From assembly GCF_022429625.1 (NCBI RefSeq), contig NZ_CP092483.1, positions 372,001 through 436,000 of the forward strand: a stretch of 64,000 bases of DNA, given 5' to 3'. Made by a program: the position numbers and the translations under genes. The notes beneath the pieces were generated by a model, which had not been told where the DNA came from, did no database searches, and was given only the letters and a program-made list of their open reading frames with translations. Source of the stretch: Devosia lacusdianchii (lineage in GTDB: Bacteria > Pseudomonadota > Alphaproteobacteria > Rhizobiales > Devosiaceae). Below, one piece after another: positions 1 through 64,000 of the stretch (positions within the stretch are counted from its first letter, which is position 1; each line of letters begins with the position of its first letter).

Positions 1-998
1 TGGGCCGCGAAGAAGTCGAGCAGCTTGCCGGCCAGCGAGGCGTCGTCATAGCGCACATTGGCGCCGACGATGGAGACGCCCTGCATGATGGCCATGCCCT
101 GCATCATCTGCGCCTGGGCCTGTTCCTCGGTCAGCTCGCCCGAGGTACCGGCGGACTCCGCCATGGCCGCCTGCATGGCGTAGATCTGATCGAGCACATC
201 GGGGGTGAGGCCGGTGACCTCGCCGGTGATATTGAGCGCGGCAACATCGGCAAAGTCGAACAGGAACTCACTGACCGTCAGGTGCCCATCGGCCATCGAC
301 CAGCTCATGTCCTGGGTGATGTCGCCGGAGATGGAGGTTAGGCCAAGCGCCTCGATGACAGCGCCAGCCGAGGGGTCCTCTTCGCTGACGGTCGAGAGAT
401 CGACCGAAATACCATTGATCGACAGGACCGAGGTCAGGTCGACGAGGTCGCTGCTGCCCTGCTCGGGATTGAAGGTGCTGCTGGCTTCCATCGATTCGAG
501 CGCGATGACTTCCTGGCCGTCGCGGGTGATCGAGAGAGCGCCGGTGCTGAAGGACTGCCAAAGCTGCAGGATCGCGACAGCCGGTACGGTCTCGCCGCCC
601 GGAACGTAGAGACCGTCGACGCGGACGTCGGACAGGGTGACGTGGCCGGCCGGCTCCGCGGCAAAATCGGTATCGACATCGGGAATGGTGACCGAAGCGG
701 CCTTGTAACCACCGTCAGGCAGCTCGGTGACGCCTGAGAAGGTGATCTCGGTGTCGAAGGTCATCGGCTCCATATCCGCTTCGGGAGCACCGATCAGGGC
801 AACGGTCACGCCGTCGACGGTGATGGTGTCGCCATCAAGGGTCGCCGCACCGAATTTGAAGTCGTAGCCGATGGTCTTGTAGACTTCGGCAACGCGATCG
901 ACGAAGGCCTGGGCTTCCAGAGCGCTGGCAGACTGGATCGCGCCGACCGTTGCGGTCGTGGCCAGCAGCATCATCACGGCAGTCTTGGTGGTCCTCAT
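1..998 (-). CDS. Exported hypothetical protein, partial at C-terminus
   Basis: This reading frame is open from an ATG at 998 to the window edge, about 332 codons, so its C-terminus lies outside the window. The first 28 or so residues form a signal peptide (basic MRTTK start, hydrophobic core, AxSA-like cleavage region before LEAQAF). The rest is acidic, rich in Thr, Ser, Gly and Asp, and shows repeated beta-strand-like stretches with no membrane helix, suggesting a periplasmic or outer-membrane-associated protein. A second ATG lies two codons upstream at 1004, but GGAG abuts that one and is well spaced for 998. I do not recognise a family. The gene runs away from ilvA's 3' end with about 190 bases between them. 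Confidence 0.75.
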   Translation of the reverse strand, partial: MRTTKTAVMMLLATTATVGAIQSASALEAQAFVDRVAEVYKTIGYDFKFGAATLDGDTITVDGVTVALIGAPEADMEPMTFDTEITFSGVTELPDGGYKAASVTIPDVDTDFAAEPAGHVTLSDVRVDGLYVPGGETVPAVAILQLWQSFSTGALSITRDGQEVIALESMEASSTFNPEQGSSDLVDLTSVLSINGISVDLSTVSEEDPSAGAVIEALGLTSISGDITQDMSWSMADGHLTVSEFLFDFADVAALNITGEVTGLTPDVLDQIYAMQAAMAESAGTSGELTEEQAQAQMMQGMAIMQGVSIVGANVRYDDASLAGKLLDFFAA

Positions 999-1185
999 CG
1001 TCATCTCCGGCATATTGTTGTTTGATTGTCGGGGCAGGGCGTTCCACAAGTAGAACGGGGGCGTGCCGTGGCAGATGGCCCCTTGAGCGTTGAATTGCAA
1101 TAGATTCTGGCCACAAATTGGCTCGTTCGATTTATTGTCGGTTTATTGCATCATAACGTCGGCAACAGTGTTGTGACGGTTCCTA

Positions 1186-2712
1186 TCAGGCGCTGCGGTC
1201 GTGATCGAGAAACTGCCGATAGGCCGGGTTGGCGGTCTCATCCCAATAGGGGAAACCCACCGCATCGATATGGGCGATGAAATCGGCACGTGTCGCTTGC
1301 GGCACCTGCACACCGACCAGCACCCGTCCGTAATCGGCGCCGTGGTTGCGGTAATGGAACAGCGAGATGTTCCATTCGTCATTGAGCCCTTCGAGGAATT
1401 TGAGCAGGGCGCCCGGGCGCTCGGGGAACTGGAAGCGGTAGACCACTTCGTCGGTCAGGTCGTTCACCCGCCCGCCCACCATGTAGCGCACATGGAGCTT
1501 GGCCACTTCGTTGTCGGTGAGGTCGATGACCTTGAGGCCATGGTCCTGCAGCAGCGAGATGATTTCATGCTTCTCGGCGTCACCGCGCGTCAGCTTGACG
1601 CCGACGAAAATCTTGGCCGTTGCGCCATGGGCAAAGCGATAGTTGAACTCGGTGATCGAGCGCTGTCCCAGGAGGCGGATGAAGGCCCGATAGCTGCCTG
1701 GCCTTTCGGGAATTTCGACCGCCAGCAGTGCCTCGGCCCGCTCGCCGATCTCGGCGCGCTCGGCCACATAGCGCAACCGGTCGAAATTGACATTGGCGCC
1801 CGAATTGATGGCGATCAGCGCGCCCGCAGGCGCTTCGCCCCGCTCCACCTGCCGGCGCAGGCCAGCCAGCGCCAGTGCGCCAGCAGGCTCCGCGATGGCG
1901 CGCATATCATCGAAGATGTCCTTGATCGCAGCGCAGATTTCGTCGGCGGTGACAGTGACGATGTCGTCGAGCAGTTCGCGGCAGATACGGAAGGTTTCGA
2001 CGCCCACCTGCCGCACGGCCACGCCATCGGCAAAGAGCCCCACCTGGTCGAGCGCCACCGGATGGCCTGCGGCGATCGCGGCCTTCATGCTGGCCGCCTC
2101 CTCCGGCTCGACGCCGATAACTCTTATCTCGGGACGCAGAAACTTGACGAAGGCGGCAATGCCGGCGGCCAGCCCGCCGCCCCCCACGGGGACATAGATG
2201 GCGCCGATATCGCCCGGATGCTGGCGCAGCAACTCCATGCCGATCGTGCCCTGGCCGGCAATGACATCGGGGTCGTCGAACGGGTGCACGACGACATAGC
2301 CGTGCTTCTCCGCCAACTCGGCCGCATGGGCCCGCGCGGCGTCAAAACCGTCGCCGAACAGCACGACCTCCCCGCCCAGGCGCCGCACCGCGCCGATCTT
2401 GATCACCGGTGTCGTGGTCGGCATGACGATGACCGCGCGCATGCCGAGCCGGGTCGCGGACAGGGCGACGCCCTGGGCATGGTTGCCGGCCGAAGCGCAA
2501 ATCACGCCGCGCGCACGCTCTTCGGCGGTGAGCTGGGCGATGCGGTTGTGAGCGCCACGGATCTTGAAGGAGAAGACCGGCTGCATGTCCTCGCGCTTGA
2601 GCAACACTTCGGCGCCCAGGCGCGCCGAGAGCAGGTTCATCTTCTCGAGCGGGGTTTCCTCGGCCGCTTCATAGACCGATGAGGTAAGGATGCGGCGGAC
2701 ATAATCCTGCAT
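1186..2712 (-). CDS. ilvA: Threonine ammonia-lyase (threonine dehydratase), biosynthetic
   Basis: Deaminates L-threonine to 2-oxobutanoate with pyridoxal phosphate, the first committed step of isoleucine synthesis in the cytoplasm. The 508-residue protein has the fold-type II PLP domain first: the Schiff-base lysine is K50 in SFKIRGAHN, and a glycine-rich phosphate-binding GGGGLAAG loop follows. Two C-terminal ACT-like regulatory domains (from about residue 325) match the long, isoleucine-inhibited biosynthetic form and its usual length of about 510. The start MQDYVRRI at 2712 is chosen over an upstream ATG at 2877 because GGAG lies 7 bases before it and the upstream extension is unlike the family. 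It stands alone, with no other ilv gene beside it. Confidence 0.95.
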   Translation of the reverse strand: MQDYVRRILTSSVYEAAEETPLEKMNLLSARLGAEVLLKREDMQPVFSFKIRGAHNRIAQLTAEERARGVICASAGNHAQGVALSATRLGMRAVIVMPTTTPVIKIGAVRRLGGEVVLFGDGFDAARAHAAELAEKHGYVVVHPFDDPDVIAGQGTIGMELLRQHPGDIGAIYVPVGGGGLAAGIAAFVKFLRPEIRVIGVEPEEAASMKAAIAAGHPVALDQVGLFADGVAVRQVGVETFRICRELLDDIVTVTADEICAAIKDIFDDMRAIAEPAGALALAGLRRQVERGEAPAGALIAINSGANVNFDRLRYVAERAEIGERAEALLAVEIPERPGSYRAFIRLLGQRSITEFNYRFAHGATAKIFVGVKLTRGDAEKHEIISLLQDHGLKVIDLTDNEVAKLHVRYMVGGRVNDLTDEVVYRFQFPERPGALLKFLEGLNDEWNISLFHYRNHGADYGRVLVGVQVPQATRADFIAHIDAVGFPYWDETANPAYRQFLDHDRSA

Positions 2713-2919
2713 TTGGGCACTCCGGCATTGCGCCGCCGATGGACGCCCAGCGCATGATTTTGTCAATCCGGCATATGGACGGACGGCGCGACCAGGGTGC
2801 ACGGCAAACGGGGCAAGTTTTGATGTACCGGTATCAGGTCCGGCTGGCCGGATCCGACCTCGGGGCGCTAATCTCACGCCGTCTTCGACCCCAAACGCTT
2901 CTCATCGATAGGAATTCCG

Positions 2920-3336
2920 ATGCGCTTACCCCTGACCTTGCTCCTGGTCATCTTTCCCCAGATGGCCTTCGCGCAGTCCTGTGGCGTCGATCTGTCGGCG
3001 GTTCAAGGCCGCATTGCCGAGCTTGAGCTCTCCTATTCCACCATATTGTCCGATATCAGCTGCGACGCCCCCACCATTCCCGCCCATGTGCTGATGTGCG
3101 ATTCCGCCTACGAGGCGAATGGCGACCTGTGGCGCATGGGGCGGCTGGACGACATGGCGTGGGTCTATTCCTACGAGAACGCAACCGGGACCGAACTCAA
3201 TCACGAGGACCCACCGCGCGACGACAGCTTCATTGCCGACCGCGACGCCTGCACCGACGAAGCCTGCCTCTGCAACTTGTTGATCGAGCACACCAATGGC
3301 AGCCTCGGCGGTACCTCGCCCTACTACGAGCAGTAG
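2920..3336 (+). CDS. Small exported cysteine-containing protein
   Basis: A 138-residue protein with a clear signal peptide (MRLPLTLLLVIFPQMAFAQ) and AGGA 7 bases before the ATG. After predicted cleavage it carries seven cysteines (SCGVD, DISCDA, LMCDSA, RDACTDEACLCN), a pattern expected of a disulfide-bonded periplasmic protein. I do not recognise the family and see no catalytic motif. It lies on the plus strand, divergent from ilvA by about 200 bases, with no operon partner evident; the next gene starts about 100 bases downstream. Confidence 0.7.
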   Translation: MRLPLTLLLVIFPQMAFAQSCGVDLSAVQGRIAELELSYSTILSDISCDAPTIPAHVLMCDSAYEANGDLWRMGRLDDMAWVYSYENATGTELNHEDPPRDDSFIADRDACTDEACLCNLLIEHTNGSLGGTSPYYEQ

Positions 3337-3432
3337 CACTATCGCTGCCCGCAGCAGTAGGTTTTGACCTTGCCGCATGGCGAACCGAAACCTACCTCAT
3401 GGGTTCCGCGGGTCACAGACAAGGACAAACTC

Positions 3433-3858
3433 ATGAGCGACTTCAACGATCAGGTTATCGCCGACTTCAAACAGAATGGCGGCCAACCCGGCGGCTATTT
3501 CAAGAATGCACCGGTTCTACTGTTGCATTCGATCGGCGCTAAATCTGGCCAAAAGCGGCTCCAGCCGCTCATGTATCTGCGCCAGCAGAATGACGGCCCG
3601 TGGCACATTTTCGCGTCAAACGGCGGTGCGGCCAACAACCCCGCCTGGTTGCACAACCTCATCGCTAACCCCGATATCGACATCGAGATTGGCGACGGCA
3701 CGACCATCGAGCGGGTGCCGGTTCGGGCGCGTGTGGTGGAGGGCGAAGAACGCGATGGAATCTACGCAGAGCAGGCTCGGCGTTTCCCTCAGTTCGCCGA
3801 ATATCAGGAGCGCACCACGCGCGAGACGATCCCGGTCATCGAACTGACGCGGCGCTGA
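3433..3858 (+). CDS. Nitroreductase family deazaflavin-dependent oxidoreductase (DUF385-like)
   Basis: A 141-residue protein resembling the split-beta-barrel DUF385/Ddn group, whose studied actinobacterial members reduce substrates with F420. Supporting features are the GGQPGGYFKNAPVLLLHSIG start, followed by the KSGQKRLQPLMYL and NNPAWLHNLIANPD motifs typical of the family. The ATG at 3433 is chosen because AAGGA lies 7 bases upstream; an in-frame extension to 3364 has no such site. Proteobacterial members may use FMN or another cofactor, so the cofactor here is open. It is a single gene between an exported protein and a convergent membrane protein. Confidence 0.8.
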   Translation: MSDFNDQVIADFKQNGGQPGGYFKNAPVLLLHSIGAKSGQKRLQPLMYLRQQNDGPWHIFASNGGAANNPAWLHNLIANPDIDIEIGDGTTIERVPVRARVVEGEERDGIYAEQARRFPQFAEYQERTTRETIPVIELTRR

Positions 3859-3912
3859 TCTGCTCCGTGAGAGTCTATAGCCTGTTCCGCGTTCGGACGC
3901 ATGAATGAAACC

Positions 3913-4260
3913 TCAGCCGCCGGCAGGTGCCGCGCTGGGGTTTTCTTTGTCCCTGGCCGCGGCCTGCAGGTAGAAATAGAGCGGCATTGCGAGCGACAGG
4001 CCGACGAAAAAACCGGCCGGGATCACCAGCCACCACCGCCTCAGGTGGTTCTTTCCAGCGTCCGCGAACGACCAGATCCAGAAGACCGCGATCGATATCA
4101 TGACGTCGATCGAAAAGCCGCCGGCCGCCCCGTTCGCGAATAAGTTGGCAATGAAGAACGGTAGGTTTGGCCCATGGGAAGCAAAGAATGAAGCGAAGAA
4201 AGCCCAAGGAATGACGGTGCCCGCGACGCTCATGATCAGGTAAAAATTGCGCAACGACAC
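3913..4260 (-). CDS. DUF2834 small membrane protein
   Basis: A 115-residue protein read from a GTG at 4260, which has GGAGG 9 bases upstream; the longer in-frame ATG at 4335 lacks one and adds a hydrophilic stretch foreign to the family. Three to four hydrophobic segments are visible (NFYLIMSVAGTVIPWAFF, IDVMISIAVFWIWSF, WWLVIPAGFFVGLSLAM). The first two, with the conserved polar loop between them, match DUF2834 proteins of unknown function. It would sit in the inner membrane. It is convergent with the DUF385-like gene, with a 54-base gap, and its 5' side borders a dispersed repeat. Confidence 0.7.
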   Translation of the reverse strand: MSLRNFYLIMSVAGTVIPWAFFASFFASHGPNLPFFIANLFANGAAGGFSIDVMISIAVFWIWSFADAGKNHLRRWWLVIPAGFFVGLSLAMPLYFYLQAAARDKENPSAAPAGG

Positions 4261-4370
4261 GTCGGCATGCCTCCGGCATTGATTGGTCCCCTTGGGCACA
4301 TCCAACAATTGCGACACCGAACGATGAGCTGTCACCTACCTCCTGGGTAATTTCCTTCACTTGCTCTGGT

Positions 4371-4600
4371 GTAACGCGACAGAACGGGTGGCTGTGGGAA
4401 TAGGCGGGATTTGGGGGGATGCGTCGGTTCGGGTGAGTTGGTGGTGGGTTTCGGCGGGGTTGAACGGGCGCAAAAACTGGTCTTTTAGCGGCAGAGGGTG
4501 GAACGGGACGAGGTGTGGCGTCAGTGTGTTCCACCCCGCCCGCGAGGCCGGAATGCGGGATTTCAACCTCGTGGCACAACTGAGAGGGTGGAACGGAGCG
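4371..4600. repeat. Dispersed repeat, copy A
   Basis: This stretch fills most of the roughly 410-base gap between the DUF2834 gene and the LysR gene. It begins GTAACGCGACAGAACGGGTG, runs through a G-rich segment (GGGATTTGGGGGGATGCGTC) and then carries GAGGGTGGAACGGG (4494), a partial inverse GTGTTCCACCCCG (about 4528) and GAGGGTGGAACGG again (4584). The same order of motifs occurs at 8301-8538. I see no coding potential and no transposase. It looks like a non-autonomous or structural repeat family. Confidence 0.6.
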
Positions 4601-4672
4601 CACGGCCCATTAGCACCATTTCGCCTGGCTACCCTGCGGCGGCAATAGCCGCCTTCTGGCCTGGCCGTCGCC

Positions 4673-5560
4673 CTAGACCCGCAAGGCGTTGACGATGATG
4701 GAAAACGCCGGGGAGTTTTGTCGCCGGCTGGGGTAGTAGAGATAGTAGCCGTCGAAAAATGGCGACCAGTCATCGAGGACCTGGACTAGGCGACCGGAGG
4801 CGATGTCGGCTTCGACCAGGTTCTCCGGCAGGTAGGCAATGCCGTAACCCTCCGCTGCCGCGTCGATTTGTGCGTAGGAGGTGTTGAAGGTGAACTGGCC
4901 GTCGACGCGAACCTTCAGGGCCCTGCCATCCTTTTCGAACTCCCAGGCATAAAGCCCTCCCGACCTGATCTGCCGCTGATTGATGCAATTGTGGCTGACC
5001 AGTTCCTGGGGATGGTGCGGCGTGCCGTGAATGGCAAAATATGCTGCCGACCCAACCGCCACCAATCGCCAGTCTGGTCCAATACGAACGGCGATCATGT
5101 CCTTGTCGAGGCTTTCGCCCAGGCGCACGCCGGCATCGAACCGTTCTTCGACAATGTTGCGGAAGCCGTTGTCGCTGTTGAGTTCCACTTTGATATCGGG
5201 ATAGGCGCCCATCACCGGCCGGAGCTTGGGCCAGACCACGCTCTGCAGAGCGTGGTCCGACAGGGTAATCCGCACCGTCCCCGATGGCGTGTCCCGCATC
5301 GCCATCAATGCATCGATGTCCGTTTCGAGCTCGGCAATACGGGGTGCCAGCGAGCGCAACAGCCGCTCGCCCGCCTCCGTGGGCGATACGCTGCGCGTGG
5401 TCCGGGTCAGCAGCCGCAGACCCATACGCGCCTCAAGCTGCTTGATCGTGTGGCTGAGGGTCGGTTGCGACGTGCCAAGCCTGGCAGCCGCCTTGGTGAA
5501 GCTGCCCTCCTCGGCCACCGCGAGAAACCATAGCATGTCGGTCAGGTCTTCTCGTCTCAT
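4673..5560 (-). CDS. LysR family transcriptional regulator
   Basis: A 295-residue LysR-type regulator. Residues 1-60 form the winged helix-turn-helix (MLWFLAVAEEGSFTKAAARLGTSQPTLSHTIKQLE), followed by the linker helix and a periplasmic-binding-like effector domain with a typical TVRITLSDHALQ start. It is transcribed away from an MFS exporter gene that starts 92 bases away, the standard arrangement in which a LysR protein controls the divergent gene and itself. The inducer cannot be read from the sequence. Length and domain order are normal. Confidence 0.93.
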   Translation of the reverse strand: MRREDLTDMLWFLAVAEEGSFTKAAARLGTSQPTLSHTIKQLEARMGLRLLTRTTRSVSPTEAGERLLRSLAPRIAELETDIDALMAMRDTPSGTVRITLSDHALQSVVWPKLRPVMGAYPDIKVELNSDNGFRNIVEERFDAGVRLGESLDKDMIAVRIGPDWRLVAVGSAAYFAIHGTPHHPQELVSHNCINQRQIRSGGLYAWEFEKDGRALKVRVDGQFTFNTSYAQIDAAAEGYGIAYLPENLVEADIASGRLVQVLDDWSPFFDGYYLYYPSRRQNSPAFSIIVNALRV

Positions 5561-5652
5561 GGGGCAATCCCTTCATTCATATCGCTGGCCGATAGGTCCT
5601 TGCGGATTGCAGCGTCTAATCGTCGAAGAAGCAATGGCCTATCTTGCCGCCC

Positions 5653-6864
5653 ATGATGACAGACACCATGGCTTCGGCCGACACCCACATGTTGCGCAAC
5701 CCTGCCCCCTGGGGAGCCATCCTCTCGATGGCCCTCTGCGTGGCCGTGCTTATCGCCTCCGAATTCATGCCGGTGAGCCTGCTCACGCCGATCGCGGCGG
5801 AGCTTGGCGTTACCGAGGGGCAGACGGGGCAAGCGATCTCGATCTCCGGCGTCTTTGCCGTGCTGACAAGCCTGTTCATTTCGGGTCTCACACGCCGGCT
5901 GGACCGCCGCCTCGTACTGCTGTCGTTCTCGGCTTGCCTGGTGCTATCGGGCACGATCGTAACATTTGCGCCGAACTACACGGTGTTGATGGCCGGCCGC
6001 GCCTTGCTGGGCGTCGCCATTGGCGGATTCTGGTCCATGTCGACGGCAATCGTCATGCGCCTGCTGCCGTCTCAGTTCGTGCCCAGAGGCCTTGCTATAC
6101 TCAACGCGGGCAATGCCATCGCTGCAACCATCTCGGCGCCGCTTGGCAGCCTGCTCGGCGAGTATATTGGCTGGCGCGGCGCCTTCTTCTTCGTGGTGCC
6201 CTTGGCGCTACTGGCGCTGGGTTGGCAATGGGCCCGCCTGCCGTCCTTGCCACCCCGCCGGAATGAAGGTTCGCCCAACGTGTTTCGGCTGCTGGCGCGC
6301 CCGCAGGTCGCCCTCGGCATGGCGTCGATCATGTTGCTGTTCATGGGCCAGTTCGCGCTATTCACCTATCTGCGGCCATTCCTTGAATCGGTAACGCAGG
6401 TGTCAATCTCGATCCTGTCGTTGTTGCTGCTGTTGATGGGGTTGGCCGGGGTCGCCGGCACCTACATTGTCAGCCGATTACTCGAGACGCGTCTGTTCAG
6501 CATCGTCGCCACCATCCCGCTGGTCATGGCCGTGCTAGCGCTGGCGCTGATCGCCTTTGGAACCTCCGCGATCGTCACCGGCATCGCGCTGGTTGCATGG
6601 GGCTTTTTCGGCACTGCTGCACCGGTTGGCTGGGGAACTTGGCTCAGCCGGTATCTGCCAAACGATGCGGAGGCTGGTGGCGGCCTGCAGGTCGCCACCA
6701 TCCAGCTTGCCATCACCCTTGGCGCTGCGATTGGCGGCGCGCTGTTCGATACCGCCGGCTGGTGGAGCGCATTCGCCTTTGCCGCGGTCCTGCTGTGCGC
6801 GTCCTCCGGCCTTGCCGTCGTCGCGGCACGATTGAAGCCGCGGTCCGGTGAGCAATTCGCATGA
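5653..6864 (+). CDS. MFS transporter, DHA1-type efflux
   Basis: A 403-residue major facilitator protein with twelve hydrophobic segments in two halves. The N-terminal MSMALCVAVLIASEFMPVSLLTPIA and the loop 2-3 region (SGLTRRLDRRLVLL) resemble the AraJ/NepI-like sugar or purine efflux branch. It probably exports a small molecule by proton antiport across the inner membrane. ATG at 5653 is used; a TTG at 5644 is in frame. It is divergent from the LysR gene and probably controlled by it. Which compound it exports is not evident. Confidence 0.88.
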   Translation: MMTDTMASADTHMLRNPAPWGAILSMALCVAVLIASEFMPVSLLTPIAAELGVTEGQTGQAISISGVFAVLTSLFISGLTRRLDRRLVLLSFSACLVLSGTIVTFAPNYTVLMAGRALLGVAIGGFWSMSTAIVMRLLPSQFVPRGLAILNAGNAIAATISAPLGSLLGEYIGWRGAFFFVVPLALLALGWQWARLPSLPPRRNEGSPNVFRLLARPQVALGMASIMLLFMGQFALFTYLRPFLESVTQVSISILSLLLLLMGLAGVAGTYIVSRLLETRLFSIVATIPLVMAVLALALIAFGTSAIVTGIALVAWGFFGTAAPVGWGTWLSRYLPNDAEAGGGLQVATIQLAITLGAAIGGALFDTAGWWSAFAFAAVLLCASSGLAVVAARLKPRSGEQFA

Positions 6865-7074
6865 CGGGCGCGCAGACAGAAACCATGACCCGGAGGAAAC
6901 TGTGGCACCGCACATTCGGCGGTGGGATCGCGGCCCATTTCGATTGGCTGGCTATCAGCATTGTCGGTGGCTTCGCCGACCATCCCGCCAATGTGCGGTC
7001 GGCGGCTGTTACCGAGGAACCCCGTCATGACGCCGTAGCGGTGCATTGCCCAGTCCCACCAAGGAGTCCTCTCC

Positions 7075-7551
7075 ATGAATGAAGCAAGGCCACTGCTCGG
7101 TCGACGCATGGTCCTCAAGGGAGTGTTCGCCGTAGCTGTGTTGCCCAATGTCGCCCTCGCCCAGGACTGGGGGGACCCGGCCAGTCAGGAGCCCAGTGAG
7201 ATGAAAATCCAGATGACCTTCAACGGCGCGACGATGATCGCGACGCTCTATGACAATCCATCCGCGCGAGACTTCGCCTCCATGCTCCCGCTCGACTTGA
7301 CCATAGACAGCTATGCCCACAACGAGAAGATCGCCTACTTGCCCCGCAAACTTACCGAGGACGGGAGCGGGCCATTCGGCAACGAACAACCCGGCGACCT
7401 CTGCTATTTCGCGCCATGGGGCAATCTGGCGCTGTTCTATTCCGGCTATCGCTACTCCAAGGGATTGATCAGGCTTGGCCGGTTCGACAACGGCTTCGAC
7501 CCTTTACTGGCCGCCGGCGCATTCCCGCTGCGCATCGAACTCGCGGCGTAA
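7075..7551 (+). CDS. Exported cyclophilin-like domain protein
   Basis: A 158-residue protein with a twin-arginine-like leader (GRRMVLKGVFAVAVLPNVALAQ) followed by a small beta-barrel: MKIQMTFNGATMIATLYDNPSARDF, then SMLPLDLTI, GDLCYFAPWGNLALFY and FPLRIELA. This is the pattern of the cyclophilin-like family often annotated in proteobacteria (PF18050 type). The conserved proline isomerase active-site residues of true cyclophilins are not obvious, so isomerase activity should not be assumed. A well-spaced AAGGAG lies before the ATG. It follows the MFS gene by about 210 bases that hold no clear gene. Confidence 0.75.
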   Translation: MNEARPLLGRRMVLKGVFAVAVLPNVALAQDWGDPASQEPSEMKIQMTFNGATMIATLYDNPSARDFASMLPLDLTIDSYAHNEKIAYLPRKLTEDGSGPFGNEQPGDLCYFAPWGNLALFYSGYRYSKGLIRLGRFDNGFDPLLAAGAFPLRIELAA

Positions 7552-7641
7552 CCAGAAGAAAGCGACTGCAAGGCCCTTCGACCTGGCCCTGCACTGTCCA
7601 ATGGCCCTGCTTCGGCGGGGCACTTTTTGGCGATGGGCCGG

Positions 7642-8296
7642 TCAGGGCATTCGGGCAGAAAGGTGGAATAAAGCCCGTCCCATGATGAGTGCGTCGGCGG
7701 GCTCCGCTATGATTTCGGTGGGCCAGGCGGGGTTGATGTGGGCAAGTTCGAACCTGCCGTCGCGTGTCCGTACCAAGCGACGAAGCTGCGCCTCGCCGCC
7801 GTAGTTTACTGCAAAGAGCATGCCTGACTTCGGCGAGGTTTGGCTGGCATCGACGAAGACCAGCGAGCCGGCCGGCAGGCTGCCGCGCCTTCATCGCCCG
7901 TGATCTCCAGATAGCGCAGATGGTCGGCGGCAACCCCGCGCGCCTTGAGCCAGTCGCTGGCCAGTGCCACAGGGGCCGGCTCCGCCGTGGCGTAGTAGCC
8001 GCTGCCAGAAAAATGGGCCCTGGGCAGCAGCGGTGCGATCAGTGCGAAACCCATTGGCGGCGCGACAGGTCCGGGTGCCCAGGCATCCTCAAACTGAGTA
8101 GCCGATGGGCGGCCGCCAGCCTCGCATCCAGTTCGGCGCGCTGCTCGGCGATGACCAATAGGCGTGCTTCGCGGCGAGACCCCGACGAAGGGATGCCGAA
8201 TTCGCGCGCGGCCAGGTCGAATCGCTTCTCCTCGCAGGCCAGGCCAGGCCAGGCCAGGCCAGGCCAGGTCACGGTCCGCGTCCGAAATCGCGCGCT
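7642..8296 (-). pseudogene. Decayed S24/LexA-like regulator gene, copy 1
   Basis: Reading the minus strand in shifting frames restores a protein like that at 13453-14087. It has an N-terminal EEKRFDLAAREFGIPSS segment, then REARLLVIAEQR, PPMGFALIAPLLP, SDWLKARGVAADHLRYLEI, and an S24-type C-terminal part with LPAGSLVFVDASQ and FAVNYGGEAQLRRLVRTR, ending HLSARMP before a TGA at 7644-7642. At least two frameshifts are needed (near 8090 and near 7885). There is no start ATG at the position used by copy 2, and the 5' part is disrupted by a GGCCA repeat. The catalytic GDS serine motif of S24 peptidases reads GDEG, so the intact ancestor was probably a sensor or repressor domain and not a peptidase. 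Confidence 0.75.
8237..8266 (+). repeat. GGCCA pentanucleotide tandem repeat, six units
   Basis: Six perfect GGCCA units in tandem, followed by a variant GGTCA, within the 5' part of decayed gene copy 1. The aligned place in copy 2 (about 14041) has a single GGCAA unit followed by GGTCA. The copy 1 tract is therefore an expansion of about five units, a 25-base gain that shifts the reading frame. Short tandem repeats of this kind usually arise by replication slippage. Confidence 0.9.
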
Positions 8297-8300
8297 ACAT

Positions 8301-8538
8301 GTAACGCGACGGAACGGGTGGTTGTGGGAATGGGTGGGATTTGGCGGGATTTGGGGGGATGCGTCAGTTCGGATGGGGTTTTGGGCGGGTTGAGGGTAGG
8401 TTGAAGACCGCGTGAACCGCCTTTGATCGCCGCGAGGGTGGAACGGGGTGGTGCCTGATGGCAGCCCGTTCCACCCTCGCGGTTTCAGCCGCTGCGCCGG
8501 GCTTTTGGCGCCAGGCAGGCCTCGCGAGGGTGGAACTG
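8301..8538. repeat. Dispersed repeat, copy B, with a perfect 17-bp inverted repeat
   Basis: It matches copy A at 4371: GTAACGCGACGGAACGGGTG, a G-rich stretch with GGGATTTGGGGGGATGCGTC, then CGCGAGGGTGGAACGGG at 8431-8447 and its exact reverse complement at 8465-8481, separated by 17 bases. A third GAGGGTGGAAC occurs at about 8525. The stem could form a strong hairpin in RNA or single-stranded DNA. The block fills the space between decayed gene copy 1 and the DUF6428 gene and shows no convincing coding frame. Confidence 0.7.
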
Positions 8539-8549
8539 GTGAGGCGCGA

Positions 8550-9065
8550 TCAGCAGCACCCGGCGCTGGCCGCCGATGGCGAGCAGCACGCGGCAGCCTC
8601 GGCCTGCTGGGCCCGGTGGCGTGGCTTGCAGATGGCGGCGCGAACGCCCAATGCCAGCGTTGCACGGTCGTCCTGGATGGACAGGTCCGCGATATCGAAG
8701 ACGCGCATGGCCTCGCCGGGGCGGCCAATCTCGATGGTGAGGCGCGCGTCGTGGTCGAGACGGACCTTCTTGTCCACCTGCGCTAGGATCGAACGGAATT
8801 TTCCGGCGGTCATCATGGCCCGACCCTGCTGGGCGGGGATGTCCTCGACCTGCAGGACGGTCTCCTGCCAGGCATCGGGATTGCCACCGCAATCGAGGGT
8901 CACGAACGAGCCGGCCTTGACTTCGGTGACATGGTAGCCGGCCTGGACGGCCCGGCCGTCATATTCGATCGCCAGCGGCAGCAGGTCATGGCCCTCGAGA
9001 CGGGCCAGCACGGCAGCCAGCGAGGATTCGACTTCGATGTAAGGGATAGTTGCATGCGCGGTCAT
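8550..9065 (-). CDS. DUF6428 family protein of the ars cluster
   Basis: A 171-residue cytoplasmic protein resembling the DUF6428 group that recurs next to arsR in alphaproteobacteria (recognised from memory, function unknown). Visible parts are an N-terminal IPYIEVESSLAAVLARLE, a central HVTEVKAGSFVTLDCGGNPDAWQET, and a long helical segment. The C-terminal tail has cysteine pairs (AAACC, then SAGCC at the end), which could bind trivalent arsenic. It is divergent from arsR with only 41 bases between the starts, and an inverted repeat in that gap could control both. An accessory role in arsenic handling is inferred from position and cysteines only. Confidence 0.75.
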   Translation of the reverse strand: MTAHATIPYIEVESSLAAVLARLEGHDLLPLAIEYDGRAVQAGYHVTEVKAGSFVTLDCGGNPDAWQETVLQVEDIPAQQGRAMMTAGKFRSILAQVDKKVRLDHDARLTIEIGRPGEAMRVFDIADLSIQDDRATLALGVRAAICKPRHRAQQAEAAACCSPSAASAGCC

Positions 9066-9076
9066 GTTGCGATATC

Positions 9077-9089
9077 CATTGATTCAATG
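9077..9089. promoter_or_regulatory. Candidate ArsR operator
   Basis: CATTG-ATT-CAATG is a perfect inverted repeat in the 41-base gap between the divergent DUF6428 and arsR starts. ArsR-family dimers bind short AT-rich inverted repeats of this kind overlapping their own promoter. A single bound dimer here would block both directions. Confidence 0.5.
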
Positions 9090-9106
9090 ATCCTTGAGAT
9101 ATTGAG

Positions 9107-9475
9107 ATGAAATTGGACGAACCGCAAGCCCTCGATGCGTTTGGTGCGCTGTCGCAGGAAACACGCCTCCGCATGGTGCGCATTCTGGTGCAGGCCGGGC
9201 CTGACGGATTGTCGGCCGGTGCTGTCGGCGAGGCCGTTGGCGCCTCCTCCTCGGGGGCTTCCTTCCACCTTGCCCATCTGGAGCGGGCCGGGTTGATCGC
9301 CTCGCGGCGTGAATCCCGCTCGATCATCTACACCGCGAACTTCGAGGGGCTTGGCGCCCTGGTGGAGTTCCTGATGCGCGATTGCTGCTCGGGTCATCCC
9401 GAGATCTGCGCGCCTGCCGCCGCCCTTGCCAATCAGTGTAACCCAGCCCAGAAGGAGACCGCCTGTGCTTGCTGA
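9107..9475 (+). CDS. arsR: ArsR family arsenic-responsive repressor
   Basis: A 122-residue ArsR/SmtB winged-helix repressor (helix-turn-helix around residues 35-65, GAVGEAVGASSSGASFHLAHLE). It lacks the ELCVCDL metal site of plasmid R773 ArsR. It has cysteines C93, C94 and C101 (DCCSGHPEIC) after the wing, similar to the C95/C96/C102 site of Acidithiobacillus ferrooxidans ArsR, plus further cysteines at the very end (NQC, ACAC). It should release DNA on binding As(III) or Sb(III). It is the first gene of an overlapping operon running to 13456; its last 11 bases overlap the next start. Confidence 0.93.
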   Translation: MKLDEPQALDAFGALSQETRLRMVRILVQAGPDGLSAGAVGEAVGASSSGASFHLAHLERAGLIASRRESRSIIYTANFEGLGALVEFLMRDCCSGHPEICAPAAALANQCNPAQKETACAC

Positions 9476-9998
9476 TGACCGTGTCTATAACGTTCTGTTC
9501 CTCTGCACCGGCAATTCGGCCCGCTCCATCCTGGGCGAGGCTGTTCTCAACCATGTCGGTCAAGGTCGCTTCCGCGCCTATTCGGCGGGCTCGACCCCCA
9601 AAGGGGCGGTGCATCCGATGACGCTCGAGACCCTGGCCAAGGTCGGTATCCCCGTCGATGGCCTTCGCTCCAAAGCCTGGGACGAATTCGCGGTGCCCGG
9701 CGCCCCCAAGATGGATTTCATCTTCACCGTCTGCGACAACGCCGCCGGCGAAACCTGTCCGATCTGGCCCGGCCAGCCGATGACGGCGCACTGGGGAATC
9801 GAAGACCCCGCCGCGGTGGAAGGGCCCGAATTCAAGCAACGCGCCGCCTTCGAGGACGCGCTGCGCTACCTGCGCAACCGCATTGGCGCTTTCATCAATC
9901 TGCCGCTCGCCAGCATCGATCGCATGGCGCTCAACTCCAAGCTCGAAGGTATCGGCGCCATGGATGGCACGACCACCAAGTCGTCGAACGTCGCCTGA
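9465..9998 (+). CDS. arsC: Arsenate reductase, low-molecular-weight phosphatase type
   Basis: A 177-residue enzyme of the LMW protein-tyrosine-phosphatase fold that reduces As(V) to As(III). The CX5R phosphate loop is C14-TGNSA-R20 in FLCTGNSARS, close to the N-terminus as in this family, and HWGIEDPAAVEG carries the general-acid region. GTG at 9465 is the chosen start because AAGGAGA sits just upstream; the longer frame from 9426 runs inside arsR. It overlaps arsR by 11 bases and arsN2 by 1. A second, unrelated arsenate reductase lies downstream at 11116. Confidence 0.9.
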   Translation: MLADDRVYNVLFLCTGNSARSILGEAVLNHVGQGRFRAYSAGSTPKGAVHPMTLETLAKVGIPVDGLRSKAWDEFAVPGAPKMDFIFTVCDNAAGETCPIWPGQPMTAHWGIEDPAAVEGPEFKQRAAFEDALRYLRNRIGAFINLPLASIDRMALNSKLEGIGAMDGTTTKSSNVA

Positions 9999-10423
9999 TG
10001 TTTGCCGCGGTACCCGTTGCGGCAAGCGATGAGGGCCTGCTGGCCGCCCTGGCGGCTGCGGACCTTCCCACCGGGGATATCGCCGATCCAGGGCGGGCCT
10101 TCTTCAGGGTCGAGCGCGACGGCCTCGTGCTGGGCTATGGCGGTTTCGAACTCTATGGCGAGGATGCCTTGCTTCGCTCGGTCGTGGTCCCGCCGGCGCG
10201 GCGCGGTCAGGGGCACGGTCGTGCCGTGGCCGAGGCCATGCTGGGAGAAATCGGCGCGGCGGGCGGAAAGCGGGCCTACCTGCTGACCACGTCCGCAGCC
10301 GGCTTTTTCGAACATCTCGGCTTCGTCAGGATCGAGCGCGGCACTGCCCCGGCCGCGATCCTGACGACGCGGCAAGCCGCCTCGATCTGCACCAGCGCTG
10401 ACCTCCTCACCAAGGCAATCTAG
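9998..10423 (+). CDS. arsN2: GNAT N-acetyltransferase, ArsN2-like
   Basis: A 141-residue GNAT-fold acetyltransferase. The acetyl-CoA site is the VVPPARRGQGHGRAVAEAML segment (around residues 66-88) and the C-terminal GFFEHLGFVRIER is the usual GNAT end motif. Its place inside a tightly overlapped ars operon matches the ArsN2 group of arsenic-resistance acetyltransferases. ArsN1 relatives acetylate arsinothricin, but this one's substrate is not known from sequence. It starts on the last base of the arsC stop codon and abuts aqpS. Confidence 0.82.
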   Translation: MFAAVPVAASDEGLLAALAAADLPTGDIADPGRAFFRVERDGLVLGYGGFELYGEDALLRSVVVPPARRGQGHGRAVAEAMLGEIGAAGGKRAYLLTTSAAGFFEHLGFVRIERGTAPAAILTTRQAASICTSADLLTKAI

Positions 10424-11119
10424 ATGATCGACCTGCCGCGCCGTCTCGTTGCCGAAGCCCTCGGCACCGGCCTCCTTGTGGCCGCCGTCGTGGGCTCGGG
10501 CATCATGGCCGAAACCTTGACCACCGACGTCGCGCTGGCCCTGCTGGCAAACACCATTGCCACCGGTGCCGTGCTGGTGGTGCTGATCACCACCCTGGGG
10601 CCGATTTCAGGCGCCCATTTCAACCCTGTCGTCTCGCTGGTCTTCGCCCTGCGCCGCGAGCTGCCTGGTCACGCGGCCGGGCTCTACGCGATGGTCCAGA
10701 TCATTGGCGGAGTACTAGGCGCGGTGGCGGCGCACGCCATGTTCGCGCTGCCGCTGCTGCAGGCATCGACCACGATCCGGACCGGTGGCGCCCAATGGTT
10801 CTCCGAGGGCGTCGCGGCTTTCGGACTCGTGGCCACCATCCTTGCCGGCCTCCGCTTCGAGCGCCGGGCCGTGCCGATGCTGGTCGGTCTCTACATAACC
10901 GCTGCCTATTGGTTCACGGCGTCGACGTCCTTCGCCAATCCGGCCGTGGCCATTGCCCGCGCCTTCACCGATACCTTTTCCGGCATTCGTCCCCTCGACC
11001 TGCCGGGCTTCATCCTTGCCCAGATCGCCGGCGCACTGGTGGCGCTGGCGCTGATGACCTGGCTGCTTGCCGGGTCCACCGGCGACGACCTCCCCCTCAA
11101 TCCGGAAGACCCTTCATGA
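10424..11119 (+). CDS. aqpS: Aquaglyceroporin AqpS-like arsenite channel
   Basis: A 231-residue MIP-family channel with six membrane helices and two half-helix motifs: N67-P-V (HFNPVV) and N172-P-A (FANPAVAIAR). The first motif has V in place of the usual A. In Sinorhizobium meliloti, AqpS in the ars operon lets As(III) formed by ArsC leave down its gradient, replacing ArsB or Acr3. No ArsB or Acr3 is present in this cluster, so the same role is likely. It starts directly after the arsN2 stop and its end overlaps the next start by four bases. Confidence 0.9.
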   Translation: MIDLPRRLVAEALGTGLLVAAVVGSGIMAETLTTDVALALLANTIATGAVLVVLITTLGPISGAHFNPVVSLVFALRRELPGHAAGLYAMVQIIGGVLGAVAAHAMFALPLLQASTTIRTGGAQWFSEGVAAFGLVATILAGLRFERRAVPMLVGLYITAAYWFTASTSFANPAVAIARAFTDTFSGIRPLDLPGFILAQIAGALVALALMTWLLAGSTGDDLPLNPEDPS

Positions 11120-11538
11120 GCGTTACCATCTACCACAACCCCGATTGCGGCACCTCCCGCAACACCCTGGCCATGATCCGGCAGAGCGGCGTCGAGCCAG
11201 AAGTCGTCGAGTACCTGAAGACGCCGCCAAGCCGTGACCGCATCGTCGCGCTGGTATCGGGTGCGGGCCTTTCGCTGCGCCAGGCAATCCGGCAGAAGGA
11301 CACCCCTTTCGCCGAGCTGGGCCTGGGCGATCCGTCGCTGACCGACGATGCGCTGCTCGACGCCATCGAGGCCCACCCCATCCTGCTCAACCGGCCATTT
11401 GTCGTGACGCCGCTCGGCACGCGCCTGTGCCGGCCGTCCGAACTGGTGCTCGATATCCTCGAAAACCCTGACATCGGCCCCTTCGTCAAGGAGGACGGCG
11501 AGGTCATCATCGACACCGAGGGGAAGCGCCGTGTCTGA
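11116..11538 (+). CDS. arsC: Arsenate reductase, glutaredoxin-dependent type
   Basis: A 140-residue member of the thioredoxin-fold ArsC family. The catalytic cysteine is C11 in [13 protein letters not shown], and [15 protein letters not shown] contains the arginines expected to bind arsenate. It reduces As(V) with glutathione and glutaredoxin. The start ATGA overlaps the aqpS stop. Its presence beside an LMW-phosphatase-type enzyme gives this operon two non-homologous arsenate reductases that depend on different reductant systems. Confidence 0.93.
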
Positions 11539-12238
11539 TTTGCCCAATGCCGTTCCCACCGCCTTCCAGGTTCCCGATTTTGAGCGGCTCGTTGCGCCAA
11601 GGCTGGAGCACAAGCCGCGCATCCTGATGCTCTATGGCTCGCTGCGGGAGCGCTCTTACAGCCACCTGCTGACGCTTGAAGCGGCAAGATTGCTGGAAGC
11701 GTTCGGCGCCGAGGTCCGCGTCTTCCATCCCCATGGCCTGCCCCTGCCCGGCGATGCACCCGACGACCATCCCAAGGTGCAGGAGCTTCGCGCTGCCATG
11801 CTGTGGTCGGAGGGACAAGTATGGACGAGCCCGGAACGGCATGGGGCGATGAGTTCGGTGCTCAAGGCCCAGATCGACTGGATTCCGCTGCCCGGTGGCG
11901 CCATCCGGCCGACGCAGGGGCGCACCCTGGCAGTGATGCAGGTTTCGGGCGGCTCGCAGTCGTTCAATGCGGTCAACCAGATGCGCATCCTTGGGCGCTG
12001 GATGCGCATGGTCACCATCCCGAACCAGAGTTCTGTCGCCAAGGCCTTTCAGGAGTTCGAGGCGGATGGCCGCATGAAACCGTCATCCTTCTACGATAGG
12101 GTGGTCGACGTCATGGAAGAGCTGGTGAAGTTCACGCTGATCAACCGTGGCGTCTCCGGCTACCTCACCTCACGCTACAGCGAACGCAAAGAGGCCGCGG
12201 CCAAACTCGAGGAGCGGGTCGGCCTCAAGGCGATCTGA
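11531..12238 (+). CDS. arsH: ArsH organoarsenical/NADPH-FMN oxidoreductase
   Basis: A 235-residue flavodoxin-fold protein with the ArsH hallmarks: [10 protein letters not shown] for FMN phosphate binding, [17 protein letters not shown], and [21 protein letters not shown]. ArsH enzymes use NADPH and FMN to oxidise trivalent methyl or aromatic arsenicals to the less toxic pentavalent forms. The start is a GTG at 11531 that overlaps the preceding gene by eight bases; the first 30 residues are family-typical. The next gene starts seven bases after its stop. Confidence 0.95.
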
Positions 12239-12244
12239 CAGCAC

Positions 12245-13456
12245 ATGACCGCCACCACGTCCAATGCCGCGGCCATCTGGGCGCTCGGCGTCACCCAGAT
12301 CATCGGCTACGGCACGCTCTACTACAGCTTTAGCATCCTCGCTCCCGGTATTGCCGCCGAGTTCGAGCTGGCCGTGGAATGGGTCTATGGCTTCATGTCG
12401 CTCGCCCTTTTGGCAGGCGGCGCGATTTCTCCCTATGCCGGCGGCCTCGCCGACAAGCATGGCGCCGCGCGCGTCCTGTCCGTGGGGTCTATCGGCGCCG
12501 CCGTCGCCTTGGCGGTCTGCGGCCTGGCTGGCAATGCCTACACCTTTCTCGCCGGCGTGGTTCTGGTCGAACTGGCTTCGTCCTTCGTGCTTTATGCGAC
12601 GGCCTTCGCCCTGCTGGCGCAGGCGACGGGCCGCCAGGCGCAGCGGAGCATCACCTATTTGACGCTGATCGCGGGGTTTGCCTCGACGATCTTCTGGCCG
12701 CTGACCAGCTGGTTGCTGCAGAGCATGGACTGGCACCAGGTCTACTTCCTGTTCGCGGGCCTCAACCTGCTGATCTGCCTGCCGCTGCATCTGTGGCTCA
12801 CGCGGTTCGCCCGCATCGCCGCGGCACGGCCCAGCGAGCCGGCGCCGATCGAGCCTCTCGCCAAGGCAGGGGGTGACGTCATTTTCGTCCTGGTCGTGAT
12901 CGGCTTCTCGCTCGCCGGCTTCGTATCGGCGGCCATCCTGTTCCACATCGTACCCATGCTGGGTCTGCTCGGGCTGGGCGCCAGCGGCGTCGTGGTCGCC
13001 TCGCTGTTCGGACCGGCGCAGGTCGCCAGCCGCCTCATCAACATGGCGTTCGGCAAGGAGCTGCCGGCGCCGATCCTGGCCGTGGTCTCGGCCACCATGA
13101 TGCCCGCCGCCCTGGTCGTCCTGGTCTTGACCACGCCGGCGCTGCCCGGCGCTGTCGCCTTCGCGATCATCTTCGGCCTGGGGACCGGATTGTTCAGCAT
13201 TGTAGCGGGAACATTGCCGCTGGCCCTGTTCGGCAAAGCGGGCTTCGGCAAGCGGCTGGGCTGGATCAGCCTGGGCCGGCTGTGCCTCTCCGCGGCGGCG
13301 CCCTTCGCACTCTCGGTGGCGCTCGGCGCGCTCGGTCCCAAGCCGTCGCTATGGGTGCTGGCCACCGTCGGCGCGATCTGCGTCGCGGTCTTTGCCGAGA
13401 TCTGGCGCCGGTCTCGATCCGGCAGGCTCGCACCTGCCGCAACCCAGCCGGCCTAG
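12245..13456 (+). CDS. arsK: MFS transporter, ArsK-like arsenite exporter
   Basis: A 403-residue MFS protein with about twelve hydrophobic segments, last gene of the ars operon. The start (IWALGVTQIIGYGTLYYSFSILAPGIAAEF) resembles MFS proteins found in alphaproteobacterial ars operons, among them ArsK of Bosea, which exports trivalent arsenic and antimony. ArsJ is a less likely identity because no glyceraldehyde-3-phosphate dehydrogenase gene accompanies it. The name rests on position and general resemblance, so the symbol is provisional. Its stop overlaps the end of the decayed gene on the other strand. Confidence 0.7.
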   Translation: MTATTSNAAAIWALGVTQIIGYGTLYYSFSILAPGIAAEFELAVEWVYGFMSLALLAGGAISPYAGGLADKHGAARVLSVGSIGAAVALAVCGLAGNAYTFLAGVVLVELASSFVLYATAFALLAQATGRQAQRSITYLTLIAGFASTIFWPLTSWLLQSMDWHQVYFLFAGLNLLICLPLHLWLTRFARIAAARPSEPAPIEPLAKAGGDVIFVLVVIGFSLAGFVSAAILFHIVPMLGLLGLGASGVVVASLFGPAQVASRLINMAFGKELPAPILAVVSATMMPAALVVLVLTTPALPGAVAFAIIFGLGTGLFSIVAGTLPLALFGKAGFGKRLGWISLGRLCLSAAAPFALSVALGALGPKPSLWVLATVGAICVAVFAEIWRRSRSGRLAPAATQPA

Positions 13457-14087
13457 CGCGGCTGCGCCGACAGGTGGAACAACGCCGTGCCCATGATCGG
13501 GGCCTCGTCCGCGGAGGCCACGGTCTCGCTCGGCTAGGCCGGGTTGACATGGGTCAGCTCGAGCTGGCCGCTGCGCGTGCGGATCAGCCGGCGCAGTTGT
13601 GCCTCGCCGCCGAAATCCATGGCGAAGTGTGCGCCTGATTTCGGCGCGACCTGGTTGGTGTCGATAATGACGATCGAGCCAGCGGGCAGGCTGGCGCCGC
13701 CTTCATCCCCCGAGATTTCCAGATAACGCAGATGGTCCGGCGAGACGCCGCGCGCCTTGAGCCAATCGAGGCCCAGGGCCAGCGGCGCCGGCTCGGCCGT
13801 GGCGTAGTGGCCGCCACCGTGCGCGGTCGGCAAGGCGGCGCCAGCAGGGCGTAACCCATGGGTGGAGCCAGGGGACCGCGCACCCTGGCATCGTCGAACT
13901 GTGGGAAGCCTTGGGCTGCGTCGAGCTGCCCATCCACCTGCTTGCGCTGTTCGGCGATGACCAATAGGCGCGCCTCCCGGCGCGATGTCGATGAGGGTAT
14001 GCCGAAGTCGCGCACCGCCAGGTCGAATCGTTTCTCCTCGCAGGCAAGGTCACGATCGGCGTCCGGCGCGCCGTGTTTTCGCGTCAT
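13453..14087 (-). pseudogene. Decayed S24/LexA-like regulator gene, copy 2
   Basis: Starts with ATG at 14087 (MTRKHGAPDADRDLACEEKR). Then come FDLAVRDFGIPSS, REARLLVIAEQR and PPMGYALLAPP, where one base is missing near 13830; the next frame resumes as PTAHGGGHYATAEPAP, DWLKARGVSPDHLRYLEI, LPAGSIVIIDTNQ, FGGEAQLRRLIRTR and LTHVNPA. A TAG at 13536-13534 replaces the Trp codon seen in copy 1, after which the frame runs on as PSETVAS to HLSAQPR and a TAG at 13455-13453. So it has one frameshift and one nonsense change. No helix-turn-helix is visible; the C-terminal half is the S24-like beta domain without its serine. It is in the same orientation as copy 1. Confidence 0.78.
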
Positions 14088-14158
14088 CCGAAATCGCGCG
14101 CTAGATCTGGTGCGCGGCACTACGCCAAGCCCCGCGTCAGGCGCATGGCCAATTTGTT

Positions 14159-14174
14159 TCAATCAAATGATTGA
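14159..14174. promoter_or_regulatory. Candidate TetR operator
   Basis: TCAATC-AAAT-GATTGA is a perfect inverted repeat 54 bases before the TetR start, followed by a further direct TTGATT. It sits in an AT-rich stretch that probably contains the promoter for the tetR-MFS operon. This is the usual placement of an autoregulatory TetR operator. Confidence 0.6.
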
Positions 14175-14227
14175 TTGATTTTCCGGCCTGCGCTATATGC
14201 GCTTCGCACCGTGCGAAAGGCGCGCCC

Positions 14228-14839
14228 ATGACCCTCGACATTCCTCCCACCAGCAAGCGTGAAAGCGGTGAGGACCGTCGCATCGCCATTGCCTTGGCGG
14301 CCCGTGCGATCATCGCTGAAAAGGGGCTCGAGGGCCTGCGGACCCGCGATATTGCGGCGCGCGTCGGCATCAACATTGCGACGCTGCACTATCATGTGCC
14401 TTCCAAGGAGGCGCTGATCACTCTGGTCGCCGAGAGCATTCGGGCTGACTTTCGCGCGCAGGCCCTGCGGCACGACCGAACCGGCAAGACGGCGCTGGAA
14501 ATGCTGCATCTCGAGTTTGATGATTTCCGCGAGACGGTCGCGGATATGCCTGAGCTCATCATCGTGCTGACCGAAATGGTCGAGCGGGCCCGTCGTGACC
14601 CCGCGATCGCCTCGATTATGACGCCCCTCTACGACTTCTGGCGGCTGCAATTCGTCGAAATCTTTCGTCTCGGTGTCGAAGACGGTTCGTTCCGTCGCGA
14701 CATTGACCCGTCTGCGGCCGCACTCATCACCACAGGCGCCCTTTCTGACTATTGGCGCCAGTGGACCTCATTCCGCGCTTCTATCGACCAGGTTCTGGGC
14801 GAACTGGAGCGCGCTTTCATAGCTCCCCCAAAAGGATAG
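14228..14839 (+). CDS. TetR family transcriptional regulator
   Basis: A 203-residue TetR-type repressor. The DNA-binding domain spans about residues 15-62 (IALAARAIIAEKGLEGLRTRDIAARVGINIATLHYHVPSKEAL in pattern), and the C-terminal part is an all-helical ligand domain. ATG at 14228 is used, with GAAAGG upstream; an in-frame ATG at 14171 would place coding sequence over the operator-like repeat. It is followed four bases later by a DHA2 exporter gene, so it most likely represses its own operon and is relieved by the exported compound. Confidence 0.88.
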   Translation: MTLDIPPTSKRESGEDRRIAIALAARAIIAEKGLEGLRTRDIAARVGINIATLHYHVPSKEALITLVAESIRADFRAQALRHDRTGKTALEMLHLEFDDFRETVADMPELIIVLTEMVERARRDPAIASIMTPLYDFWRLQFVEIFRLGVEDGSFRRDIDPSAAALITTGALSDYWRQWTSFRASIDQVLGELERAFIAPPKG

Positions 14840-14843
14840 TTCG

Positions 14844-16337
14844 ATGTCCGCCCATACACACAACCCCGGAGCGCCCGCCGCTCCCGATCCGCGCCGTTGG
14901 CTGGCGCTGTTCGTCCTGCTCATCGCCAATTTCATGAACTTGATCGATGTGACCATCGTCAACGTCGCTCTGCCGTCCATGCGTGATGGCCTCGGCGCGA
15001 CCGATAGCCAGATCGAATGGGTAATCGCTGCCTATATCCTGGCCTTCGCCCTCGGCCTGCTGCCGTTCGGCCGGCTCGGCGATATCGTCGGCCGTACGAC
15101 GCTGTTTCTCTGGGGCGTGGCCGGCTTCACCGCCGCCTCGGCCCTGTGCGGGCTTGCGCCCAATATCGAGTTTCTCATCGTCGCCCGCATTATCCAGGGC
15201 CTGGCAGGCGCCATGATGACGCCGCAGGTGCTGGCCATTGCGACTGTTACCTTCCCGCCGCATGAACGCGGCCAGGCCTTCTCCCTGTTCGGCCTGTCTG
15301 CCGGTCTTGCGTCGGTCTGCGGCCCTATCCTGGGCGGCGTGCTGGTTTCAGCCAATCTCTTCGGCATGGATTGGCAGCCGATCTTCCTCGTCAACATCCC
15401 GATCGGCATTGGTGCCGTTATCGCGGGCTGGTTCCTAATCCCCCGCCTGCCGGGCCATTCGGCCCTGCGCAACGACTATGTTGGCATCGTGCTGTTCGGG
15501 CTCGGCATTCTGGCGGTGGTCTTCCCGATCATCGAAGGCCGCACCTATGGCTGGCCGCTCTGGGCCTTTGGCATGATAGCCGCCGGCTTCGTGCTGCTGT
15601 CGCTCTTCCTGTTGTGGACCCGTAGCCGTGCCGCCGCCGGTCAGCCCCAATTGCTGAACTTCGATCTCATTACCAACCGCCAGTTCATGTTCGGCGCTTT
15701 CGTCATGACCGTGTTCGCCTCGGGCATCCCCGGCATGTTCATGGTGATTTCGTTGCTGCTACAGGGCGGGTTCGACTTTACGCCGCTGGAATCAGGCCTG
15801 ACCAACACGCCCTTCTCGGTCGGCGTCTTGATCGCTTCGTTCATTGCCGGTCGCTTTGGTTCGCATTACCTGCGGTCGCGGCTGGCCACGTCGGGCACGT
15901 TGCTGGTTATCGGCATCGGCTGGCTGCATTTCTACATCGCCGGTGTTACCGACAGCATCGATCACTGGGCCTTCCTGCCACCTTTGCTCATCGCCGGTAT
16001 TGGCCTTGGCCTCGGGTTCTCCGCGCTGTTCCAGCTCGTGTTGGCCAACGTGCCGTCGCGCGATGCCGGTGCGGGTTCGGGGGCGCTGCAGGCGTTCCAG
16101 CAGGTCGGCGGCGCGCTCGGCGTCGCCATTATCGGCGAAATATTCTTCAGCAATCTGGGCAGCGTCTTTGCCAGCGGCGGCACGCCACATGCGGCCTTTG
16201 CCGGCGCTTCGAGCCTGGCCCTCTGGTACGTGGTCGCCAGCTTCGCACTCGTGCTGGTCCTGGCACCCTTCTTCAAAGGGCCCAAGGGCGGCCAGGGGCA
16301 TGGAGCGCCAGTGCAGCCAGTGCTGGTCGAAGCCTAG
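14844..16337 (+). CDS. DHA2 family MFS multidrug exporter (EmrB/QacA type)
   Basis: A 497-residue exporter with about 14 hydrophobic segments, the size and layout of the DHA2 subgroup. Motif LGDIVGRTTLFLWG (loop 2-3) and the helix 5 GPILGG motif are visible, as is the N-terminal LIANFMNLIDVTIVNVALPSM that marks the EmrB/QacA family. It would expel lipophilic or cationic drugs by proton antiport. No EmrA-like membrane fusion gene is beside it. It forms an operon with the TetR gene and ends at a strong terminator. Confidence 0.92.
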   Translation: MSAHTHNPGAPAAPDPRRWLALFVLLIANFMNLIDVTIVNVALPSMRDGLGATDSQIEWVIAAYILAFALGLLPFGRLGDIVGRTTLFLWGVAGFTAASALCGLAPNIEFLIVARIIQGLAGAMMTPQVLAIATVTFPPHERGQAFSLFGLSAGLASVCGPILGGVLVSANLFGMDWQPIFLVNIPIGIGAVIAGWFLIPRLPGHSALRNDYVGIVLFGLGILAVVFPIIEGRTYGWPLWAFGMIAAGFVLLSLFLLWTRSRAAAGQPQLLNFDLITNRQFMFGAFVMTVFASGIPGMFMVISLLLQGGFDFTPLESGLTNTPFSVGVLIASFIAGRFGSHYLRSRLATSGTLLVIGIGWLHFYIAGVTDSIDHWAFLPPLLIAGIGLGLGFSALFQLVLANVPSRDAGAGSGALQAFQQVGGALGVAIIGEIFFSNLGSVFASGGTPHAAFAGASSLALWYVVASFALVLVLAPFFKGPKGGQGHGAPVQPVLVEA

Positions 16338-16350
16338 TCACAAAAGAAGA

Positions 16351-16375
16351 GGCCGCCCAATGGGCGGCCTTTTTT
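16351..16375. terminator. Bidirectional rho-independent terminator
   Basis: GGCCGCCC-AAT-GGGCGGCC followed by TTTTTT, just after the DHA2 exporter stop and before the convergent outer-membrane protein stop. An A-rich run (ACAAAAGAAGA) on the other side lets it serve the minus strand as well. Confidence 0.85.
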
Positions 16376-16393
16376 GATTCGATATCGAATGGA

Positions 16394-17059
16394 TCAGAAC
16401 TTCCACCCCAGACCCGCGCGCACGACGACGTCGCTGGGCTCGCTGGTACCGCCGCCGGGCACCGGCACGGTGTTGACGCCGTAATGCGTCCAGGTCGCGT
16501 TGAGGCGCGCCATGATGTTCTGCGTCACCATCATGTCGACGCCGAGGCCAAGCTGGATGCCGCCCGCCGTATAGTTCGCGGCGGCATTGCCATAGCCGGG
16601 GCTGAGGTCGAAATGCGCCCAGGAATAGCCCACTGTGCCATAGGCCAGCACATTCGGCGCCACGGGATAGCCCAGCGTGGCACGGACGGCGGCATCCCAC
16701 TTGATGGCGCCGTAGTTGACCGCGTTCCACAGATATTCGGTCGCCACATTGTTCACTTCGGCGTCGATGCCGAGCACGAACCAATCATGCAGCTGGTAGC
16801 GATAGCCGGCGAAAACGCCGGCGCTGCCGCCAATGTCGCCGAAGAGCTGCTCGACGCCGACCACGCCGCCGATCTCGTGCGTCTTGGTCGCGACGAGGCT
16901 GCCCTGCGCGCCGAGATAGAAACCGTCCCAGGTCGAGGAGATCGGCTGGTACATCTGATTGGTGACGACTGGCGCCACCATCGATTGAGCCTGTGCGGCA
17001 GCCGTCGAACCGAGCACCGCAATAGCGGTCACCGCCGCAAATTTCATTTCTGAACGCAT
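16394..17059 (-). CDS. Outer-membrane beta-barrel protein, Omp25/RopB-like
   Basis: A 221-residue protein with a signal peptide (MKFAAVTAIAVLGSTAAAQAQS region) followed by an eight-stranded barrel pattern: WDGFYLGAQGSLVATKT, GSAGVFAGYRYQLHDWFVLGIDAEV, RATLGYPVAPNVLAYGTVGYSWAHF, and a C-terminal strand ending in Phe (VVRAGLGWKF), the barrel-assembly signal. This matches the Omp25/Omp31 class of small porin-like proteins in Hyphomicrobiales. Start at 17059 is chosen, though an ATG at 17047 that keeps the signal peptide is also possible. It is preceded by a large inverted repeat downstream of argB. Confidence 0.88.
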   Translation of the reverse strand: MRSEMKFAAVTAIAVLGSTAAAQAQSMVAPVVTNQMYQPISSTWDGFYLGAQGSLVATKTHEIGGVVGVEQLFGDIGGSAGVFAGYRYQLHDWFVLGIDAEVNNVATEYLWNAVNYGAIKWDAAVRATLGYPVAPNVLAYGTVGYSWAHFDLSPGYGNAAANYTAGGIQLGLGVDMMVTQNIMARLNATWTHYGVNTVPVPGGGTSEPSDVVVRAGLGWKF

Positions 17060-17124
17060 GACAAAAAACCCCGCAACCTGATGGCTAAAATTTGCCACGA
17101 CTTATCCAGACCGAGCTATGCCAA

Positions 17125-17165
17125 ATGCGCCACACACCGGTCAAATCGACCGAGGTGTGGCGCAT
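17125..17165. terminator. Large perfect hairpin between argB and the Omp gene
   Basis: An 11-base arm (ATGCGCCACAC) pairs exactly with GTGTGGCGCAT, and inside it CGGTC pairs with GACCG around an AAATC loop. No T-run follows on either strand, so it is not a standard intrinsic terminator. It lies 22 bases after the argB stop and about 65 bases before the Omp start, so it could end argB transcription or fold in the Omp leader mRNA. Confidence 0.5.
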
Positions 17166-17186
17166 GGTTAGCGAAGCGTCAACGCC

Positions 17187-18089
17187 TTAACGAACGATAA
17201 GCGTTCCGGCGCCGAACTCGGTAAACAGTTCCACCAGCACCACATGCGGCGATTTGCCGTTGAGGATGACGACGCCCTCGACGCCGTTTTCGAGCGCCTC
17301 GAGACAGGTCTCGACCTTGGGAATCATGCCGCCGGAGATCGTTCCGTCGGCGATCAGTTCCTTGGCCTCGCGCACGGAAAGCTCGGGAATGAGCTTGCCG
17401 TTCTTGTCGAGCACGCCCGGCACGTCGGTGAGGAACAGTAGGCGCTTGGCGCCGAGCGAGCCGGCGATAGCGCCGGCAAAGGTATCGGCGTTGATATTGT
17501 AGGTATTGCCATCACGGCCCGGGGCGACCGGGGCGATGACGGGGATCATCTCGGACCGGGCTAGCAGGTCGAGCAGCGTGCGGTCGACTTCGACCGGCTC
17601 GCCGACGAAACCGAGATCGAGGACCTTTTCGATATTGGAGGTCGGGTCCTTGACGGTCTTTACGGCCTTCCTGGCGAAGACCATGTTGCCGTCCTTGCCG
17701 CAAAGGCCGATGGCCCATTCACCCTCGGCATTGATCAGCGCCACGATTTCCTTGTTGATCGAACCGGCCAGGACCATCTCGACGATTTCCATCGTCCGCG
17801 CATCGGTCACGCGCAGGCCGCCCTCGAATTTGGATTCGATGCCCAGATTTTTGAGCATGGACGCGATCTGCGGTCCGCCGCCATGCACCACGATCGGATT
17901 AACCTTGGACTGCTTGAGCAGCGCGATATCGCGCGCAAAGGCCTGGCCGAGCTTGGCGTCGCCCATGGCGTGGCCACCGTATTTCACCACGACGGTCTTG
18001 CCTTCGTAGCGCTGCATATAGGGCAGCGCCTGCGCCAGAATGCCGGCATCGTGGCTGAACCGGTCGGTCGAGGGCGTTTCTTCGGACAT
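17187..18089 (-). CDS. argB: Acetylglutamate kinase
   Basis: A 300-residue amino-acid kinase that phosphorylates N-acetylglutamate, the second step of arginine synthesis. Motifs seen are [12 protein letters not shown] near the N-terminus (ATP phosphate binding), [10 protein letters not shown] (substrate binding), and [31 protein letters not shown], with an N-terminal helix as in arginine-sensitive hexameric forms. Start ATG at 18089 ([10 protein letters not shown]); a TTG at 18104 is less likely. In many alphaproteobacteria argB follows engB directly; here about 5 kb of other genes separate them. Confidence 0.95.
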
Positions 18090-18283
18090 AGGGAAAAGAC
18101 TCAATCGGTTGGCGAGCGGGCGATGAAGACCGCAACGGGTCTAGAGCATCAATGCGGAAAGGAAAAGACGCTTCTGCGGCATTTGCCATTGATCCATTTC
18201 GCGTTCTGTTGCGTTGTGGGCAATGCCACACATCGCGCCGGCCAGGGCGGGGATAGGCAGGCGGCGGGAGGCACGCTACATCT

Positions 18284-18838
18284 ATGTCCATGCAGACGAC
18301 TCCCTCACAGGACATCGCCGACCTCATCTCGCGCTGTGCGCTACGGGATCGCGCGGCATTTCGCTCCCTCTATGAACGGACCAGCGCGAAACTCTTCGGG
18401 GTGACGCTGCGTATCTTGAAAGACCGTTCGGAGGCCGAAGAGGCTATCCAGGAAGTCTATGTGAAGATCTGGCAACGCGCCGATCGTTACGTAGCGGGCA
18501 ATACCAGCCCGATCAGCTGGCTCGTTGCCGTTGCGCGAAACCATTCGCTCGACATCCTGAGGGCCCGTCGCCCGGCCTCCGACGATATCGATGTGGCGCT
18601 CGAAATCCCTGACAGCGGCCCCACCCCGGAACGGGCGGCCGAGGACAGCGAGGAGAAAGGCCGCATCGAGCACTGCCTGGGCACGCTCGAACCCGATCGC
18701 GCCGATGCAGTTCGCGGCGCCTACCTCGATGGCTATAGCTATGAGGAGCTCGCCACCCGTCACGCCGTGCCTTTGAATACGATGCGAACCTGGCTGCGGC
18801 GCAGCCTGCTGAAACTGAAAGATTGTCTGACGGCATGA
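18284..18838 (+). CDS. ECF-type RNA polymerase sigma factor
   Basis: A 184-residue group IV sigma factor with region 2 (FRSLYERTSAKLFGVTLRILKDRSEAEEAIQEVYVKIWQRADRY) and region 4 (LDGYSYEELATRHAVPLNTMRTWLRRSLLKLKDCL). It directs transcription of a small regulon when freed from its anti-sigma factor. The anti-sigma gene overlaps its stop by four bases, so the two are translationally coupled. The pair lies immediately upstream of a fasciclin-domain gene, a recurrent arrangement, so that gene is a likely target. It is divergent from argB. Confidence 0.93.
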   Translation: MSMQTTPSQDIADLISRCALRDRAAFRSLYERTSAKLFGVTLRILKDRSEAEEAIQEVYVKIWQRADRYVAGNTSPISWLVAVARNHSLDILRARRPASDDIDVALEIPDSGPTPERAAEDSEEKGRIEHCLGTLEPDRADAVRGAYLDGYSYEELATRHAVPLNTMRTWLRRSLLKLKDCLTA

Positions 18839-19548
18839 GCACGAGCGATGACATTGGCGGGGATTTCGGCGGGCGCAACGCGCTGGTCGCTGAATATGTG
18901 CTCGGCCTGTTGTCGAGCGCCGAACAGGCCCGCGTCGGTCGCCTGATTGAGGACAGCCAGGCGTTGCGCGCCGAGCGCGATTTCTGGGTGTCGCGCTTTG
19001 CGGCGCTCAATGCCGAATACGAAGAAACCCCGGTTCCGGCCCACCTCTATGCCGCCATCGAGGCGCGCGCGTTTGGCGAGGTGATCAAGGCAGGGCGCCC
19101 GGCCGCCAGCTTCTGGGAGTCGCTGATGGTCTGGCGCAGTATCGCTGCTGGTGCGCTGGCCGTTGCCGCCGTGGCCATCGGCTTCAACCTGATGACGCCG
19201 CGCTTCGATGCCGATGGCATGGCCGTGCAACTGGTCGCAGCCTTGCAGGCGCATGAGGGCAGCGGCATCGAATTCGTGGCGCTCTACGAGCATGGCCAGG
19301 TGCGCATCACCTCGCTCAAGGGCGAGGCCGTACCCGAGCATGACTACGAACTTTGGTACATCAACGGCGACCAGCCGGCCGTATCGATGGGCGTCGTGCC
19401 GGTCAATGCCAAGCTGGAAATCCCGGTCGACAGCGCCATCATCGGTCCGGGCACGGTCCTGGCCGTGACGCTCGAACAGACCGGCGGCTCGCCCACCGGC
19501 GTGGCCCAGGGCCCAATCGTGGCGCTCGGCTCGGCAACGCCGATCTAG
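18835..19548 (+). CDS. Anti-sigma factor, RskA-type
   Basis: A 237-residue single-pass membrane protein. The N-terminal cytoplasmic part (about 1-95; LVAEYVLGLLSSAEQARVGRLIEDSQALR) is the sigma-binding region. One membrane helix follows at about residues 103-122 (IAAGALAVAAVAIGFNLM). The periplasmic part contains LYEHGQVRITSLKGEAVPEHDYELWYINGDQPAVSMGVV, typical of the RskA C-terminal domain. It holds the ECF sigma factor inactive until a periplasmic signal leads to its release. No zinc-binding HxxxCxxC motif is present. ATG at 18835 overlaps the sigma stop; a TTG at 18823 is an alternative. Confidence 0.9.
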   Translation: MSTSDDIGGDFGGRNALVAEYVLGLLSSAEQARVGRLIEDSQALRAERDFWVSRFAALNAEYEETPVPAHLYAAIEARAFGEVIKAGRPAASFWESLMVWRSIAAGALAVAAVAIGFNLMTPRFDADGMAVQLVAALQAHEGSGIEFVALYEHGQVRITSLKGEAVPEHDYELWYINGDQPAVSMGVVPVNAKLEIPVDSAIIGPGTVLAVTLEQTGGSPTGVAQGPIVALGSATPI

Positions 19549-19607
19549 GCCTGGCCTCAGCGCGCCCATGGCCTCCCGGCGAGGCCATGGGCGTATTTCC
19601 ATATCCA

Positions 19608-19693
19608 CAGCGTCATTCCCGCGAACGCGGGAATCCATTCTTCTTTCACGGCTGCCTCTGAAAGAGTGGATTCCGGCTTCGCTGGAGATGCTG
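19608..19693. repeat. REP/MITE-like palindromic repeat, decayed copy
   Basis: Lies in the 345-base gap between the anti-sigma and fasciclin genes. The left arm CGTCATTCCCGCGAACGCGG leads into GAATCCATT, and the right arm GTGGATTCCGGCTTCGCTGG follows after about 35 bases. The right end reads GGAGATGCTG where an intact element has GGAATGAC. A better-preserved copy is at 62540-62637. The rest of the gap (19694-19893) is AT-richer leader DNA and should contain the fasciclin promoter, which I could not place with confidence. Confidence 0.7.
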
Positions 19694-19893
19694 CGGTTTG
19701 GTTCGGGTTCCGGGTCCGGGGCAGGACCGCGTCCTTTCGGTGCACCGCGCGCGTTACGGCTTTAGCGCAAAAAAGGTTTCACCAAAATCGCGAAATATAG
19801 GCTGAAACTGCGCGAAACCTCGTTCTGAAGCGTCCCGTTCCTTCGCATGTCCCCGCCGATAAGGGGAACGAAACACAGGAAGGAACCACTATC

Positions 19894-20457
19894 ATGAATT
19901 TCCGCGCTCTTACTCTTGCCACCATGCTCTCTGTCTCCGCAATCTCGGGCGTCGCTTTCGCTCAGGAGAACCCGATGGTGGGCGGCGCTGCCATGTTCGC
20001 CGACAAGAACATCGTCGAAAACGCCGTGAATTCGGCCGACCACACCACGCTGGTTGCCGCCGTGCAGGCCGCTGGCCTGGTCGAGACGCTGTCGGGCGAA
20101 GGCCCGTTCACCGTTCTGGCTCCCGTCAATGCCGCCTTCGACGCCCTGCCGGCTGGCACTGTGGAGACGCTGCTGAAGCCCGAGAACAAGGAAATGCTCT
20201 CGACCATCCTGGCCTGTCACGTGATCCCGGCCAAGGCGCTCTCGACCGACATCGTCGGCATGGTCGAAGCTGATGGTGGCAAGCATGTCGTTGACACCGT
20301 CGGCGGCTGCAAGCTGACCCTCGAAGCCAAGGACGGCAAGGTCACCGTGACCGACGAAAACGGCACCGTTGCCAACGTCACCATCGCCGACGTGATCCAG
20401 TCCAACGGCGTCATCCACGTGATCGACGCCGTGCTGACCCCCAAGTCTGCCATGTAA
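19894..20457 (+). CDS. Exported fasciclin-domain protein
   Basis: A 187-residue protein with a signal peptide (MNFRALTLATMLSVSAISGVAFAQ) and one fasciclin (FAS1) domain from about residue 40: ENAVNSADHTTLVAAVQAAGLVETL, the H1 motif GPFTVLAPVNAAFDALP, HVIPAKALS, and the H2 motif NGVIHVIDAVLTP. FAS1 proteins are secreted or surface adhesion or scaffolding domains. An AGGAAGGA Shine-Dalgarno lies before the ATG. It sits directly downstream of an ECF sigma/anti-sigma pair, and in related bacteria such neighbours are often under that sigma factor's control; this is inferred here from position only. Confidence 0.93.
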   Translation: MNFRALTLATMLSVSAISGVAFAQENPMVGGAAMFADKNIVENAVNSADHTTLVAAVQAAGLVETLSGEGPFTVLAPVNAAFDALPAGTVETLLKPENKEMLSTILACHVIPAKALSTDIVGMVEADGGKHVVDTVGGCKLTLEAKDGKVTVTDENGTVANVTIADVIQSNGVIHVIDAVLTPKSAM

Positions 20458-20668
20458 CAAAGCCGACCATCTGGCCGACTTGTAACCAAACGAAGCGCCA
20501 GCTCGAATGGTGCTTCGAGGGGGGTCGCAGCCCGCGACCTCTCACCACAACTTGACGTGCCATTGCCCTGCCCAGGGTCTTACAATGGCCGTCACACCAG
20601 CCCCGCGCCGCCGCCCGCACCCCCTCCTGCGGTCCCGGGCGCGGGGTATTGCCGAAAGGGATGAGAGA

Positions 20669-21163
20669 ATGTTGATCGATCGTCGCAACCTGCTTCTGGG
20701 TGGAACTGCTTTCACCGCATTGGCGGCTTTCGCCTATCTGCGCCCTACAGGCGCGCCCCTCGCCGCCGAGGGCGATTTCCCGTTCAAGCTCACCGATGAG
20801 GAATGGAAGGCCAAGCTCGATCCGACCGCCTATGACGTGTTGCGGCACGAGGCGACCGAACGCCCCTTCACCTCCCCGCTCAATGGCGAGCACCGCGCCG
20901 GTACCTTCATCTGTGCCGGCTGCGATCAGCCGCTCTTCGCATCCGAAACCAAGTTCGATAGTGGCACTGGCTGGCCCAGCTTCTATACCTTCATCGAGGG
21001 CGCCATCGGCACCAGCGTCGACAACACCCTGTTCATGACGCGCACCGAGGTCCACTGCTCCAATTGCGGCGGCCATCAGGGTCACGTCTTTGAAGATGGC
21101 CCCGAACCGACGGGCCTGCGCTACTGCATCAATGGCGTCTCGCTGAAGTTCGTCGCCGCCTGA
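20669..21163 (+). CDS. msrB: Peptide-methionine (R)-S-oxide reductase, exported
   Basis: A 164-residue MsrB that reduces the R epimer of methionine sulfoxide in proteins. Zinc-binding pairs are C82/C85 (ICAGC) and C130/C133 (CSNC), the FDSGTGWPSF motif is intact, and C153 in RYCINGVSLKF is the catalytic cysteine. The resolving-cysteine position usual in the middle of some MsrBs is not obvious. The N-terminus has a twin-arginine-like leader (DRRNLLLGGTAFTALAAFAYL), so it probably acts in the periplasm. ATG at 20669 has an AAAGGGATGAGAGA leader. Its last 43 bases overlap the nitrilase gene on the other strand. Confidence 0.92.
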   Translation: MLIDRRNLLLGGTAFTALAAFAYLRPTGAPLAAEGDFPFKLTDEEWKAKLDPTAYDVLRHEATERPFTSPLNGEHRAGTFICAGCDQPLFASETKFDSGTGWPSFYTFIEGAIGTSVDNTLFMTRTEVHCSNCGGHQGHVFEDGPEPTGLRYCINGVSLKFVAA

Positions 21164-21975
21164 CGCGCATCGCGATAGATGCGGCCCTCGCGCGCCAACC
21201 GCCGCCAGGGCCGCGCCTTGTTGAGGGCGACATCGAGCTGCGGATCATCCCGGTCCAGGGTGGCGACGGCGATATCCACCCCGGACGAACAGCGTACCAG
21301 CCAGTTTCCGTCCGGCCCGATAATGCCCGAAGCCGGTTCGTCCGCATTGGCCGGCGTGGCCACGGCCAACCACAGGCAATTGGTGGCCGCATGGCTTCGC
21401 AGGATGATGTCGCCGATCGGGCCAAAGCCATAGGTGGCGTGCAGGATGCAATCGGCGCCCAGCGCCTCATACGCGGCGAAGAGTTCGGGAAACTGCGTTT
21501 CGATGCAGATGGTCATACCGAAGGAAAAACCGTCGCGCGCGATCATGATCGGATCGCGACCTGGCGTGTACCAACCCGTAACCTCGGTATTGGAGAGCAT
21601 GCGCTTGTCATAGCGTGCCGAGGAGGGCAGGGCGTAGAGGCTGTTATGCGGTCGCCTGCCGGCAAGCGGATGCGCCGCGCCGACGATGGCCATGATGCCC
21701 AATCGCTCGGCCTGGGCCGAAATGGCGGCCAACTCTTCCGCCAGCGCTGTCCAATCGAGCGCTGCCCAGTCGCGAACCTGGGCCTTGGCATAGCCCGAGA
21801 GCGCGCCCTCGGGGAACAGCGCGACCACCGCACCCTGCACAACCGCCTCGTCGAGAAGCGCCCGCATGTGGCGGCCATTCGCCCGGATATCGGGCTCGAT
21901 ACGGCTTTGCACGGCGGCTATGCGGATGGGAGCGGACACGGGTGGCACCGAAGCAGTTGATTCTGCCGCCGGCAT
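21121..21975 (-). CDS. Carbon-nitrogen hydrolase (nitrilase superfamily)
   Basis: A 284-residue amidase of the nitrilase superfamily. The catalytic triad is visible: E56 (ALFPEGALSG), K124 (ARYDKRML) and C157 (GMTICIETQFPE). Members hydrolyse nitriles, amides or carbamoyl groups; the substrate here is unknown. It is convergent with msrB and its C-terminal 14 codons overlap the msrB 3' end in antisense. It is divergent from the glutamine amidotransferase gene, with 45 bases between starts, so the two may share a control region. Confidence 0.88.
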   Translation of the reverse strand: MPAAESTASVPPVSAPIRIAAVQSRIEPDIRANGRHMRALLDEAVVQGAVVALFPEGALSGYAKAQVRDWAALDWTALAEELAAISAQAERLGIMAIVGAAHPLAGRRPHNSLYALPSSARYDKRMLSNTEVTGWYTPGRDPIMIARDGFSFGMTICIETQFPELFAAYEALGADCILHATYGFGPIGDIILRSHAATNCLWLAVATPANADEPASGIIGPDGNWLVRCSSGVDIAVATLDRDDPQLDVALNKARPWRRLAREGRIYRDARQAATNFSETPLMQ

Positions 21976-22020
21976 TGTCGATATCTCTGCCTGTCCAAGT
22001 CCAGCCCAGACTGCATTTCC

Positions 22021-22728
22021 ATGAAGCTCACCATCATCCAGACCGGCGACGTGCCTGCGCCGCTGCGCAATCAGTTCGGCCCCTATCGGCGGATGTTCGA
22101 GACCATGTTCGACAGCACGGGGCAGGGGTTCAGCTACGACATGGTGGCGGTGTCAGACGGCGCGCCATGTCCCGATCCGGCTGATCTCGAAGGCATCGTG
22201 ATCACCGGCTCGGCCGCTGGCGTTTATGACGATCTGCCATGGCTCGATCCCTTGCGCGCCTTCATCCGCGACGCCTATGGCAAGCGCACGCCGATGCTTG
22301 GCGTGTGTTTCGGCCACCAGATCATGGCCGACGCGCTGGGTGGCGATGTGCGGAAATCCGAAAAGGGCTGGGGCCTGGGGCGCCACACCTATGCCGTCAC
22401 GACGCGCCCCGGCTTCATGCGCGCCGCGCCCGCTGCGCTGGCTGTCGCCTGTTCGCACCAGGACCAGGTCATCGTACCGCCTGAAGAGGCTGAGGTGATC
22501 CTGACCTCTGATTTCACCCCCAATGCCGGCCTCAGCTATCGCAATGGCGCGGCCCTCAGCTTCCAGCCACACCCTGAATTCGCCGACGACTACACCATCG
22601 CGCTGGCCGAGATGCGTCGAGGCAAAGCACCGGACGATGTGGTGGAAACAGCACTGGCCTCCATTGCAAAGCCGTCCGATAGTGGTGAGGTTGCCGGTTA
22701 CATCGGGCAGTTCTTCAGAGGGCGCTGA
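22021..22728 (+). CDS. Class I glutamine amidotransferase-like protein
   Basis: A 235-residue stand-alone GATase1 domain similar to the GMP synthase glutaminase-like group. The nucleophile is C96 in LGVCFGHQIMADALGG, and the His/Glu pair is in SFQPHPEFADDY. Such stand-alone proteins in alphaproteobacteria have unassigned amide-hydrolysing or amidotransferase roles (some act on gamma-glutamyl compounds). No partner synthase domain is adjacent. A DUF1801 gene follows after one base, probably in the same transcript. Confidence 0.85.
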   Translation: MKLTIIQTGDVPAPLRNQFGPYRRMFETMFDSTGQGFSYDMVAVSDGAPCPDPADLEGIVITGSAAGVYDDLPWLDPLRAFIRDAYGKRTPMLGVCFGHQIMADALGGDVRKSEKGWGLGRHTYAVTTRPGFMRAAPAALAVACSHQDQVIVPPEEAEVILTSDFTPNAGLSYRNGAALSFQPHPEFADDYTIALAEMRRGKAPDDVVETALASIAKPSDSGEVAGYIGQFFRGR

Positions 22729-22729
22729 C

Positions 22730-23125
22730 ATGGCTGTGGCGGAAAAGCTGTCGGAGGTCGACGCCTATCTCGATGGCCTGCAGCACGCGCGCAAGGCCGA
22801 GATCGAGACACTGCGCCGGGCGATCCTCGACGCGGTGCCCGGGCTCAGGGAGCGCATCAAGTGGAACGCGCCGAGTTTCGGGCTCGGCGACGACGACCGC
22901 ATCACCATGCGCATTCACCCCGGAGATCGGCTGCAACTGATCCTGCATCGCGGCGCCAAGGCCGGCGCGGACGATTTCTTCCGCTTCGAGGATCCCGACA
23001 AGCTGCTGTCGTGGGCCGCGCCGGACCGGGGCGTGGTGACATTCAGGGATGCCGATGACCTAGACACCAAGCTGACCGCATTGCCGGAAGTACTCCGGCG
23101 CTGGGTCACCTGCACCACGCGCTAG
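22730..23125 (+). CDS. DUF1801 domain protein
   Basis: A 131-residue protein of the DUF1801/YdhG-like fold: VDAYLDGLQHARKAEIETLRRAILDAVPGLRERIKWNAPSF in pattern, then RIHPGDRLQLILHRG and the acidic C-terminal segment. The motif WNAPSF with the following small domain is diagnostic; the biochemical role of the family is not established. The ATG at 22730 lies one base beyond the upstream stop, which suggests coupled translation. It ends at a terminator-like hairpin shared with engB. Confidence 0.8.
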   Translation: MAVAEKLSEVDAYLDGLQHARKAEIETLRRAILDAVPGLRERIKWNAPSFGLGDDDRITMRIHPGDRLQLILHRGAKAGADDFFRFEDPDKLLSWAAPDRGVVTFRDADDLDTKLTALPEVLRRWVTCTTR

Positions 23126-23151
23126 CACCTCTCCCTTTGGGGGGAGAGGTG
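23126..23151. terminator. Terminator-like hairpin between convergent genes
   Basis: CACCTCTCCC pairs exactly with GGGAGAGGTG around a TTTGGG loop, directly after the DUF1801 stop codon and eight bases before the engB stop. There is no T-run, so termination strength is uncertain. The position suits a shared end for both transcripts. Confidence 0.55.
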
Positions 23152-23159
23152 AAGGACGG

Positions 23160-23810
23160 TCAGCTCTCCAGCAGCATCGCGATTTCGGTCCGCAGGTCGC
23201 GCAATCCGTCGCCCTTGACTGACGAGGTCAGGATGACACGCGGGTGGGCGGCAGGGCGCTTGAGAATGGCGGTCCTTGTCGCAGCGATAACCTGCTCAAG
23301 CTCCTTGGCCGAAGGCTTGTCGGCCTTGGTCAGTACCACCTGGTAGCTCACCGCGGCCTTGTCGAGCTCGTTCATGACCGTCAGGTCATTGTCCTTAGGT
23401 CCGTGCCGCCCATCAACAAGCACATAGACGCGGCGCAGAGTAGCGCGACCGGTGAGATACTGGTGGATCAGCTTGGTCCAGGCCCGCACCTTGTCCTCGG
23501 GCGCCTTGGCATAGCCATAGCCGGGCATGTCAACGATCCTGAGGTTTTCGCTCTGGCTTTCGAAGATATTGAGCTCCTGTGTGCGGCCTGGCGTATTGGA
23601 CGTGCGCGCCAGGCTCGACGTGCCGCAGAGCGCATTGATCAGGCTCGACTTGCCCACATTGGACCGACCGGCAAAGGCGATCTCCACCTTGTCCATCGGC
23701 GGCAGGTCGGCAATGCGCACGCAGCCCTTGATGAACAGGAACGGCCGCGCGAACAGCAGACGTCCGCGTTCGATGATATCGGGTGAATAGTCGACGGTGT
23801 CAGGCTGCAT
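23160..23810 (-). CDS. engB: Ribosome biogenesis GTPase YihA/EngB
   Basis: A 216-residue TRAFAC-class GTPase needed for large-subunit assembly. GTP motifs: G1 GRSNVGKSS (residues 48-56), G3 [10 protein letters not shown]4 TKADK, and the family-specific [15 protein letters not shown] start. In many alphaproteobacteria it lies in the order rpmH, rnpA, yidC, engB, argB. Here the same strand and order are kept, but an HxlR/oxidoreductase pair separates it from yidC and other genes from argB. Its first 11 bases overlap the hxlR 3' end. Confidence 0.95.
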
Positions 23811-24141
23811 GAGCGGGGCGTTCCAGATTTTCGACGCCCCAGGTCTTGAGCGCGACCAGGACCGGTTCGAGCGAGCGGCCCCGTTCAGTCAGCGAATACT
23901 CGACCTTGGGCGGGACCTCTGGATAGACGACTCTGAGAATAAGTCCATCCGCTTCGAGCTCGCGCAGCTGATTGGTCAGCATGCGCTGCGTCACATTGGG
24001 GATACGACGGCGCAATTCATTGAAGCGCAATGTGCCGCTCAGCAGCCGGTAGAGCACCACGCCCTTCCATTTGCCATCGATGAGATCGAGCACACCCTCG
24101 ACGGGGCACGCATCGGCGCGCGGGGTTCGGAGCTGGGCCAT
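23800..24141 (-). CDS. HxlR family transcriptional regulator
   Basis: A 113-residue winged-helix regulator: [57 protein letters not shown] is the HxlR pattern (described here by its parts). A conserved N-terminal cysteine (DACPVEG) could sense electrophiles or redox change. The start ATG at 24141 is used; the longer frame has no Shine-Dalgarno. It is divergent from a zinc-type alcohol dehydrogenase-like gene, and an inverted repeat lies between them, so it most likely controls that enzyme. Confidence 0.9.
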
Positions 24142-24157
24142 GGGTAGTATCCAAATG

Positions 24158-24170
24158 CGCACTATGTGCG
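24158..24170. promoter_or_regulatory. Candidate HxlR operator
   Basis: CGCAC-TAT-GTGCG is a perfect inverted repeat, extended to ATGCGCAC TAT GTGCGAAT with one mismatch per arm. It sits in the 108-base gap between the divergent hxlR and oxidoreductase genes, 17 bases from the hxlR start. Confidence 0.5.
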
Positions 24171-24249
24171 AATATTGTGCATTCTTGCGGCAATCGTCAG
24201 TAACGCTACCTCTAGCACCGCATACTTCAACCAGCAAAGAGTGTTTGCC

Positions 24250-25263
24250 ATGCGTGCCATAGGCTTCAAAGCGCCTCATCCGATCGACCATCCCGAAGCC
24301 TTTATCGAGCTGAATCTGCCCAATCCGGTGCCCACGGGCCGTGACCTGCTGGTGCGGGTGGAGGCCGTTTCAGTCAATCCCGTCGATTTCAAACAGCGCC
24401 GCAGCGCCACGCCACCGGCCGGAGAGACCCGCATTCTTGGCTTCGATGCGGCAGGCGTGGTGGTCGGGAAGGGCCCCGACGCCAGCCTCTACGAGATCGG
24501 CGACCCAGTCTATTACGCCGGATCGCTCAACCGCTCCGGCAGCAATGCCGAGCTGCAGTTGGTCGACGAACGTATCGTCGGACGCAAGCCCAATAGCCTG
24601 GACTTCGCGTCTGCGGCCGCCCTGCCGCTGACGGCGATCACCGCCTGGGAAATGCTGTTTGAACGCCTGGACGTCAGGCGTCCGGTCCCCGGCGCTGCCC
24701 CGACGATCTTGATTGTCGGCGGTGCTGGCGGCGTTGGCTCCATCGCCGTGCAACTGGCGCGGCAGTTGACCGATCTGACGGTCATCGCCACGGCCTCGCG
24801 ACCCGAAACGGCGGACTGGGTGCGCGATCTCGGTGCTCATCATGTCATCGATCACTCAAAGCCCATGGCGCCGCAGATTGCCGCCCTTGGCCTTGGTCAG
24901 CCCGGTCTTGCCTTCGCCACCAACCAACCTGACCGCCATCTCTACGATCTCGTCGAACTGCTTGCCCCGCAGGGACGGATCGGCTTCATCGATGGCGTTG
25001 GTGTGCCCAATGGCGGCCCGCTGCTGATGAAGGCCATCGCCGTTCATTGGGAGCTGATGTTCACCCGGCCTATGTTCGGCACTGCCGATATGATCGAGCA
25101 GAAGCATCTGCTCGACGAAATCAGCCGCCTGGTCGACGCCGGCACCTTGCGCTCGACCGCAACCGAGACCGTGGGCAAGATCAGCGCAGAGAATTTGATC
25201 CGCGCCCACGCCCAGCTCGAAACCGGCACCACCCGCGGCAAGCTGGTTCTGTCGGGCTGGTAG
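24250..25263 (+). CDS. Zinc-type alcohol dehydrogenase family/quinone oxidoreductase
   Basis: A 337-residue medium-chain dehydrogenase/reductase of the zinc-binding-ADH-like (YhfP/quinone reductase) branch. It shows the GroES-like N-terminal domain (RVEAVSVNPVDFKQRR), the Rossmann motif IVGGAGGVGSIAVQLARQL for NAD(P)H at about residue 157, and a C-terminal catalytic fold. The catalytic-zinc ligands of true alcohol dehydrogenases (Cys and His after the NPVD position) are absent, so it probably reduces quinones or enones. It is divergent from an HxlR regulator, typical of inducible electrophile-detoxifying enzymes. Confidence 0.88.
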   Translation: MRAIGFKAPHPIDHPEAFIELNLPNPVPTGRDLLVRVEAVSVNPVDFKQRRSATPPAGETRILGFDAAGVVVGKGPDASLYEIGDPVYYAGSLNRSGSNAELQLVDERIVGRKPNSLDFASAAALPLTAITAWEMLFERLDVRRPVPGAAPTILIVGGAGGVGSIAVQLARQLTDLTVIATASRPETADWVRDLGAHHVIDHSKPMAPQIAALGLGQPGLAFATNQPDRHLYDLVELLAPQGRIGFIDGVGVPNGGPLLMKAIAVHWELMFTRPMFGTADMIEQKHLLDEISRLVDAGTLRSTATETVGKISAENLIRAHAQLETGTTRGKLVLSGW

Positions 25264-25270
25264 AAACGAA

Positions 25271-25292
25271 AGGGGCGCCTCGTGGGCGCCCC
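25271..25292. terminator. Bidirectional terminator between convergent genes
   Basis: AGGGGCGCC-TCGT-GGGCGCCCCT forms a near-perfect GC stem just after the oxidoreductase stop and seven bases before the end of yidC. The short T and A stretches on either side are weak, but the location fits an end for both transcripts. Confidence 0.65.
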
Positions 25293-25299
25293 TTGAATT

Positions 25300-27141
25300 C
25301 TATGGCTTGGTTGGCTCGGCAGCCTTGGGCTTGCGCTTGAAGCTGTCGAGGATATTGCCGAACAGGTTCACCTCGGCGCCATGGCGCTTCATGATGAAAT
25401 ACTGCTGCAGCACCGACAGCGTGTTGTTCCACGCCCAGTAGATCACCAGACCGGCGGGGAACGTGCCCAGCATGAAGGTGAAGATGACGGGCATCCAGTT
25501 GAAGATCATCGCCTGGGTCGGGTCCGGCGGCGGCGGGTTGAGCTTCATCTGCACCCACATGGTGATGCCCATGATGACGGGCCATACGCCCAGATGCAGG
25601 AAGCTGCCGATGATCGGAAGCGCCGTCGGCGTCCACGGGATCAGGCCGAACAGGGTGAAGATATTGGTCGGATCGGGCGCCGCCAGATCCTGAATCCAGC
25701 CGAAGAACGGCGCATGGCGCATGTCGAGGCTGATAAAGATAACGGTATAGAGCGCGAAGAAGACCGGGATCTGGATGAGGATCGGCCAACATCCGGACAG
25801 CGGATTGATCTTCTCTTTCTTGTAGAGCTCCATCATCGCCTGCTGCTGGGCCGGACGATCGTCCTTGAGGCGCTCCTGGATCGACTTCATCTCCGGCTGC
25901 ACGCGGCGCATGGCGGCCATGGAGGCGTAGGAGCGGTTGGCCAGCGGGAAGAAGATCGCCTTGACGATAACGGTCACCGCCAGCACGGCGAGGCCGAAAT
26001 TGCCGATAATGCCGTTGAGGAACGTCAGCAGGTAATACATCGGCTTGGTGATGAAGAAGAGCCAGCCCCAGTCGATCAGCAGGTCGAGGCGATCGAAGCC
26101 GTATTGCTGCTGGTAGGAGGCGATGACGGACTCTTCCTTGGCGCCGGCGAACAGGTAGCTTTCATGCGTCGCGGTGGCGCCCGGTGCGACCACGACCGGC
26201 GTCGTCTCGACGAAACTGGTCTGGTAGTCGTCATAGGTGCCGGCATTCTTCCACGAGAACAGGGCATTCATGCCCACGCCCGGCTTGGGCATGACGGCGG
26301 TGGCCCAGTACTTGTCGGAGAAGCCGAGCCAGCCGCTGGTATTGTCGAAGCGCGCCTGCTGGTCCTTCTGCAAGTCGCTGTACTTCTTGGAAATCATGTT
26401 GTTCGAACCCAGCACGCCATGGGGGCCTTCGTGCTGGATGAAGAAGTTGGCCACCTTGGGCGTGCCATGGCGTGCCACACGGGCATAGGGGAACAGGGCG
26501 ACGTCACCCGTGCCGGTGTTCTCGACCGATTGAGTGACGGTGAAGAGGTAGAATTCGTCAACCGCGAAGGTGCGGCGGAAGATGAGGCCCGCACCATTGT
26601 CCCAGACCAGGGTTACTGGCGTTGCCGCGGTCAGCGTCGTGGCGTCGCCTTCGACCGCCCAGACCGACTGTCCGTCAGGAACGGCAATGCTGGCGCCGGC
26701 GGCGGGGACCCAGCCCTGTTCGGCGAAATAGGCATTTGGTGCGCCGGCCGGGGTCAGTAGGGTAATGATGGGGGACGCGGGATCGACCGTCTCGCGATAC
26801 TGCTTGAGTTCCAGATCGTCGAGGCGCGCGCCAGTCAGGTTGATCGAGCCATGCAGGTCGGCGGTGTCGATGGTGACGCGCTGGGTCGCGGCAATCGCAG
26901 CGGCGCGGTCAGCATAGGTGGCTGTGCCATCGGCGGCCACGGCGCCCGGCGTTCCGGCAGCCGCACCCGCGGCCGTGGTTGTCGGCGTGGCCAGCGCGGC
27001 TTCGGCCTGCGCCTGCTCGGCAGCAATCTGAGCCTGCTGCTGGGCGCGTTCCATCTGTGGCCCGGCCACAAAGAACTGCCAGCCGAACAGCACGACCATG
27101 CTGAGCACGATGGCCAGGATGATGTTGCGATTGTTTTCCAT
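25300..27141 (-). CDS. yidC: Membrane protein insertase YidC
   Basis: A 613-residue Gram-negative-type YidC that inserts and folds inner-membrane proteins, with or without Sec. N-terminal helix NIILAIVLSMVVLFGWQFFV is followed by the large periplasmic beta domain (about 60-370). The conserved Oxa1 core of five helices follows (LLIDWGWLFFITKPMYYLLTFL, GLAVLAVTVIVKAIFFPLA, the cytoplasmic coiled loop MKSIQERLKDDRPAQQQAMMELYKKEKINPLSGC in pattern, and later helices). Its start overlaps the rnpA stop by one base, so translation is coupled, as is normal for this cluster. Confidence 0.97.
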   Translation of the reverse strand: MENNRNIILAIVLSMVVLFGWQFFVAGPQMERAQQQAQIAAEQAQAEAALATPTTTAAGAAAGTPGAVAADGTATYADRAAAIAATQRVTIDTADLHGSINLTGARLDDLELKQYRETVDPASPIITLLTPAGAPNAYFAEQGWVPAAGASIAVPDGQSVWAVEGDATTLTAATPVTLVWDNGAGLIFRRTFAVDEFYLFTVTQSVENTGTGDVALFPYARVARHGTPKVANFFIQHEGPHGVLGSNNMISKKYSDLQKDQQARFDNTSGWLGFSDKYWATAVMPKPGVGMNALFSWKNAGTYDDYQTSFVETTPVVVAPGATATHESYLFAGAKEESVIASYQQQYGFDRLDLLIDWGWLFFITKPMYYLLTFLNGIIGNFGLAVLAVTVIVKAIFFPLANRSYASMAAMRRVQPEMKSIQERLKDDRPAQQQAMMELYKKEKINPLSGCWPILIQIPVFFALYTVIFISLDMRHAPFFGWIQDLAAPDPTNIFTLFGLIPWTPTALPIIGSFLHLGVWPVIMGITMWVQMKLNPPPPDPTQAMIFNWMPVIFTFMLGTFPAGLVIYWAWNNTLSVLQQYFIMKRHGAEVNLFGNILDSFKRKPKAAEPTKP

Positions 27142-27545
27142 TATCTCGTTTTCCGTGGGCCGCGGCCGGAAGAAGGTCGCTCGTCACTCGATCTGGGAGC
27201 GTGCACACGCACGATCAAAGCACCCAGGTCGGCCACAAGCTTGGTAAAGGGTTCGCTCAGCGCATCGCGCCGTCCGACCAGCACATAGTCGTGCCCTACA
27301 TGAAAGTCACGCGCGCAAGCTGTCACAGCCGCGCGAAGACGACGTTTTATGCGATTGCGTTCTGGAGAATTGCCCGTCTTCTTGGTGACGGTAAAACCAA
27401 TGCCAGCCTCGTCCGCTGCGGGCGCGGCAATGGCCTGCAGCCCAAACGCAGAACGCCCGGCGCGATTGCCCCGGGCGGCTCGTTGAAACTGGCTCCGCTT
27501 GGTCAGCCGGCGCAGCGCGCCAGGCTTATGGTCGCTGGCCGTCAT
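27141..27545 (-). CDS. rnpA: Ribonuclease P protein component
   Basis: A 134-residue basic protein that binds the RNase P RNA and supports 5' maturation of tRNAs. The RNR motif is seen as NSPERNRIKRRLRAAV, with LTKRSQFQRAARG at the N-terminus and FTVTKKTG before the RNR region. It has a longer basic C-terminal tail (RSSDERPSSGRGPRKTR) than the usual 115-120 residues, a common alphaproteobacterial feature. It lies 14 bases after rpmH and overlaps yidC by one base. Confidence 0.93.
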   Translation of the reverse strand: MTASDHKPGALRRLTKRSQFQRAARGNRAGRSAFGLQAIAAPAADEAGIGFTVTKKTGNSPERNRIKRRLRAAVTACARDFHVGHDYVLVGRRDALSEPFTKLVADLGALIVRVHAPRSSDERPSSGRGPRKTR

Positions 27546-27559
27546 CCGGCCACCGGACC

Positions 27560-27694
27560 TTAGGCCGTGAGCTTCTTGCGGCCGTCGCGGCGGCGCTTGT
27601 TGATGATCGCGCGGCCGTCCTTGGTGGCCATACGGGCACGGAAACCGTGGCGGCGGGCACGCACGAGCTGGGACGGCTGGTATGTACGCTTCAT
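27560..27694 (-). CDS. rpmH: 50S ribosomal protein L34
   Basis: A 44-residue ribosomal protein, [18 protein letters not shown] then [20 protein letters not shown], ending RKKLTA. Length and sequence are standard for L34. The ATG at 27694 is set by family alignment; a longer in-frame upstream start at 27742 is not real. It heads the rpmH-rnpA-yidC operon and is preceded by a strong promoter at about 27799-27827. Confidence 0.97.
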
Positions 27695-27798
27695 GACATC
27701 AAACCGCGCCGGGCACGGTTCCTCTAGTTTGGCTCTGCACAAGCAGGAATTTCAGACACACGAGGAGCGCCAGGCGCCCACGGTGCGGGTTGGTGGGG

Positions 27799-27827
27799 TC
27801 TATAGGGAAAACTCTGGCCCAAGTCAA
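27799..27827 (-). promoter_or_regulatory. Sigma-70 promoter of rpmH-rnpA-yidC
   Basis: On the minus strand TTGACT (-35, 27827-27822) is followed after exactly 17 bases by TATAGA (-10, 27804-27799). Transcription would start about 100 bases upstream of the rpmH ATG. This is a near-consensus housekeeping promoter, as expected for a ribosomal protein operon. Confidence 0.75.
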
Positions 27828-27923
27828 CGCGGCGAGGCGCACTTCCTTGCGTTCAATCCCCGGTTGTCTTCGCGCCCGTCTCGCCCCATAAGTCCTGCAA
27901 CTCTCTTCGTGCCGTTGGCGGTA

Positions 27924-29351
27924 ATGGCGGATATCCTCAAACCCGATCTCTGCATCATCGGTGCGGGCGCGCTCGGCACCGGCCTTGCCATCAAGGCCCG
28001 CCAACGCGGCCTCGATGTTGTACTTGTCGACCGCGGCACGGACGAGGCGGGCGATCCGCGCCAGGGAAGCCTGTTGCGCGCGGCCTTCGCCGCGAGCGCC
28101 GAACGCGCCCATTTCATTCGCACCGCCGGCGCTCTTGGGCTCGACAATGCCGAGCCCAAGCCCAATTTCCGTGCCATCAGCGAGCATGCATCCGCGGTGG
28201 CCGAATCCGCCGGGCCGCGCGACAGTACCGAACGCCTGACCGCGCTCGGCATCGCCGTACATGTCGGCAATACCGCTTTTGTCGATCGGCAGACGCTCAA
28301 GGTCGGCGACAGCGTGGTCAAGGCGCGACGCTTCGTGCTGGCGACGGGCGCGCGACCGGCGGTCCCAGAATTGCCGGGTCTCGAATCCGTGCCGTATTTC
28401 ACGCCGGATACGATCCTCGACAATATGCGCAAGCTCAGCCACCTGGTCGTTATCGGCGGCGACGCGACGGCGCTGGAGCTGGCGCAAGCCTATCGTCGCC
28501 TCGGCTCCGCCGTGACTGTAGTGCCACACGGGGCGCTGCTCGCTGGCTTCGATGTCGAGATTGTCGCCATCCTGCTACGGGCCCTTGCCGATGAGGGCGT
28601 AGAGATCATCGAGGAGGCGGCGGCCGTCTCGATCCAGCCGCGCAACCAGGGTACAGGCGTCACCATTCGCCGGGCCGACGGCAGCGAGCAGGCGCTCGAC
28701 GCTTCCCACATCCTGCTCGCGCTCAACCGCGTACCCGATCTCGATCCGGCTCTGCTCGAAAAGGCCAAACTGCGTCGCGACAAGCTGCGTCCGGACCAAT
28801 TGCTGCTGGGCGCCAACGGTCAGACCTCCAACAGCAAGATCAGCGCCATCGGCGGCGCAGCTGGTGAATACCGGCCGCAGGCGGCCGCGCGCCAGGCCGA
28901 TGCCGTGCTCGACCAAGTGACTGGCAGCCGCGCTGGCGCTGACCCCGCGCGCATCCCTCGGCTTGTCACCACCAGCCCGGCCCTTGCGCAGATCGGCGAG
29001 GTGGAAACCCTCAAAGCGCTGCGCCCCGGCTTCCTGGTGCTGCGCGCCGCCTTTGTGGAGAACGACGCTGCCCGCGCCACCGGCACGGCCTATGGTACCG
29101 CCAAGCTGATCGTCGGTCGCAACGGCGCAATCAGGGGCGGCACGGTCATCGGCCCTGCCGCCGCCGAAATCGTCGCCATGCTGGCTATCGCGATGGATCG
29201 CCGCATGAGCGCCGCCGACCTGGCCCATCTGTCGCTACCCGATCCCAGCCCCACCAGCATGCTGGCCGATCTGGGCGCGCAATATGTCGCCCAGCAGCCG
29301 CCAACGCCTTGGGCCCGGCGTCGTGCCGCCCTGCGCAAACTACTGCCCTGA
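27924..29351 (+). CDS. FAD-dependent pyridine nucleotide-disulfide oxidoreductase-like protein without the redox cysteines
   Basis: A 475-residue flavoprotein with the layout of dihydrolipoamide or mercuric reductases. The FAD Rossmann motif is GAGALG (residues 13-18), the NAD(P)H motif is VVIGGDATALELAQAY with the third glycine replaced, and there is a C-terminal dimerisation domain. The redox-active CxxxxC that normally follows the first strand-helix unit is absent: the region reads DPRQGSLLRAAF around residues 44-55. The C-terminal HPT-SE motif is also replaced (LSLPDPSPTS). So it is unlikely to be a disulfide reductase and could be an NAD(P)H oxidase-like or transhydrogenase-like enzyme. 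A longer in-frame extension covers the rpmH promoter and is rejected. Confidence 0.85.
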   Translation: MADILKPDLCIIGAGALGTGLAIKARQRGLDVVLVDRGTDEAGDPRQGSLLRAAFAASAERAHFIRTAGALGLDNAEPKPNFRAISEHASAVAESAGPRDSTERLTALGIAVHVGNTAFVDRQTLKVGDSVVKARRFVLATGARPAVPELPGLESVPYFTPDTILDNMRKLSHLVVIGGDATALELAQAYRRLGSAVTVVPHGALLAGFDVEIVAILLRALADEGVEIIEEAAAVSIQPRNQGTGVTIRRADGSEQALDASHILLALNRVPDLDPALLEKAKLRRDKLRPDQLLLGANGQTSNSKISAIGGAAGEYRPQAAARQADAVLDQVTGSRAGADPARIPRLVTTSPALAQIGEVETLKALRPGFLVLRAAFVENDAARATGTAYGTAKLIVGRNGAIRGGTVIGPAAAEIVAMLAIAMDRRMSAADLAHLSLPDPSPTSMLADLGAQYVAQQPPTPWARRRAALRKLLP

Positions 29352-29404
29352 CCCCCATATCCAGGGGCTTACCTCAGCGGCTACTTTCCTTATAATGGCT
29401 TGAA

Positions 29405-30835
29405 ATGACAGCCGAACGCAGCGTCCTGCCCCACCGGTTCTCCGGCCTTTCGATCAAGCTCATCGCTACCATCATCGCGGTGATCTTTCTGGTCGAGATC
29501 GTGGTCTACCTGCCATCGATTGCCAGTTTTCGCCAGAACTGGCTCGATGATCGCCTGCGCGTCGGTGTCGTGGCTGCTCGTGTGCTCGATGCGGTACCCG
29601 ATGTGATGGCCCTGCCGCGTAGCCTCACCGATCGCCTGCTGACCTCGGCCGGGGCCCATGCCATCGTCTACCGCCGCGAGGGGCAGAGCCAGTTGATCGA
29701 ACTGGCCAATCCCGTCATGCCCGATATCGTGGTGACCGCCGACACGCGGCAGCGCGACGTCACCACTTTGCTGATGGGTGCGCTCGATACCCTGCTGGCG
29801 CCGCCAGGGCGCACCTTGCGCATCGTGGGCGAAGGCGATCTTGACGAGACCCTCGTCGAACTGCTCATGCCCGAGCGTCCCCTGCGTCAGGATATGTTCG
29901 ATTATTCCCGCCAGATCGGCGTCGTGTCGCTCGCCATCGCGGCAGCGACCGCGCTCGCTCTTTACCTGCTCGCCAGCTATCTTTTCATCCACCCGGTGCG
30001 GCGGCTGACACAGAATATGCTGGCCTTCCGTCAGGCCCCCGAAAATGGCAGCCTGATCATCACGCCGTCGCCGCGACGCGACGAAATCGGCATTGTCGAA
30101 CGCGAATTGGCCGCCATGGAGCAGGATATCTTCTCCATGTTGCGCCAGCGCCGCCATCTGGCCGACCTGGGGCTCGCCGTCGCCAAGATCAATCATGACC
30201 TGCGCAATACCCTCACGTCGGCGCAATTGCTCTCCGATCAGGTGGCGACACTCGACGACCCCAAGGTGCAGCGGCTGGCACCGAGACTGGTGACCACGCT
30301 GGACAGGGCCATCGGCTTTGCCCAGTCAGTGCTCGATTATGGTCGCGAGACCGCCGCTCCTCCTGTGCTCGCGCCGGTCGGTATCAAGGCATTGCTTGAC
30401 GACGCCGCCTTCGATGCCCGTCTTTCCGGTCACCCGTCCATCGGCTTTGGCAATGAGGCCCCCGAGACGCTGGTGCTAAACGTCGATGCTGCCCAGTTCG
30501 GTCGCGTCCTGCTTAACCTGCTCAAGAATGCCCGCGAGGCTCTTGAAGCGGCCGGAAGCGCCATCGACGAGCCCAGGGTGACGGTCAGCGTCGAGGAGAG
30601 CGGCGAGGCCACGACCATAAGTGTGGCCGACAACGGACCCGGCTTGCCACCCCGTGCCCGCGATAATCTCTTCGTTGCCTTCGAGGGCTCCGCCCGGGCC
30701 GGCGGCACCGGTCTAGGCCTCGCCATCGCCCGCGAAATCACCGAGGCTCACGGTGGGCGTCTTGTGTTTATCGATCAGCCCCAGGGCACCCGTTTCGATA
30801 TCATCCTACCTGCCGGTCTGCGCGTGGCCGGTTAG
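29405..30835 (+). CDS. Sensor histidine kinase, orphan
   Basis: A 476-residue membrane histidine kinase. TM1 is at about residues 17-36, followed by a periplasmic domain of about 140 residues, and TM2 at about 178-198 (VVSLAIAAATALALYLLASYLF). A HAMP segment (HPVRRLTQNMLAF) comes next, then the H box with H264 (AKINHDLRNTLTSAQLL) and a HATPase domain with N box (NLLKNAREAL), G1 (DNGPGLP) and G2 (GGTGLGLAI). No response regulator gene is beside it, so its partner lies elsewhere. It follows the flavoprotein gene by 53 bases and may share its transcript. Confidence 0.92.
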   Translation: MTAERSVLPHRFSGLSIKLIATIIAVIFLVEIVVYLPSIASFRQNWLDDRLRVGVVAARVLDAVPDVMALPRSLTDRLLTSAGAHAIVYRREGQSQLIELANPVMPDIVVTADTRQRDVTTLLMGALDTLLAPPGRTLRIVGEGDLDETLVELLMPERPLRQDMFDYSRQIGVVSLAIAAATALALYLLASYLFIHPVRRLTQNMLAFRQAPENGSLIITPSPRRDEIGIVERELAAMEQDIFSMLRQRRHLADLGLAVAKINHDLRNTLTSAQLLSDQVATLDDPKVQRLAPRLVTTLDRAIGFAQSVLDYGRETAAPPVLAPVGIKALLDDAAFDARLSGHPSIGFGNEAPETLVLNVDAAQFGRVLLNLLKNAREALEAAGSAIDEPRVTVSVEESGEATTISVADNGPGLPPRARDNLFVAFEGSARAGGTGLGLAIAREITEAHGGRLVFIDQPQGTRFDIILPAGLRVAG

Positions 30836-30892
30836 CGGACCGGCTTTTCCCGCCCTCTGCCTGGTCACGACGAAAAACTGTCATCTGCGCGC

Positions 30893-30921
30893 TTGCCAAT
30901 GCCAGATCGGCCATGTATGGG
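30893..30921 (+). promoter_or_regulatory. Possible promoter of tRNA-Arg
   Basis: TTGCCA and TATGGG are spaced by 17 bases and end about 65 bases before the tRNA. The -10 box is a weak match, so this is a tentative call. Confidence 0.35.
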
Positions 30922-30985
30922 TTGCGCCGCTTCAGGCGGAAGAGCCCTTGTGCCACCACCTGAACCGCCGTTGACTCGGCAGTGC

Positions 30986-31062
30986 GCGCCCTTAGCTCAG
31001 CTGGATAGAGCACCAGACTACGAATCTGGGGGTCAGGAGTTCGAATCTCTTAGGGCGCGCCA
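30986..31062 (+). tRNA. tRNA-Arg(ACG)
   Basis: A complete cloverleaf can be drawn: acceptor stem GCGCCCT with AGGGCGC, D arm GCTCAGCTGGATAGAGC, anticodon stem-loop CCAGA-CTACGAA-TCTGG with anticodon ACG, and a T arm around TTCGAAT. The discriminator is G and the 3' CCA is encoded. ACG (read as ICG) decodes CGU, CGC and CGA arginine codons. Confidence 0.95.
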
Positions 31063-31071
31063 ATTTCACCT

Positions 31072-31563
31072 TTAGTCCTGTCGATCGGCTATGGCTGCTT
31101 CATAGGCAGCCCGCAGCTTGGCGAAGACCGATTCTTGCGGTGCCGGCATACCAAGGTGGAGGTGGCGGAGTTCGACCATGAACGCAGACCACAATTTCGG
31201 GCCGCCGTCCTCGAGGATTTTGGCGCGGACCGAGAGCTCTTTCGACGGCTGTGTGTGGCGCAAGCCCCAACCGCCTATCTGAGCCAGCAAGGGCACCAGA
31301 TCGATGGATGCTTCGGTCAGGCTGTAGATGACCTTCTGCTTATGGCTTGGGTCGTCGCGGCGGGATACCAATCCGGCTGCCTCCAGCCGCGCCAGCCGGT
31401 CGGCCAGAATGTTGGAGGCTATTCCCTCTTCCGACTGCGTCAGCAATTCGCGAAAGTGACGGCGATTGCCGAACATCAGGTCGCGGATAACGATCAGGCT
31501 CCAGCGATCCCCCAATGTCTCAAGCGTCAGATTGATCGGGCAGCCCGAGCGGGGGGTGTTCAT
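31072..31563 (-). CDS. HxlR family transcriptional regulator
   Basis: A 163-residue regulator with the HxlR winged helix at the N-terminus (CPINLTLETLGDRWSLIVIRDLMFGNRRHF, then ELLTQSEEGIASNILADRLARLEAAGLV, read as separate parts), including the conserved cysteine in RSGCPINL. The C-terminal 60 residues are longer than in minimal HxlR proteins. It is divergent from a dihydrofolate-reductase-like gene 105 bases away and probably controls it. Its 3' end lies ten bases after the tRNA gene. Confidence 0.9.
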   Translation of the reverse strand: MNTPRSGCPINLTLETLGDRWSLIVIRDLMFGNRRHFRELLTQSEEGIASNILADRLARLEAAGLVSRRDDPSHKQKVIYSLTEASIDLVPLLAQIGGWGLRHTQPSKELSVRAKILEDGGPKLWSAFMVELRHLHLGMPAPQESVFAKLRAAYEAAIADRQD

Positions 31564-31668
31564 GCCAAGTCCAAAAAACCGGTTGCGATACGAAATCAGT
31601 CAATCTAGCCTGGAGCGATTGCATAGCGCAACCAGTACCAGATGTCGCGTCCGAGGAGGGACATGAAT

Positions 31669-32196
31669 ATGGCCAAGCTTGTGTTTGGAATGAACCAGTC
31701 CCTCGACGGCTACGTGGACCATATGGAGTTTGCGCCGGACCTGGAGCTCTTCCGGCACTTCACCAGGGAAGCCGAAGGGCAGGCGGGCAGTCTCTATGGT
31801 CGCAAGATCTACGAGATCATGAGCTACTGGGACGACGATCATGCCGAGTGGGATGCCGATAGACGCGCCTTCGCGGCAGCGTGGCGGAAGCAGCCGAAAT
31901 GGGTCGTCTCACGCACGTTGAAGTCGGTCGGCGCTAACGCCAGCCTTATCGAAGGTGACCTTGAGGGGGCTATTCGCGCGCTCAAGGTCGAGCATGACGG
32001 CGAGATCGAGGTCGCCGGCCCTGACCTGGCGCGTAGCCTCACCGAACTTGGCCTTATCGACGAGTATCGCATCTACCTGCACCCCGTCGTGCTTGGTCGT
32101 GGCACGCCATACTTCGGCGGGCCCCGGCCACCGCTCCGCCTCGTGAGCCACGACCGGATCGGCAATGCGATCCGGCTTACCTACGTTCCCGCCTAG
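31669..32196 (+). CDS. Dihydrofolate reductase family protein (RibD C-terminal-like)
   Basis: A 175-residue protein of the DHFR/RibD C-terminal fold, as in YyaP/YwjB-type proteins. It begins MAKLVFGMNQSLDGYVDH and carries GRKIYEIM, KWVVSRTLKS, EIEVAGPDLARSLTELGLIDEYRIYLHPVVLGRGTPYF (read in parts). These proteins bind NADPH but their substrates are generally unknown. Of two close ATGs, 31669 is chosen because GAGGAGGG ends eight bases before it and only two before 31663. It is divergent from an HxlR regulator. Confidence 0.87.
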   Translation: MAKLVFGMNQSLDGYVDHMEFAPDLELFRHFTREAEGQAGSLYGRKIYEIMSYWDDDHAEWDADRRAFAAAWRKQPKWVVSRTLKSVGANASLIEGDLEGAIRALKVEHDGEIEVAGPDLARSLTELGLIDEYRIYLHPVVLGRGTPYFGGPRPPLRLVSHDRIGNAIRLTYVPA

Positions 32197-32979
32197 CCTC
32201 GGCGGACGCGTCATCGGCGGGCCGGCGCTCCCCGCCGATTGGGTGATAGCAATACGCGAGCGGATGCTGCGCCTGCCCCAGACGTCCGGCCCACCCATAG
32301 GCGTTCACACTTCGCAACCCGATCGACGCGCTGCTTAGAACGCTTTTCTAAAGCCGCCCTGCTGTTGACCGTTTCGCTCGGGCCCGGTCTTGTCGATCGG
32401 GGGAGGGACGACGTCACCATGGGCAATCCGCGCAATTCTAGCCTCGACCCGCCCAACCGATGCCTCGACTTGCTCGATGAACTCTGGGATGTAGTCGCCA
32501 ACGACCAACACCTTGGTGCGCTCACGGTGGACCACTCTCCACGAGGTTTCTGCTTTCCCTCGCGGCGCCAATCGTGGTTCTGCCGACCGAGCGCATTCTG
32601 AAACAGCATCCGCTGGCCAAAGGTAGCGTCGACGACTGGCATGTGGACCGAGACCTGGCCGATCGCATCAGGTTGGACTTCACACTCGCCCGCTCCTCGA
32701 GGTGTGCCCGTTCTTCTCCAAAGAGGACGGGTGGTCATATGTCGGCTACGACAGCCATCACAATTTTGCTTGAGGTCTTCCTGACGAGGTTGCCACTGGA
32801 CTAAACGAACAGGCGGCTCAGAACGCCGCGGCAATCTCTCGGCGATGACCGCTATACTCGCACTGCGGAACTCGCTGGCTCACGGCTCCGTCGCCTACCT
32901 GGATCAAGATGGCTTCGGGCTCCATGGCAATAGAGCCGAAAAGCTCGCTTTGATAAGTGAGCGCCGAGATCAAACCGGT
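32197..32979. other. Gene-poor stretch
   Basis: No frame here resembles a protein I recognise, and candidate frames on both strands lack Shine-Dalgarno sites and have biased, shadow-like compositions. Stop codons fall in all frames more often than in neighbouring genes. Together with the broken glycerate kinase downstream, it looks like decayed coding DNA. I see no repeat or RNA gene in it. Confidence 0.5.
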
Positions 32980-33309
32980 GAGGTCGTCGGCTACCACAGC
33001 CTTGACGGACAAACACCCTACGGCAAGGTGCCCGCCGAGGTCGCTCATCATGCCAAGGCCGCCGGCTTGCCGGTGATCGCGCTGGCCGGGACCATCGGCA
33101 AGGGCGTCACCGCCAATTTCGACCATGGCATCGACGCCTTTGCCCCCATCCTCGCGCGACCCTGTAGTCTTGAGGAGGCCGTCGAGAATGCCCAAAAGCT
33201 GCTCACTCACGCCGCCGAAGACGCCGCCCGCATGATCAATGTCGGCATCCGCCTCGGTACGCCGAGACCGGCAGGTGAGGCGCCTTTGCCGCACGTCTCC
33301 GCGGGGTGA
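32980..33309 (+). pseudogene. Glycerate kinase C-terminal remnant
   Basis: About 110 codons match only the C-terminal end of the glycerate kinase (GarK/GlxK type) family: SLDGQTPYGKVPAEVAHHAK, then AGLPVIALAGTIGKGV, GIDAFAPILARPCSLEEAVENA and AARMINVGIRLG. The intact family is about 370 residues with the nucleotide-binding N-terminal lobe, none of which is found upstream. The open frame extends to 32845, but that part is unlike the family. It cannot encode an active kinase. The remnant lies next to a convergent GAF gene. Confidence 0.75.
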
Positions 33310-33335
33310 CAAAGCGTGGCCGGTCCACGCGACAC

Positions 33336-33839
33336 CTAGGCGTCGCTGGGCGCCCCCGCCAGAAACTGAAACGCAATGGTTGCATAGGGCAGGATCGCGT
33401 CCACCGGCGCCAGCCGTTCGGCGGAGTAGTAGCCGGCCTCGTGCAGCAGGTTGAATGCACCGATCGCCTTGCCGGCGACGACCACCGGGATATTGGCGCT
33501 GGATTCGCAGCCCAGCGATTGGATCAGGCGCCAGTCGAAGAAGATCTCGGCAACCTCTTCGATGGTGAGCGCGGCATAGACCATGTGCTGCTTGAGCACG
33601 ATATCGGTCCACTTGCTGTCTGGGATCGGCTTGATCCCTGCGAGTGGATAGGCATCGAGATTGTCGGAATAGACACGACTCATCTCTCCGCGGTCCATGT
33701 CGAACAGCGATGCGGTGAGCAGTTTCGTGCCGATATCGGTGCGGATCATCGCCGCGACCGCATGCATCAGCTCCGCGCCGGTGACGTCCGCGCGGCGCAC
33801 CTGGCGCATGAAGTCGTCTCTGAGGACAGGGGCAACCAT
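33336..33839 (-). CDS. GAF domain protein
   Basis: A 167-residue single-domain protein with a GAF fold: AELMHAVAAMIRTDIGTKLLTASLFDMDRGEMSRVYSD in pattern, the central W residues (SKWTDIVLKQH), and GCESSANIPVVVAGKAIGAFNLLHEAGYYS near the end. Stand-alone GAF proteins bind small ligands; the ligand is not evident. It lies six bases after the DUF885-like gene on the same strand and is the last gene of a three-gene operon with it and the aldo-keto reductase. Confidence 0.82.
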   Translation of the reverse strand: MVAPVLRDDFMRQVRRADVTGAELMHAVAAMIRTDIGTKLLTASLFDMDRGEMSRVYSDNLDAYPLAGIKPIPDSKWTDIVLKQHMVYAALTIEEVAEIFFDWRLIQSLGCESSANIPVVVAGKAIGAFNLLHEAGYYSAERLAPVDAILPYATIAFQFLAGAPSDA

Positions 33840-33845
33840 CCCGCG

Positions 33846-35015
33846 CTAGGCCCAGTATTTCGCCAGCGTCGCCGGCGTATGCATGTTGCCGTAGAGATAG
33901 TGCCAGAACTCGGAGCGCCGCTCCTTCGGCACGGTTTTCCAGACCTGGTGCACCGCTATGTCGCCACCGTAATAGGCATAGACGAAGGGCGCCCGCAGGT
34001 TGTGGCTGAGGAAGGCGAGGCGCGAGCGTGCCGCCACTGGATCCTGCAGGGCCTTGTCGGCCATGACCGGAACGATCTCATCGAGGGTCATGCCCCGTGC
34101 GTGCATCATCCAGGCGGCATTGCAGCGCATGGCGCTGCGCAGGCGCTGCAATGCAACGCCCAGCTCGTCCTCGGGGCCATCGACCCAATCAAGGAAGAAC
34201 ATGCCATTGTCGGCGATGCCCTCGAATAGTGCGCTGCTCGCCGAACTCGTCACCACCTGCGCGCCGTCGAGCGGCATCTTGCCCTCGGCGACATAGCGTT
34301 CGCGCAGGTTCATGTGCACCAGATGCCCTGGGAACACTTCATGCGTCGCCAGATGCTTGAGGGAGAAGCGCGTGTAAGGAAAATCGAGGTTCAGGAGCAC
34401 CTTCCGTGTCGGGTAATCGCAATAGGCCGAGAACGGCACGGCCGTGACGCCCTCGGGCTCCATCCATTCATGCGACATGGGATACATGGTCGCCGTCACC
34501 CGCTCGCGGCCCTCAAGGATCAGCGCCTTGAGTTCGGCGAGAACGGCTTCCTTGGGCACGCGCGCCTGGGCTTCCCAGCGATTGAAATCTTCGGCGAGGC
34601 TGCCTCCGGTATAGCCAAGTTCATCGAGCTTCTCGCGGATGATCTGGCGGTAGCCTTCCAGCTCGCTATCCGGCACGAGCTGGGTCGTCACCCGGATTTG
34701 CCGGGCGACTCGCTCGGCAAAGCTGATCGGCTTTTCCTCGAACGTGGTCACCAGCGCCAGCAGCGAGTCGATCATCTCGGCGACGTAGTCACCACGCAAC
34801 TCGGATTCTGCCTCGGCGGCATTCCGCGCCGCCAGCGCTTCGAGCCGTGCACGGGCTTCGGCATAGTCGCGCAGCCTGATCGGCTCGACCTCGGCCATGG
34901 CGACTGGAATCAGGCCCTCCTTGTCCAGAAAGCCGTCGCTGCGGGGCGTGCTGCGGTAGAGCGCGTCGATACCGGCCGTCAGGCCTGCCAGTTCATTGCC
35001 AATCAGCATGGCCAA
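33846..35015 (-). CDS. DUF885-like putative metallopeptidase
   Basis: A 389-residue protein with a zinc-peptidase-like HExxxGH variant, THEVFPGHLVH, around residues 228-238 and a downstream glutamate-rich helix (SSASSALFEGIADNGMFFLDW), the pattern of DUF885 proteins. It is shorter than typical DUF885 members (about 550-600 residues), and the N-terminal portion is all helical. A peptide or amide-bond hydrolase role is likely but unproven. It begins five bases after the aldo-keto reductase stop. An ATG two codons downstream is an alternative start. Confidence 0.8.
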   Translation of the reverse strand: MAMLIGNELAGLTAGIDALYRSTPRSDGFLDKEGLIPVAMAEVEPIRLRDYAEARARLEALAARNAAEAESELRGDYVAEMIDSLLALVTTFEEKPISFAERVARQIRVTTQLVPDSELEGYRQIIREKLDELGYTGGSLAEDFNRWEAQARVPKEAVLAELKALILEGRERVTATMYPMSHEWMEPEGVTAVPFSAYCDYPTRKVLLNLDFPYTRFSLKHLATHEVFPGHLVHMNLRERYVAEGKMPLDGAQVVTSSASSALFEGIADNGMFFLDWVDGPEDELGVALQRLRSAMRCNAAWMMHARGMTLDEIVPVMADKALQDPVAARSRLAFLSHNLRAPFVYAYYGGDIAVHQVWKTVPKERRSEFWHYLYGNMHTPATLAKYWA

Positions 35016-35020
35016 AACTC

Positions 35021-36001
35021 CTATTGGTGGCCGGCGACCGGCTTGGGTTCATATGGCGCCTCCATCAGCGCCACGTCCTCGGCGCTCAGCTTCACATCGA
35101 GCGCGGCGACGGCATCATCGAACTGATGCAGCTTGGAAATGCCCACGATCGGGGCGGTGATGCCGGGACGGGTGGCGACCCAGGCATAGGCGATCTGCGC
35201 CGGCGGCCGTCCATGACGCTCCGCGACCTGGCGCACGGCAGCGACCACGGCGTCGTCCTGCGCCTTGGAGCGATCGTAGAGCGCACTGGCGGTCTTGTCG
35301 GTCTGCGAGCGGGTGGTGGCTTCGGCAGCGTCGCCGCTGCGACCAGCCAGGCGACCGCGGGCGAGAGGGCTCCACGGGATCACGCCAATGCCTTCCTCGC
35401 GGCAGAGCGGCAACATTTCACGCTCTTCCTCGCGATAGATCAGGTTGTAGTGCGGCTGCATCGACACAAACGGCGCCCAGCCATTGGCGCGCTGCATGCC
35501 GAGCGCCTTCATGAACTGCCAGGCATGCATCGAGGAGGCGCCGAGATAGCGTACCTTGCCGGCCCGAACCACGTCGTTGAGCGCATCCAGTGTCTCTTCC
35601 AGCGGCGTTTCATAGTCGAAGCGATGCAACTGGTAGAGGTCGATATAGTCGGTGCCCAGGCGCTTAAGGCTGCCGTCGACTGCCTCGAAGATATGCTTGC
35701 GCGACAGGCCCCGGTCGTTGGGGTCCGCGCTCATCGGATTGTAGAGCTTGGTGGCGAGCACCAGCTTGTGGCGTGGCAGCGGCGACAGCACGCGCGCCAC
35801 GACTTCTTCGCTGGCACCTAGCGAGTACATGTCCGCCAGGTCGAAGAAATTGATGCCGAGATCGACCGCCTTTTCGATGATGGGGCGAGACGCCTCTTCA
35901 TCGAGCACCCACGGCGCCCATTTGGACGAACCGAAGGTCATGCACCCGAGCGCCAGCCGCGAGATTTTGAGGCCGGTACGACCGAGATTGATATAGTCCA
36001 T
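35021..36001 (-). CDS. Aldo/keto reductase
   Basis: A 326-residue TIM-barrel NADPH-dependent oxidoreductase of the YajO/AKR group. The catalytic tetrad is D54, Y59 (FFDLADMYSLG), K85 (LATKLYNP) and H126 (YQLHRFD). Start MDYINLGRTGLKIS at 36001 is chosen over an ATG nine codons upstream because AAGGTG lies before it. It is first in an operon with the DUF885-like and GAF genes and is divergent from a GntR-like regulator about 220 bases away. Confidence 0.93.
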   Translation of the reverse strand: MDYINLGRTGLKISRLALGCMTFGSSKWAPWVLDEEASRPIIEKAVDLGINFFDLADMYSLGASEEVVARVLSPLPRHKLVLATKLYNPMSADPNDRGLSRKHIFEAVDGSLKRLGTDYIDLYQLHRFDYETPLEETLDALNDVVRAGKVRYLGASSMHAWQFMKALGMQRANGWAPFVSMQPHYNLIYREEEREMLPLCREEGIGVIPWSPLARGRLAGRSGDAAEATTRSQTDKTASALYDRSKAQDDAVVAAVRQVAERHGRPPAQIAYAWVATRPGITAPIVGISKLHQFDDAVAALDVKLSAEDVALMEAPYEPKPVAGHQ

Positions 36002-36220
36002 TAGAACACCTTCGAGAAATTTCGCCAAAGCCTCGGCGGCCAGATTTTACGGTGATTTGCTCGATATCGGCCGTCATGGAAACCGTATCAGGCTGATTTA
36101 GCTGCATTTCTGCACACATTTGCAGCGAATGCAAACAGTGTACAAAAAAACCTCATACCCTATTGCGCTCAAAAAATCTGCTGTTACGGTTGAGGTGTAC
36201 TGACATGGTAGAACACACAC

Positions 36221-37276
36221 ATGTTCCCGATTGACGCTTCCAGCATCGACAAGTCGCTGCCCGTTCCGGTGGGCACGCAACTACATGGGCTGCTGAGCTA
36301 CACGCTGGCATTTGGCGATCTGCCCTATGGCACCAAGCTGCAGTCGGTACGGCAATTGGCGGCCGAGCTCGGCATCGCGCCGATGACGGTCAGCCAGGTC
36401 TATCAGCAGCTCCGCGACGAGGGGCTGATCGAAATGCGCCAGGGACTGGGGGCCTTTATCGCCCGCGAACGCCACAGCGCCGGCGATCAGGACCAGCCGA
36501 TCAATGCTCTGCGCGGCGATATCGAAAAGGTCATTGGCAAGGCCGAGGCCCTGGGCGTCTCGACCATGGCGCTGGTGTCCATGATCAACGCCCAAGCGCA
36601 GTTGCGCCGTCCCAGCGTCGGGCTGACCATCGTCTTCGTCTGTATCTTCGAGGGCCCGGGCCGCGACTATGTCGAGCAAATACGTCCCGCGCTGGGCGCC
36701 AATGACAGCATCACGCTGGTGACGCTGGAAAGCCTGCGCGCCGCCGGTCCGCAGCGCAATGCCTGCCTCGCCGCCGATGTCGTGCTGACCTTCATGCATC
36801 GCGAGGCCGAGGTGCGGGCGCTGGTGGGCACCGACAATGTGCTTGGCCTGCGCTTCATTCCATCCCAACGCACGCGGCAGAATCTGGCCGGACTCGATCC
36901 GCGCATGCGGGTGGCAGCTGTGACGCACTTCCAGGAATACATCGCCATCATGCGCCCCAGCGTGCGTGAATTTGCCCCCCATGTTGCCGACGTCCGCGTC
37001 ACCTGGTCGACCTCCCCGGACCTCAGGGAGGTCATCGGCGGATGCGACGTGGTGATCTACGCCTCCGGCGCCGATCACATCGCCGATCTGGTGCGGGGCA
37101 ATGTGCAGTGTTTCGAATACCGCCACGCCCCCGATCCGGGTGCGCTGGATACGACCTTGGTGCCGCATCTGACCGCATTGCGGCAGCGGCGCATCACGCA
37201 GGAGCCCGGCGCAGAGGGGTCTGTCGCCGAGGGAATGACAGGCGCGGCGATCCAGCCGAGTGCCGAGCAAGTTTAA
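36221..37276 (+). CDS. GntR-like regulator of the peptide-import operon
   Basis: A 351-residue regulator. Residues 15-85 are a GntR-type winged helix (GDLPYGTKLQSVRQLAAELGIAPMTVSQVYQQLRDEGLIEMRQGLGAFI in pattern). The remaining 260 residues look like a periplasmic-binding-protein-type alpha/beta effector domain (VGLTIVFVCIFEGPGRDYVEQI, DVVIYASGADHIADL) and do not resemble the common FCD or UTRA domains. It immediately precedes the substrate-binding protein gene of the importer, so it probably controls that operon and senses its substrate. Confidence 0.82.
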   Translation: MFPIDASSIDKSLPVPVGTQLHGLLSYTLAFGDLPYGTKLQSVRQLAAELGIAPMTVSQVYQQLRDEGLIEMRQGLGAFIARERHSAGDQDQPINALRGDIEKVIGKAEALGVSTMALVSMINAQAQLRRPSVGLTIVFVCIFEGPGRDYVEQIRPALGANDSITLVTLESLRAAGPQRNACLAADVVLTFMHREAEVRALVGTDNVLGLRFIPSQRTRQNLAGLDPRMRVAAVTHFQEYIAIMRPSVREFAPHVADVRVTWSTSPDLREVIGGCDVVIYASGADHIADLVRGNVQCFEYRHAPDPGALDTTLVPHLTALRQRRITQEPGAEGSVAEGMTGAAIQPSAEQV

Positions 37277-37291
37277 GCAAGGGAACAGCCA

Positions 37292-38827
37292 ATGAAGAAC
37301 TTTCTGTTGACCACCAGCGCCATCGTGGCGCTGAGTCTGATGCCATCAATGACCATGGCCCAGGACACCCAGGCCATCGTGGTCGGCGCCGACGTCGATG
37401 CCGGCACGCTTGACCCGCGCCTGACCCGCGATACCACGGCGTCGCGTACGGCCGACCTGATCTATTCGGGTCTCGTCCATATCACCCCGGCGCTGGAAGC
37501 GGTTCCGGACCTGGCCGAGAGCTGGGAAAATCCCGATCCGACCACCTTCATCTTCAAGCTGCGCGAAGGCCTGACCTTTTCGGATGGCTCGCCGCTGACC
37601 GCCGATGACGTGGTCTTCACCTTCACCACCCTGGTCAATCCGGACTTCAACGCCCCGGCCCGCGCGCTTTACACGCCGATCGCTTCCGTCGAAGCCGTCG
37701 ACCCGCAGACCGTCAAGTTCACCCTGAACGCTCCCTACGCGCCGCTGTTGAGCTACCTCGATATCGGCATCGTCTCCAAGGCCTTGGTCGAGGGGGGCGC
37801 CGATATCGCCCTCAATCCGGTCGGTGCCGGTCCGATGAAGATGGTGTCGTGGAACCGCGGCAGCGAAATCGTACTTGAGGCCAACGATACCTATTGGCGC
37901 GGCGCCCCCGAGGTCGATCAGGTCACGATCAAGATCATCGGCGACAATTCTGCCCGGGCCCAGGCCTTCGAAGCCGGCGACCTGGATATTATCCAGTCCC
38001 CATTGTCGCCGCAGGACATCGAGCGTCTCAAGGCAGACGACCGTTTCGGTAACGCCATCATGGCGGGCCTCGGCGTCAATTACCTGAACTTCAATACCAA
38101 GGACCCGCTGCTGGCCGATCCCAAGATGCGGCAGGCCTTCGCCATGCTGGTGGACCAGGACACCATCGTCAACGACATCTATCAGGGCGTTGACCAGGTC
38201 GCCCACTCGATCATCCTGCCCTCGTCCTGGGCCTTCTCTGACGCGATCTCGCAGCCGACCTTCGACATCGAAGGCGCCGTCGCCCTGTTCAACGAACTGG
38301 GCTGGAGCGACAGCAATGCCGACGGCATCCTCGACAAGGATGGCGCCGATCTGGCCGTGACCCTGTCGACCCACAGCGAAGATCCCAACCGCGTGCAGAG
38401 CGTCGAGTACTTGCAGGCGATCTTCGAATCTGCCGGCGTCAAGGCGACGGCGCAGATCACCGACTGGCCGTCATTCTCGACCAACTACGTGCAGAAGAGC
38501 ATGCACCAGATCGCATTGCTCGGCTGGCTCAACATCGTCGATCCTGACCGCCTGATGTTCGCCCAGTTCACCACGGGCGGCCCGACCAACTGGGGTGGGT
38601 ATTCCAATCCCGAAGTCGATGCGCTGCTGCAGGAAGGCCGTTCGACCCTCGACGTGGCGGCCCGCACCACTGCCTACCAGAACGCCGCGACCATTCTGGC
38701 CGAAGAGCTGCCCTATTACGTCATCTCAGCCCAGGGCTATCAGATGTTCTACGCCAAGGATCTTCCAGTGGAAGTCCAGGCCACCCCGCGCGGTAATCTC
38801 CGCGGCGTCATCGGCTTTACCGACTGA
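37292..38827 (+). CDS. ABC transporter substrate-binding protein, peptide/nickel family 5
   Basis: A 511-residue periplasmic binding protein with a signal peptide (MKNFLLTTSAIVALSLMPSMTMAQ) and the SBP_bac_5 fold: LDPRLTRDTTASRTADLIYSGLVH, LREGLTFSDGSPLTADDVVFTF, VGAGPMKMVSWNRGSEIVLEANDTYW and LPYYVISAQGYQMF. It captures a peptide-like solute for the DppB/C-like permeases encoded downstream. A good Shine-Dalgarno (AAGGGAA) precedes the ATG. No lipobox cysteine is present, so it is soluble. Confidence 0.94.
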   Translation: MKNFLLTTSAIVALSLMPSMTMAQDTQAIVVGADVDAGTLDPRLTRDTTASRTADLIYSGLVHITPALEAVPDLAESWENPDPTTFIFKLREGLTFSDGSPLTADDVVFTFTTLVNPDFNAPARALYTPIASVEAVDPQTVKFTLNAPYAPLLSYLDIGIVSKALVEGGADIALNPVGAGPMKMVSWNRGSEIVLEANDTYWRGAPEVDQVTIKIIGDNSARAQAFEAGDLDIIQSPLSPQDIERLKADDRFGNAIMAGLGVNYLNFNTKDPLLADPKMRQAFAMLVDQDTIVNDIYQGVDQVAHSIILPSSWAFSDAISQPTFDIEGAVALFNELGWSDSNADGILDKDGADLAVTLSTHSEDPNRVQSVEYLQAIFESAGVKATAQITDWPSFSTNYVQKSMHQIALLGWLNIVDPDRLMFAQFTTGGPTNWGGYSNPEVDALLQEGRSTLDVAARTTAYQNAATILAEELPYYVISAQGYQMFYAKDLPVEVQATPRGNLRGVIGFTD

Positions 38828-38889
38828 CCGTCAACTTGCCGGTCGGCGCTTTGCGCCGGCCGGTCTTTCGACACTTCCAGGACATCGCC

Positions 38890-40062
38890 ATGAGTTTCTC
38901 GCAGCGCCTCAGCGCCGACTATTATGCCTCGGTCCACCGCGACATCCGCGCCCGCATGGCCGAAACCGGCATCGACGTGCTGCTGCTCGATAGCAATGAT
39001 GACGTTATCTACACGACCGGCTTTTCTCACTACACCACCGAACGTCCGGTGGTCTTCGCCCTGACCCAGACGGATGCCTTTCTGCTGGTTCCTGAGCTCG
39101 AGCGTCATCACGCGCTGGAGCAGAAGGTTGCGGCCGAGCTGGTGGTCTATTTCGAGTTTCCCGGCCGCGACCGCCCCTTCTCGGTATTGGCGCGGACCCT
39201 CGGCAACATAACCGGCGTCATCGGCCATTCCCCCGGCATTTCCTTTGGCCGCGTGCCCCAGATTGCCGCTGCCTTCCCCAATGCCCGCGTGCAGCCATCC
39301 GGCATTGTCGGCCATATGCGCCTTACAAAACGTCCCGAAGAGCTGGTGCTGCAGCGCGAGGCGGCCCGTATCTCCGATTCCATGGTCAGCGCCGGCGTCG
39401 CCTTGATCGGCGAGGCCCTGCGCACCGGCAGCCTGATGCCGACTGAAATCGAGATCGAATCCCACATCATCCGCCACGCGCTCGACACCATGTATCGCGA
39501 GCATGACGATATCATGCTGGTGCAGGGCACTGCCGGTGGGCTGGTCTATTCCGGCGAGCGCTCGGCCTTTCCCCATGGCATGCCATCAGGCCACCGTCCA
39601 CAGCGCGGCGAGAGCATGATCCTGTCGCTGGGGTGCCGTGTCGGCGGCCGCGCCGCCGAAAGCGAGCGCACCTTCATTCTGGGCGAACCCAGCAAGGAAC
39701 AGGAAAAGTTCTACAACATCGCGCAAGAGGCCCAGGCCATCGGCACTGCGGGCCTCATCGCCGGCGCCACCTGCGCCTCGGCCGATGATCGCGCGCTGGC
39801 CTTCATCCGCGATGCCGGCATGGGCCAGTACTGTCTGCACCGCGTCGGCCACGGCATGGGCGTCATGTTCCATGAGCCGCCCTGGGTCGAAGGGGGCGAC
39901 GACACGATTCTCCTATCCGGCATGGTCTGCTCGTCCGAACCCGCGCTCTACGTGCCCGGCCTGGGCGGTTTCCGCCTCGCCGATACCGTGCTGGTCACCG
40001 ATGCCGGTCCCGACAGCATGACCAAGTTCCCGCGCAAGCTCGAAGAGATTGTCATTGCCTGA
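38890..40062 (+). CDS. M24 family (creatinase/Xaa-Pro peptidase-like) hydrolase lacking metal ligands
   Basis: A 390-residue protein with an N-terminal creatinase-like domain and the C-terminal pita-bread fold. The M24 catalytic His is present at H321 (RVGHGMGVMFHEPP) and one ligand Glu at E350 (SSEPALYVPGLGG). The first Asp ligand is S246 (MILSLG), the second is E257 (AESERTF) and the last Glu is A364 (GFRLADT). This combination suits the metal-independent creatinase branch better than a dimetal aminopeptidase. It would cleave a C-N bond of the imported compound. It lies between the binding protein and the permease genes. Confidence 0.88.
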   Translation: MSFSQRLSADYYASVHRDIRARMAETGIDVLLLDSNDDVIYTTGFSHYTTERPVVFALTQTDAFLLVPELERHHALEQKVAAELVVYFEFPGRDRPFSVLARTLGNITGVIGHSPGISFGRVPQIAAAFPNARVQPSGIVGHMRLTKRPEELVLQREAARISDSMVSAGVALIGEALRTGSLMPTEIEIESHIIRHALDTMYREHDDIMLVQGTAGGLVYSGERSAFPHGMPSGHRPQRGESMILSLGCRVGGRAAESERTFILGEPSKEQEKFYNIAQEAQAIGTAGLIAGATCASADDRALAFIRDAGMGQYCLHRVGHGMGVMFHEPPWVEGGDDTILLSGMVCSSEPALYVPGLGGFRLADTVLVTDAGPDSMTKFPRKLEEIVIA

Positions 40063-40092
40063 CCTCCACCTGCATAGAAAGGAGCCGACGCC

Positions 40093-41073
40093 ATGATAGC
40101 CTACATCGCCCGCCGGCTTCTGCTGCTCATCCCCATGGCCATCGGCATGGTCGTCGTCACCTTCGGCCTGCTGCTGCTGATCCCGGGCGACCCGGCCTCG
40201 GTACTGCTCGGCCAGGACGCTACGCCCGAGGCCATCGCCAATTTGCGTGATGCGCTGGGCCTCAACGATCCCTGGTACATCCGGCTTTGGGACTATTTCG
40301 CCGCACTGCTGCAGGGCGATATGGGCCGCTCGATCTTCCAGAACCAGCCGGTCTCCGAGATCATTCTCGGCCGCCTCGGCGCCACCATCGAACTGGCCGT
40401 CGTGGCGCTGTTGCTCGCGACGATCATCGGCCTGACGCTCGGCGTCATTGCCGCCATTCGCCAGGGCTCGTGGATCGACACCGTCACCATGCTCTTTGCC
40501 CAGCTCGGAGTGTCCATGCCGGTCTATTGGCTGGGCTTGCTGCTGATGCTGCTATTCGCGGTGCAGCTGGGCTGGCTGCCGTCGATTGGCCGCGGCGTCC
40601 CATTGCATGAAGCGCTGCTGGCCGCGGTCACCGGCCGACCCGGCGTGCTCTGGGATTCCCTGACGCATATCGCGCTGCCGGCTTTGGCCCTGGCCGCCAA
40701 TTCGGCCGCTATCATCTCGCGCCTGGTGCGTGCCTCCATGCTCGAAGTGCTGCGCGAGGACTTCGTGCGCACCGCCTATGCCAAGGGCTTGCGCAAAGGT
40801 CGGGTCGTCGTCCGCCACGCTTTGCGCAATGCGCTGTTGCCGGTGCTGAGCGTCATCGGGCTGCGCTTCGGAGCCCTCTTGGGCGGCGCTGTCATCACCG
40901 AATCCATCTTCGCCTGGCCTGGCCTCGGCCAACTCACCATCGCCGCCATCTCGCAGCGCGACCTGCCGCTTATCCAGGGCATCGTGCTGACCTTCGCCAT
41001 CGTCTTTGCGCTGGTCAATCTGGTGGTCGACCTCCTCTATGCCGCGGTCGATCCGCGCATCCGGCTCGGATGA
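40093..41073 (+). CDS. ABC transporter permease, DppB-like
   Basis: A 326-residue inner-membrane permease with six membrane helices. It shows the family N-terminus (YIARRLLLLIPMAIGMVVVTFGLLLLIPGDPAS in pattern), a large periplasmic loop after helix 1, and the cytoplasmic EAA-like loop LEVLREDFVRTAYAKGLRKGRVVVRHALRNALLPVL (in parts) that contacts the ATPases. It forms the channel with the next gene product. The stop overlaps that gene's ATG by four bases. Confidence 0.94.
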   Translation: MIAYIARRLLLLIPMAIGMVVVTFGLLLLIPGDPASVLLGQDATPEAIANLRDALGLNDPWYIRLWDYFAALLQGDMGRSIFQNQPVSEIILGRLGATIELAVVALLLATIIGLTLGVIAAIRQGSWIDTVTMLFAQLGVSMPVYWLGLLLMLLFAVQLGWLPSIGRGVPLHEALLAAVTGRPGVLWDSLTHIALPALALAANSAAIISRLVRASMLEVLREDFVRTAYAKGLRKGRVVVRHALRNALLPVLSVIGLRFGALLGGAVITESIFAWPGLGQLTIAAISQRDLPLIQGIVLTFAIVFALVNLVVDLLYAAVDPRIRLG

Positions 41074-41933
41074 TGTCCATGCGTTTGCCCAAGGCCCTGC
41101 AGAATACCTCCCTCGTCGTCGGGCTGGTCATCTCCCTCGCCATCATTCTCTGCGCCATCTTCGCGCCCTATGTGGCGACCCACGGCGTAGAACAGATGGA
41201 CATGCGCAATCGCTTTGCCGGTCCGACGGTGGAACATCTGTTGGGCACCGACAATTTCGGCCGCGACCTGTGGTCCCGCCTGGTCTTCGGCGCCCGCATC
41301 TCGCTGACCATCGCCATCATCTCTGTGGTCTGCTCAGCCGTCATCGGCACCGTGGTCGGCCTTGTTGCCGGCTATTTCGGCGGCTGGGTCGATCAGGTCC
41401 TGATGCGGATCACCGATATCTTCCTCGGCTTCCCGGCCATCGTGCTGGCGCTGGCCATCGTCGCAGTGCTCGGCCCCGGCGTGCTCAACGTGTCCTTCGC
41501 CATTATTGTGGTGGCCTGGACCGAATACGCGCGCGTGGTCCGTTCGACCACATTGGTGCTGCGCGAGCAGAACTATGTGCAGGCGGCGCGCGCCCTCGGC
41601 GCCAGCCCGGCCCGCATCATCTTCAAGGAAGTGCTGCCCAACGCGCTGGGCCCGATCATCGTCTTGGCCTCGCTCGGCCTGGGTACAGCCATCATCTCGG
41701 AATCGGCGCTGAGCTTCCTGGGCTTCGGCCTGCCGCCGCCGACCCCCACCTGGGGCTGGACGCTGGCCTACGGCACCAAGTTCATGCGCGACGCGCCGTG
41801 GCTCTCCATCATCGCCGGGGCGACCATCATGGTCACCGTGCTCGGCTTCAACCTCCTGGGCGATGGCCTCAGGGACGTACTCGATCCACGCCAGCTCTCG
41901 CGCGGCGGGGCAAAGGCCGGCAAGGCCAAATAA
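41070..41933 (+). CDS. ABC transporter permease, DppC-like
   Basis: A 287-residue permease partner with six helices and the DppC hallmarks: HLLGTDNFGRDLWSRLVFGARISL near the N-terminus, and the EAA loop VVRSTTLVLREQNYVQAARALGASPARIIFKEVLPN (in parts). It pairs with the upstream permease. It starts within the ATGA overlap, and two more in-frame ATGs lie within five codons, so the exact start is uncertain by a few residues. An AstE-like hydrolase follows 15 bases later. Confidence 0.94.
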   Translation: MMSMRLPKALQNTSLVVGLVISLAIILCAIFAPYVATHGVEQMDMRNRFAGPTVEHLLGTDNFGRDLWSRLVFGARISLTIAIISVVCSAVIGTVVGLVAGYFGGWVDQVLMRITDIFLGFPAIVLALAIVAVLGPGVLNVSFAIIVVAWTEYARVVRSTTLVLREQNYVQAARALGASPARIIFKEVLPNALGPIIVLASLGLGTAIISESALSFLGFGLPPPTPTWGWTLAYGTKFMRDAPWLSIIAGATIMVTVLGFNLLGDGLRDVLDPRQLSRGGAKAGKAK

Positions 41934-41948
41934 CTAGGGAATATTGCA

Positions 41949-42893
41949 ATGGTAAAGTCCATCAACCAGCTTCGTCCGAAGTTCACCACCAATGCCGATG
42001 GCAGCGATGGCGTCCTGTTTATCCATGAGCTGGTGGGCGAGGAAGATGGCCCCACGATCGGCATTTCGGCCTCGATCCATGGCAACGAAAATACCGGCTC
42101 GCAGGCCATTCTCGAGCTGTTCCATATCCTCAAGGACATGCCGCTCAAGGGCCGCATCCTGCTGCTGCCGGTCGCCAATCCGCAGGCCTTCGCGGTCAAT
42201 GAGCGCTTCAACACCATCGACAAGGTCGATCTGAACCGCCAGTTCCCCGGCAGCCCGCGTGGTACCTATAGCCAGCAACTCGCCCATGCCCTGACCGAGC
42301 AATATTTCAACGTCATCGACATCCATATCGACCTGCATAGCGGCACCGACCGGCCGACCGTCGACTATGTCTACATCTGGAACGACGAGCCGCTGTCCCG
42401 CGCCTTCGGTTCGACGGTGCTCTACCGCCCGGTCGAGAACAAGCAGGGCACCGTTTTCGGCGGCACCACCAAGTCGGTAACGATCGACAAGCGCAACATT
42501 CCGGTCGTCGTGGTCGAACTCGGCGGGGGCATCGTCGACCAGCGGCCCTATATCAAGCGCACCGTCGACGGCATGCTCAACATGCTGCGCTCCAAAGGCG
42601 TCATCCCCGGCGACGTCGTGCCCAATCCCAAGCAGATTGTCGTCAACGAACTGGCCGGCATCCGCCCGGCCCAGGGCGGTTGGATCGAAACCCTGGCCCC
42701 GGCCAATGGTGAGGTCATCAAGGGCGACCAGCTGCTCGGCCGCGTTGTCAGCCCCTACAATTTCGAAGTGCTCGAAGAGATCAAGACCCCGTTCGCCAAC
42801 GGCGTGATGATCATGCAGCACCTCACCCGCAACCTCGTTCAGAGCGGCGACTACGCATACATGGTCGGCAATCTCGAAGGCGCGACCGACTAA
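41949..42893 (+). CDS. Succinylglutamate desuccinylase/aspartoacylase family hydrolase
   Basis: A 314-residue zinc hydrolase of the M14-like AstE/AspA group. Zinc ligands are H44 and E47 (SIHGNENTGSQ) and H130 (DIHIDLHSGT); substrate-binding N96 and R97 are in DLNRQFPG, and a conserved E occurs in VVVELGGG. Such enzymes remove acyl groups from N-acyl amino acids. Being embedded in a peptide ABC operon with two other hydrolases, it may deacylate the imported compound. The start has a modest Shine-Dalgarno (AGGGAA). Confidence 0.9.
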   Translation: MVKSINQLRPKFTTNADGSDGVLFIHELVGEEDGPTIGISASIHGNENTGSQAILELFHILKDMPLKGRILLLPVANPQAFAVNERFNTIDKVDLNRQFPGSPRGTYSQQLAHALTEQYFNVIDIHIDLHSGTDRPTVDYVYIWNDEPLSRAFGSTVLYRPVENKQGTVFGGTTKSVTIDKRNIPVVVVELGGGIVDQRPYIKRTVDGMLNMLRSKGVIPGDVVPNPKQIVVNELAGIRPAQGGWIETLAPANGEVIKGDQLLGRVVSPYNFEVLEEIKTPFANGVMIMQHLTRNLVQSGDYAYMVGNLEGATD

Positions 42894-42949
42894 GCAAGGA
42901 TCGGCATCGCCGCATGGCCGGCGCTGCCCTAGGCAAGGAAACGACGACG

Positions 42950-43937
42950 ATGAGTGTCCTCCCGCACGCCGACCAGGCGCCCGTTCTCCAGGTCACCGAT
43001 CTCGATATCGAGATCCGTGGCGCGAACGGCTCATTCGCCGTCGTTTCCGACATGAACCTGACGGTGCGGGCCGGGGAAACCCTCTGCATCGTTGGGGAAA
43101 GCGGCTGCGGTAAATCGATGACTGCCCTGTCATTGCTGCGGCTGCTGCCGGAGGCCGCCCAAGTAGCCTCCGGCAAGATTCTGATCGACGGCGTGGATTT
43201 CCTCGGCATGGACCAGCGCCAGGTCGAGGATTTCCGCGGCGAGCAGATCGCCATGATCTTCCAGGAACCACTGACGGCGCTCAATCCCGTCCTCAAGATC
43301 GGCGAGCAGATTGCCGAGGCCGTGCGCCAGCACCGCAAGTGCGGTCGGCGGCAAGCACATGAGCGCGCCATCGAAGCGCTGCAACTGGTGCAGATGCCCG
43401 ATCCCGAACGTCGGGCCGGGCAGTATCCGCACGAGCTGTCGGGCGGCATGCGCCAGCGCGCCATGATCGCGCTGGCGCTGGCCTGTGATCCCAAGATCAT
43501 CATTGCCGACGAGCCCACCACGGCGCTCGACGTCACCATCCAGGCTCAGATCCTGGGCCTGATCTCGGACCTGCAGAAGCGCCTCGGCACTGCGCAAATC
43601 CTCATCACCCATGACCTTGGCGTCGTCTCGGAAGTCGCCGACCGCGTTATCGTCATGTATGCCGGCCGCCGCGTCGAAGAGGCGAACATCTTCGATCTCT
43701 TCGATCGACCCTTCCACCCCTATACGATCGGGCTCATGGGCGCGGTGCCGCGCCCCGGCGCTTCCAGCGAGGCAGGTGATCGCCTGTCCGATATTTCGGG
43801 CACGGTGCCCCCGCTCTGGGATTTGCCCAAAGGCTGCGCCTTTGCCCCGCGCTGCCCCAATGCCTCGGCCCGTTGCCTAGAGGAACGCCCGCCATTCGAA
43901 GAAAAACGACCCGGCCACTGGGCCGCCTGCTGGGAGC

Positions 43938-43954
<17 letters not shown>
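42950..43954 (+). CDS. ABC transporter ATP-binding protein, DppD-like
   Basis: A 334-residue ATPase: Walker [11 protein letters not shown], signature LSGGMRQRAMIALALA, Walker B IIIADEPTTALD, and the C-terminal oligopeptide/dipeptide domain with a cysteine motif (GCAFAPRCPNASARC) that binds a [4Fe-4S] cluster in the Dpp/Opp family. Start ATG at 42950 is preceded by AAGGAAA; a longer frame from 42914 begins inside the intergenic region. It overlaps the next ATPase by 17 bases. Confidence 0.94.
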
Positions 43955-44918
<964 letters not shown>

Positions 44919-44926
44919 GACCAAGC

Positions 44927-46162
44927 ATGACGTCGAGCTATCTCTTCACCGGTGGGCGCGTTCTCGATGCGAACGAAGGCGCTCTCTATGACGGCCTCGA
45001 TGTGCTGGTCACCGGTGATCGCATCGTTGCCGTCGGCAACTCGGTCGTGGCGCCATCCGACACGGTCGAGATCGCCCTTGGCGGCCGCACCCTGATGCCG
45101 GGCCTCATCGACTGCCACGTTCATGTCGTCGCCGAGACGCTCGACCTCTGGTCCAACATGACGGCCCCGTCGTCGCTGGCCGCCCTGCGTTCGGCCCGTG
45201 TGATGAACGAGGCGCTGCTACGGGGCTTCACCACTTTGCGCGATCTGGGCGGCGCCGATTACGGCCTGGTTCGGGCCGTCAACGAGGGCGTCATTGCCGG
45301 ACCGCGCCTCGTCATCTGCGGCAGGGGGCTGACCACGACAGGCGGCCATGCCGATCTGCGCACCCGGACCGATGACCGCCCGGGCATATTCTCCGATCGC
45401 CTCGGTTCGATGGGCCTCATCGTCGATGGTGTCGACAATGTGCGTGCTGCCTGTCGCACCATGATCAAGGAGGGCGCCAACTTCATCAAGGTCATGGCCA
45501 ATGGCGGCGTATCCTCGCCCAACGACCCGATCCATTCCATCCAGTACTCGCGCGATGAAATCCTCGCCATGGTCGAGGAAGCCGATAATGCGGGGCTCTA
45601 TGTCTCGGCCCACGTCTATACCGATCGCGCCATTGGCCGCTGCGTCGAACTCGGCGTGCATTCGCTCGAGCACTGCAACCTCATTGAGCCAGAAACCGCT
45701 CGTGCCGCTGCTGCCAAGGGCTGTATCGCCGTGCCCACCTTGGTCGCTTACGATGCCCTCGCCATCGAAGGCGAAGCCCTCGGTCTCGGCGCCGCCGAAT
45801 TTGCCAAGATCGAAACCGTCCGCAGCGGCGGTCTGCGCTCGCTCGAAATCATGCGCGATGCCGGCCTGCCCATGGCTTTCGGCTCCGACCTGCTGGGCCA
45901 ATTGCGCAAGTATCACTGCATGGAGTTCGAGCTTCTCGCCAAGGTGCTAACCCCGCCTGAGATCATCCGCTCCGCCACCACGATCGGTGCCCTGCTGTGC
46001 CGGCTGGAGGGTGAGGCCGGCGTTATCGCTACCGGCGCTTCCGCTGACCTTTTGGTTGTCGACGGCGATCCGCTGAGCGACATTTCCCTGTTGCAGGGCG
46101 ACGGCGCTCATATGTCGGCGATCATGACCCGCGGTCAGTTCGCCAAGAACCGGTTGAACTGA
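44927..46162 (+). CDS. Amidohydrolase, prolidase/Sgx9260-like
   Basis: A 411-residue metal-dependent hydrolase of the amidohydrolase TIM-barrel superfamily. It has the HxH pair H64/H66 (LIDCHVHVV), a probable carbamylated lysine K188 (FIKVMANGG), H229 (SAHVYT), H249 (SLEHC) and D321 (FGSDLLG): the full ligand set for a binuclear site. Relatives cleave X-Pro or X-Arg dipeptides and related amides. It is last in the importer operon and the third hydrolase in it. The start lies eight bases after the dppF-like stop. Confidence 0.91.
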   Translation: MTSSYLFTGGRVLDANEGALYDGLDVLVTGDRIVAVGNSVVAPSDTVEIALGGRTLMPGLIDCHVHVVAETLDLWSNMTAPSSLAALRSARVMNEALLRGFTTLRDLGGADYGLVRAVNEGVIAGPRLVICGRGLTTTGGHADLRTRTDDRPGIFSDRLGSMGLIVDGVDNVRAACRTMIKEGANFIKVMANGGVSSPNDPIHSIQYSRDEILAMVEEADNAGLYVSAHVYTDRAIGRCVELGVHSLEHCNLIEPETARAAAAKGCIAVPTLVAYDALAIEGEALGLGAAEFAKIETVRSGGLRSLEIMRDAGLPMAFGSDLLGQLRKYHCMEFELLAKVLTPPEIIRSATTIGALLCRLEGEAGVIATGASADLLVVDGDPLSDISLLQGDGAHMSAIMTRGQFAKNRLN

Positions 46163-46212
46163 TCCTGCCAAGCCGCAAGATGGCTCAACGCCACGTTCCC
46201 TTGTGAGTCGCG

Positions 46213-46593
46213 ATGCTATTCGGGCTGTTCGTCCTGTTGGCCTGCCAGCTTGCCGGTGAGGTGATTGCCCGTGGGCTGGGACTGCCCATTCCGGGCCCGG
46301 TCATCGGCATCGTCCTGCTTTTCGCGCTGCTCACTATCCACGGCCGGATGAAACAGGCCGAAAAGGCCGAGCAGGGCGACGTCGCCAAGGCAGCCGATGG
46401 TCTCCTCGCCAATCTGGGCCTGGTCTTCGTCCCCGCCGGCGTCGGCATTTCGCAGCACTACCAGCTCATTTTCGACAATGGCATTGCCCTTATCGCGGCG
46501 CTCGTTGTCTCGACGGCGCTGACGCTGATCGTCACCGTGCTCGTGTTCCGGGCCGTTAGCCGCCTCGTCACGCGGGAGGAGAACCCGTCATGA
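46213..46593 (+). CDS. lrgA: CidA/LrgA family holin-like protein
   Basis: A 126-residue protein with four hydrophobic segments and the LrgA pattern LLACQLAGEVIARGLGLPIPGPVIGIVLLFALL (in parts) followed by GLLANLGLVFVPAGVGI. CidA/LrgA proteins form membrane oligomers; in staphylococci they affect murein hydrolase activity, while plant and bacterial relatives also transport small acids. It starts 50 bases after the amidohydrolase gene and overlaps lrgB by four bases. Confidence 0.9.
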   Translation: MLFGLFVLLACQLAGEVIARGLGLPIPGPVIGIVLLFALLTIHGRMKQAEKAEQGDVAKAADGLLANLGLVFVPAGVGISQHYQLIFDNGIALIAALVVSTALTLIVTVLVFRAVSRLVTREENPS

Positions 46594-47318
46594 CCGGCTC
46601 TCCCGCCTTCGACCTCTGGGTCTATCTCGCCGCTAGTCCGCTGCTGTGGCTGACGCTCACCATCGGCGTCTTCCTGGCGGCCCAATACCTCGCCAGGCTC
46701 AGCGGCTTTCACACGCTGGTCAATCCGGTGCTCATCACCATTGTGCTGATCGTCCTGGTCCTGCAACTGACCGGCACCAGCTACAATACCTATTTCGATG
46801 GCGCCCAGTTCATCCATTTCATCCTCGGGCCGGCGACTGTGGCGTTGGCCGTGCCGCTCTACCGCAGCCGCAAGCTGGTCCGAGCCTCGGCGCTGCCAAT
46901 CCTGGCCGCACTCGCGGTTGGCGCGCCCTTCGCCATGCTCTCGGCCACCGGCATTGCCCTGCTGCTGGGCGCGGCGCAGCAGATTGTCCTGGCGCTGGTG
47001 CCGAAATCGGTCACGGCAGGCATTGCCGTCGGTATTGCTGGCGAGATCGGCGGTGAACCGGCACTGACAGCCGTGCTCGTCATCTCCACCGGCATTCTGG
47101 GCGCTATCATCGTCACCCCGCTGATGAACGCGCTGAGGATTACCGACTATGCCGCACGTGGCTTCGCTGCCGGCCTCACCTCGCACGGCATCGGCACTGC
47201 CCGAGCCTTTCAGGTGAACTCGGTCGCCGGCACCTTCGCCGGCCTGGCCATGGCCCTCAATGGCCTTGCGACCGCGTTCCTCGCACCACTGATCTTCCGC
47301 ACGCTGTTCGGTGCCTAG
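46590..47318 (+). CDS. lrgB: LrgB family membrane protein
   Basis: A 242-residue polytopic protein with seven or so helices. The LrgB signatures are NPVLITIVLIVLVLQLTGTSYNTYFDGAQFIHFILGPATVALAVPLYR (in parts) and ITDYAARGFAAGLTSHGIGTARAFQ near the C-terminus. It works with LrgA in the membrane. Relatives such as Bacillus PftAB carry pyruvate, so transport of a small carboxylate is a possible role. It is convergent with phnE2, overlapping it by four bases at the 3' ends. Confidence 0.93.
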   Translation: MTGSPAFDLWVYLAASPLLWLTLTIGVFLAAQYLARLSGFHTLVNPVLITIVLIVLVLQLTGTSYNTYFDGAQFIHFILGPATVALAVPLYRSRKLVRASALPILAALAVGAPFAMLSATGIALLLGAAQQIVLALVPKSVTAGIAVGIAGEIGGEPALTAVLVISTGILGAIIVTPLMNALRITDYAARGFAAGLTSHGIGTARAFQVNSVAGTFAGLAMALNGLATAFLAPLIFRTLFGA

Positions 47319-48163
47319 GCACTCGGCTTGTCGTTGATGATGCGGGCGCGAATGCGCATGGAGATCGCATCGATCACCGCCACGGTGACCAGGATCATCA
47401 GGATGATGAAGGCCGCCTCGTGCCAGTTGTTGATGCGAATGCGATCCGACAATTGCAGCCCGATGCCACCCGCACCGACAATACCCAGAATGGTGGCCGA
47501 GCGGACATTGGACTCGAAGAAATAGAGCACATGGCTGATCATGACCGGCAGCACTTGCGGGAACACGCCTAGCCGAACCGCATGCGTATCGCTGCCACCC
47601 GCGGCGCGCACGCCGTCCACCGATTTCCGATCGACATTCTCGATCGCCTCGGCAAACAGCTTGCCGAACACCATGACGTCGCCAACCGCGATAGCCAGCA
47701 CGCCCGCGAATGGCCCCATGCCGACCGCCGACACGAAGATCAGCGCCCAGACCAGCCCGTCAATGCCACGAAAGCCATCGAAGACGCGGCGCAGGCTGAA
47801 ATGGAACAGCCAATTGGGCACGATATTCTTGGCGCCCAGGAACCCGAGCGGCAGGGCAATCACCGCGGCGATCAGCGTGCCTAAAAAGGCCATGGCCAGC
47901 GTTTCGAGGATTGCATAGCAGAAGTCAAAGAAGCTCTCGCCCGGCCACGGCGGCAGCATCAGCCGCACCAGCATCCCAAGCTTGGACAGCCCGTCGAACA
48001 CCCGCAGCGGCGACGCGTCGATCCACCAGAGGCCGAAGGCCAGAACGGCCGCGAAGACAAGCCACAGGCCCCAGTCGCGCGCGCTCTGACCCCAGGGCCG
48101 ACGCAGCAACGCTGGATTGATGCTCTTGAGGCGGGCGATATCGGCTTGCGTGACGGTTTGCAT
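47315..48163 (-). CDS. phnE2: Phosphonate ABC transporter permease PhnE2
   Basis: A 282-residue permease with five or six helices. The conserved cytoplasmic loop KSVDGVRAAGGSDTHAVRLGVFPQVLP is followed by SNVRSATILGIVGAGGIGLQL, both diagnostic of PhnE. It is the last gene of the phnCDE1E2 operon and pairs with PhnE1, three bases upstream. It imports organophosphonates or related phosphorus compounds across the inner membrane. Confidence 0.94.
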   Translation of the reverse strand: MQTVTQADIARLKSINPALLRRPWGQSARDWGLWLVFAAVLAFGLWWIDASPLRVFDGLSKLGMLVRLMLPPWPGESFFDFCYAILETLAMAFLGTLIAAVIALPLGFLGAKNIVPNWLFHFSLRRVFDGFRGIDGLVWALIFVSAVGMGPFAGVLAIAVGDVMVFGKLFAEAIENVDRKSVDGVRAAGGSDTHAVRLGVFPQVLPVMISHVLYFFESNVRSATILGIVGAGGIGLQLSDRIRINNWHEAAFIILMILVTVAVIDAISMRIRARIINDKPSA

Positions 48164-48166
48164 GGT

Positions 48167-49072
48167 TCAATGCCCGGAAATGAGGTCTTGGCCGATCATG
48201 CGATGGCGGACGGTCTCGCACGCGATATCGATGATCGAAACCACGGCGATCAGCAGCAGCATGATCGCGGAAATGTCGGTGTATTCGAACTGGCGGATGG
48301 CGACATAGAGCTCCTGGCCAATGCCACCGGCCCCAACGATGCCCAGCGCCGAAGCGCCGCGCACATTGATTTCAAACCGCAGCAGCAGATAGCTCGCATA
48401 ATTGGGCAGCGCCTGCGGCACCACGGCCAGTCGCATCACCATCGGCCAGTTGCCGCCTGCCGCCCGCACACCCTCGATGCTGCGCGGGTCGACATTCTCG
48501 TTGACCTCGGCAAACAGCTTGCCCAGCGAGCCGGCAGTATGCACTGCGATCGCCAACACGCCCGCAAATGGCCCAAGGCCAAAGGCGAACACGAAGATGA
48601 GCGCGAAGACCAGTTCGGGAACGGTGCGGCAGAATTCGAGCACGCGCCGGGAAACGAAATAGAAGCCGTTGTTCGGCGTCAGGTTGCGCGAGGCGAAAAA
48701 GCACAGCGACAGCGCGAGCACACCACCCAGCACTGTGCCGACAAACCCCATCAGGATGGTTTCGACCAATAGCCGTAGCCAGAACCGCAATCCCCAATAC
48801 CATTCGCCCAGATCGGCTCCCAGCGTCTCCAGCGACAGGCTGGGAATGGTGCCCGCGATATAGGTCCAGGCCTTGGGCAGACCTTGCATCAACCCGGAAA
48901 GGTTGAAATCGCTGACCGAGACCGAAGCAACCAGTGCCGCGAGGAACAGCACGCCATAGAGCATCGTCCACGCGTGCCGCACGCGCTTGGCATGCTGGTA
49001 GCGCGCCTCGAACGACGTCAGGCGGTCATGCCGCGTTGTACTGCTGCGCTGTGGCTGGTCGAGCGTTGTCAT
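48167..49072 (-). CDS. phnE1: Phosphonate ABC transporter permease PhnE1
   Basis: A 301-residue permease homologous to the adjacent PhnE2, with the same RSIEGVRAAGGNWPMVMRLAVVPQALPNY loop (in parts) and NVRGASALGIVGAGGIGQEL motif. It has a longer N-terminal cytoplasmic tail and six helices. Two phnE genes in tandem are common in Hyphomicrobiales phn loci. It lies 65 bases after phnD on the same strand. Confidence 0.94.
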   Translation of the reverse strand: MTTLDQPQRSSTTRHDRLTSFEARYQHAKRVRHAWTMLYGVLFLAALVASVSVSDFNLSGLMQGLPKAWTYIAGTIPSLSLETLGADLGEWYWGLRFWLRLLVETILMGFVGTVLGGVLALSLCFFASRNLTPNNGFYFVSRRVLEFCRTVPELVFALIFVFAFGLGPFAGVLAIAVHTAGSLGKLFAEVNENVDPRSIEGVRAAGGNWPMVMRLAVVPQALPNYASYLLLRFEINVRGASALGIVGAGGIGQELYVAIRQFEYTDISAIMLLLIAVVSIIDIACETVRHRMIGQDLISGH

Positions 49073-49137
49073 CGAAGCACTCCTCGCAAAAGGCGATGGA
49101 CACGCGAGCCGGCGGCCTGCGTGTCCATCAAGGTCAA

Positions 49138-50061
49138 TCAGTTGGCCGCGTTGCGACGACGGTCTTCGGCATTGTGTTCGGTGATGGCGATCACATCGAG
49201 ATAGTCTTCGTGCTTGGCCTCGACATAGCCGCTCGACTCGCCGCGGGTATAGGCGGCAAAGCCTTCCGGATCCTTGGTCGGGAACGCCATCAGCGCGGTC
49301 TTGAATTCATCCTGCAGTTCCTGCGGTAGACCCGTCAGGATCATGACAGGTGTGTTCGGGATGACGGGCGAGGTCCAGATGATGCGCACCGCGCCCTTTT
49401 CGATCAGGCCCTTCTTTTCCATGGTCTGGATATTGCCGGCGGTCTCGTTGCGCCAATGGGTGGCCACCGCTTCGAACGTGCCGTTGACGAGGCCGATTAC
49501 GCTCTGCTCATGGCCGCCGGAAAACGCCACGTCGCTGAAATACTCGTCGGCATTGGTGCCCAGCTCGGTCGAGAGGTAGTAGGACGGAACGGCATAGCCC
49601 GAGGTCGAGTTCGGGTCGGCAAAGGCGAAGGACTGGCCCTTGATGTCTTCCAGCGACTGGTAGCGGCTGTCAGCGCGCACGGCGATCACCGAATAGTAAC
49701 CGCGATTGCCGTCGCCATCGAGGGTGATGGCAACCGGAGCGATGGCCTCGCCCATGATCTTGCGCGCCAGGGCGTAGGCAGCCGGGCCGACCGAAGCGAT
49801 CTGCACGTGGCCCGAGCGCATCGCTTCGATCACCGCGGCATAGTCGGTGCCGCGCACGATCTTGACCGGCACGCCCAGCTCGCGGCTGAGGTAGTCGGCA
49901 TAGGGCTCGTTGCGGGCAATGGCGTCGGTCTCGTTCTCGCCCGACGAAATGCCGATGGTGAGTTCGGGATACTGCTCCCGCCAGTCCTGGGCGAGGGCAG
50001 GGACGATGAGGGCGACCGAAATCAGTACGGCCGCAGCGCTGCGGCGCACGAAAGTGAACAT
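49138..50061 (-). CDS. phnD: Phosphonate-binding periplasmic protein PhnD
   Basis: A 307-residue binding protein with signal peptide MFTFVRRSAAAVLISVALIVPALAQ. The PhnD fold shows in LTIGISSGENETDAIARNEPYADYLSRELGVPVKIVRGTDYAAVIEAM (in parts), FADPNSTSGYAVPSYYL and the SPVIPNTPVMI hinge region. It delivers phosphonate to PhnE1/E2. It is the second gene of the operon, 38 bases after phnC. Confidence 0.94.
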   Translation of the reverse strand: MFTFVRRSAAAVLISVALIVPALAQDWREQYPELTIGISSGENETDAIARNEPYADYLSRELGVPVKIVRGTDYAAVIEAMRSGHVQIASVGPAAYALARKIMGEAIAPVAITLDGDGNRGYYSVIAVRADSRYQSLEDIKGQSFAFADPNSTSGYAVPSYYLSTELGTNADEYFSDVAFSGGHEQSVIGLVNGTFEAVATHWRNETAGNIQTMEKKGLIEKGAVRIIWTSPVIPNTPVMILTGLPQELQDEFKTALMAFPTKDPEGFAAYTRGESSGYVEAKHEDYLDVIAITEHNAEDRRRNAAN

Positions 50062-50099
50062 TGGTTTGCTCCAGGTTGTCGGTAAGAGGGGCGGCGGCG

Positions 50100-50927
<828 letters not shown>

Positions 50928-50980
50928 GACCCACCCTGAATGCCCGCTTTGGGCAGTTCGTTTCCGATTGGCCGACGCTA

Positions 50981-50996
50981 ACTCGTCCGCATGACA
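50981..50996. promoter_or_regulatory. Candidate PhnF operator, site 1 before phnC
   Basis: ACTCGTCCGCATGACA, an imperfect copy of the ACTCAT-TCGG-ATGAGT repeat before phnF, located 54 bases upstream of the phnC start. Confidence 0.5.
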
Positions 50997-50999
50997 GCG

Positions 51000-52199
51000 T
51001 TAACTCATTCGAATGACATGCTCGTGACGCAGCAAACTATTGGCCGTAGGCACGCTTCCATCCGAATAGACCACGGCACCCTTGCTCAGCGTTGCCCGCA
51101 CGTGACCGACGCCGCGATCATCGGCGATGATCAGGTCGGCGCGCAGACCCCCGCGGATCTCACCGCGATCTTCGAGCCCCAGCGCCTGGGCCGGATTAAT
51201 AGTCGCGAGCCGTGCTGCCCCCGGCAGGCCCTCAGGATCGCTCTTGGCCAATACCAGCACGGCCGGCAACATGGCCGAGGGGTGATAGTCGGCAGCCAAC
51301 AGGTCGAGCAGGCCTTCGGCATGCGCATCGCGCGCCGATAGGTTGCCGGAATAGGACGTACCGCGCAGCGCATTAGGGGCGCCCATGGCATTGGCCAGGC
51401 CGCGCGCCTTGGCCTCCCGGGCCGCTTCCAGCGTCACCGGGAATTCGCTGATGGCGGCGCCCAGGTTCTGCATCTGCGCGACCTTTTCCACCGTGTCGTC
51501 GTCATGGCTGGCGAGCGGCACGCCGTGCAGGGCGCAGTACTGAGCAATCGCCCGCAGCGTCGCTGTCAGGTCGCCCGCCGTTTCCTTGCGCTCGCGGATG
51601 CGTTGCTCGAGATTGGCCGCCGCCTGCTCGATGGTGATGCCCTTGGCCTTGGATATGTTCGCCGCCTGCAATTCCAGGTCGCGATACTGCCCCTGGCCCG
51701 GCGTGTGGTCGCAGAGCGAGATCAGGTCGACCGAACCCTCCGCGATCAGTTCCTTCACCACCGATAGCGCGGCCGGGAAGGTCACTTCGAAGCGGGCATG
51801 CACCCGGTGATCGACCAGCAGCATCTCGGCATGCGAGCGGATCGCGCGGATCATCTCGCTGGTAAATTCGTAGCTCCGCATGTGTCCATAGGCCGAAGAC
51901 GGGCTGAACGATACCGCTGCGTAGGCGGTGGTGATGCCCGAATTGGCCAGCTTGCGATCGAGATCGCGCAGGCCCATTTCCATCGGCATGCGCACATTGG
52001 GGCGCGGCTCCAGCTCGCGTTCGATCATATCGCCATGCATGTCGATCATGCCCGGCATCAGGATCAGGCCGTTGCCGGTGATCTCCGCATCGGCGACCGG
52101 CTCCTCGCGGATTTCGGCGATGAGGCCGTCTTCGATGCGCAGTGCGCCGTTTTCGATGACCCGGTCGGCCAGGACAATACGGAAATCAGAGAGCCACAT
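51000..52199 (-). CDS. phnM: Alpha-D-ribose 1-methylphosphonate 5-triphosphate diphosphatase PhnM
   Basis: A 399-residue amidohydrolase-superfamily enzyme that removes pyrophosphate from the ribose 5-triphosphate intermediate before C-P cleavage. The metal-site motifs GMIDMHGDMIERELEPRP, DHTPGQGQYRD and PLASHDDDTVE are present. ATG at 52199 (MWLSDFRIVLADRV) matches the family start; the longer frame runs through phnL. It overlaps phnL by 14 bases and is the last gene of the phnFGHIJKLM transcript. Confidence 0.94.
   Translation of the reverse strand: MWLSDFRIVLADRVIENGALRIEDGLIAEIREEPVADAEITGNGLILMPGMIDMHGDMIERELEPRPNVRMPMEMGLRDLDRKLANSGITTAYAAVSFSPSSAYGHMRSYEFTSEMIRAIRSHAEMLLVDHRVHARFEVTFPAALSVVKELIAEGSVDLISLCDHTPGQGQYRDLELQAANISKAKGITIEQAAANLEQRIRERKETAGDLTATLRAIAQYCALHGVPLASHDDDTVEKVAQMQNLGAAISEFPVTLEAAREAKARGLANAMGAPNALRGTSYSGNLSARDAHAEGLLDLLAADYHPSAMLPAVLVLAKSDPEGLPGAARLATINPAQALGLEDRGEIRGGLRADLIIADDRGVGHVRATLSKGAVVYSDGSVPTANSLLRHEHVIRMS
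51003..51018. promoter_or_regulatory. Candidate PhnF operator, site 2 before phnC
   Basis: ACTCATTCGAATGACA contains the perfect palindrome TCATTCGAATGA and lies within the last codons of phnM. It closely matches the repeat before phnF. Confidence 0.55.
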
Positions 52200-52920
52200 G
52201 GTCTGCCCGTTCGCTTTCATCGGTGATGGCGCGCGTTGCCAGGTCGATCTCGCGATCGATGAGGTCGGCCACGTCGCCGGGATGGTGGAAGACGCCGACA
52301 ATAGCGACGCCTGCGGATTTGAGATCGGCCAGACGGCGTACCAGCGCGCTGCGCGCGCCGACGTCGAGCGATGCCGTTGGTTCGTCTAGCAGGAGCAATC
52401 GCTGTGGCAAAATCAGGGCCCGAGCCAGATTGACCTTTTGCTGTTCGCCGCCCGAAAACGTGCTCGGATAGGCGCGCCAAAGCTCGGGACGCACCCCGAA
52501 CTGGTCGAGCCAGTGCCGGGCCTGATCGAGCGCTTCTGCCTGCGATTGACCGGCCAGCAACAGCGGCTCGGCCACGATATCCTGCGCCGCCACGCGCGGA
52601 CGGGCATTGAGGAACTGGGTGACAAAGCCGATCTCCTGCCGCCGCAGCAGCGCGATATCGACGTCTGCCGCATTGGCCAGATCGATCTCGCCGAGCCGCG
52701 ACTGATACCAAAGGTGCCCGGCCACCGGCAGATAGCTGCGCCACAGCGTACGCAGCAGGGTGGATTTGCCGGCGCCATTATGCCCGCGCAGCAGCAGGAA
52801 TTCGCCTTTATGCAGGTCGAAGCTGATGTCTTCGAAAGCATGCAGCATGCTGTCGAGATGATACATGCGGAAGGTTTTGGTCAGTCCTTCGACGCGCAGC
52901 AGGGGTAGTGCGGTGGACAT
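52186..52920 (-). CDS. phnL: C-P lyase system ATP-binding protein PhnL
   Basis: A 244-residue ABC-type ATPase: Walker [15 protein letters not shown], signature FSGGEQQKVNLARAL, Walker B LLLLDEPTASLD, and the PhnL-specific GFVTQFLNARPRV. PhnL joins PhnK on the C-P lyase core complex, where ATP turnover is thought to open the core for substrate exchange. It begins eight bases after phnK and overlaps phnM. Confidence 0.94.
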   Translation of the reverse strand: MSTALPLLRVEGLTKTFRMYHLDSMLHAFEDISFDLHKGEFLLLRGHNGAGKSTLLRTLWRSYLPVAGHLWYQSRLGEIDLANAADVDIALLRRQEIGFVTQFLNARPRVAAQDIVAEPLLLAGQSQAEALDQARHWLDQFGVRPELWRAYPSTFSGGEQQKVNLARALILPQRLLLLDEPTASLDVGARSALVRRLADLKSAGVAIVGVFHHPGDVADLIDREIDLATRAITDESERADHVAL

Positions 52921-52928
52921 GCTGGCCC

Positions 52929-53750
52929 CTAGAGTTTGGCGTGAACGAGTTGCTGGGTGTAGGGGTGCTGTGGGTCCTGGAACACCTGGTCGGCCAGTCC
53001 CCGCTCCACCACTTCGCCATGCCGCATGACCAGTACGCGGTCGGCCATGGTGCGGATCACGCCGAGGTCGTGGCTCACCAATACCATGGTGATCTTGCGG
53101 TCGCGCTGGAGGCGCTTGAGCGTATCGAGCACCAGTGCCTGCACGCTGACATCGAGTCCCGTCGTGGGTTCGTCGAGCAGCAAGAGCGCCGGTTCGAGCG
53201 CGATGGCCTTGGCCAGTTGTACGCGCTGCTGCATGCCGCCTGACAACTCGATCGGCCGCGCGTCCATACGATCCAGCGGGAACTCAGAGGCCTCCAACGC
53301 CTCGCGCGCCTTGCCGCGCAGCACGTCAAAGCTGCGCTCGCCCGCAATCAGCAACCGCTCAGCGACATTGCCGCTGGAGCTATGCTTCATCAGCAGGCCC
53401 AGATGCGGGTTCTGGTAGACGATGCCGATGTGGCGAGCGCACAGCATGCGCCGGTCATAGCGGGCCATGTCGAACAGATTGCCATCCTCGCGGTTGGGCA
53501 GGCGCAGCCGATAGTCGCCACTATCAGGCGTGTCTTCGAGGTTCATCATGCGCAGCAGCGTCGACTTGCCTGAGCCGCTCTCACCCACAATACCCATCAC
53601 CTCGCCGGGATAGACCGTGAGATCGACATTGCGCAGGGCCGCGACATTGCCGTAGCGGCGCGACACGCCGCGCATGCTCAGCAGCGGTTGGGTGCGGGTC
53701 AGTTGCGGCTCCACCCGCTCCAGCGGCGCAGCGCTTGTGTCGATGCTCAT
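52929..53750 (-). CDS. phnK: C-P lyase system ATP-binding protein PhnK
   Basis: A 273-residue ABC ATPase close to the peptide-transport branch: Walker A GESGSGKSTLLRMM, signature LSGGMQQRVQLAKAI, Walker B LLLLDEPTTGLD, with the PhnK-typical HIGIVYQNPHLGLLMKHSSSGN. PhnK binds the PhnGHIJ core through PhnJ in E. coli. Its start overlaps phnJ by four bases. The C-terminal part lacks the cysteine motif of DppD-type transporters, as expected. Confidence 0.95.
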   Translation of the reverse strand: MSIDTSAAPLERVEPQLTRTQPLLSMRGVSRRYGNVAALRNVDLTVYPGEVMGIVGESGSGKSTLLRMMNLEDTPDSGDYRLRLPNREDGNLFDMARYDRRMLCARHIGIVYQNPHLGLLMKHSSSGNVAERLLIAGERSFDVLRGKAREALEASEFPLDRMDARPIELSGGMQQRVQLAKAIALEPALLLLDEPTTGLDVSVQALVLDTLKRLQRDRKITMVLVSHDLGVIRTMADRVLVMRHGEVVERGLADQVFQDPQHPYTQQLVHAKL

Positions 53751-54661
53751 GCCGAGAACTCCCCATTACGATACCAGGTCTGGCCGACCTCGACCGCTTC
53801 GCCCTCGGCCTTGCGGATCGCCTTGATCCCCAGATTGCTGTCGGAGACCTCGAACGCCGAACCGCCGCCCTCGATCGGGATTTCGTTCATGAAGAAGCCA
53901 CTGACGCCCGAGCGCTTGCACACCAGATGCGCGTGGTCCTCGACCAGATAGGGCCGATCCGAGAACACCAGCGGTTCCACCCGCGTAAACGGCGGCACGG
54001 CGAACAGCCTTTTCTCGCGCCCTGCCGACAGGAAGGTCAGGTGTCGCGCCATGTTGAGCTTGGGCACGTCCCAGCGCGGAATGGGCGACGGCGTCATCAC
54101 ATGCCGGCCGTTGACCAGGCTCGGATAACCCGCGCCCTGCATGATGCGTCCCTTGCGCACGATCTGCTCATAGAGCGTCAGCCACAGCTTGCCGTAATCG
54201 GCATCGGCATGCATCTGCCGCGCGATCGAGATATTGGGCTCCACCCCGCGCAAAGGCTCCGGGTTCGGCACCTGCAAGACGAGAATCTGGTCGTCCCGCA
54301 TCGTCTCTTCCGGCACCCGGTGGCGCGACTGCACAATCGAAGCGTCGAGCGTGTCCCAGGTCTCGGCAGCGCCCGAAACCCGGCTGATGAAGCGCCGGAT
54401 CGACGCCGCGTTGACGCCGTCATCGGCACCCTGGTCGATGACCTTGATCGTCGAGGCCGGATTGACCAGCGTGAGCGTCACCTGCAAGCCGCCCGTGCCC
54501 CAGCCGCGCGCCATCGGCACTTCGCGGCTGGCATAGGGCATCTGGCAGCCGGGCACGGCGATGGCCTTGAGCATCTTGCGGCGCAGCTCGCGCTTGGCCG
54601 ACGCATCGAGGAATCCGTAGCTGGTCGCCGCCCAGGGCTTGGTGAGAGTGGAAAGGCTCAT
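53747..54661 (-). CDS. phnJ: PhnJ-like C-P lyase subunit lacking the cluster and radical cysteines
   Basis: A 304-residue PhnJ homologue. In E. coli, PhnJ is the radical SAM enzyme that cleaves the C-P bond, with Gly32 as radical site, C241, C244 and C266 as [4Fe-4S] ligands and C272 as thiyl radical. Conserved here are the glycine region (AIAVPGCQMPYASREVPMARG, G38), the GWGTGGLQ, KVIDQGADD and TRHRVPEE motifs, and GREKRLFAVPPFTRVE. Where E. coli has FVCSDTDYC this protein reads FEVSDSNLG (V272, G278), and only C248 remains of the first pair (HLVCKRSG). The only cysteines are C39 and C248. It overlaps phnI and phnK by four bases each. Identity is sure; activity is doubtful or altered. Confidence 0.93.
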   Translation of the reverse strand: MSLSTLTKPWAATSYGFLDASAKRELRRKMLKAIAVPGCQMPYASREVPMARGWGTGGLQVTLTLVNPASTIKVIDQGADDGVNAASIRRFISRVSGAAETWDTLDASIVQSRHRVPEETMRDDQILVLQVPNPEPLRGVEPNISIARQMHADADYGKLWLTLYEQIVRKGRIMQGAGYPSLVNGRHVMTPSPIPRWDVPKLNMARHLTFLSAGREKRLFAVPPFTRVEPLVFSDRPYLVEDHAHLVCKRSGVSGFFMNEIPIEGGGSAFEVSDSNLGIKAIRKAEGEAVEVGQTWYRNGEFSA

Positions 54662-55743
54662 TCCGCGGGCTCCGTCTGAAGGATTTCTGCCGGTGCGGCG
54701 CTGGCGGTCGCCTGCTTGGCCTTGGCATCACGCATGGCGTCGAGCACCGACTGGAAGGTGACGTAGTGCGGCAGCTTGAAGTGGATGCAGAAGCCCGAGG
54801 CTTCGACACTTTCGGTGTGGTAGAGGTAGAATTCCTCGTGCACGGCCGAACCGACCGGCGCTTCGGCCGAGTTGAGATCGAGCGTCGCTGCGGCGATCAC
54901 CTTGACCTCGTTCCAGCCGAAGGTCGCCGCGAACCCCAGTTCGAGATAACCGCCCTTTTCCTTGGATGTGACCTCGGCCTGGCTCACCCGCACCCGACCC
55001 GCCGAGAATGATGTGCCGCGCGGATGCCGCACCACCACCTCGGCTTCGGCCAGGCGCAATTCGTTGACGGTTGGATGCGCATTGCCGTAGCCGCGCATCG
55101 CGGCATAGCCGAGGGCCAATACGCCACCTGTCTCCGCCCGCGCCAGGCTCTGCAGCCGATGCGCACGTGATGCCGGAAACAGCAGCGGCTCCCGCGTCAG
55201 GTCTGGAATGTCTTCAGCGGCAACGTCCGATTCAGTCGCTGGCGCCACCAGCCCCTGCCGCCGCTGCCAGTCCGCCAGCGCCGGCTGTCGTGCCGGGGCA
55301 GGGCGGTCAGCCGCTTCCACCTCCGGCGGGCTGAACGGCGTTCCCTCCAGCACATCGGTGGCCAGCACGCGGTGCGAATAATCGAGCGTCGGCCCGAGAA
55401 TTTGGCCGCCTGGAATGTCCTTGAACGCTGCCGAAATCCGGCGCTGGGTCAGCAGGTCCGCCTGCTGCACGGGCGCGGCAATGGCGATACGCGGCTGCGT
55501 CGTGCGCCAGGCGCGCAATACCAGCACCGCCTCCGAAAGCTCGCCGCCCGTCTGCGCCAGCGCCAGCGCCGCCAGCTCCTCGTCATAGAGCGAGGCTTCG
55601 CCCATGACCCGGTCGATCAGATAGGGCATGGATTTGCGGATCGCGGCGACGCGCTCGGCGTCGATCGCCCCCAGGTCCTGCCGGAACAGCCGTTCGGCCT
55701 GGTCGATGGCCTTTTCCCCGCCACGGGTTGCAACATAAGCCAT
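54658..55743 (-). CDS. phnI: C-P lyase core subunit PhnI
   Basis: A 361-residue PhnI, which with PhnG, PhnH and PhnL transfers phosphonate to the ribose of ATP. Family motifs: YVATRGGEKAIDQAERLF at the start, RISAAFKDIPGGQILGPTLDYSHRVLA, HRLQSLARAETGG, LALGYAAMRGYGNAHPTV, and the zinc-binding region EEFYLYHTESVEASGFCIHFKLPHY. Length is normal. It overlaps phnH by one base and phnJ by four. Confidence 0.95.
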   Translation of the reverse strand: MAYVATRGGEKAIDQAERLFRQDLGAIDAERVAAIRKSMPYLIDRVMGEASLYDEELAALALAQTGGELSEAVLVLRAWRTTQPRIAIAAPVQQADLLTQRRISAAFKDIPGGQILGPTLDYSHRVLATDVLEGTPFSPPEVEAADRPAPARQPALADWQRRQGLVAPATESDVAAEDIPDLTREPLLFPASRAHRLQSLARAETGGVLALGYAAMRGYGNAHPTVNELRLAEAEVVVRHPRGTSFSAGRVRVSQAEVTSKEKGGYLELGFAATFGWNEVKVIAAATLDLNSAEAPVGSAVHEEFYLYHTESVEASGFCIHFKLPHYVTFQSVLDAMRDAKAKQATASAAPAEILQTEPAE

Positions 55744-56279
55744 CAGAGCACCTCCACCATGGTCGAGCGAGGGATGCCGATGACCGCATCGTCATCGACC
55801 AGCAACAGGTCGAACCCCTCGGGATAGGCGCAAAGCTGCGCCCGCAAAGCCCAGAATTCCGGTGGCAGGCTCAGTGACACCTCCCGCGCCCGCTCGACGC
55901 CCGGTCCAGTCAGCCGCAACCAATACTCGCCGTCATGCCGCGTCCGCATCGCCAGCGTCGCGCCATCATCGGGATAGAGCGCGCTGCCGCAGCGCAGGGC
56001 TTCGAGCCACGCCGTTCCGCCCAGCGTGTCCACAAACACATGGTCGGCTTCCTCAACCTGGCGCGTCACCCGCGCCCCGGTTTGCGCGACCCGAGCCATG
56101 AGGTCAGCGCTATCGGCGAAAACGGTGCATTCGAGATCGATCAGCGCTTCGATAATGCCGCCGAGTCCGGCCTCGGGCAGCGCCCGGACTTCACCCGGCC
56201 GCGCCATGGACCACATCAGCGCTTCGAACGTGGCGTTGGATCGGGCTTCGGCCCGATCGGGGGCTGCAACCGTCAACAT
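55743..56279 (-). CDS. phnH: C-P lyase core subunit PhnH
   Basis: A 178-residue PhnH with the conserved start ATFEALMWSMARPGEVRALP, the central GTAWLEALRCGSALYPDDGATLA, WLRLTGPGVERAREVSLS, and the end IGIPRSTMVEV. PhnH is a structural core subunit that contacts PhnJ and PhnG. Start and stop overlap its neighbours by one base each, indicating coupled translation. Confidence 0.94.
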   Translation of the reverse strand: MLTVAAPDRAEARSNATFEALMWSMARPGEVRALPEAGLGGIIEALIDLECTVFADSADLMARVAQTGARVTRQVEEADHVFVDTLGGTAWLEALRCGSALYPDDGATLAMRTRHDGEYWLRLTGPGVERAREVSLSLPPEFWALRAQLCAYPEGFDLLLVDDDAVIGIPRSTMVEVL

Positions 56280-56722
56280 CAGAACGTCTCCATTTCAACG
56301 CGCGTGGCCTCGACCTGCCGCATGCGCATGTCGTCCTCGGCTGTGAGGTAAGCCCGCTCGCTATCGATGAAGGTCGTGACGGCGGCGTGGGCGCCGTTGG
56401 CTGCGATGCTGAGGTCGATCACCGCCATCGCCATGGCGCGTTCAAGATCACGGCCAGTGACCATGCCGTAGCCGACATGCCCACCGCCATCAGTGATATG
56501 CGCCTCGCTGACCAGCACTTCGCCCAGGTGAAAATCGACATTCGCCACCGTGTCGCGCAGCGGCACCATCACGAGGCCTGTGCGGTTGGTCACGACTTCG
56601 ATATCGCCCAGCCCATCCAGCACTGCTTCCGCCAGTGCCTTCAGCCCATCCGGTCGGGCGCGCGCCAGCACATTCAGGATCGCGGCGTGGTCCGGCCCGC
56701 CGCCCGTGCTTTCATTGAACAT
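56279..56722 (-). CDS. phnG: C-P lyase core subunit PhnG
   Basis: A 147-residue PhnG, matching the family length of about 150. Motifs include ETGLV-like NRTGLVMVPLRDT, HLGEVLVSEAHI, GHVGYGMVTGRDLERAMAMAVIDL and the C-terminal RQVEATRVEMETF (E. coli has AARQAEVNASRVDFFTM). ATG at 56722 has AAAGGA seven bases upstream and is preferred over a longer frame from 56827 that lies inside phnF. It overlaps phnF by 11 bases. Confidence 0.93.
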   Translation of the reverse strand: MFNESTGGGPDHAAILNVLARARPDGLKALAEAVLDGLGDIEVVTNRTGLVMVPLRDTVANVDFHLGEVLVSEAHITDGGGHVGYGMVTGRDLERAMAMAVIDLSIAANGAHAAVTTFIDSERAYLTAEDDMRMRQVEATRVEMETF

Positions 56723-57479
56723 CGTCGGTCCTTTCGGTCGCCATCGCGCCCGTCGGGGCGGTTTCGAAGGTGAATTGCACGCGATCACCCGCCCAGGCCG
56801 CTTCCGAGAAGCCGATCGGCGCGCCACTCAGGTCCACGTCGGTCTTCTGCACGATCAGCACCGATTGGCCCGGCCGCATCATCAGCAGCGATGTCTCGTG
56901 CTCGGTGGCGAGGCGGGTGAAAATGGTCGTGCTTTGCCGGCGGTAGTCGGCAATGCCATAGCTGCGGTAGATTTCGGTGATCGACCCGCCGGCCTTGCGT
57001 CGTTCGGTCAGGTCGGGAAAGCGCGCCGCGTCATGATAGGACCAGCCCAGGCTGATCGGCAGCTCATTGGCAAAGCCGCGCCATGAGCGCGCCGTTACCA
57101 GCGCACCGGGCTCGAGCTTGAGCGCCGCGGCGACGCGTGTGCTGGCCGGTATCTGCATTTCCGAAAGGCTCTGTCCCGACGCCGTCAGCCCCTGCGACAG
57201 CAGGTTTTCGCGGAAGCGCGTGCGTGGCCCGATGACATAGTTCAGCAGCGGCGCGCGCTCGACGAACGTGCCCCGGCCATGCTCCACCCGCAGCTTGCCC
57301 TCGGCCACCAGCGCCGCCAGCGCCCGGCGCAGCGAATGGCGTCGCGCGCCATAGAGCAGGCACAGTTCAGGCTCGGACGGCAGCCGGGCATCGGGCGTCA
57401 GGTGCCCTGACGCGATCTCGTCGCTGATCTTGTCGCGCGTGGTCTCCCACGTCTGCCCTCGACTGCGCATTCCAACCAT
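56712..57479 (-). CDS. phnF: Phosphonate regulator PhnF (GntR/HutC type)
   Basis: A 255-residue GntR-family regulator. The winged helix (about residues 10-75) includes ARLPSEPELCLLYGARRHSLRRALAALVAEGKLRVEHGRGTFV (in parts), and a UTRA effector domain follows (GFSEAAWAGDRVQFTFE end motif). It heads the phn operon and an inverted repeat lies five bases before its start codon, suggesting autorepression. Two similar repeats precede phnC, so it likely controls both import and breakdown. Confidence 0.93.
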   Translation of the reverse strand: MVGMRSRGQTWETTRDKISDEIASGHLTPDARLPSEPELCLLYGARRHSLRRALAALVAEGKLRVEHGRGTFVERAPLLNYVIGPRTRFRENLLSQGLTASGQSLSEMQIPASTRVAAALKLEPGALVTARSWRGFANELPISLGWSYHDAARFPDLTERRKAGGSITEIYRSYGIADYRRQSTTIFTRLATEHETSLLMMRPGQSVLIVQKTDVDLSGAPIGFSEAAWAGDRVQFTFETAPTGAMATERTDDVQ

Positions 57480-57483
57480 CGCT

Positions 57484-57499
57484 ACTCATTCGGATGAGT
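57484..57499. promoter_or_regulatory. Candidate PhnF operator before phnF
   Basis: ACTCAT-TCGG-ATGAGT, a perfect inverted repeat directly upstream of phnF and between it and the divergent SbcD-like gene. Matching sites occur at 50981 and 51003. Confidence 0.65.
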
Positions 57500-57584
57500 C
57501 GGAAATAGCCCCCGGGCGTAACAGCCGTATGACGGTAAAGCCAAGGTTGCATTTGGCGCCGCTCTGAGGTCTGTGTGGGCGCAA

Positions 57585-58706
57585 ATGTTTCGCTTCGTTC
57601 ACAGCTCCGATCTCCACATCGGCAAGCGCTTCGGCAATTTGCCGGAGGACTTGCGCGGACGCCTGCGCGAGGCGCGCCACGGCGCCATCGCCCGCTTGGC
57701 CGACGCGGCGCGCAACCATGGCGCGAGCACGATCCTGCTGGCCGGCGATACCTTCGATACCGAAACGCCATCCCCCGCCATGCTGCGTCAGGCGCTGACC
57801 GAGATGGGGCACCACGCGCCCCTCAACTGGGTCCTGCTGCCGGGTAACCACGATAGCCTGCTCGCCGACCAGCTTTGGGACGCTGCGCGCGCGGCAGCCC
57901 CGCCAAACGTCGTGCTGGCGACCGAACCTGCTATCGTGACCCTCGCGCCCGGCGTTGCGCTGCTGCCCGCTCCCTGCACCACCCGCCGGCCAGGTCGCGA
58001 CCTCACGGCCTGGATGGATAGCGCCGAGACGCCATCCGGCACCTTGCGCATTGGTCTCGCCCACGGCCCGATCCAGCAATTTTCCGAAGACGCCGTCGCC
58101 TCATCGGTCATTGCGCCCAACCGCGCCGCGCTGGCCCGTCTCGACTATCTGGCACTCGGCGACTGGCACGGCCAGGTCGCGGTGAACGAGCGCACCCGCT
58201 ATAGCGGCACGCCCGAACCCGATCGCTTCAAGCATGCCAAGCCGGGGCAGGCCCTAGTGGTGAGCGTTGCTGGCCCCGGCGCTCTGCCCGATATCACGCC
58301 CGTCGATACCGCCAGCTTCGCCTGGCAAACACTCCCCCTGCCGCTTCTCTCCGACGACGGCGCCGCCGCACTCGCCGTGCTGTTGCCCGATGCGTCGCTG
58401 CGGCGGCAGACATTGCTCCGCATCGAAGCCGCCGGTCGTGTCCGCATGAGCGGTCGCGCCGCCCTCGCCGCCGCCGTCGAACAGGCGGCGCCTGATTTCG
58501 CCCACCTCGAACTCGATGCCACTGATCTCGCGACCGACTGCGAGAGCACCGACCTCGACCTAATCGATCGGGCCGGCGCTCTCCGCGACGCGGCCGATGC
58601 ATTGCTCGCCGAAAGCACGGACGTCACCCGCTCCGCCCGTGAGCGCGATATCGCCCGCGAAGCACTGGTGCGTCTCTTCACCTATGGCGAGGCCATCGCG
58701 CCATGA
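57585..58706 (+). CDS. SbcD/YhaO-like DNA repair metallophosphoesterase
   Basis: A 373-residue calcineurin-like phosphoesterase: FVHSSDLHIGKRF (first D/H pair), LLAGDTFDT, LLPGNHDSL, LRIGLAHGP and LDYLALGDWHGQV supply the bimetal ligands. It is the nuclease half of an SbcCD/Mre11-Rad50-type complex, closest in size and partner to YhaO. Start ATG at 57585 is chosen; four codons upstream another ATG is possible. It overlaps the ATPase gene by four bases. Confidence 0.9.
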   Translation: MFRFVHSSDLHIGKRFGNLPEDLRGRLREARHGAIARLADAARNHGASTILLAGDTFDTETPSPAMLRQALTEMGHHAPLNWVLLPGNHDSLLADQLWDAARAAAPPNVVLATEPAIVTLAPGVALLPAPCTTRRPGRDLTAWMDSAETPSGTLRIGLAHGPIQQFSEDAVASSVIAPNRAALARLDYLALGDWHGQVAVNERTRYSGTPEPDRFKHAKPGQALVVSVAGPGALPDITPVDTASFAWQTLPLPLLSDDGAAALAVLLPDASLRRQTLLRIEAAGRVRMSGRAALAAAVEQAAPDFAHLELDATDLATDCESTDLDLIDRAGALRDAADALLAESTDVTRSARERDIAREALVRLFTYGEAIAP

Positions 58707-61333
58707 AGCTGACGGCTCTGCGTCTGCACAATGTCAAGCGCTTCGGCGGGCAGGGCGTCGCCATCGAAGGCATTGGCGACGGCGTCAACGTGCTGAGTGC
58801 CCCCAATGAATATGGTAAGTCGACCTGCTTCGAGGCGCTGCATGCCCTGTTCTTCCAGCCGCATACCGGCACGCCCAAACCGGTGCAATTGCTGCGTCCC
58901 TATAGCGGCGGCAGCCCGTTGGTGGAGGCCGATATCGCCACCGATGCCGGGCACTATCGCCTGACCAAGCAATACTATGCTGGCAAGCGCGCCACCGTGA
59001 CCGATCTCGATACTGGCCGTCTCATCGCCCAGGCCGATGAGGCCGAAGCTTTCATCGCCGATCTCACCCGCGGTGGCAGCGCCGGGCCGGCGGGTCTGCT
59101 CTGGGTGCGCCAGGGCATTACCGGCATCGAGAGGCGCAGCAATAGCGAGGAGGAAAGCGAGACGCGGGTGCGCGAAAGCGTGCTGACCTCCGTGCAGGGC
59201 GAGGTCGAGTCGCTCACCGGCGGACGGCGCATGGCCGAGATTGCTGCGGCGTGTGAGGAGGAGCTTTTCAAGCTGGTGACGGCAACGTTGAAGCCCAAGA
59301 CCGGCGGCCGCTATGCCACGGCGCTCGGCGATCGGGACCGCCTGCTTGCCGAAGAGCAGCGTTTGGCGGCCGAAGTCACAACGCTACGCGAAGCGCTGGA
59401 CCAGCGTCGACGCACACGCGCCCGCCTCGCCGAGATCGAAAATCCTGAAGAGGAAGCCGCACGCCTCGCCGCGGTGACGGCAGCCGAGGCCGCATTCGAG
59501 GCCGCCAAATCCCACCACGAGGCGCTCAAGGCTGCCGAGGCCGAAGCGGCACTGGCACGGCACCGCCACGAGGCGGCACAGATGGCGCTGGAGGCATTCG
59601 TCGCCGCCTCGCAGCAAGCCGACATCCTCGAACAGCGCCTCGTTCCCCTGCAGCGTCATCGCGACGATGCGCTGGCCCGGCGCGAAAGCGCCGCCGCCGA
59701 CAATGACCGTGCTGCCGCCGCCATCCAGCTTGCCGAAACCGAAGAGCGCGAAAATCGTCAGCTGCTGTCGCGCCTCGAAACCGCCCTGCGCGCCCGCGAC
59801 GCGGCCGAGCAGCTCAAGCAATTGCGCTCCCGGTTGCAGCAGGCTGACCGCGCTCGCTTGCAGGTGGAGGAAGCCGAGGCGGCGCTGGCAATCCTGGCCC
59901 TGTCGGATACGGCGTTGGAGCAATTGCAGGCGCTCGACCTCGAACTCGTCCGGCTAAAGGCGGCGCAGGATGCCACCTTGCCGACCTGGCGACTGGACCC
60001 CGCGCCTAATGCCGGTGCCCAGGTCAGCCTCGACGGACGCCCCATCGAGGCGGGTCGCGACCACACATTCTCCGGGGCGGCGCGGCTCGATATTGCCGGT
60101 GTCGGGTCGCTGACCCTGCGTTCCAATCGTCCAGCGCAAGCCGGTCAGGCCATGGAACAGGTCGCCGCCAAGCACAAGGCGCTGCTGGCCTCACTGGGTG
60201 TGGAGAGTCTGGCCGCGGCACGGCAGCGGCAAGCGCTGGCGCGCGACAAGACGAGCGAACTGGATTTGGCCCGGCAGCGTCTTGCCGACCTCGCACCGCG
60301 CGGTCTCGTGCCGCTACAAGCCGAGATCGCTCGCCTGGCCGAACTCGATGCCGAGGCGCTGGAACTCAAGGGTGATCCGGAGCTGGCCCGTCAGGCGCAT
60401 GCCGTGTCCGAGCAGCAGGTGTCCGCCACCCGCAATGCCGCACGCGAAATCCAGCCCATTCTGGGCCTCGCGGTCAACGCTCTGCTCGATGCTGAGACCG
60501 CGCTGGCCGCCAACGCCGCCGAGCGCGCAAGTCTCGAGTCACAGCTCGGCCCTGCCGCCGAACGGCCGGCCCGGCAGCGGGCACTGGCGGAGGGCAACGC
60601 CGCCAGTTTGGCGGAGCACGAAAGGGCCGAGGCGCATGCCGCGTCGCTGCGCAGCGCTGGGCATGATCTGGCCGCCGCTGACACCGCTTTGCGCCGGGCT
60701 CGCTCCGTGCAGCAGGCGGCGGTGCAGGAAGTCAACCAATTGCGCATGACGCTGGCTGACCTTAACGGACACATCAATGGCCGCGCCGATGCCGCTATCG
60801 AAGAGGTCTGGCAGGAGACCGCGGGGCAATTGGCCGCCGCCCAGGCCAGCGTCGATGCCTTGGAAACCGAGATCGCCGTACTCGATCGCCTGCGACAGGC
60901 CCTGGCGACGGCGCGCTCGGCCGCCCGCGACCTCTATCTCAAGCCGGTGTTGACAGAGTTGCGGCCACTGATCGGCCTGCTATTCGACGACATCGCCATT
61001 GAGTTCGACGAGGAGACCTTGCTGCCCAACCGGGTGCGGCGCAAGGGCCAGGATGAGGATGTCGATCGGCTGAGCGGCGGCATGCGCGAACAATTGTCAG
61101 TGCTGACGCGTCTGGCCTTTGCCCGCCTGCTGGCCCGCGACGGCCGTCCGGCGCCGGTCATTCTGGACGATGCGCTGGTCTATTCCGACGACGACCGGAT
61201 CGAACGCATGTTCGATGCCCTGCATCAGCAGTCCCAGGACCAGCAGATACTGGTCTTCTCCTGCCGTCAGCGCGCCTTTGCCAGGCTGGGCGGCAATGTG
61301 CTGCACATGCAGGCGTGGATTCCTGCGGTGTAA
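58703..61333 (+). CDS. SbcC/YhaN-like SMC-type ATPase
   Basis: An 876-residue Rad50/SMC-type protein. The N-terminal Walker A is APNEYGKSTCFEALHALFF (variant of GxNxxGKS), and a long Ala/Glu/Arg-rich coiled coil spans about residues 170-740 with a break near 410-470. The C-terminal head has signature LSGGMREQLSVLTRLAFARLL and Walker B APVILDDALVYSDDDR. It is longer than nothing but the core and shorter than E. coli SbcC (about 1050). It works with the preceding phosphoesterase on DNA ends or hairpins. Confidence 0.9.
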   Translation: MKLTALRLHNVKRFGGQGVAIEGIGDGVNVLSAPNEYGKSTCFEALHALFFQPHTGTPKPVQLLRPYSGGSPLVEADIATDAGHYRLTKQYYAGKRATVTDLDTGRLIAQADEAEAFIADLTRGGSAGPAGLLWVRQGITGIERRSNSEEESETRVRESVLTSVQGEVESLTGGRRMAEIAAACEEELFKLVTATLKPKTGGRYATALGDRDRLLAEEQRLAAEVTTLREALDQRRRTRARLAEIENPEEEAARLAAVTAAEAAFEAAKSHHEALKAAEAEAALARHRHEAAQMALEAFVAASQQADILEQRLVPLQRHRDDALARRESAAADNDRAAAAIQLAETEERENRQLLSRLETALRARDAAEQLKQLRSRLQQADRARLQVEEAEAALAILALSDTALEQLQALDLELVRLKAAQDATLPTWRLDPAPNAGAQVSLDGRPIEAGRDHTFSGAARLDIAGVGSLTLRSNRPAQAGQAMEQVAAKHKALLASLGVESLAAARQRQALARDKTSELDLARQRLADLAPRGLVPLQAEIARLAELDAEALELKGDPELARQAHAVSEQQVSATRNAAREIQPILGLAVNALLDAETALAANAAERASLESQLGPAAERPARQRALAEGNAASLAEHERAEAHAASLRSAGHDLAAADTALRRARSVQQAAVQEVNQLRMTLADLNGHINGRADAAIEEVWQETAGQLAAAQASVDALETEIAVLDRLRQALATARSAARDLYLKPVLTELRPLIGLLFDDIAIEFDEETLLPNRVRRKGQDEDVDRLSGGMREQLSVLTRLAFARLLARDGRPAPVILDDALVYSDDDRIERMFDALHQQSQDQQILVFSCRQRAFARLGGNVLHMQAWIPAV

Positions 61334-61374
61334 TCGCGTCTTTCCCGATCGCCAAACGTGCTTATGCTTGCTCA

Positions 61375-61399
61375 TATTGACTAATTGGTATTAGCAATA
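61375..61399. promoter_or_regulatory. Candidate LacI-type operator
   Basis: TATTG...CAATA outer arms enclose CTAAT-TGGT-ATTAG, an almost perfect palindrome interrupted by one extra A at 61380. It lies 29 bases before the first lacI gene, consistent with autoregulation. Confidence 0.5.
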
Positions 61400-61428
61400 C
61401 TGGACGCGCCGCTCCGGAACCAGCAATT

Positions 61429-62517
61429 ATGACCAAGCAGATCGAAAAACCCGGCGCTCCTTTCGTTGGGGGGCGGGTACGGCGGACGAGTCAGCGGCGG
61501 GTGACGATGACCGATGTGGCGCGTGAGGCGGGATGCTCGCAGGCCACCGTGTCGTTCGTGCTCAATCAGTCCCCGGGGATAAAATTGTCGGCGCAGACGC
61601 GCGATCGGGTCTATGACGCGGCGCGGCGGCTTGGTTACGCAGCGCCGGTCGCGCGGCTGCAGGTGGCCAGCCCGAGCGAGCGGCGGCAGATCGGCTTTCT
61701 GGTTGATCAGATGTCGGCGAGCCCCGAGGCGGCAGTGGCCATCGATGGCGCCGGCGTGGCGGCACGGGCCAATGGCGATCTGCTGATGGTGTCGCAGACC
61801 TTCAACGATCCGGCGACCGAGGCCGAGCTGGTGCGTGCCTTTGTCGGGCAAGGGGTCTCCGCGCTGGTCTATATGAGCATCTTCACGCGCGAGATCGAGT
61901 TGAGCGCCGAGCTGCTGGATCTCGATATCCCGGTCTTCCTGCTCAATTGCTACACCACCGGCCAATCGCATCCGGCAGTGGTGCCCAGCGAGATTGCCGG
62001 CGGCCAGCGCAGCACGCGCTACGTGATCGACCAGGGCCATCGCCGCATTGCCACCATCACCGGCGAAATCTGGATGGAGGCGGCGCAGGATCGGCTCAAG
62101 GGCTATCGTCGAGCGCTTGCCACCGCCGATATTCCGTTCGACCCGGCACTGGTGGTCGAGGGCGACTGGTCGGCGAGCGCCGGCTATGCCGCAACCCGGC
62201 AATTGCTGGACCTGCCCAATCGGCCAACCGCCATTTTCTGCCAGAATGACCGCATGGCTATCGGCTGTTACGAGGCGCTCAAGGAGGCCGGTCTCGACAT
62301 CCCTCGCGACATGTCGGTCATCGGCTATGACGACGAGGAAATCTCGCGCCACATGCATCCGGCGCTGACGACATCGATCCTGCCCCACCGGGCCATGGGC
62401 CAGTGGATCATCGAACAGATCGAGGAAATGGCCGACCATCCCGGCGGCCGCTACCCGATCACCAAGCTGGAATGCCCGCTGGTCGAGCGGGCCTCGGTGG
62501 CGGCGCCGAAGGGGTGA
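61429..62517 (+). CDS. LacI family transcriptional regulator
   Basis: A 362-residue LacI/GalR regulator with a longer basic N-terminus before the helix-turn-helix (VTMTDVAREAGCSQATVSFVLNQ). The hinge helix and sugar-binding-protein-like core follow (RRQIGFLVDQMSASPEAAVAIDG, PTAIFCQNDRMAIGCYEALKEAGL, DMSVIGYDDEEISRHMHPALTT, in parts). It is a distant paralogue of the LacI gene at 62650 on the other strand. Neither effector can be read; the neighbouring glycosidase suggests a sugar. Confidence 0.92.
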   Translation: MTKQIEKPGAPFVGGRVRRTSQRRVTMTDVAREAGCSQATVSFVLNQSPGIKLSAQTRDRVYDAARRLGYAAPVARLQVASPSERRQIGFLVDQMSASPEAAVAIDGAGVAARANGDLLMVSQTFNDPATEAELVRAFVGQGVSALVYMSIFTREIELSAELLDLDIPVFLLNCYTTGQSHPAVVPSEIAGGQRSTRYVIDQGHRRIATITGEIWMEAAQDRLKGYRRALATADIPFDPALVVEGDWSASAGYAATRQLLDLPNRPTAIFCQNDRMAIGCYEALKEAGLDIPRDMSVIGYDDEEISRHMHPALTTSILPHRAMGQWIIEQIEEMADHPGGRYPITKLECPLVERASVAAPKG

Positions 62518-62539
62518 CGCGGTCATAACCACAACCACG

Positions 62540-62637
62540 ATGTCATTCCGGCGTAGGCCGGAATCCATGCGGAGCCAGCCGGGCGCTGGGTTATGCGGCT
62601 CGCCACGGATATGGATTCCGGCCTGCGCCGGAATGAC
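62540..62637. repeat. REP/MITE-like palindromic repeat, intact copy
   Basis: Lies between two convergent lacI genes. The left arm reads TGTCATTCCGGCGTAGGCCG then GAATCCAT, and the right arm ATGGATTCCGGCCTGCGCCG then GAATGAC, with about 40 bases between. A decayed copy of the same element is at 19608. It could act as a bidirectional terminator for the two genes. Confidence 0.75.
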
Positions 62638-62649
62638 TCCGCGCGCAGA

Positions 62650-63690
62650 CTACCCCCGTGGCGGCCCGATCGACTGTCGCTCGACAAACTCGCACTCGAT
62701 CTTGATCTTGCGCATGCGCTCGTCCTGGTCGGTGGCGTCGTAGCCGTCGAGCAATTGTGCCACGGCCCAGCGGGCCATTTCGTCATGTGGCAGCACCATG
62801 GTGGATAGGCCAGGATCGAGAAACCCCGATAAATCCTCGTCGTCGAATCCCATGATCGATACGTCTTGCGGAATGCGCAGACCAAGCGATTGCGCCGCCT
62901 GATAGCAGCCAATGGCCATGCGGTCGTTGAAGCAGAATACCGCTGTCGGTCGATGTGGTAGCGACAGCAGCGCCAGCGCCCGTTCGCGGCCGTGCCGCAG
63001 GGTCCAGCCGCCGAGCGACACCAGCGTTTCATCCACTTCCACCTGCCAGTCGGTCATGGCCTGGCGGAAGCCCTTTTCGCGGTCCACCGAGGCCTCGATA
63101 AAGCTCTCGCCAGCCAGGTGGGCGATGCGGCGGTGTCCCGCTCTGAGCAGGGCCTCGGTCGCCACGTAGCCGCCCGCAATGTCACCGGGAACCACCGATG
63201 GATAGCGCAGTTTGCGCTCGTAGCAATTGAGCAGCACCAGCGGCAATTCGGCGAACATGTCGGGCACGATGACCTGCCGCGTAATCAGCGAGGTATAGAT
63301 CAGCCCGATGGTTTTCTGGCTGACCAGCAGGTCGATCGCGGCCTGTTCCAGCGCCGGGTCGGAGCGGGTGCAGAAGGTGGCGACGCTGACATCCTGCAGC
63401 GCCGCCTCGTCGCGCGCACCCTCGATGAATTGCGCGGCAAACGGGGTGGTCGAGACTTCGTCGATGAAGAGCCCGATGACCCGCTTGCGACCCTCGGGCA
63501 CCGGGTGCGCCTTGCCGCGGCGGTAGCCTAGGGTCTCGGCGGCGTCGAGCACGCGGCGGCGGGTTGCCTTGGACACGCGGGCATTGGGTACGCCGTTGAG
63601 TACCAGCGAAACCGTGGCCTGCGACACGCCGGCCAGTTCGCCGACTTCCAGCATGGTCGCACGTTTTTCCATTGGCTCGGGCACCCTCAT
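62650..63690 (-). CDS. LacI family transcriptional regulator
   Basis: A 346-residue LacI-type regulator with helix-turn-helix MLEVGELAGVSQATVSLVLNG and a sugar-binding-like core (KRVIGLFIDEVSTTPFAAQFIEGA, PTAVFCFNDRMAIGCYQAAQSLGL, DVSIMGFDDEDLSGFLDPGLST). Start at 63690 is used; an ATG at 63672 (MEKRATML) is equally plausible. It is divergent from a family 2 glycosidase gene with a 15-base perfect palindrome between them, so it most likely represses that gene. Confidence 0.92.
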   Translation of the reverse strand: MRVPEPMEKRATMLEVGELAGVSQATVSLVLNGVPNARVSKATRRRVLDAAETLGYRRGKAHPVPEGRKRVIGLFIDEVSTTPFAAQFIEGARDEAALQDVSVATFCTRSDPALEQAAIDLLVSQKTIGLIYTSLITRQVIVPDMFAELPLVLLNCYERKLRYPSVVPGDIAGGYVATEALLRAGHRRIAHLAGESFIEASVDREKGFRQAMTDWQVEVDETLVSLGGWTLRHGRERALALLSLPHRPTAVFCFNDRMAIGCYQAAQSLGLRIPQDVSIMGFDDEDLSGFLDPGLSTMVLPHDEMARWAVAQLLDGYDATDQDERMRKIKIECEFVERQSIGPPRG

Positions 63691-63824
63691 GGCATTCGAT
63701 CTGTCGCCTCTCTTACTCGAAATTGCTGGCAGATAGCCAACGGATTGCTGCCAGCATGCTGGCGTTGTGCTGCCGCCTTGCATCCCCCCTTGCCATCTCC
63801 ATCCGGTCGCCATATGGTGATAAT

Positions 63825-63839
63825 AATATTACTAATATT
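63825..63839. promoter_or_regulatory. Candidate LacI operator before the glycosidase gene
   Basis: AATATTA-C-TAATATT, a perfect 15-base palindrome 14 bases before the glycosidase ATG, in an AT-rich promoter-like stretch between the divergent lacI and glycosidase genes. Confidence 0.6.
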
Positions 63840-63853
63840 GCTTGAGGGTGGAG

Positions 63854-64000
63854 ATGAGCCGTACTGGTCTGGCGCGAGCCGAAGAATCGAATGAGGCGTC
63901 GCGCCGCAGCCTGTCGCTGGACGGCGTCTGGCGCTTCCGGCACGAGGATGGCCCCTGGCGCGACGCGCATGTTCCGGGGCCATGGCAGGCAGAATTCTCC
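63854..64000 (+). CDS. Glycoside hydrolase family 2 protein, N-terminal fragment
   Basis: Only the first 49 codons are inside the window. After about 18 variable residues it reads SLSLDGVWRFRHEDG, then WRDAHVPGPWQAEFS, the start of the sugar-binding jelly-roll domain of family 2 glycosidases (beta-galactosidase, beta-mannosidase or beta-glucuronidase type). GGTGGAG lies close before the ATG. Specificity cannot be judged from this part. It is divergent from a LacI regulator. Confidence 0.8.
   Translation, partial: MSRTGLARAEESNEASRRSLSLDGVWRFRHEDGPWRDAHVPGPWQAEFS

Follow-up and report, generated by a model that had tools for sequence, protein, structure and literature searches.

The window, a stretch of 64,000 nucleotides from Devosia lacusdianchii, contains genes for a C-P lyase and a phosphonate transporter, all on the reverse strand. 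The first gene of the operon is phnF (56712..57479), which is predicted to encode a GntR/UTRA regulator (TIGR02325, 176.4 against a cut-off of 156.8). It is followed by phnG (56279..56827; PF06754, and TIGR03293 at 89.5 against 89), phnH (55743..56279; PF05845, and TIGR03292 at 106.8 against 91.5), phnI (54658..55743; PF05861, 354.8 bits) and phnJ (53747..54661). The start listed for phnG overlaps phnF, and the real start is probably internal. Two genes for ABC ATPases, phnK (52929..53750) and phnL (52186..52920), had TIGR02323 PhnK (224.1 bits) and TIGR02324 PhnL (221.6 bits) as their best NCBIfam matches, below the cut-offs of 302.85 and 256.3. The RPnTP diphosphatase gene phnM (51000..52301) matched NF011988 at 523.6 against 369 and TIGR02318 at 421.5 against 390.55; its listed TTG start overlaps phnL, and therefore the real start is probably internal. 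The transporter consists of the ATPase PhnC (50100..50927; TIGR02315, 331.3 against 266.1), the binding protein PhnD (49138..50061; TIGR03431, 288.7 against 261.1) and two PhnE permeases (48167..49072 and 47315..48163; TIGR01097, 269.2 and 281.9 against 216.7). A first-pass annotation, made from the sequence alone, had described phnG to phnM as normal. The genes are indeed present, but they share the divergent lineage of the unusual PhnJ described below: in 25/25 variant loci, window included, each of G, H, I, J, K, L and M was nearer by score to the window protein than to that of E. coli. The variant GHIJKLM set was complete in 75 of 80 named loci, and the remaining five were without one to three genes.

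The phnJ open reading frame encodes 304 amino acids from an ATG start and is open throughout. A profile search matched residues 13-277 to positions 3-268 of the 275 in PF06007 (367.7 bits, cut-off 25), and the protein matched E. coli PhnJ (4xb6_D) with an E value of 1.7e-79. No PhnJ or PhnI model of NCBIfam matched the variant, and no PhnJ model matched the canonical PhnJ copy either. An AlphaFold model built from an alignment that included canonical PhnJ sequences reached a pLDDT of 86.7 (an earlier input of 17 close sequences gave an unusable model, pLDDT 39), and Foldseek aligned it to 7z19_H with an E value of 1.1e-33 and a TM score of 0.82. We conclude that the frame encodes an intact PhnJ homologue whose predicted fold is that of E. 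coli PhnJ. Direct translation revealed cysteines at positions 39 and 248 only. C248 (53918..53920) aligns with E. coli C241 and is the sole survivor of the four cysteines of the Fe-S site. S251 (TCG, 53909..53911) aligns with C244, V272 (GTC, 53846..53848) with C266, and G278 (GGG, 53828..53830) with C272, the proposed thiyl-radical cysteine, which is thus absent. The [4Fe-4S] ligand set (Cys241, Cys244 and Cys266) is therefore incomplete, whereas the proposed glycyl radical site, Gly32, is present as G38. Translation and alignment thus bear out the coordinates and residue assignments of the first-pass annotation.

To place this protein among its homologues, we collected 241 PhnJ sequences and dropped 39 as repeats; the remaining 202 included the E. 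coli and window sequences. Trees were built from 87 of the 202 in one case and from 61 chosen sequences in the other. In the latter, the cysteine-poor PhnJ formed a single clade (bootstrap/SH-aLRT 99/98), and the cysteine state changed once in 200 of 200 bootstrap trees. Members come from Alphaproteobacteria, Thermus, Deinococcus, Chloroflexota and a Synechococcus. None of the 95 different alphaproteobacterial members read, and none of the 154 relatives listed for the Thermus and Synechococcus proteins, had more than one of the four cysteines; all four were present in 107 other PhnJ. The C248 counterpart was kept in 95/95 alphaproteobacterial variants and was Ser or Asp in 12/154 on the Thermus/Synechococcus side. 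Among the 95, the S251 position was Ser in 94 and Thr in one, the V272 position was V, L, I, A, M or T and never Cys, and the G278 position was Gly in 92 and Ala in three. The first-pass annotation had suggested that such proteins might form a conserved clade with its own phn neighbours; the conserved clade is strongly supported, and it extends well beyond what one locus could reveal. Close relatives with the cysteines restored, which would have pointed to a private mutation, were not found among the members read. A separate count across genome contigs gave 546 of 589, which may include some four-cysteine relatives because one of the two patterns used also fits two sister sequences. No relative was found when viral contigs were searched with the Synechococcus PhnJ, and we found no description of a cysteine-poor PhnJ in the open-licence PMC literature, a search outside of which most subscription papers fall.

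We compared selection on the two types. Over 65 genome pairs (26 of the original 91 having been left out), the median dN/dS was 0.101 for the variant, against 0.093 for the canonical type. These estimates indicate that purifying selection acts on the variant with much the same strength as on canonical PhnJ. Within the variant sequences, the C-terminal part where the cysteines are lost was under weaker constraint (pN/pS 0.25) than PhnJ as a whole (0.15), a point against the model favored below.

The residues around the substrate are also conserved. According to the available excerpts of PMC9947105, R107, H108 and Q124 of E. coli PhnJ contact PRcP, and the same source and PMC7916636, as far as their excerpts go, place the Fe-S site about 30 Å from the proposed glycyl radical in C-P lyase. 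The counterparts of G32, R107, H108 and Q124 are kept in 95/95 alphaproteobacterial and 154/154 other variants. In PhnI, H223, H321 and H326 of the window protein align with the E. coli metal site H219, H328 and H333; these histidines are present in 113, 114 and 114 of 114 variant PhnI (some genomes counted twice), and also in Thermus. Judged by alignment, the ribosyl-phosphonate pocket and the PhnI metal site are kept in the variant.

A Pho-box-like site (57518..57535, reverse strand) lies 39-56 bases upstream of phnF, with 3/14 mismatches to the E. coli consensus. The site is not significant alone, but its position matches those of many relatives. At 28 of 74 loci, and at two more by a special rule, such a site occurs 30-90 bases before phnF, against 0.2 expected, although the genomes are related; the other 44 had none in that interval at the threshold used, and six of the 80 loci, with no readable phnF or phnG, were left out. 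We infer that the variant operon is probably made under phosphate starvation.

We slightly favor a model in which the variant is a working, phosphorus-scavenging branch of C-P lyase whose PhnJ step proceeds without a cysteine-ligated cluster, with the chemistry at the metal site between PhnI and PhnJ. In this model, a complete PhnGHIJKLM complex would obtain phosphorus from phosphonates. Substrate activation by PhnI, PhnG, PhnH and PhnL, pyrophosphate removal by PhnM and ATP-driven opening by PhnK and PhnL would be retained. The conserved PhnI-PhnJ pocket would hold the ribosyl-phosphonate, and cleavage of the C-P bond would take place there, at the metal that the PhnI histidines bind, instead of through a thiyl radical on PhnJ C272. 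We infer that the complex may cleave C-P bonds, that the product may be the usual ribosyl phosphate and that the reaction may take place at the PhnI metal site. A bolder form of the model, which we hold tentatively and put somewhat short of an even chance, is that this cross-phylum branch breaks unactivated C-P bonds by way of the PhnI-PhnJ metal site, so that methane and other alkanes are released with no need for the PhnJ cluster and thiyl cysteine. Apart from radical and oxygenase reactions, no chemistry is known to break an unactivated alkyl C-P bond, which counts against the proposal.

An unlikely but serious alternative is that the complex is active in another job that needs no radical C-P cleavage: acting on phosphonates activated by a carbonyl adjacent to the carbon, on phosphite-like or other phosphorus compounds, or only making or opening ribosyl-phosphonates. 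We looked for other PhnJ in the genomes of 50 of the 80 named loci, and 44 of the 50 also had a canonical PhnJ by score, which suggests a division of labor; most carriers could therefore leave C-P cleavage to the canonical enzyme. The two PhnJ types also differ at 61 type-specific, near-invariant positions (26 variant against 16 canonical rows), and the lost cysteines are a small part of these, three in all. The window PhnD is about equally near the solved structures of PhnD (3p7i, 90 bits) and phosphite-binding PtxB (5o2j, 85.8 bits), so it is ambiguous as a clue to the substrate, and phnN occurs in only 6 of the 80 variant loci. All six, however, are variant-only genomes or belong to a genome matching a variant-only one. 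Within the locus, phnN was found in 5 of the 6 named variant-only genomes and in 0 of the 44 with both types, an association that rests on two lineages. In four variant-only named genomes, a canonical-type phnM adjoins the variant operon. Such arrangements resemble an ordinary C-P lyase pathway and, together with the fully conserved pocket, argue against a different job. In Mesorhizobium sp. AR07 the variant phnM is followed by DUF1045 and phnN, which fits the favored model. Only linkage of phnN to the variant operon discriminates, because 32 of 36 genomes with or without PhnJ have a PhnN above the cut-off, often as a second paralogue near DUF1045. Likewise, DUF1045 is no proof of PRcP formation, since it occurs in 20/20 genomes with PhnJ and also in 15/19 without. 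The E. coli PhnP query found no PhnP at any of the 80 named loci, which, like the rarity of phnN there, counts against the favored model. Across 20 genomes with one or the other PhnJ type, the only PhnP matches were far below the cut-off (best 55.8 against 272.25 bits). Gomez-Garcia et al. reportedly found in 2011 that Synechococcus OS-B' grows on phosphonates and releases methane or ethane. The available part of PMC5955973 describes growth on phosphonates for the hot-spring Synechococcus JA-2-3B'a(2-13), which would also speak against another job if its PhnJ is cysteine-poor, as that of Synechococcus sp. WC101 is.

We regard it as improbable that radical chemistry is kept, with the cluster or radical coming from a different source: ligands of a partner subunit, a separate activating enzyme, or a substitute thiol (PhnI C319 or PhnJ C39, for example). 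The invariance of the proposed glycyl site in all variants read is consistent with this idea, as are PhnI C319, which lies two residues from a metal-binding histidine and is present in 114/114 alphaproteobacterial variant PhnI, and PhnH C51, present in 104/113 variants (some genomes counted twice in both cases). However, C319 is Ala in Thermus, and therefore is at most an alphaproteobacterial feature rather than a relocated catalytic cysteine. PhnJ C39, a candidate substitute thiyl cysteine beside the glycine, is Tyr or Ser in 4/95 variants and mostly Tyr in the wider set, and it does not pair with PhnH C51, as the two do not co-occur. We thus found no conserved relocation of the cysteines within PhnJ, which the first-pass annotation had named as an outcome that would undo its reading. 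PhnJ H243, C248 and E271 are invariant in 95/95 Alphaproteobacteria and were considered as a new metal site. Outside that class, H243 is replaced by I, Q, V, L or M and E271 is sometimes Q, Y or another residue, and C248 varies as noted above; no replacement ligand set common to the whole clade was found. Among families recurring around the operon at 80 loci, no radical or Fe-S enzyme was recognized by eye, with three proteins checked against Pfam.

The chance that the variant serves as a scaffold or regulator with no catalytic activity of its own, borrowing a canonical PhnJ encoded elsewhere, appears slim. The first-pass annotation had raised this idea and suggested a search for a second phnJ, and the D. 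lacusdianchii genome does carry a canonical four-cysteine copy (C1:1100129) with a canonical phn operon. The idea fits this genome and the 44 named carriers of both types, but it is refuted as a general account because variant-only genomes exist. The variant was the sole PhnJ match in 6 of the 50 named genomes, and no other PhnJ match was found in 7 of 26 window-family genomes with a full-length variant, including G428, which is assembled as a single contig. Variant-only genomes occur in at least two alphaproteobacterial lineages; Devosia marina and D. indica are examples. The variant subunits also form their own set, far diverged from the canonical one, and the dN/dS is as low as that of canonical PhnJ. 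Finally, we give practically no credence to sequencing error, a pseudogene or very recent loss of function, for which we found no supporting evidence: the identical pattern in 95/95 alphaproteobacterial homologues and in the cross-phylum set of 154 excludes chance or error, frames are intact, and the strong purifying selection together with a single clade across phyla refutes the recent loss that had been proposed.

C-P lyase is the broad-range bacterial route to phosphonate phosphorus and has been proposed to give rise to methane in oxygenated waters. Either the Fe-S cysteines are not always needed, or the cysteine-poor branch does different chemistry. A natural clade that lacks these cysteines while retaining the pocket, metal site and whole complex offers a ready way to tell which site is catalytic. 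Should the clade prove to cleave C-P bonds, the textbook requirements would have to be revised; should it do so by the bolder model, the cluster-and-cysteine mechanism of E. coli PhnJ would not be the sole route and would possibly not be essential even there. Should it not cleave them, surveys that take every phnJ as a marker for methane or phosphonates miscount in Rhodobacteraceae, Devosia, Chloroflexota and others. Surveys of that kind, going by the available parts of the papers, used K06163 in Marivita (PMC8774927) and PF06007 (PMC10291797); Marivita sp. SBSPR2, analyzed in the former, has both PhnJ types by score.

E. coli PhnJ (PDB 4xb6, 7z15-7z19) is a radical SAM C-P lyase, and Kamat et al. 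reportedly described a radical mechanism in 2011. The variant shares with it the fold (Foldseek TM 0.81-0.83, 45-47% identity), Gly32, the PRcP-contacting R107, H108 and Q124, and a place in a phnGHIJKLM operon. It differs in missing three of the four Fe-S and thiyl cysteines, in many further type-specific positions, and in its C-terminal tail, which extends 26 residues past position 278 with conserved Y297 and G300, whereas E. coli PhnJ has nine residues past C272. The nearest four-cysteine relatives in the tree, which share its deep lineage, are from haloarchaea (e.g. Haloarcula halophila) and four proteobacterial genomes (G813, G1177, G1124 and G931). In these four loci, PhnM and PhnK match the variant PhnM and PhnK of the window best, but the operons contain phnN and phnP, and the PhnJ, like that of the haloarchaea, retains all four cysteines. 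A further member of the clade is encoded on plasmid pVV8 of Thermus thermophilus HB8, a plasmid reportedly described by Ohtani et al. in 2012. Its PhnJ (WP_014677597.1) is 60.0% identical to the window protein over residues 14-283 and is also cysteine-poor, with only C243 and then T, V and M at the other sites. As in the window lineage, pVV8 carries a complete CDE-GHIJKLM operon; unlike the window, HB8 is without PhnJ H243 and PhnI C319. Our search for further PhnJ in HB8 covered pVV8. T. thermophilus HB8 is a tractable, thermostable source of the variant, which makes the proposal testable.

The phnJ variant (53747-54661, minus strand) encodes a PhnJ homologue of 304 residues and is the fifth gene of an operon, phnF-G-H-I-J-K-L-M-C-D-E-E, that occupies a single strand throughout. 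The translated protein contains cysteines at positions 39 and 248 only. Alignment to E. coli PhnJ paired C248 with C241, S251 with C244, V272 with C266, G278 with C272, the proposed thiyl radical, and G38 with G32, the proposed glycyl site. The loss of three of the four Fe-S and thiyl cysteines, reported in the first-pass annotation, is confirmed. Because the cysteines that define radical SAM PhnJ were looked for and found replaced at three sites, we class the protein as a PF06007 homologue in a C-P lyase operon and not as a radical SAM PhnJ. Its closest named relatives are mostly from Devosia. Two features flank the operon: divergent from phnF, an ORF for an SbcD-like nuclease and another, large ORF that matches Rad50-like proteins weakly (57573-61333), and on the opposite strand, ending against the last permease gene, a gene for an LrgB-like membrane protein (46590-47318; PF04172, 243 bits).

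PF06007 scores from 136 genomes of the window's family fell into two classes, with 26 full-length proteins at 365-390 bits versus canonical proteins at 418-500 bits, the latter including two partial matches; four fragments at 215-255 bits were set aside. The three cysteines were missing in all 25 low-scoring loci whose sequence was read (24 from this family, with G444 and G448 left out, and one, G015, from another). Variants were found in 16 of 347 genomes at the order level, scoring 479-688 bits against the window protein with all others at or below 296. At the class level, 77 of 389 genomes had PhnJ and two had the variant by score, and at the phylum level the variant occurred in 5 of 397 genomes, every one in the window's class. 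The 241 PhnJ taken from fetched loci, plus those of E. coli and the window, gave 202 different proteins. The four sites read CCCC in 107 of them and C-(S/T)-x-(G/A) in the other 95, and no intermediate form occurred. A scan of genome contigs confirmed 546 of 589 candidate stretches, and the best 80 of these came from Devosia, Rhodobacteraceae and allies, Rhizobiaceae, and other Alphaproteobacteria. By score, Rhizobium sp. CG5 has one canonical and two variant-type PhnJ. Plasmid NZ_CP069355.1 of Microvirga sp. VF16 has nine PhnJ-similar places by tblastn, far above the others among the 40 matches listed, and a database PhnJ of 356 residues (P0002) has a stretch of about 50 residues repeated in tandem within it, which may be an assembly artefact.

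The type extends to other phyla. A plasmid search identified a cysteine-poor PhnJ, with 60.0% identity over residues 14-283, on plasmid pVV8 of Thermus thermophilus HB8, in a full C-D-E-G-H-I-J-K-L-M operon. Two protein searches with the Thermus and Synechococcus sp. WC101 PhnJ as queries listed 154 different proteins (P0121-P0274), with named sources in Thermus, Meiothermus, Deinococcus, Synechococcus, Anaerolineae, Roseiflexaceae, Oscillochloris, and Chloroflexota. None of the 154 keeps more than one of the four cysteines (one in 142, none in 12); each list is limited to the best 120 among 8000 scored proteins and says nothing on how common the type is. For the phylogeny we selected 61 sequences, deleted the alignment columns of the four cysteines and of C39, and rooted the tree on E. 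coli. Cysteine-poor PhnJ formed one side of a branch with support of 99/98, and the cysteine state changed once in 200 of 200 bootstrap trees, in agreement with a quick tree built earlier from 87 of the 202 proteins. The successive neighbours of the clade are proteobacterial four-cysteine PhnJ, joined to it with support of only 91/61, then haloarchaeal four-cysteine PhnJ, and then the E. coli type. Because four cysteines occur on both sides of the clade, the tree is read most simply as a single ancient loss inside a lineage that possessed them. The conserved clade considered at first pass holds and is wider than could then be seen, and we found no account of it in the open literature searched.

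A very recent loss of function, also considered in the first-pass annotation, is rejected by the single clade across phyla and by a median dN/dS of 0.101 for variant versus 0.093 for canonical PhnJ in 14 genomes holding both types (65 of 91 possible pairs, not independent of one another, the others having no readable locus or dS of at least 2). The C-terminal part of the variant (230-304) is looser, with pN/pS of 0.25 versus 0.15 for the whole protein, figures that cover the variant only, which counts somewhat against a vital role for that part; 20 of its 75 positions show the same residue in no fewer than 94 of 95 variant sequences. Judged by these substitution patterns, variant PhnJ is evolutionarily maintained.

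The first-pass annotation also raised a dead scaffold with the real PhnJ elsewhere. The window genome (4.36 Mb, one contig) does carry a further phn operon, of the canonical kind, at C1:1.10 Mb, and the PhnJ encoded there retains the full four-cysteine set; 44 of 50 named genomes additionally have canonical PhnJ by score. Other carriers have the variant only, and as a general explanation the scaffold fails: no further PF06007 match was found in 7 of the 26 family genomes with a full-length variant, one of them (G428) a single contig, and canonical PhnJ was absent from six of the 50 named genomes (Devosia sediminis, D. marina, D. indica, D. subaequoris, D. elaeis, and Paenochrobactrum gallinarii), a count that covers 50 of the 80 named loci.

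Five of these six variant-only genomes have phnN within the variant locus, versus none of the 44 with both types (Fisher p 3e-6, uncorrected for kinship and resting on two lineages); in D. elaeis phnN lies 12-13 kb off, beyond the stretch read. In D. sediminis, D. marina, and D. indica (loci L143-L145, about 350-7190) an E-E-D-C-hexapeptide-N-M block with a canonical-type M is divergent from the variant operon, and reads as if GHIJKL had been cut out of a canonical operon and replaced. In Mesorhizobium sp. AR07, variant phnM is followed on the same strand by DUF1045 and phnN. Together, these arrangements suggest that the variant complex feeds the usual ribosyl-phosphate route. Most Devosia-type genomes tested, PhnJ-less ones included, have a second phnN paralogue near a DUF1045 gene (e.g. 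G000:C1:258550-260734). Other recurrent neighbours of the variant operon are a xylose-isomerase-like TIM-barrel gene, mostly on the other strand, in 21 of 80 named loci (e.g. L160, 8895-9716) and PhnM-like amidohydrolases (e.g. L157, 11481-14650). In Haloarcula halophila the gene after phnM encodes a member of the sugar phosphate isomerase/epimerase family, and one is also encoded downstream on Thermus pVV8.

We scored as Pho-box-like any site that differs from the E. coli consensus at three or fewer of 14 positions. Such a sequence lies 30-90 bases upstream of phnF in 28 of 74 loci versus 0.2 predicted from background density (30 of 74 with two loci whose start is called differently), and in a wider zone in 37 of 74 versus 5.5% of shuffled controls; 6 of the 80 loci, lacking a readable phnF or phnG, are excluded, and the remaining loci of the 74 lack one at this cut-off. 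The site in the window occupies the position seen in its relatives but taken alone is not significant.

In all 25 variant loci compared, that of the window among them, PhnG-M each scored higher with the window's protein than with E. coli's, and by this measure are the same divergent set as variant PhnJ. An AlphaFold model of variant PhnJ (98 sequences, both types) had pLDDT 86.7 and pTM 0.86, with TM 0.81-0.83 to E. coli PhnJ chains. Residues R107, H108, and Q124, described as contacting bound PRcP in the E. coli structure (PMC9947105), are conserved, with G32, in 95 of 95 alphaproteobacterial variants and in all 154 proteins listed from the other searches. The PhnI metal histidines H219, H328, and H333 are present in 113, 114, and 114 of 114 PhnI, some genomes being counted twice and one gap accounting for H219, and also in Thermus.

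Candidate replacement ligands from Alphaproteobacteria failed in the wider comparison. PhnI C319 (54658-55743), two residues ahead of a metal-binding histidine, occurs in every one of 114 alphaproteobacterial variant PhnI, and C51 of PhnH (55743-56279) in 104 of 113 variants; E. coli has neither, and Thermus lacks C319. We propose that this is a cluster-free branch of C-P lyase whose reaction would take place at the PhnI-PhnJ metal site; iron with oxygen, another thiol, or an activated substrate could act there. In E. coli that site holds the product analogue, and a distance of about 30 A separates the Fe-S site from the proposed glycyl radical (PMC9947105; PMC7916636). The PhnJ of Synechococcus sp. 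WC101 (P0124) is cysteine-poor. We take this strain to be a hot-spring relative of Synechococcus JA-2-3B'a(2-13), which reportedly releases methane or ethane. A published account describes a phn cluster and growth on phosphonates in JA-2-3B'a(2-13) (PMC5955973), and this growth offers a lead that could bear on the activity of the cysteine-poor clade.
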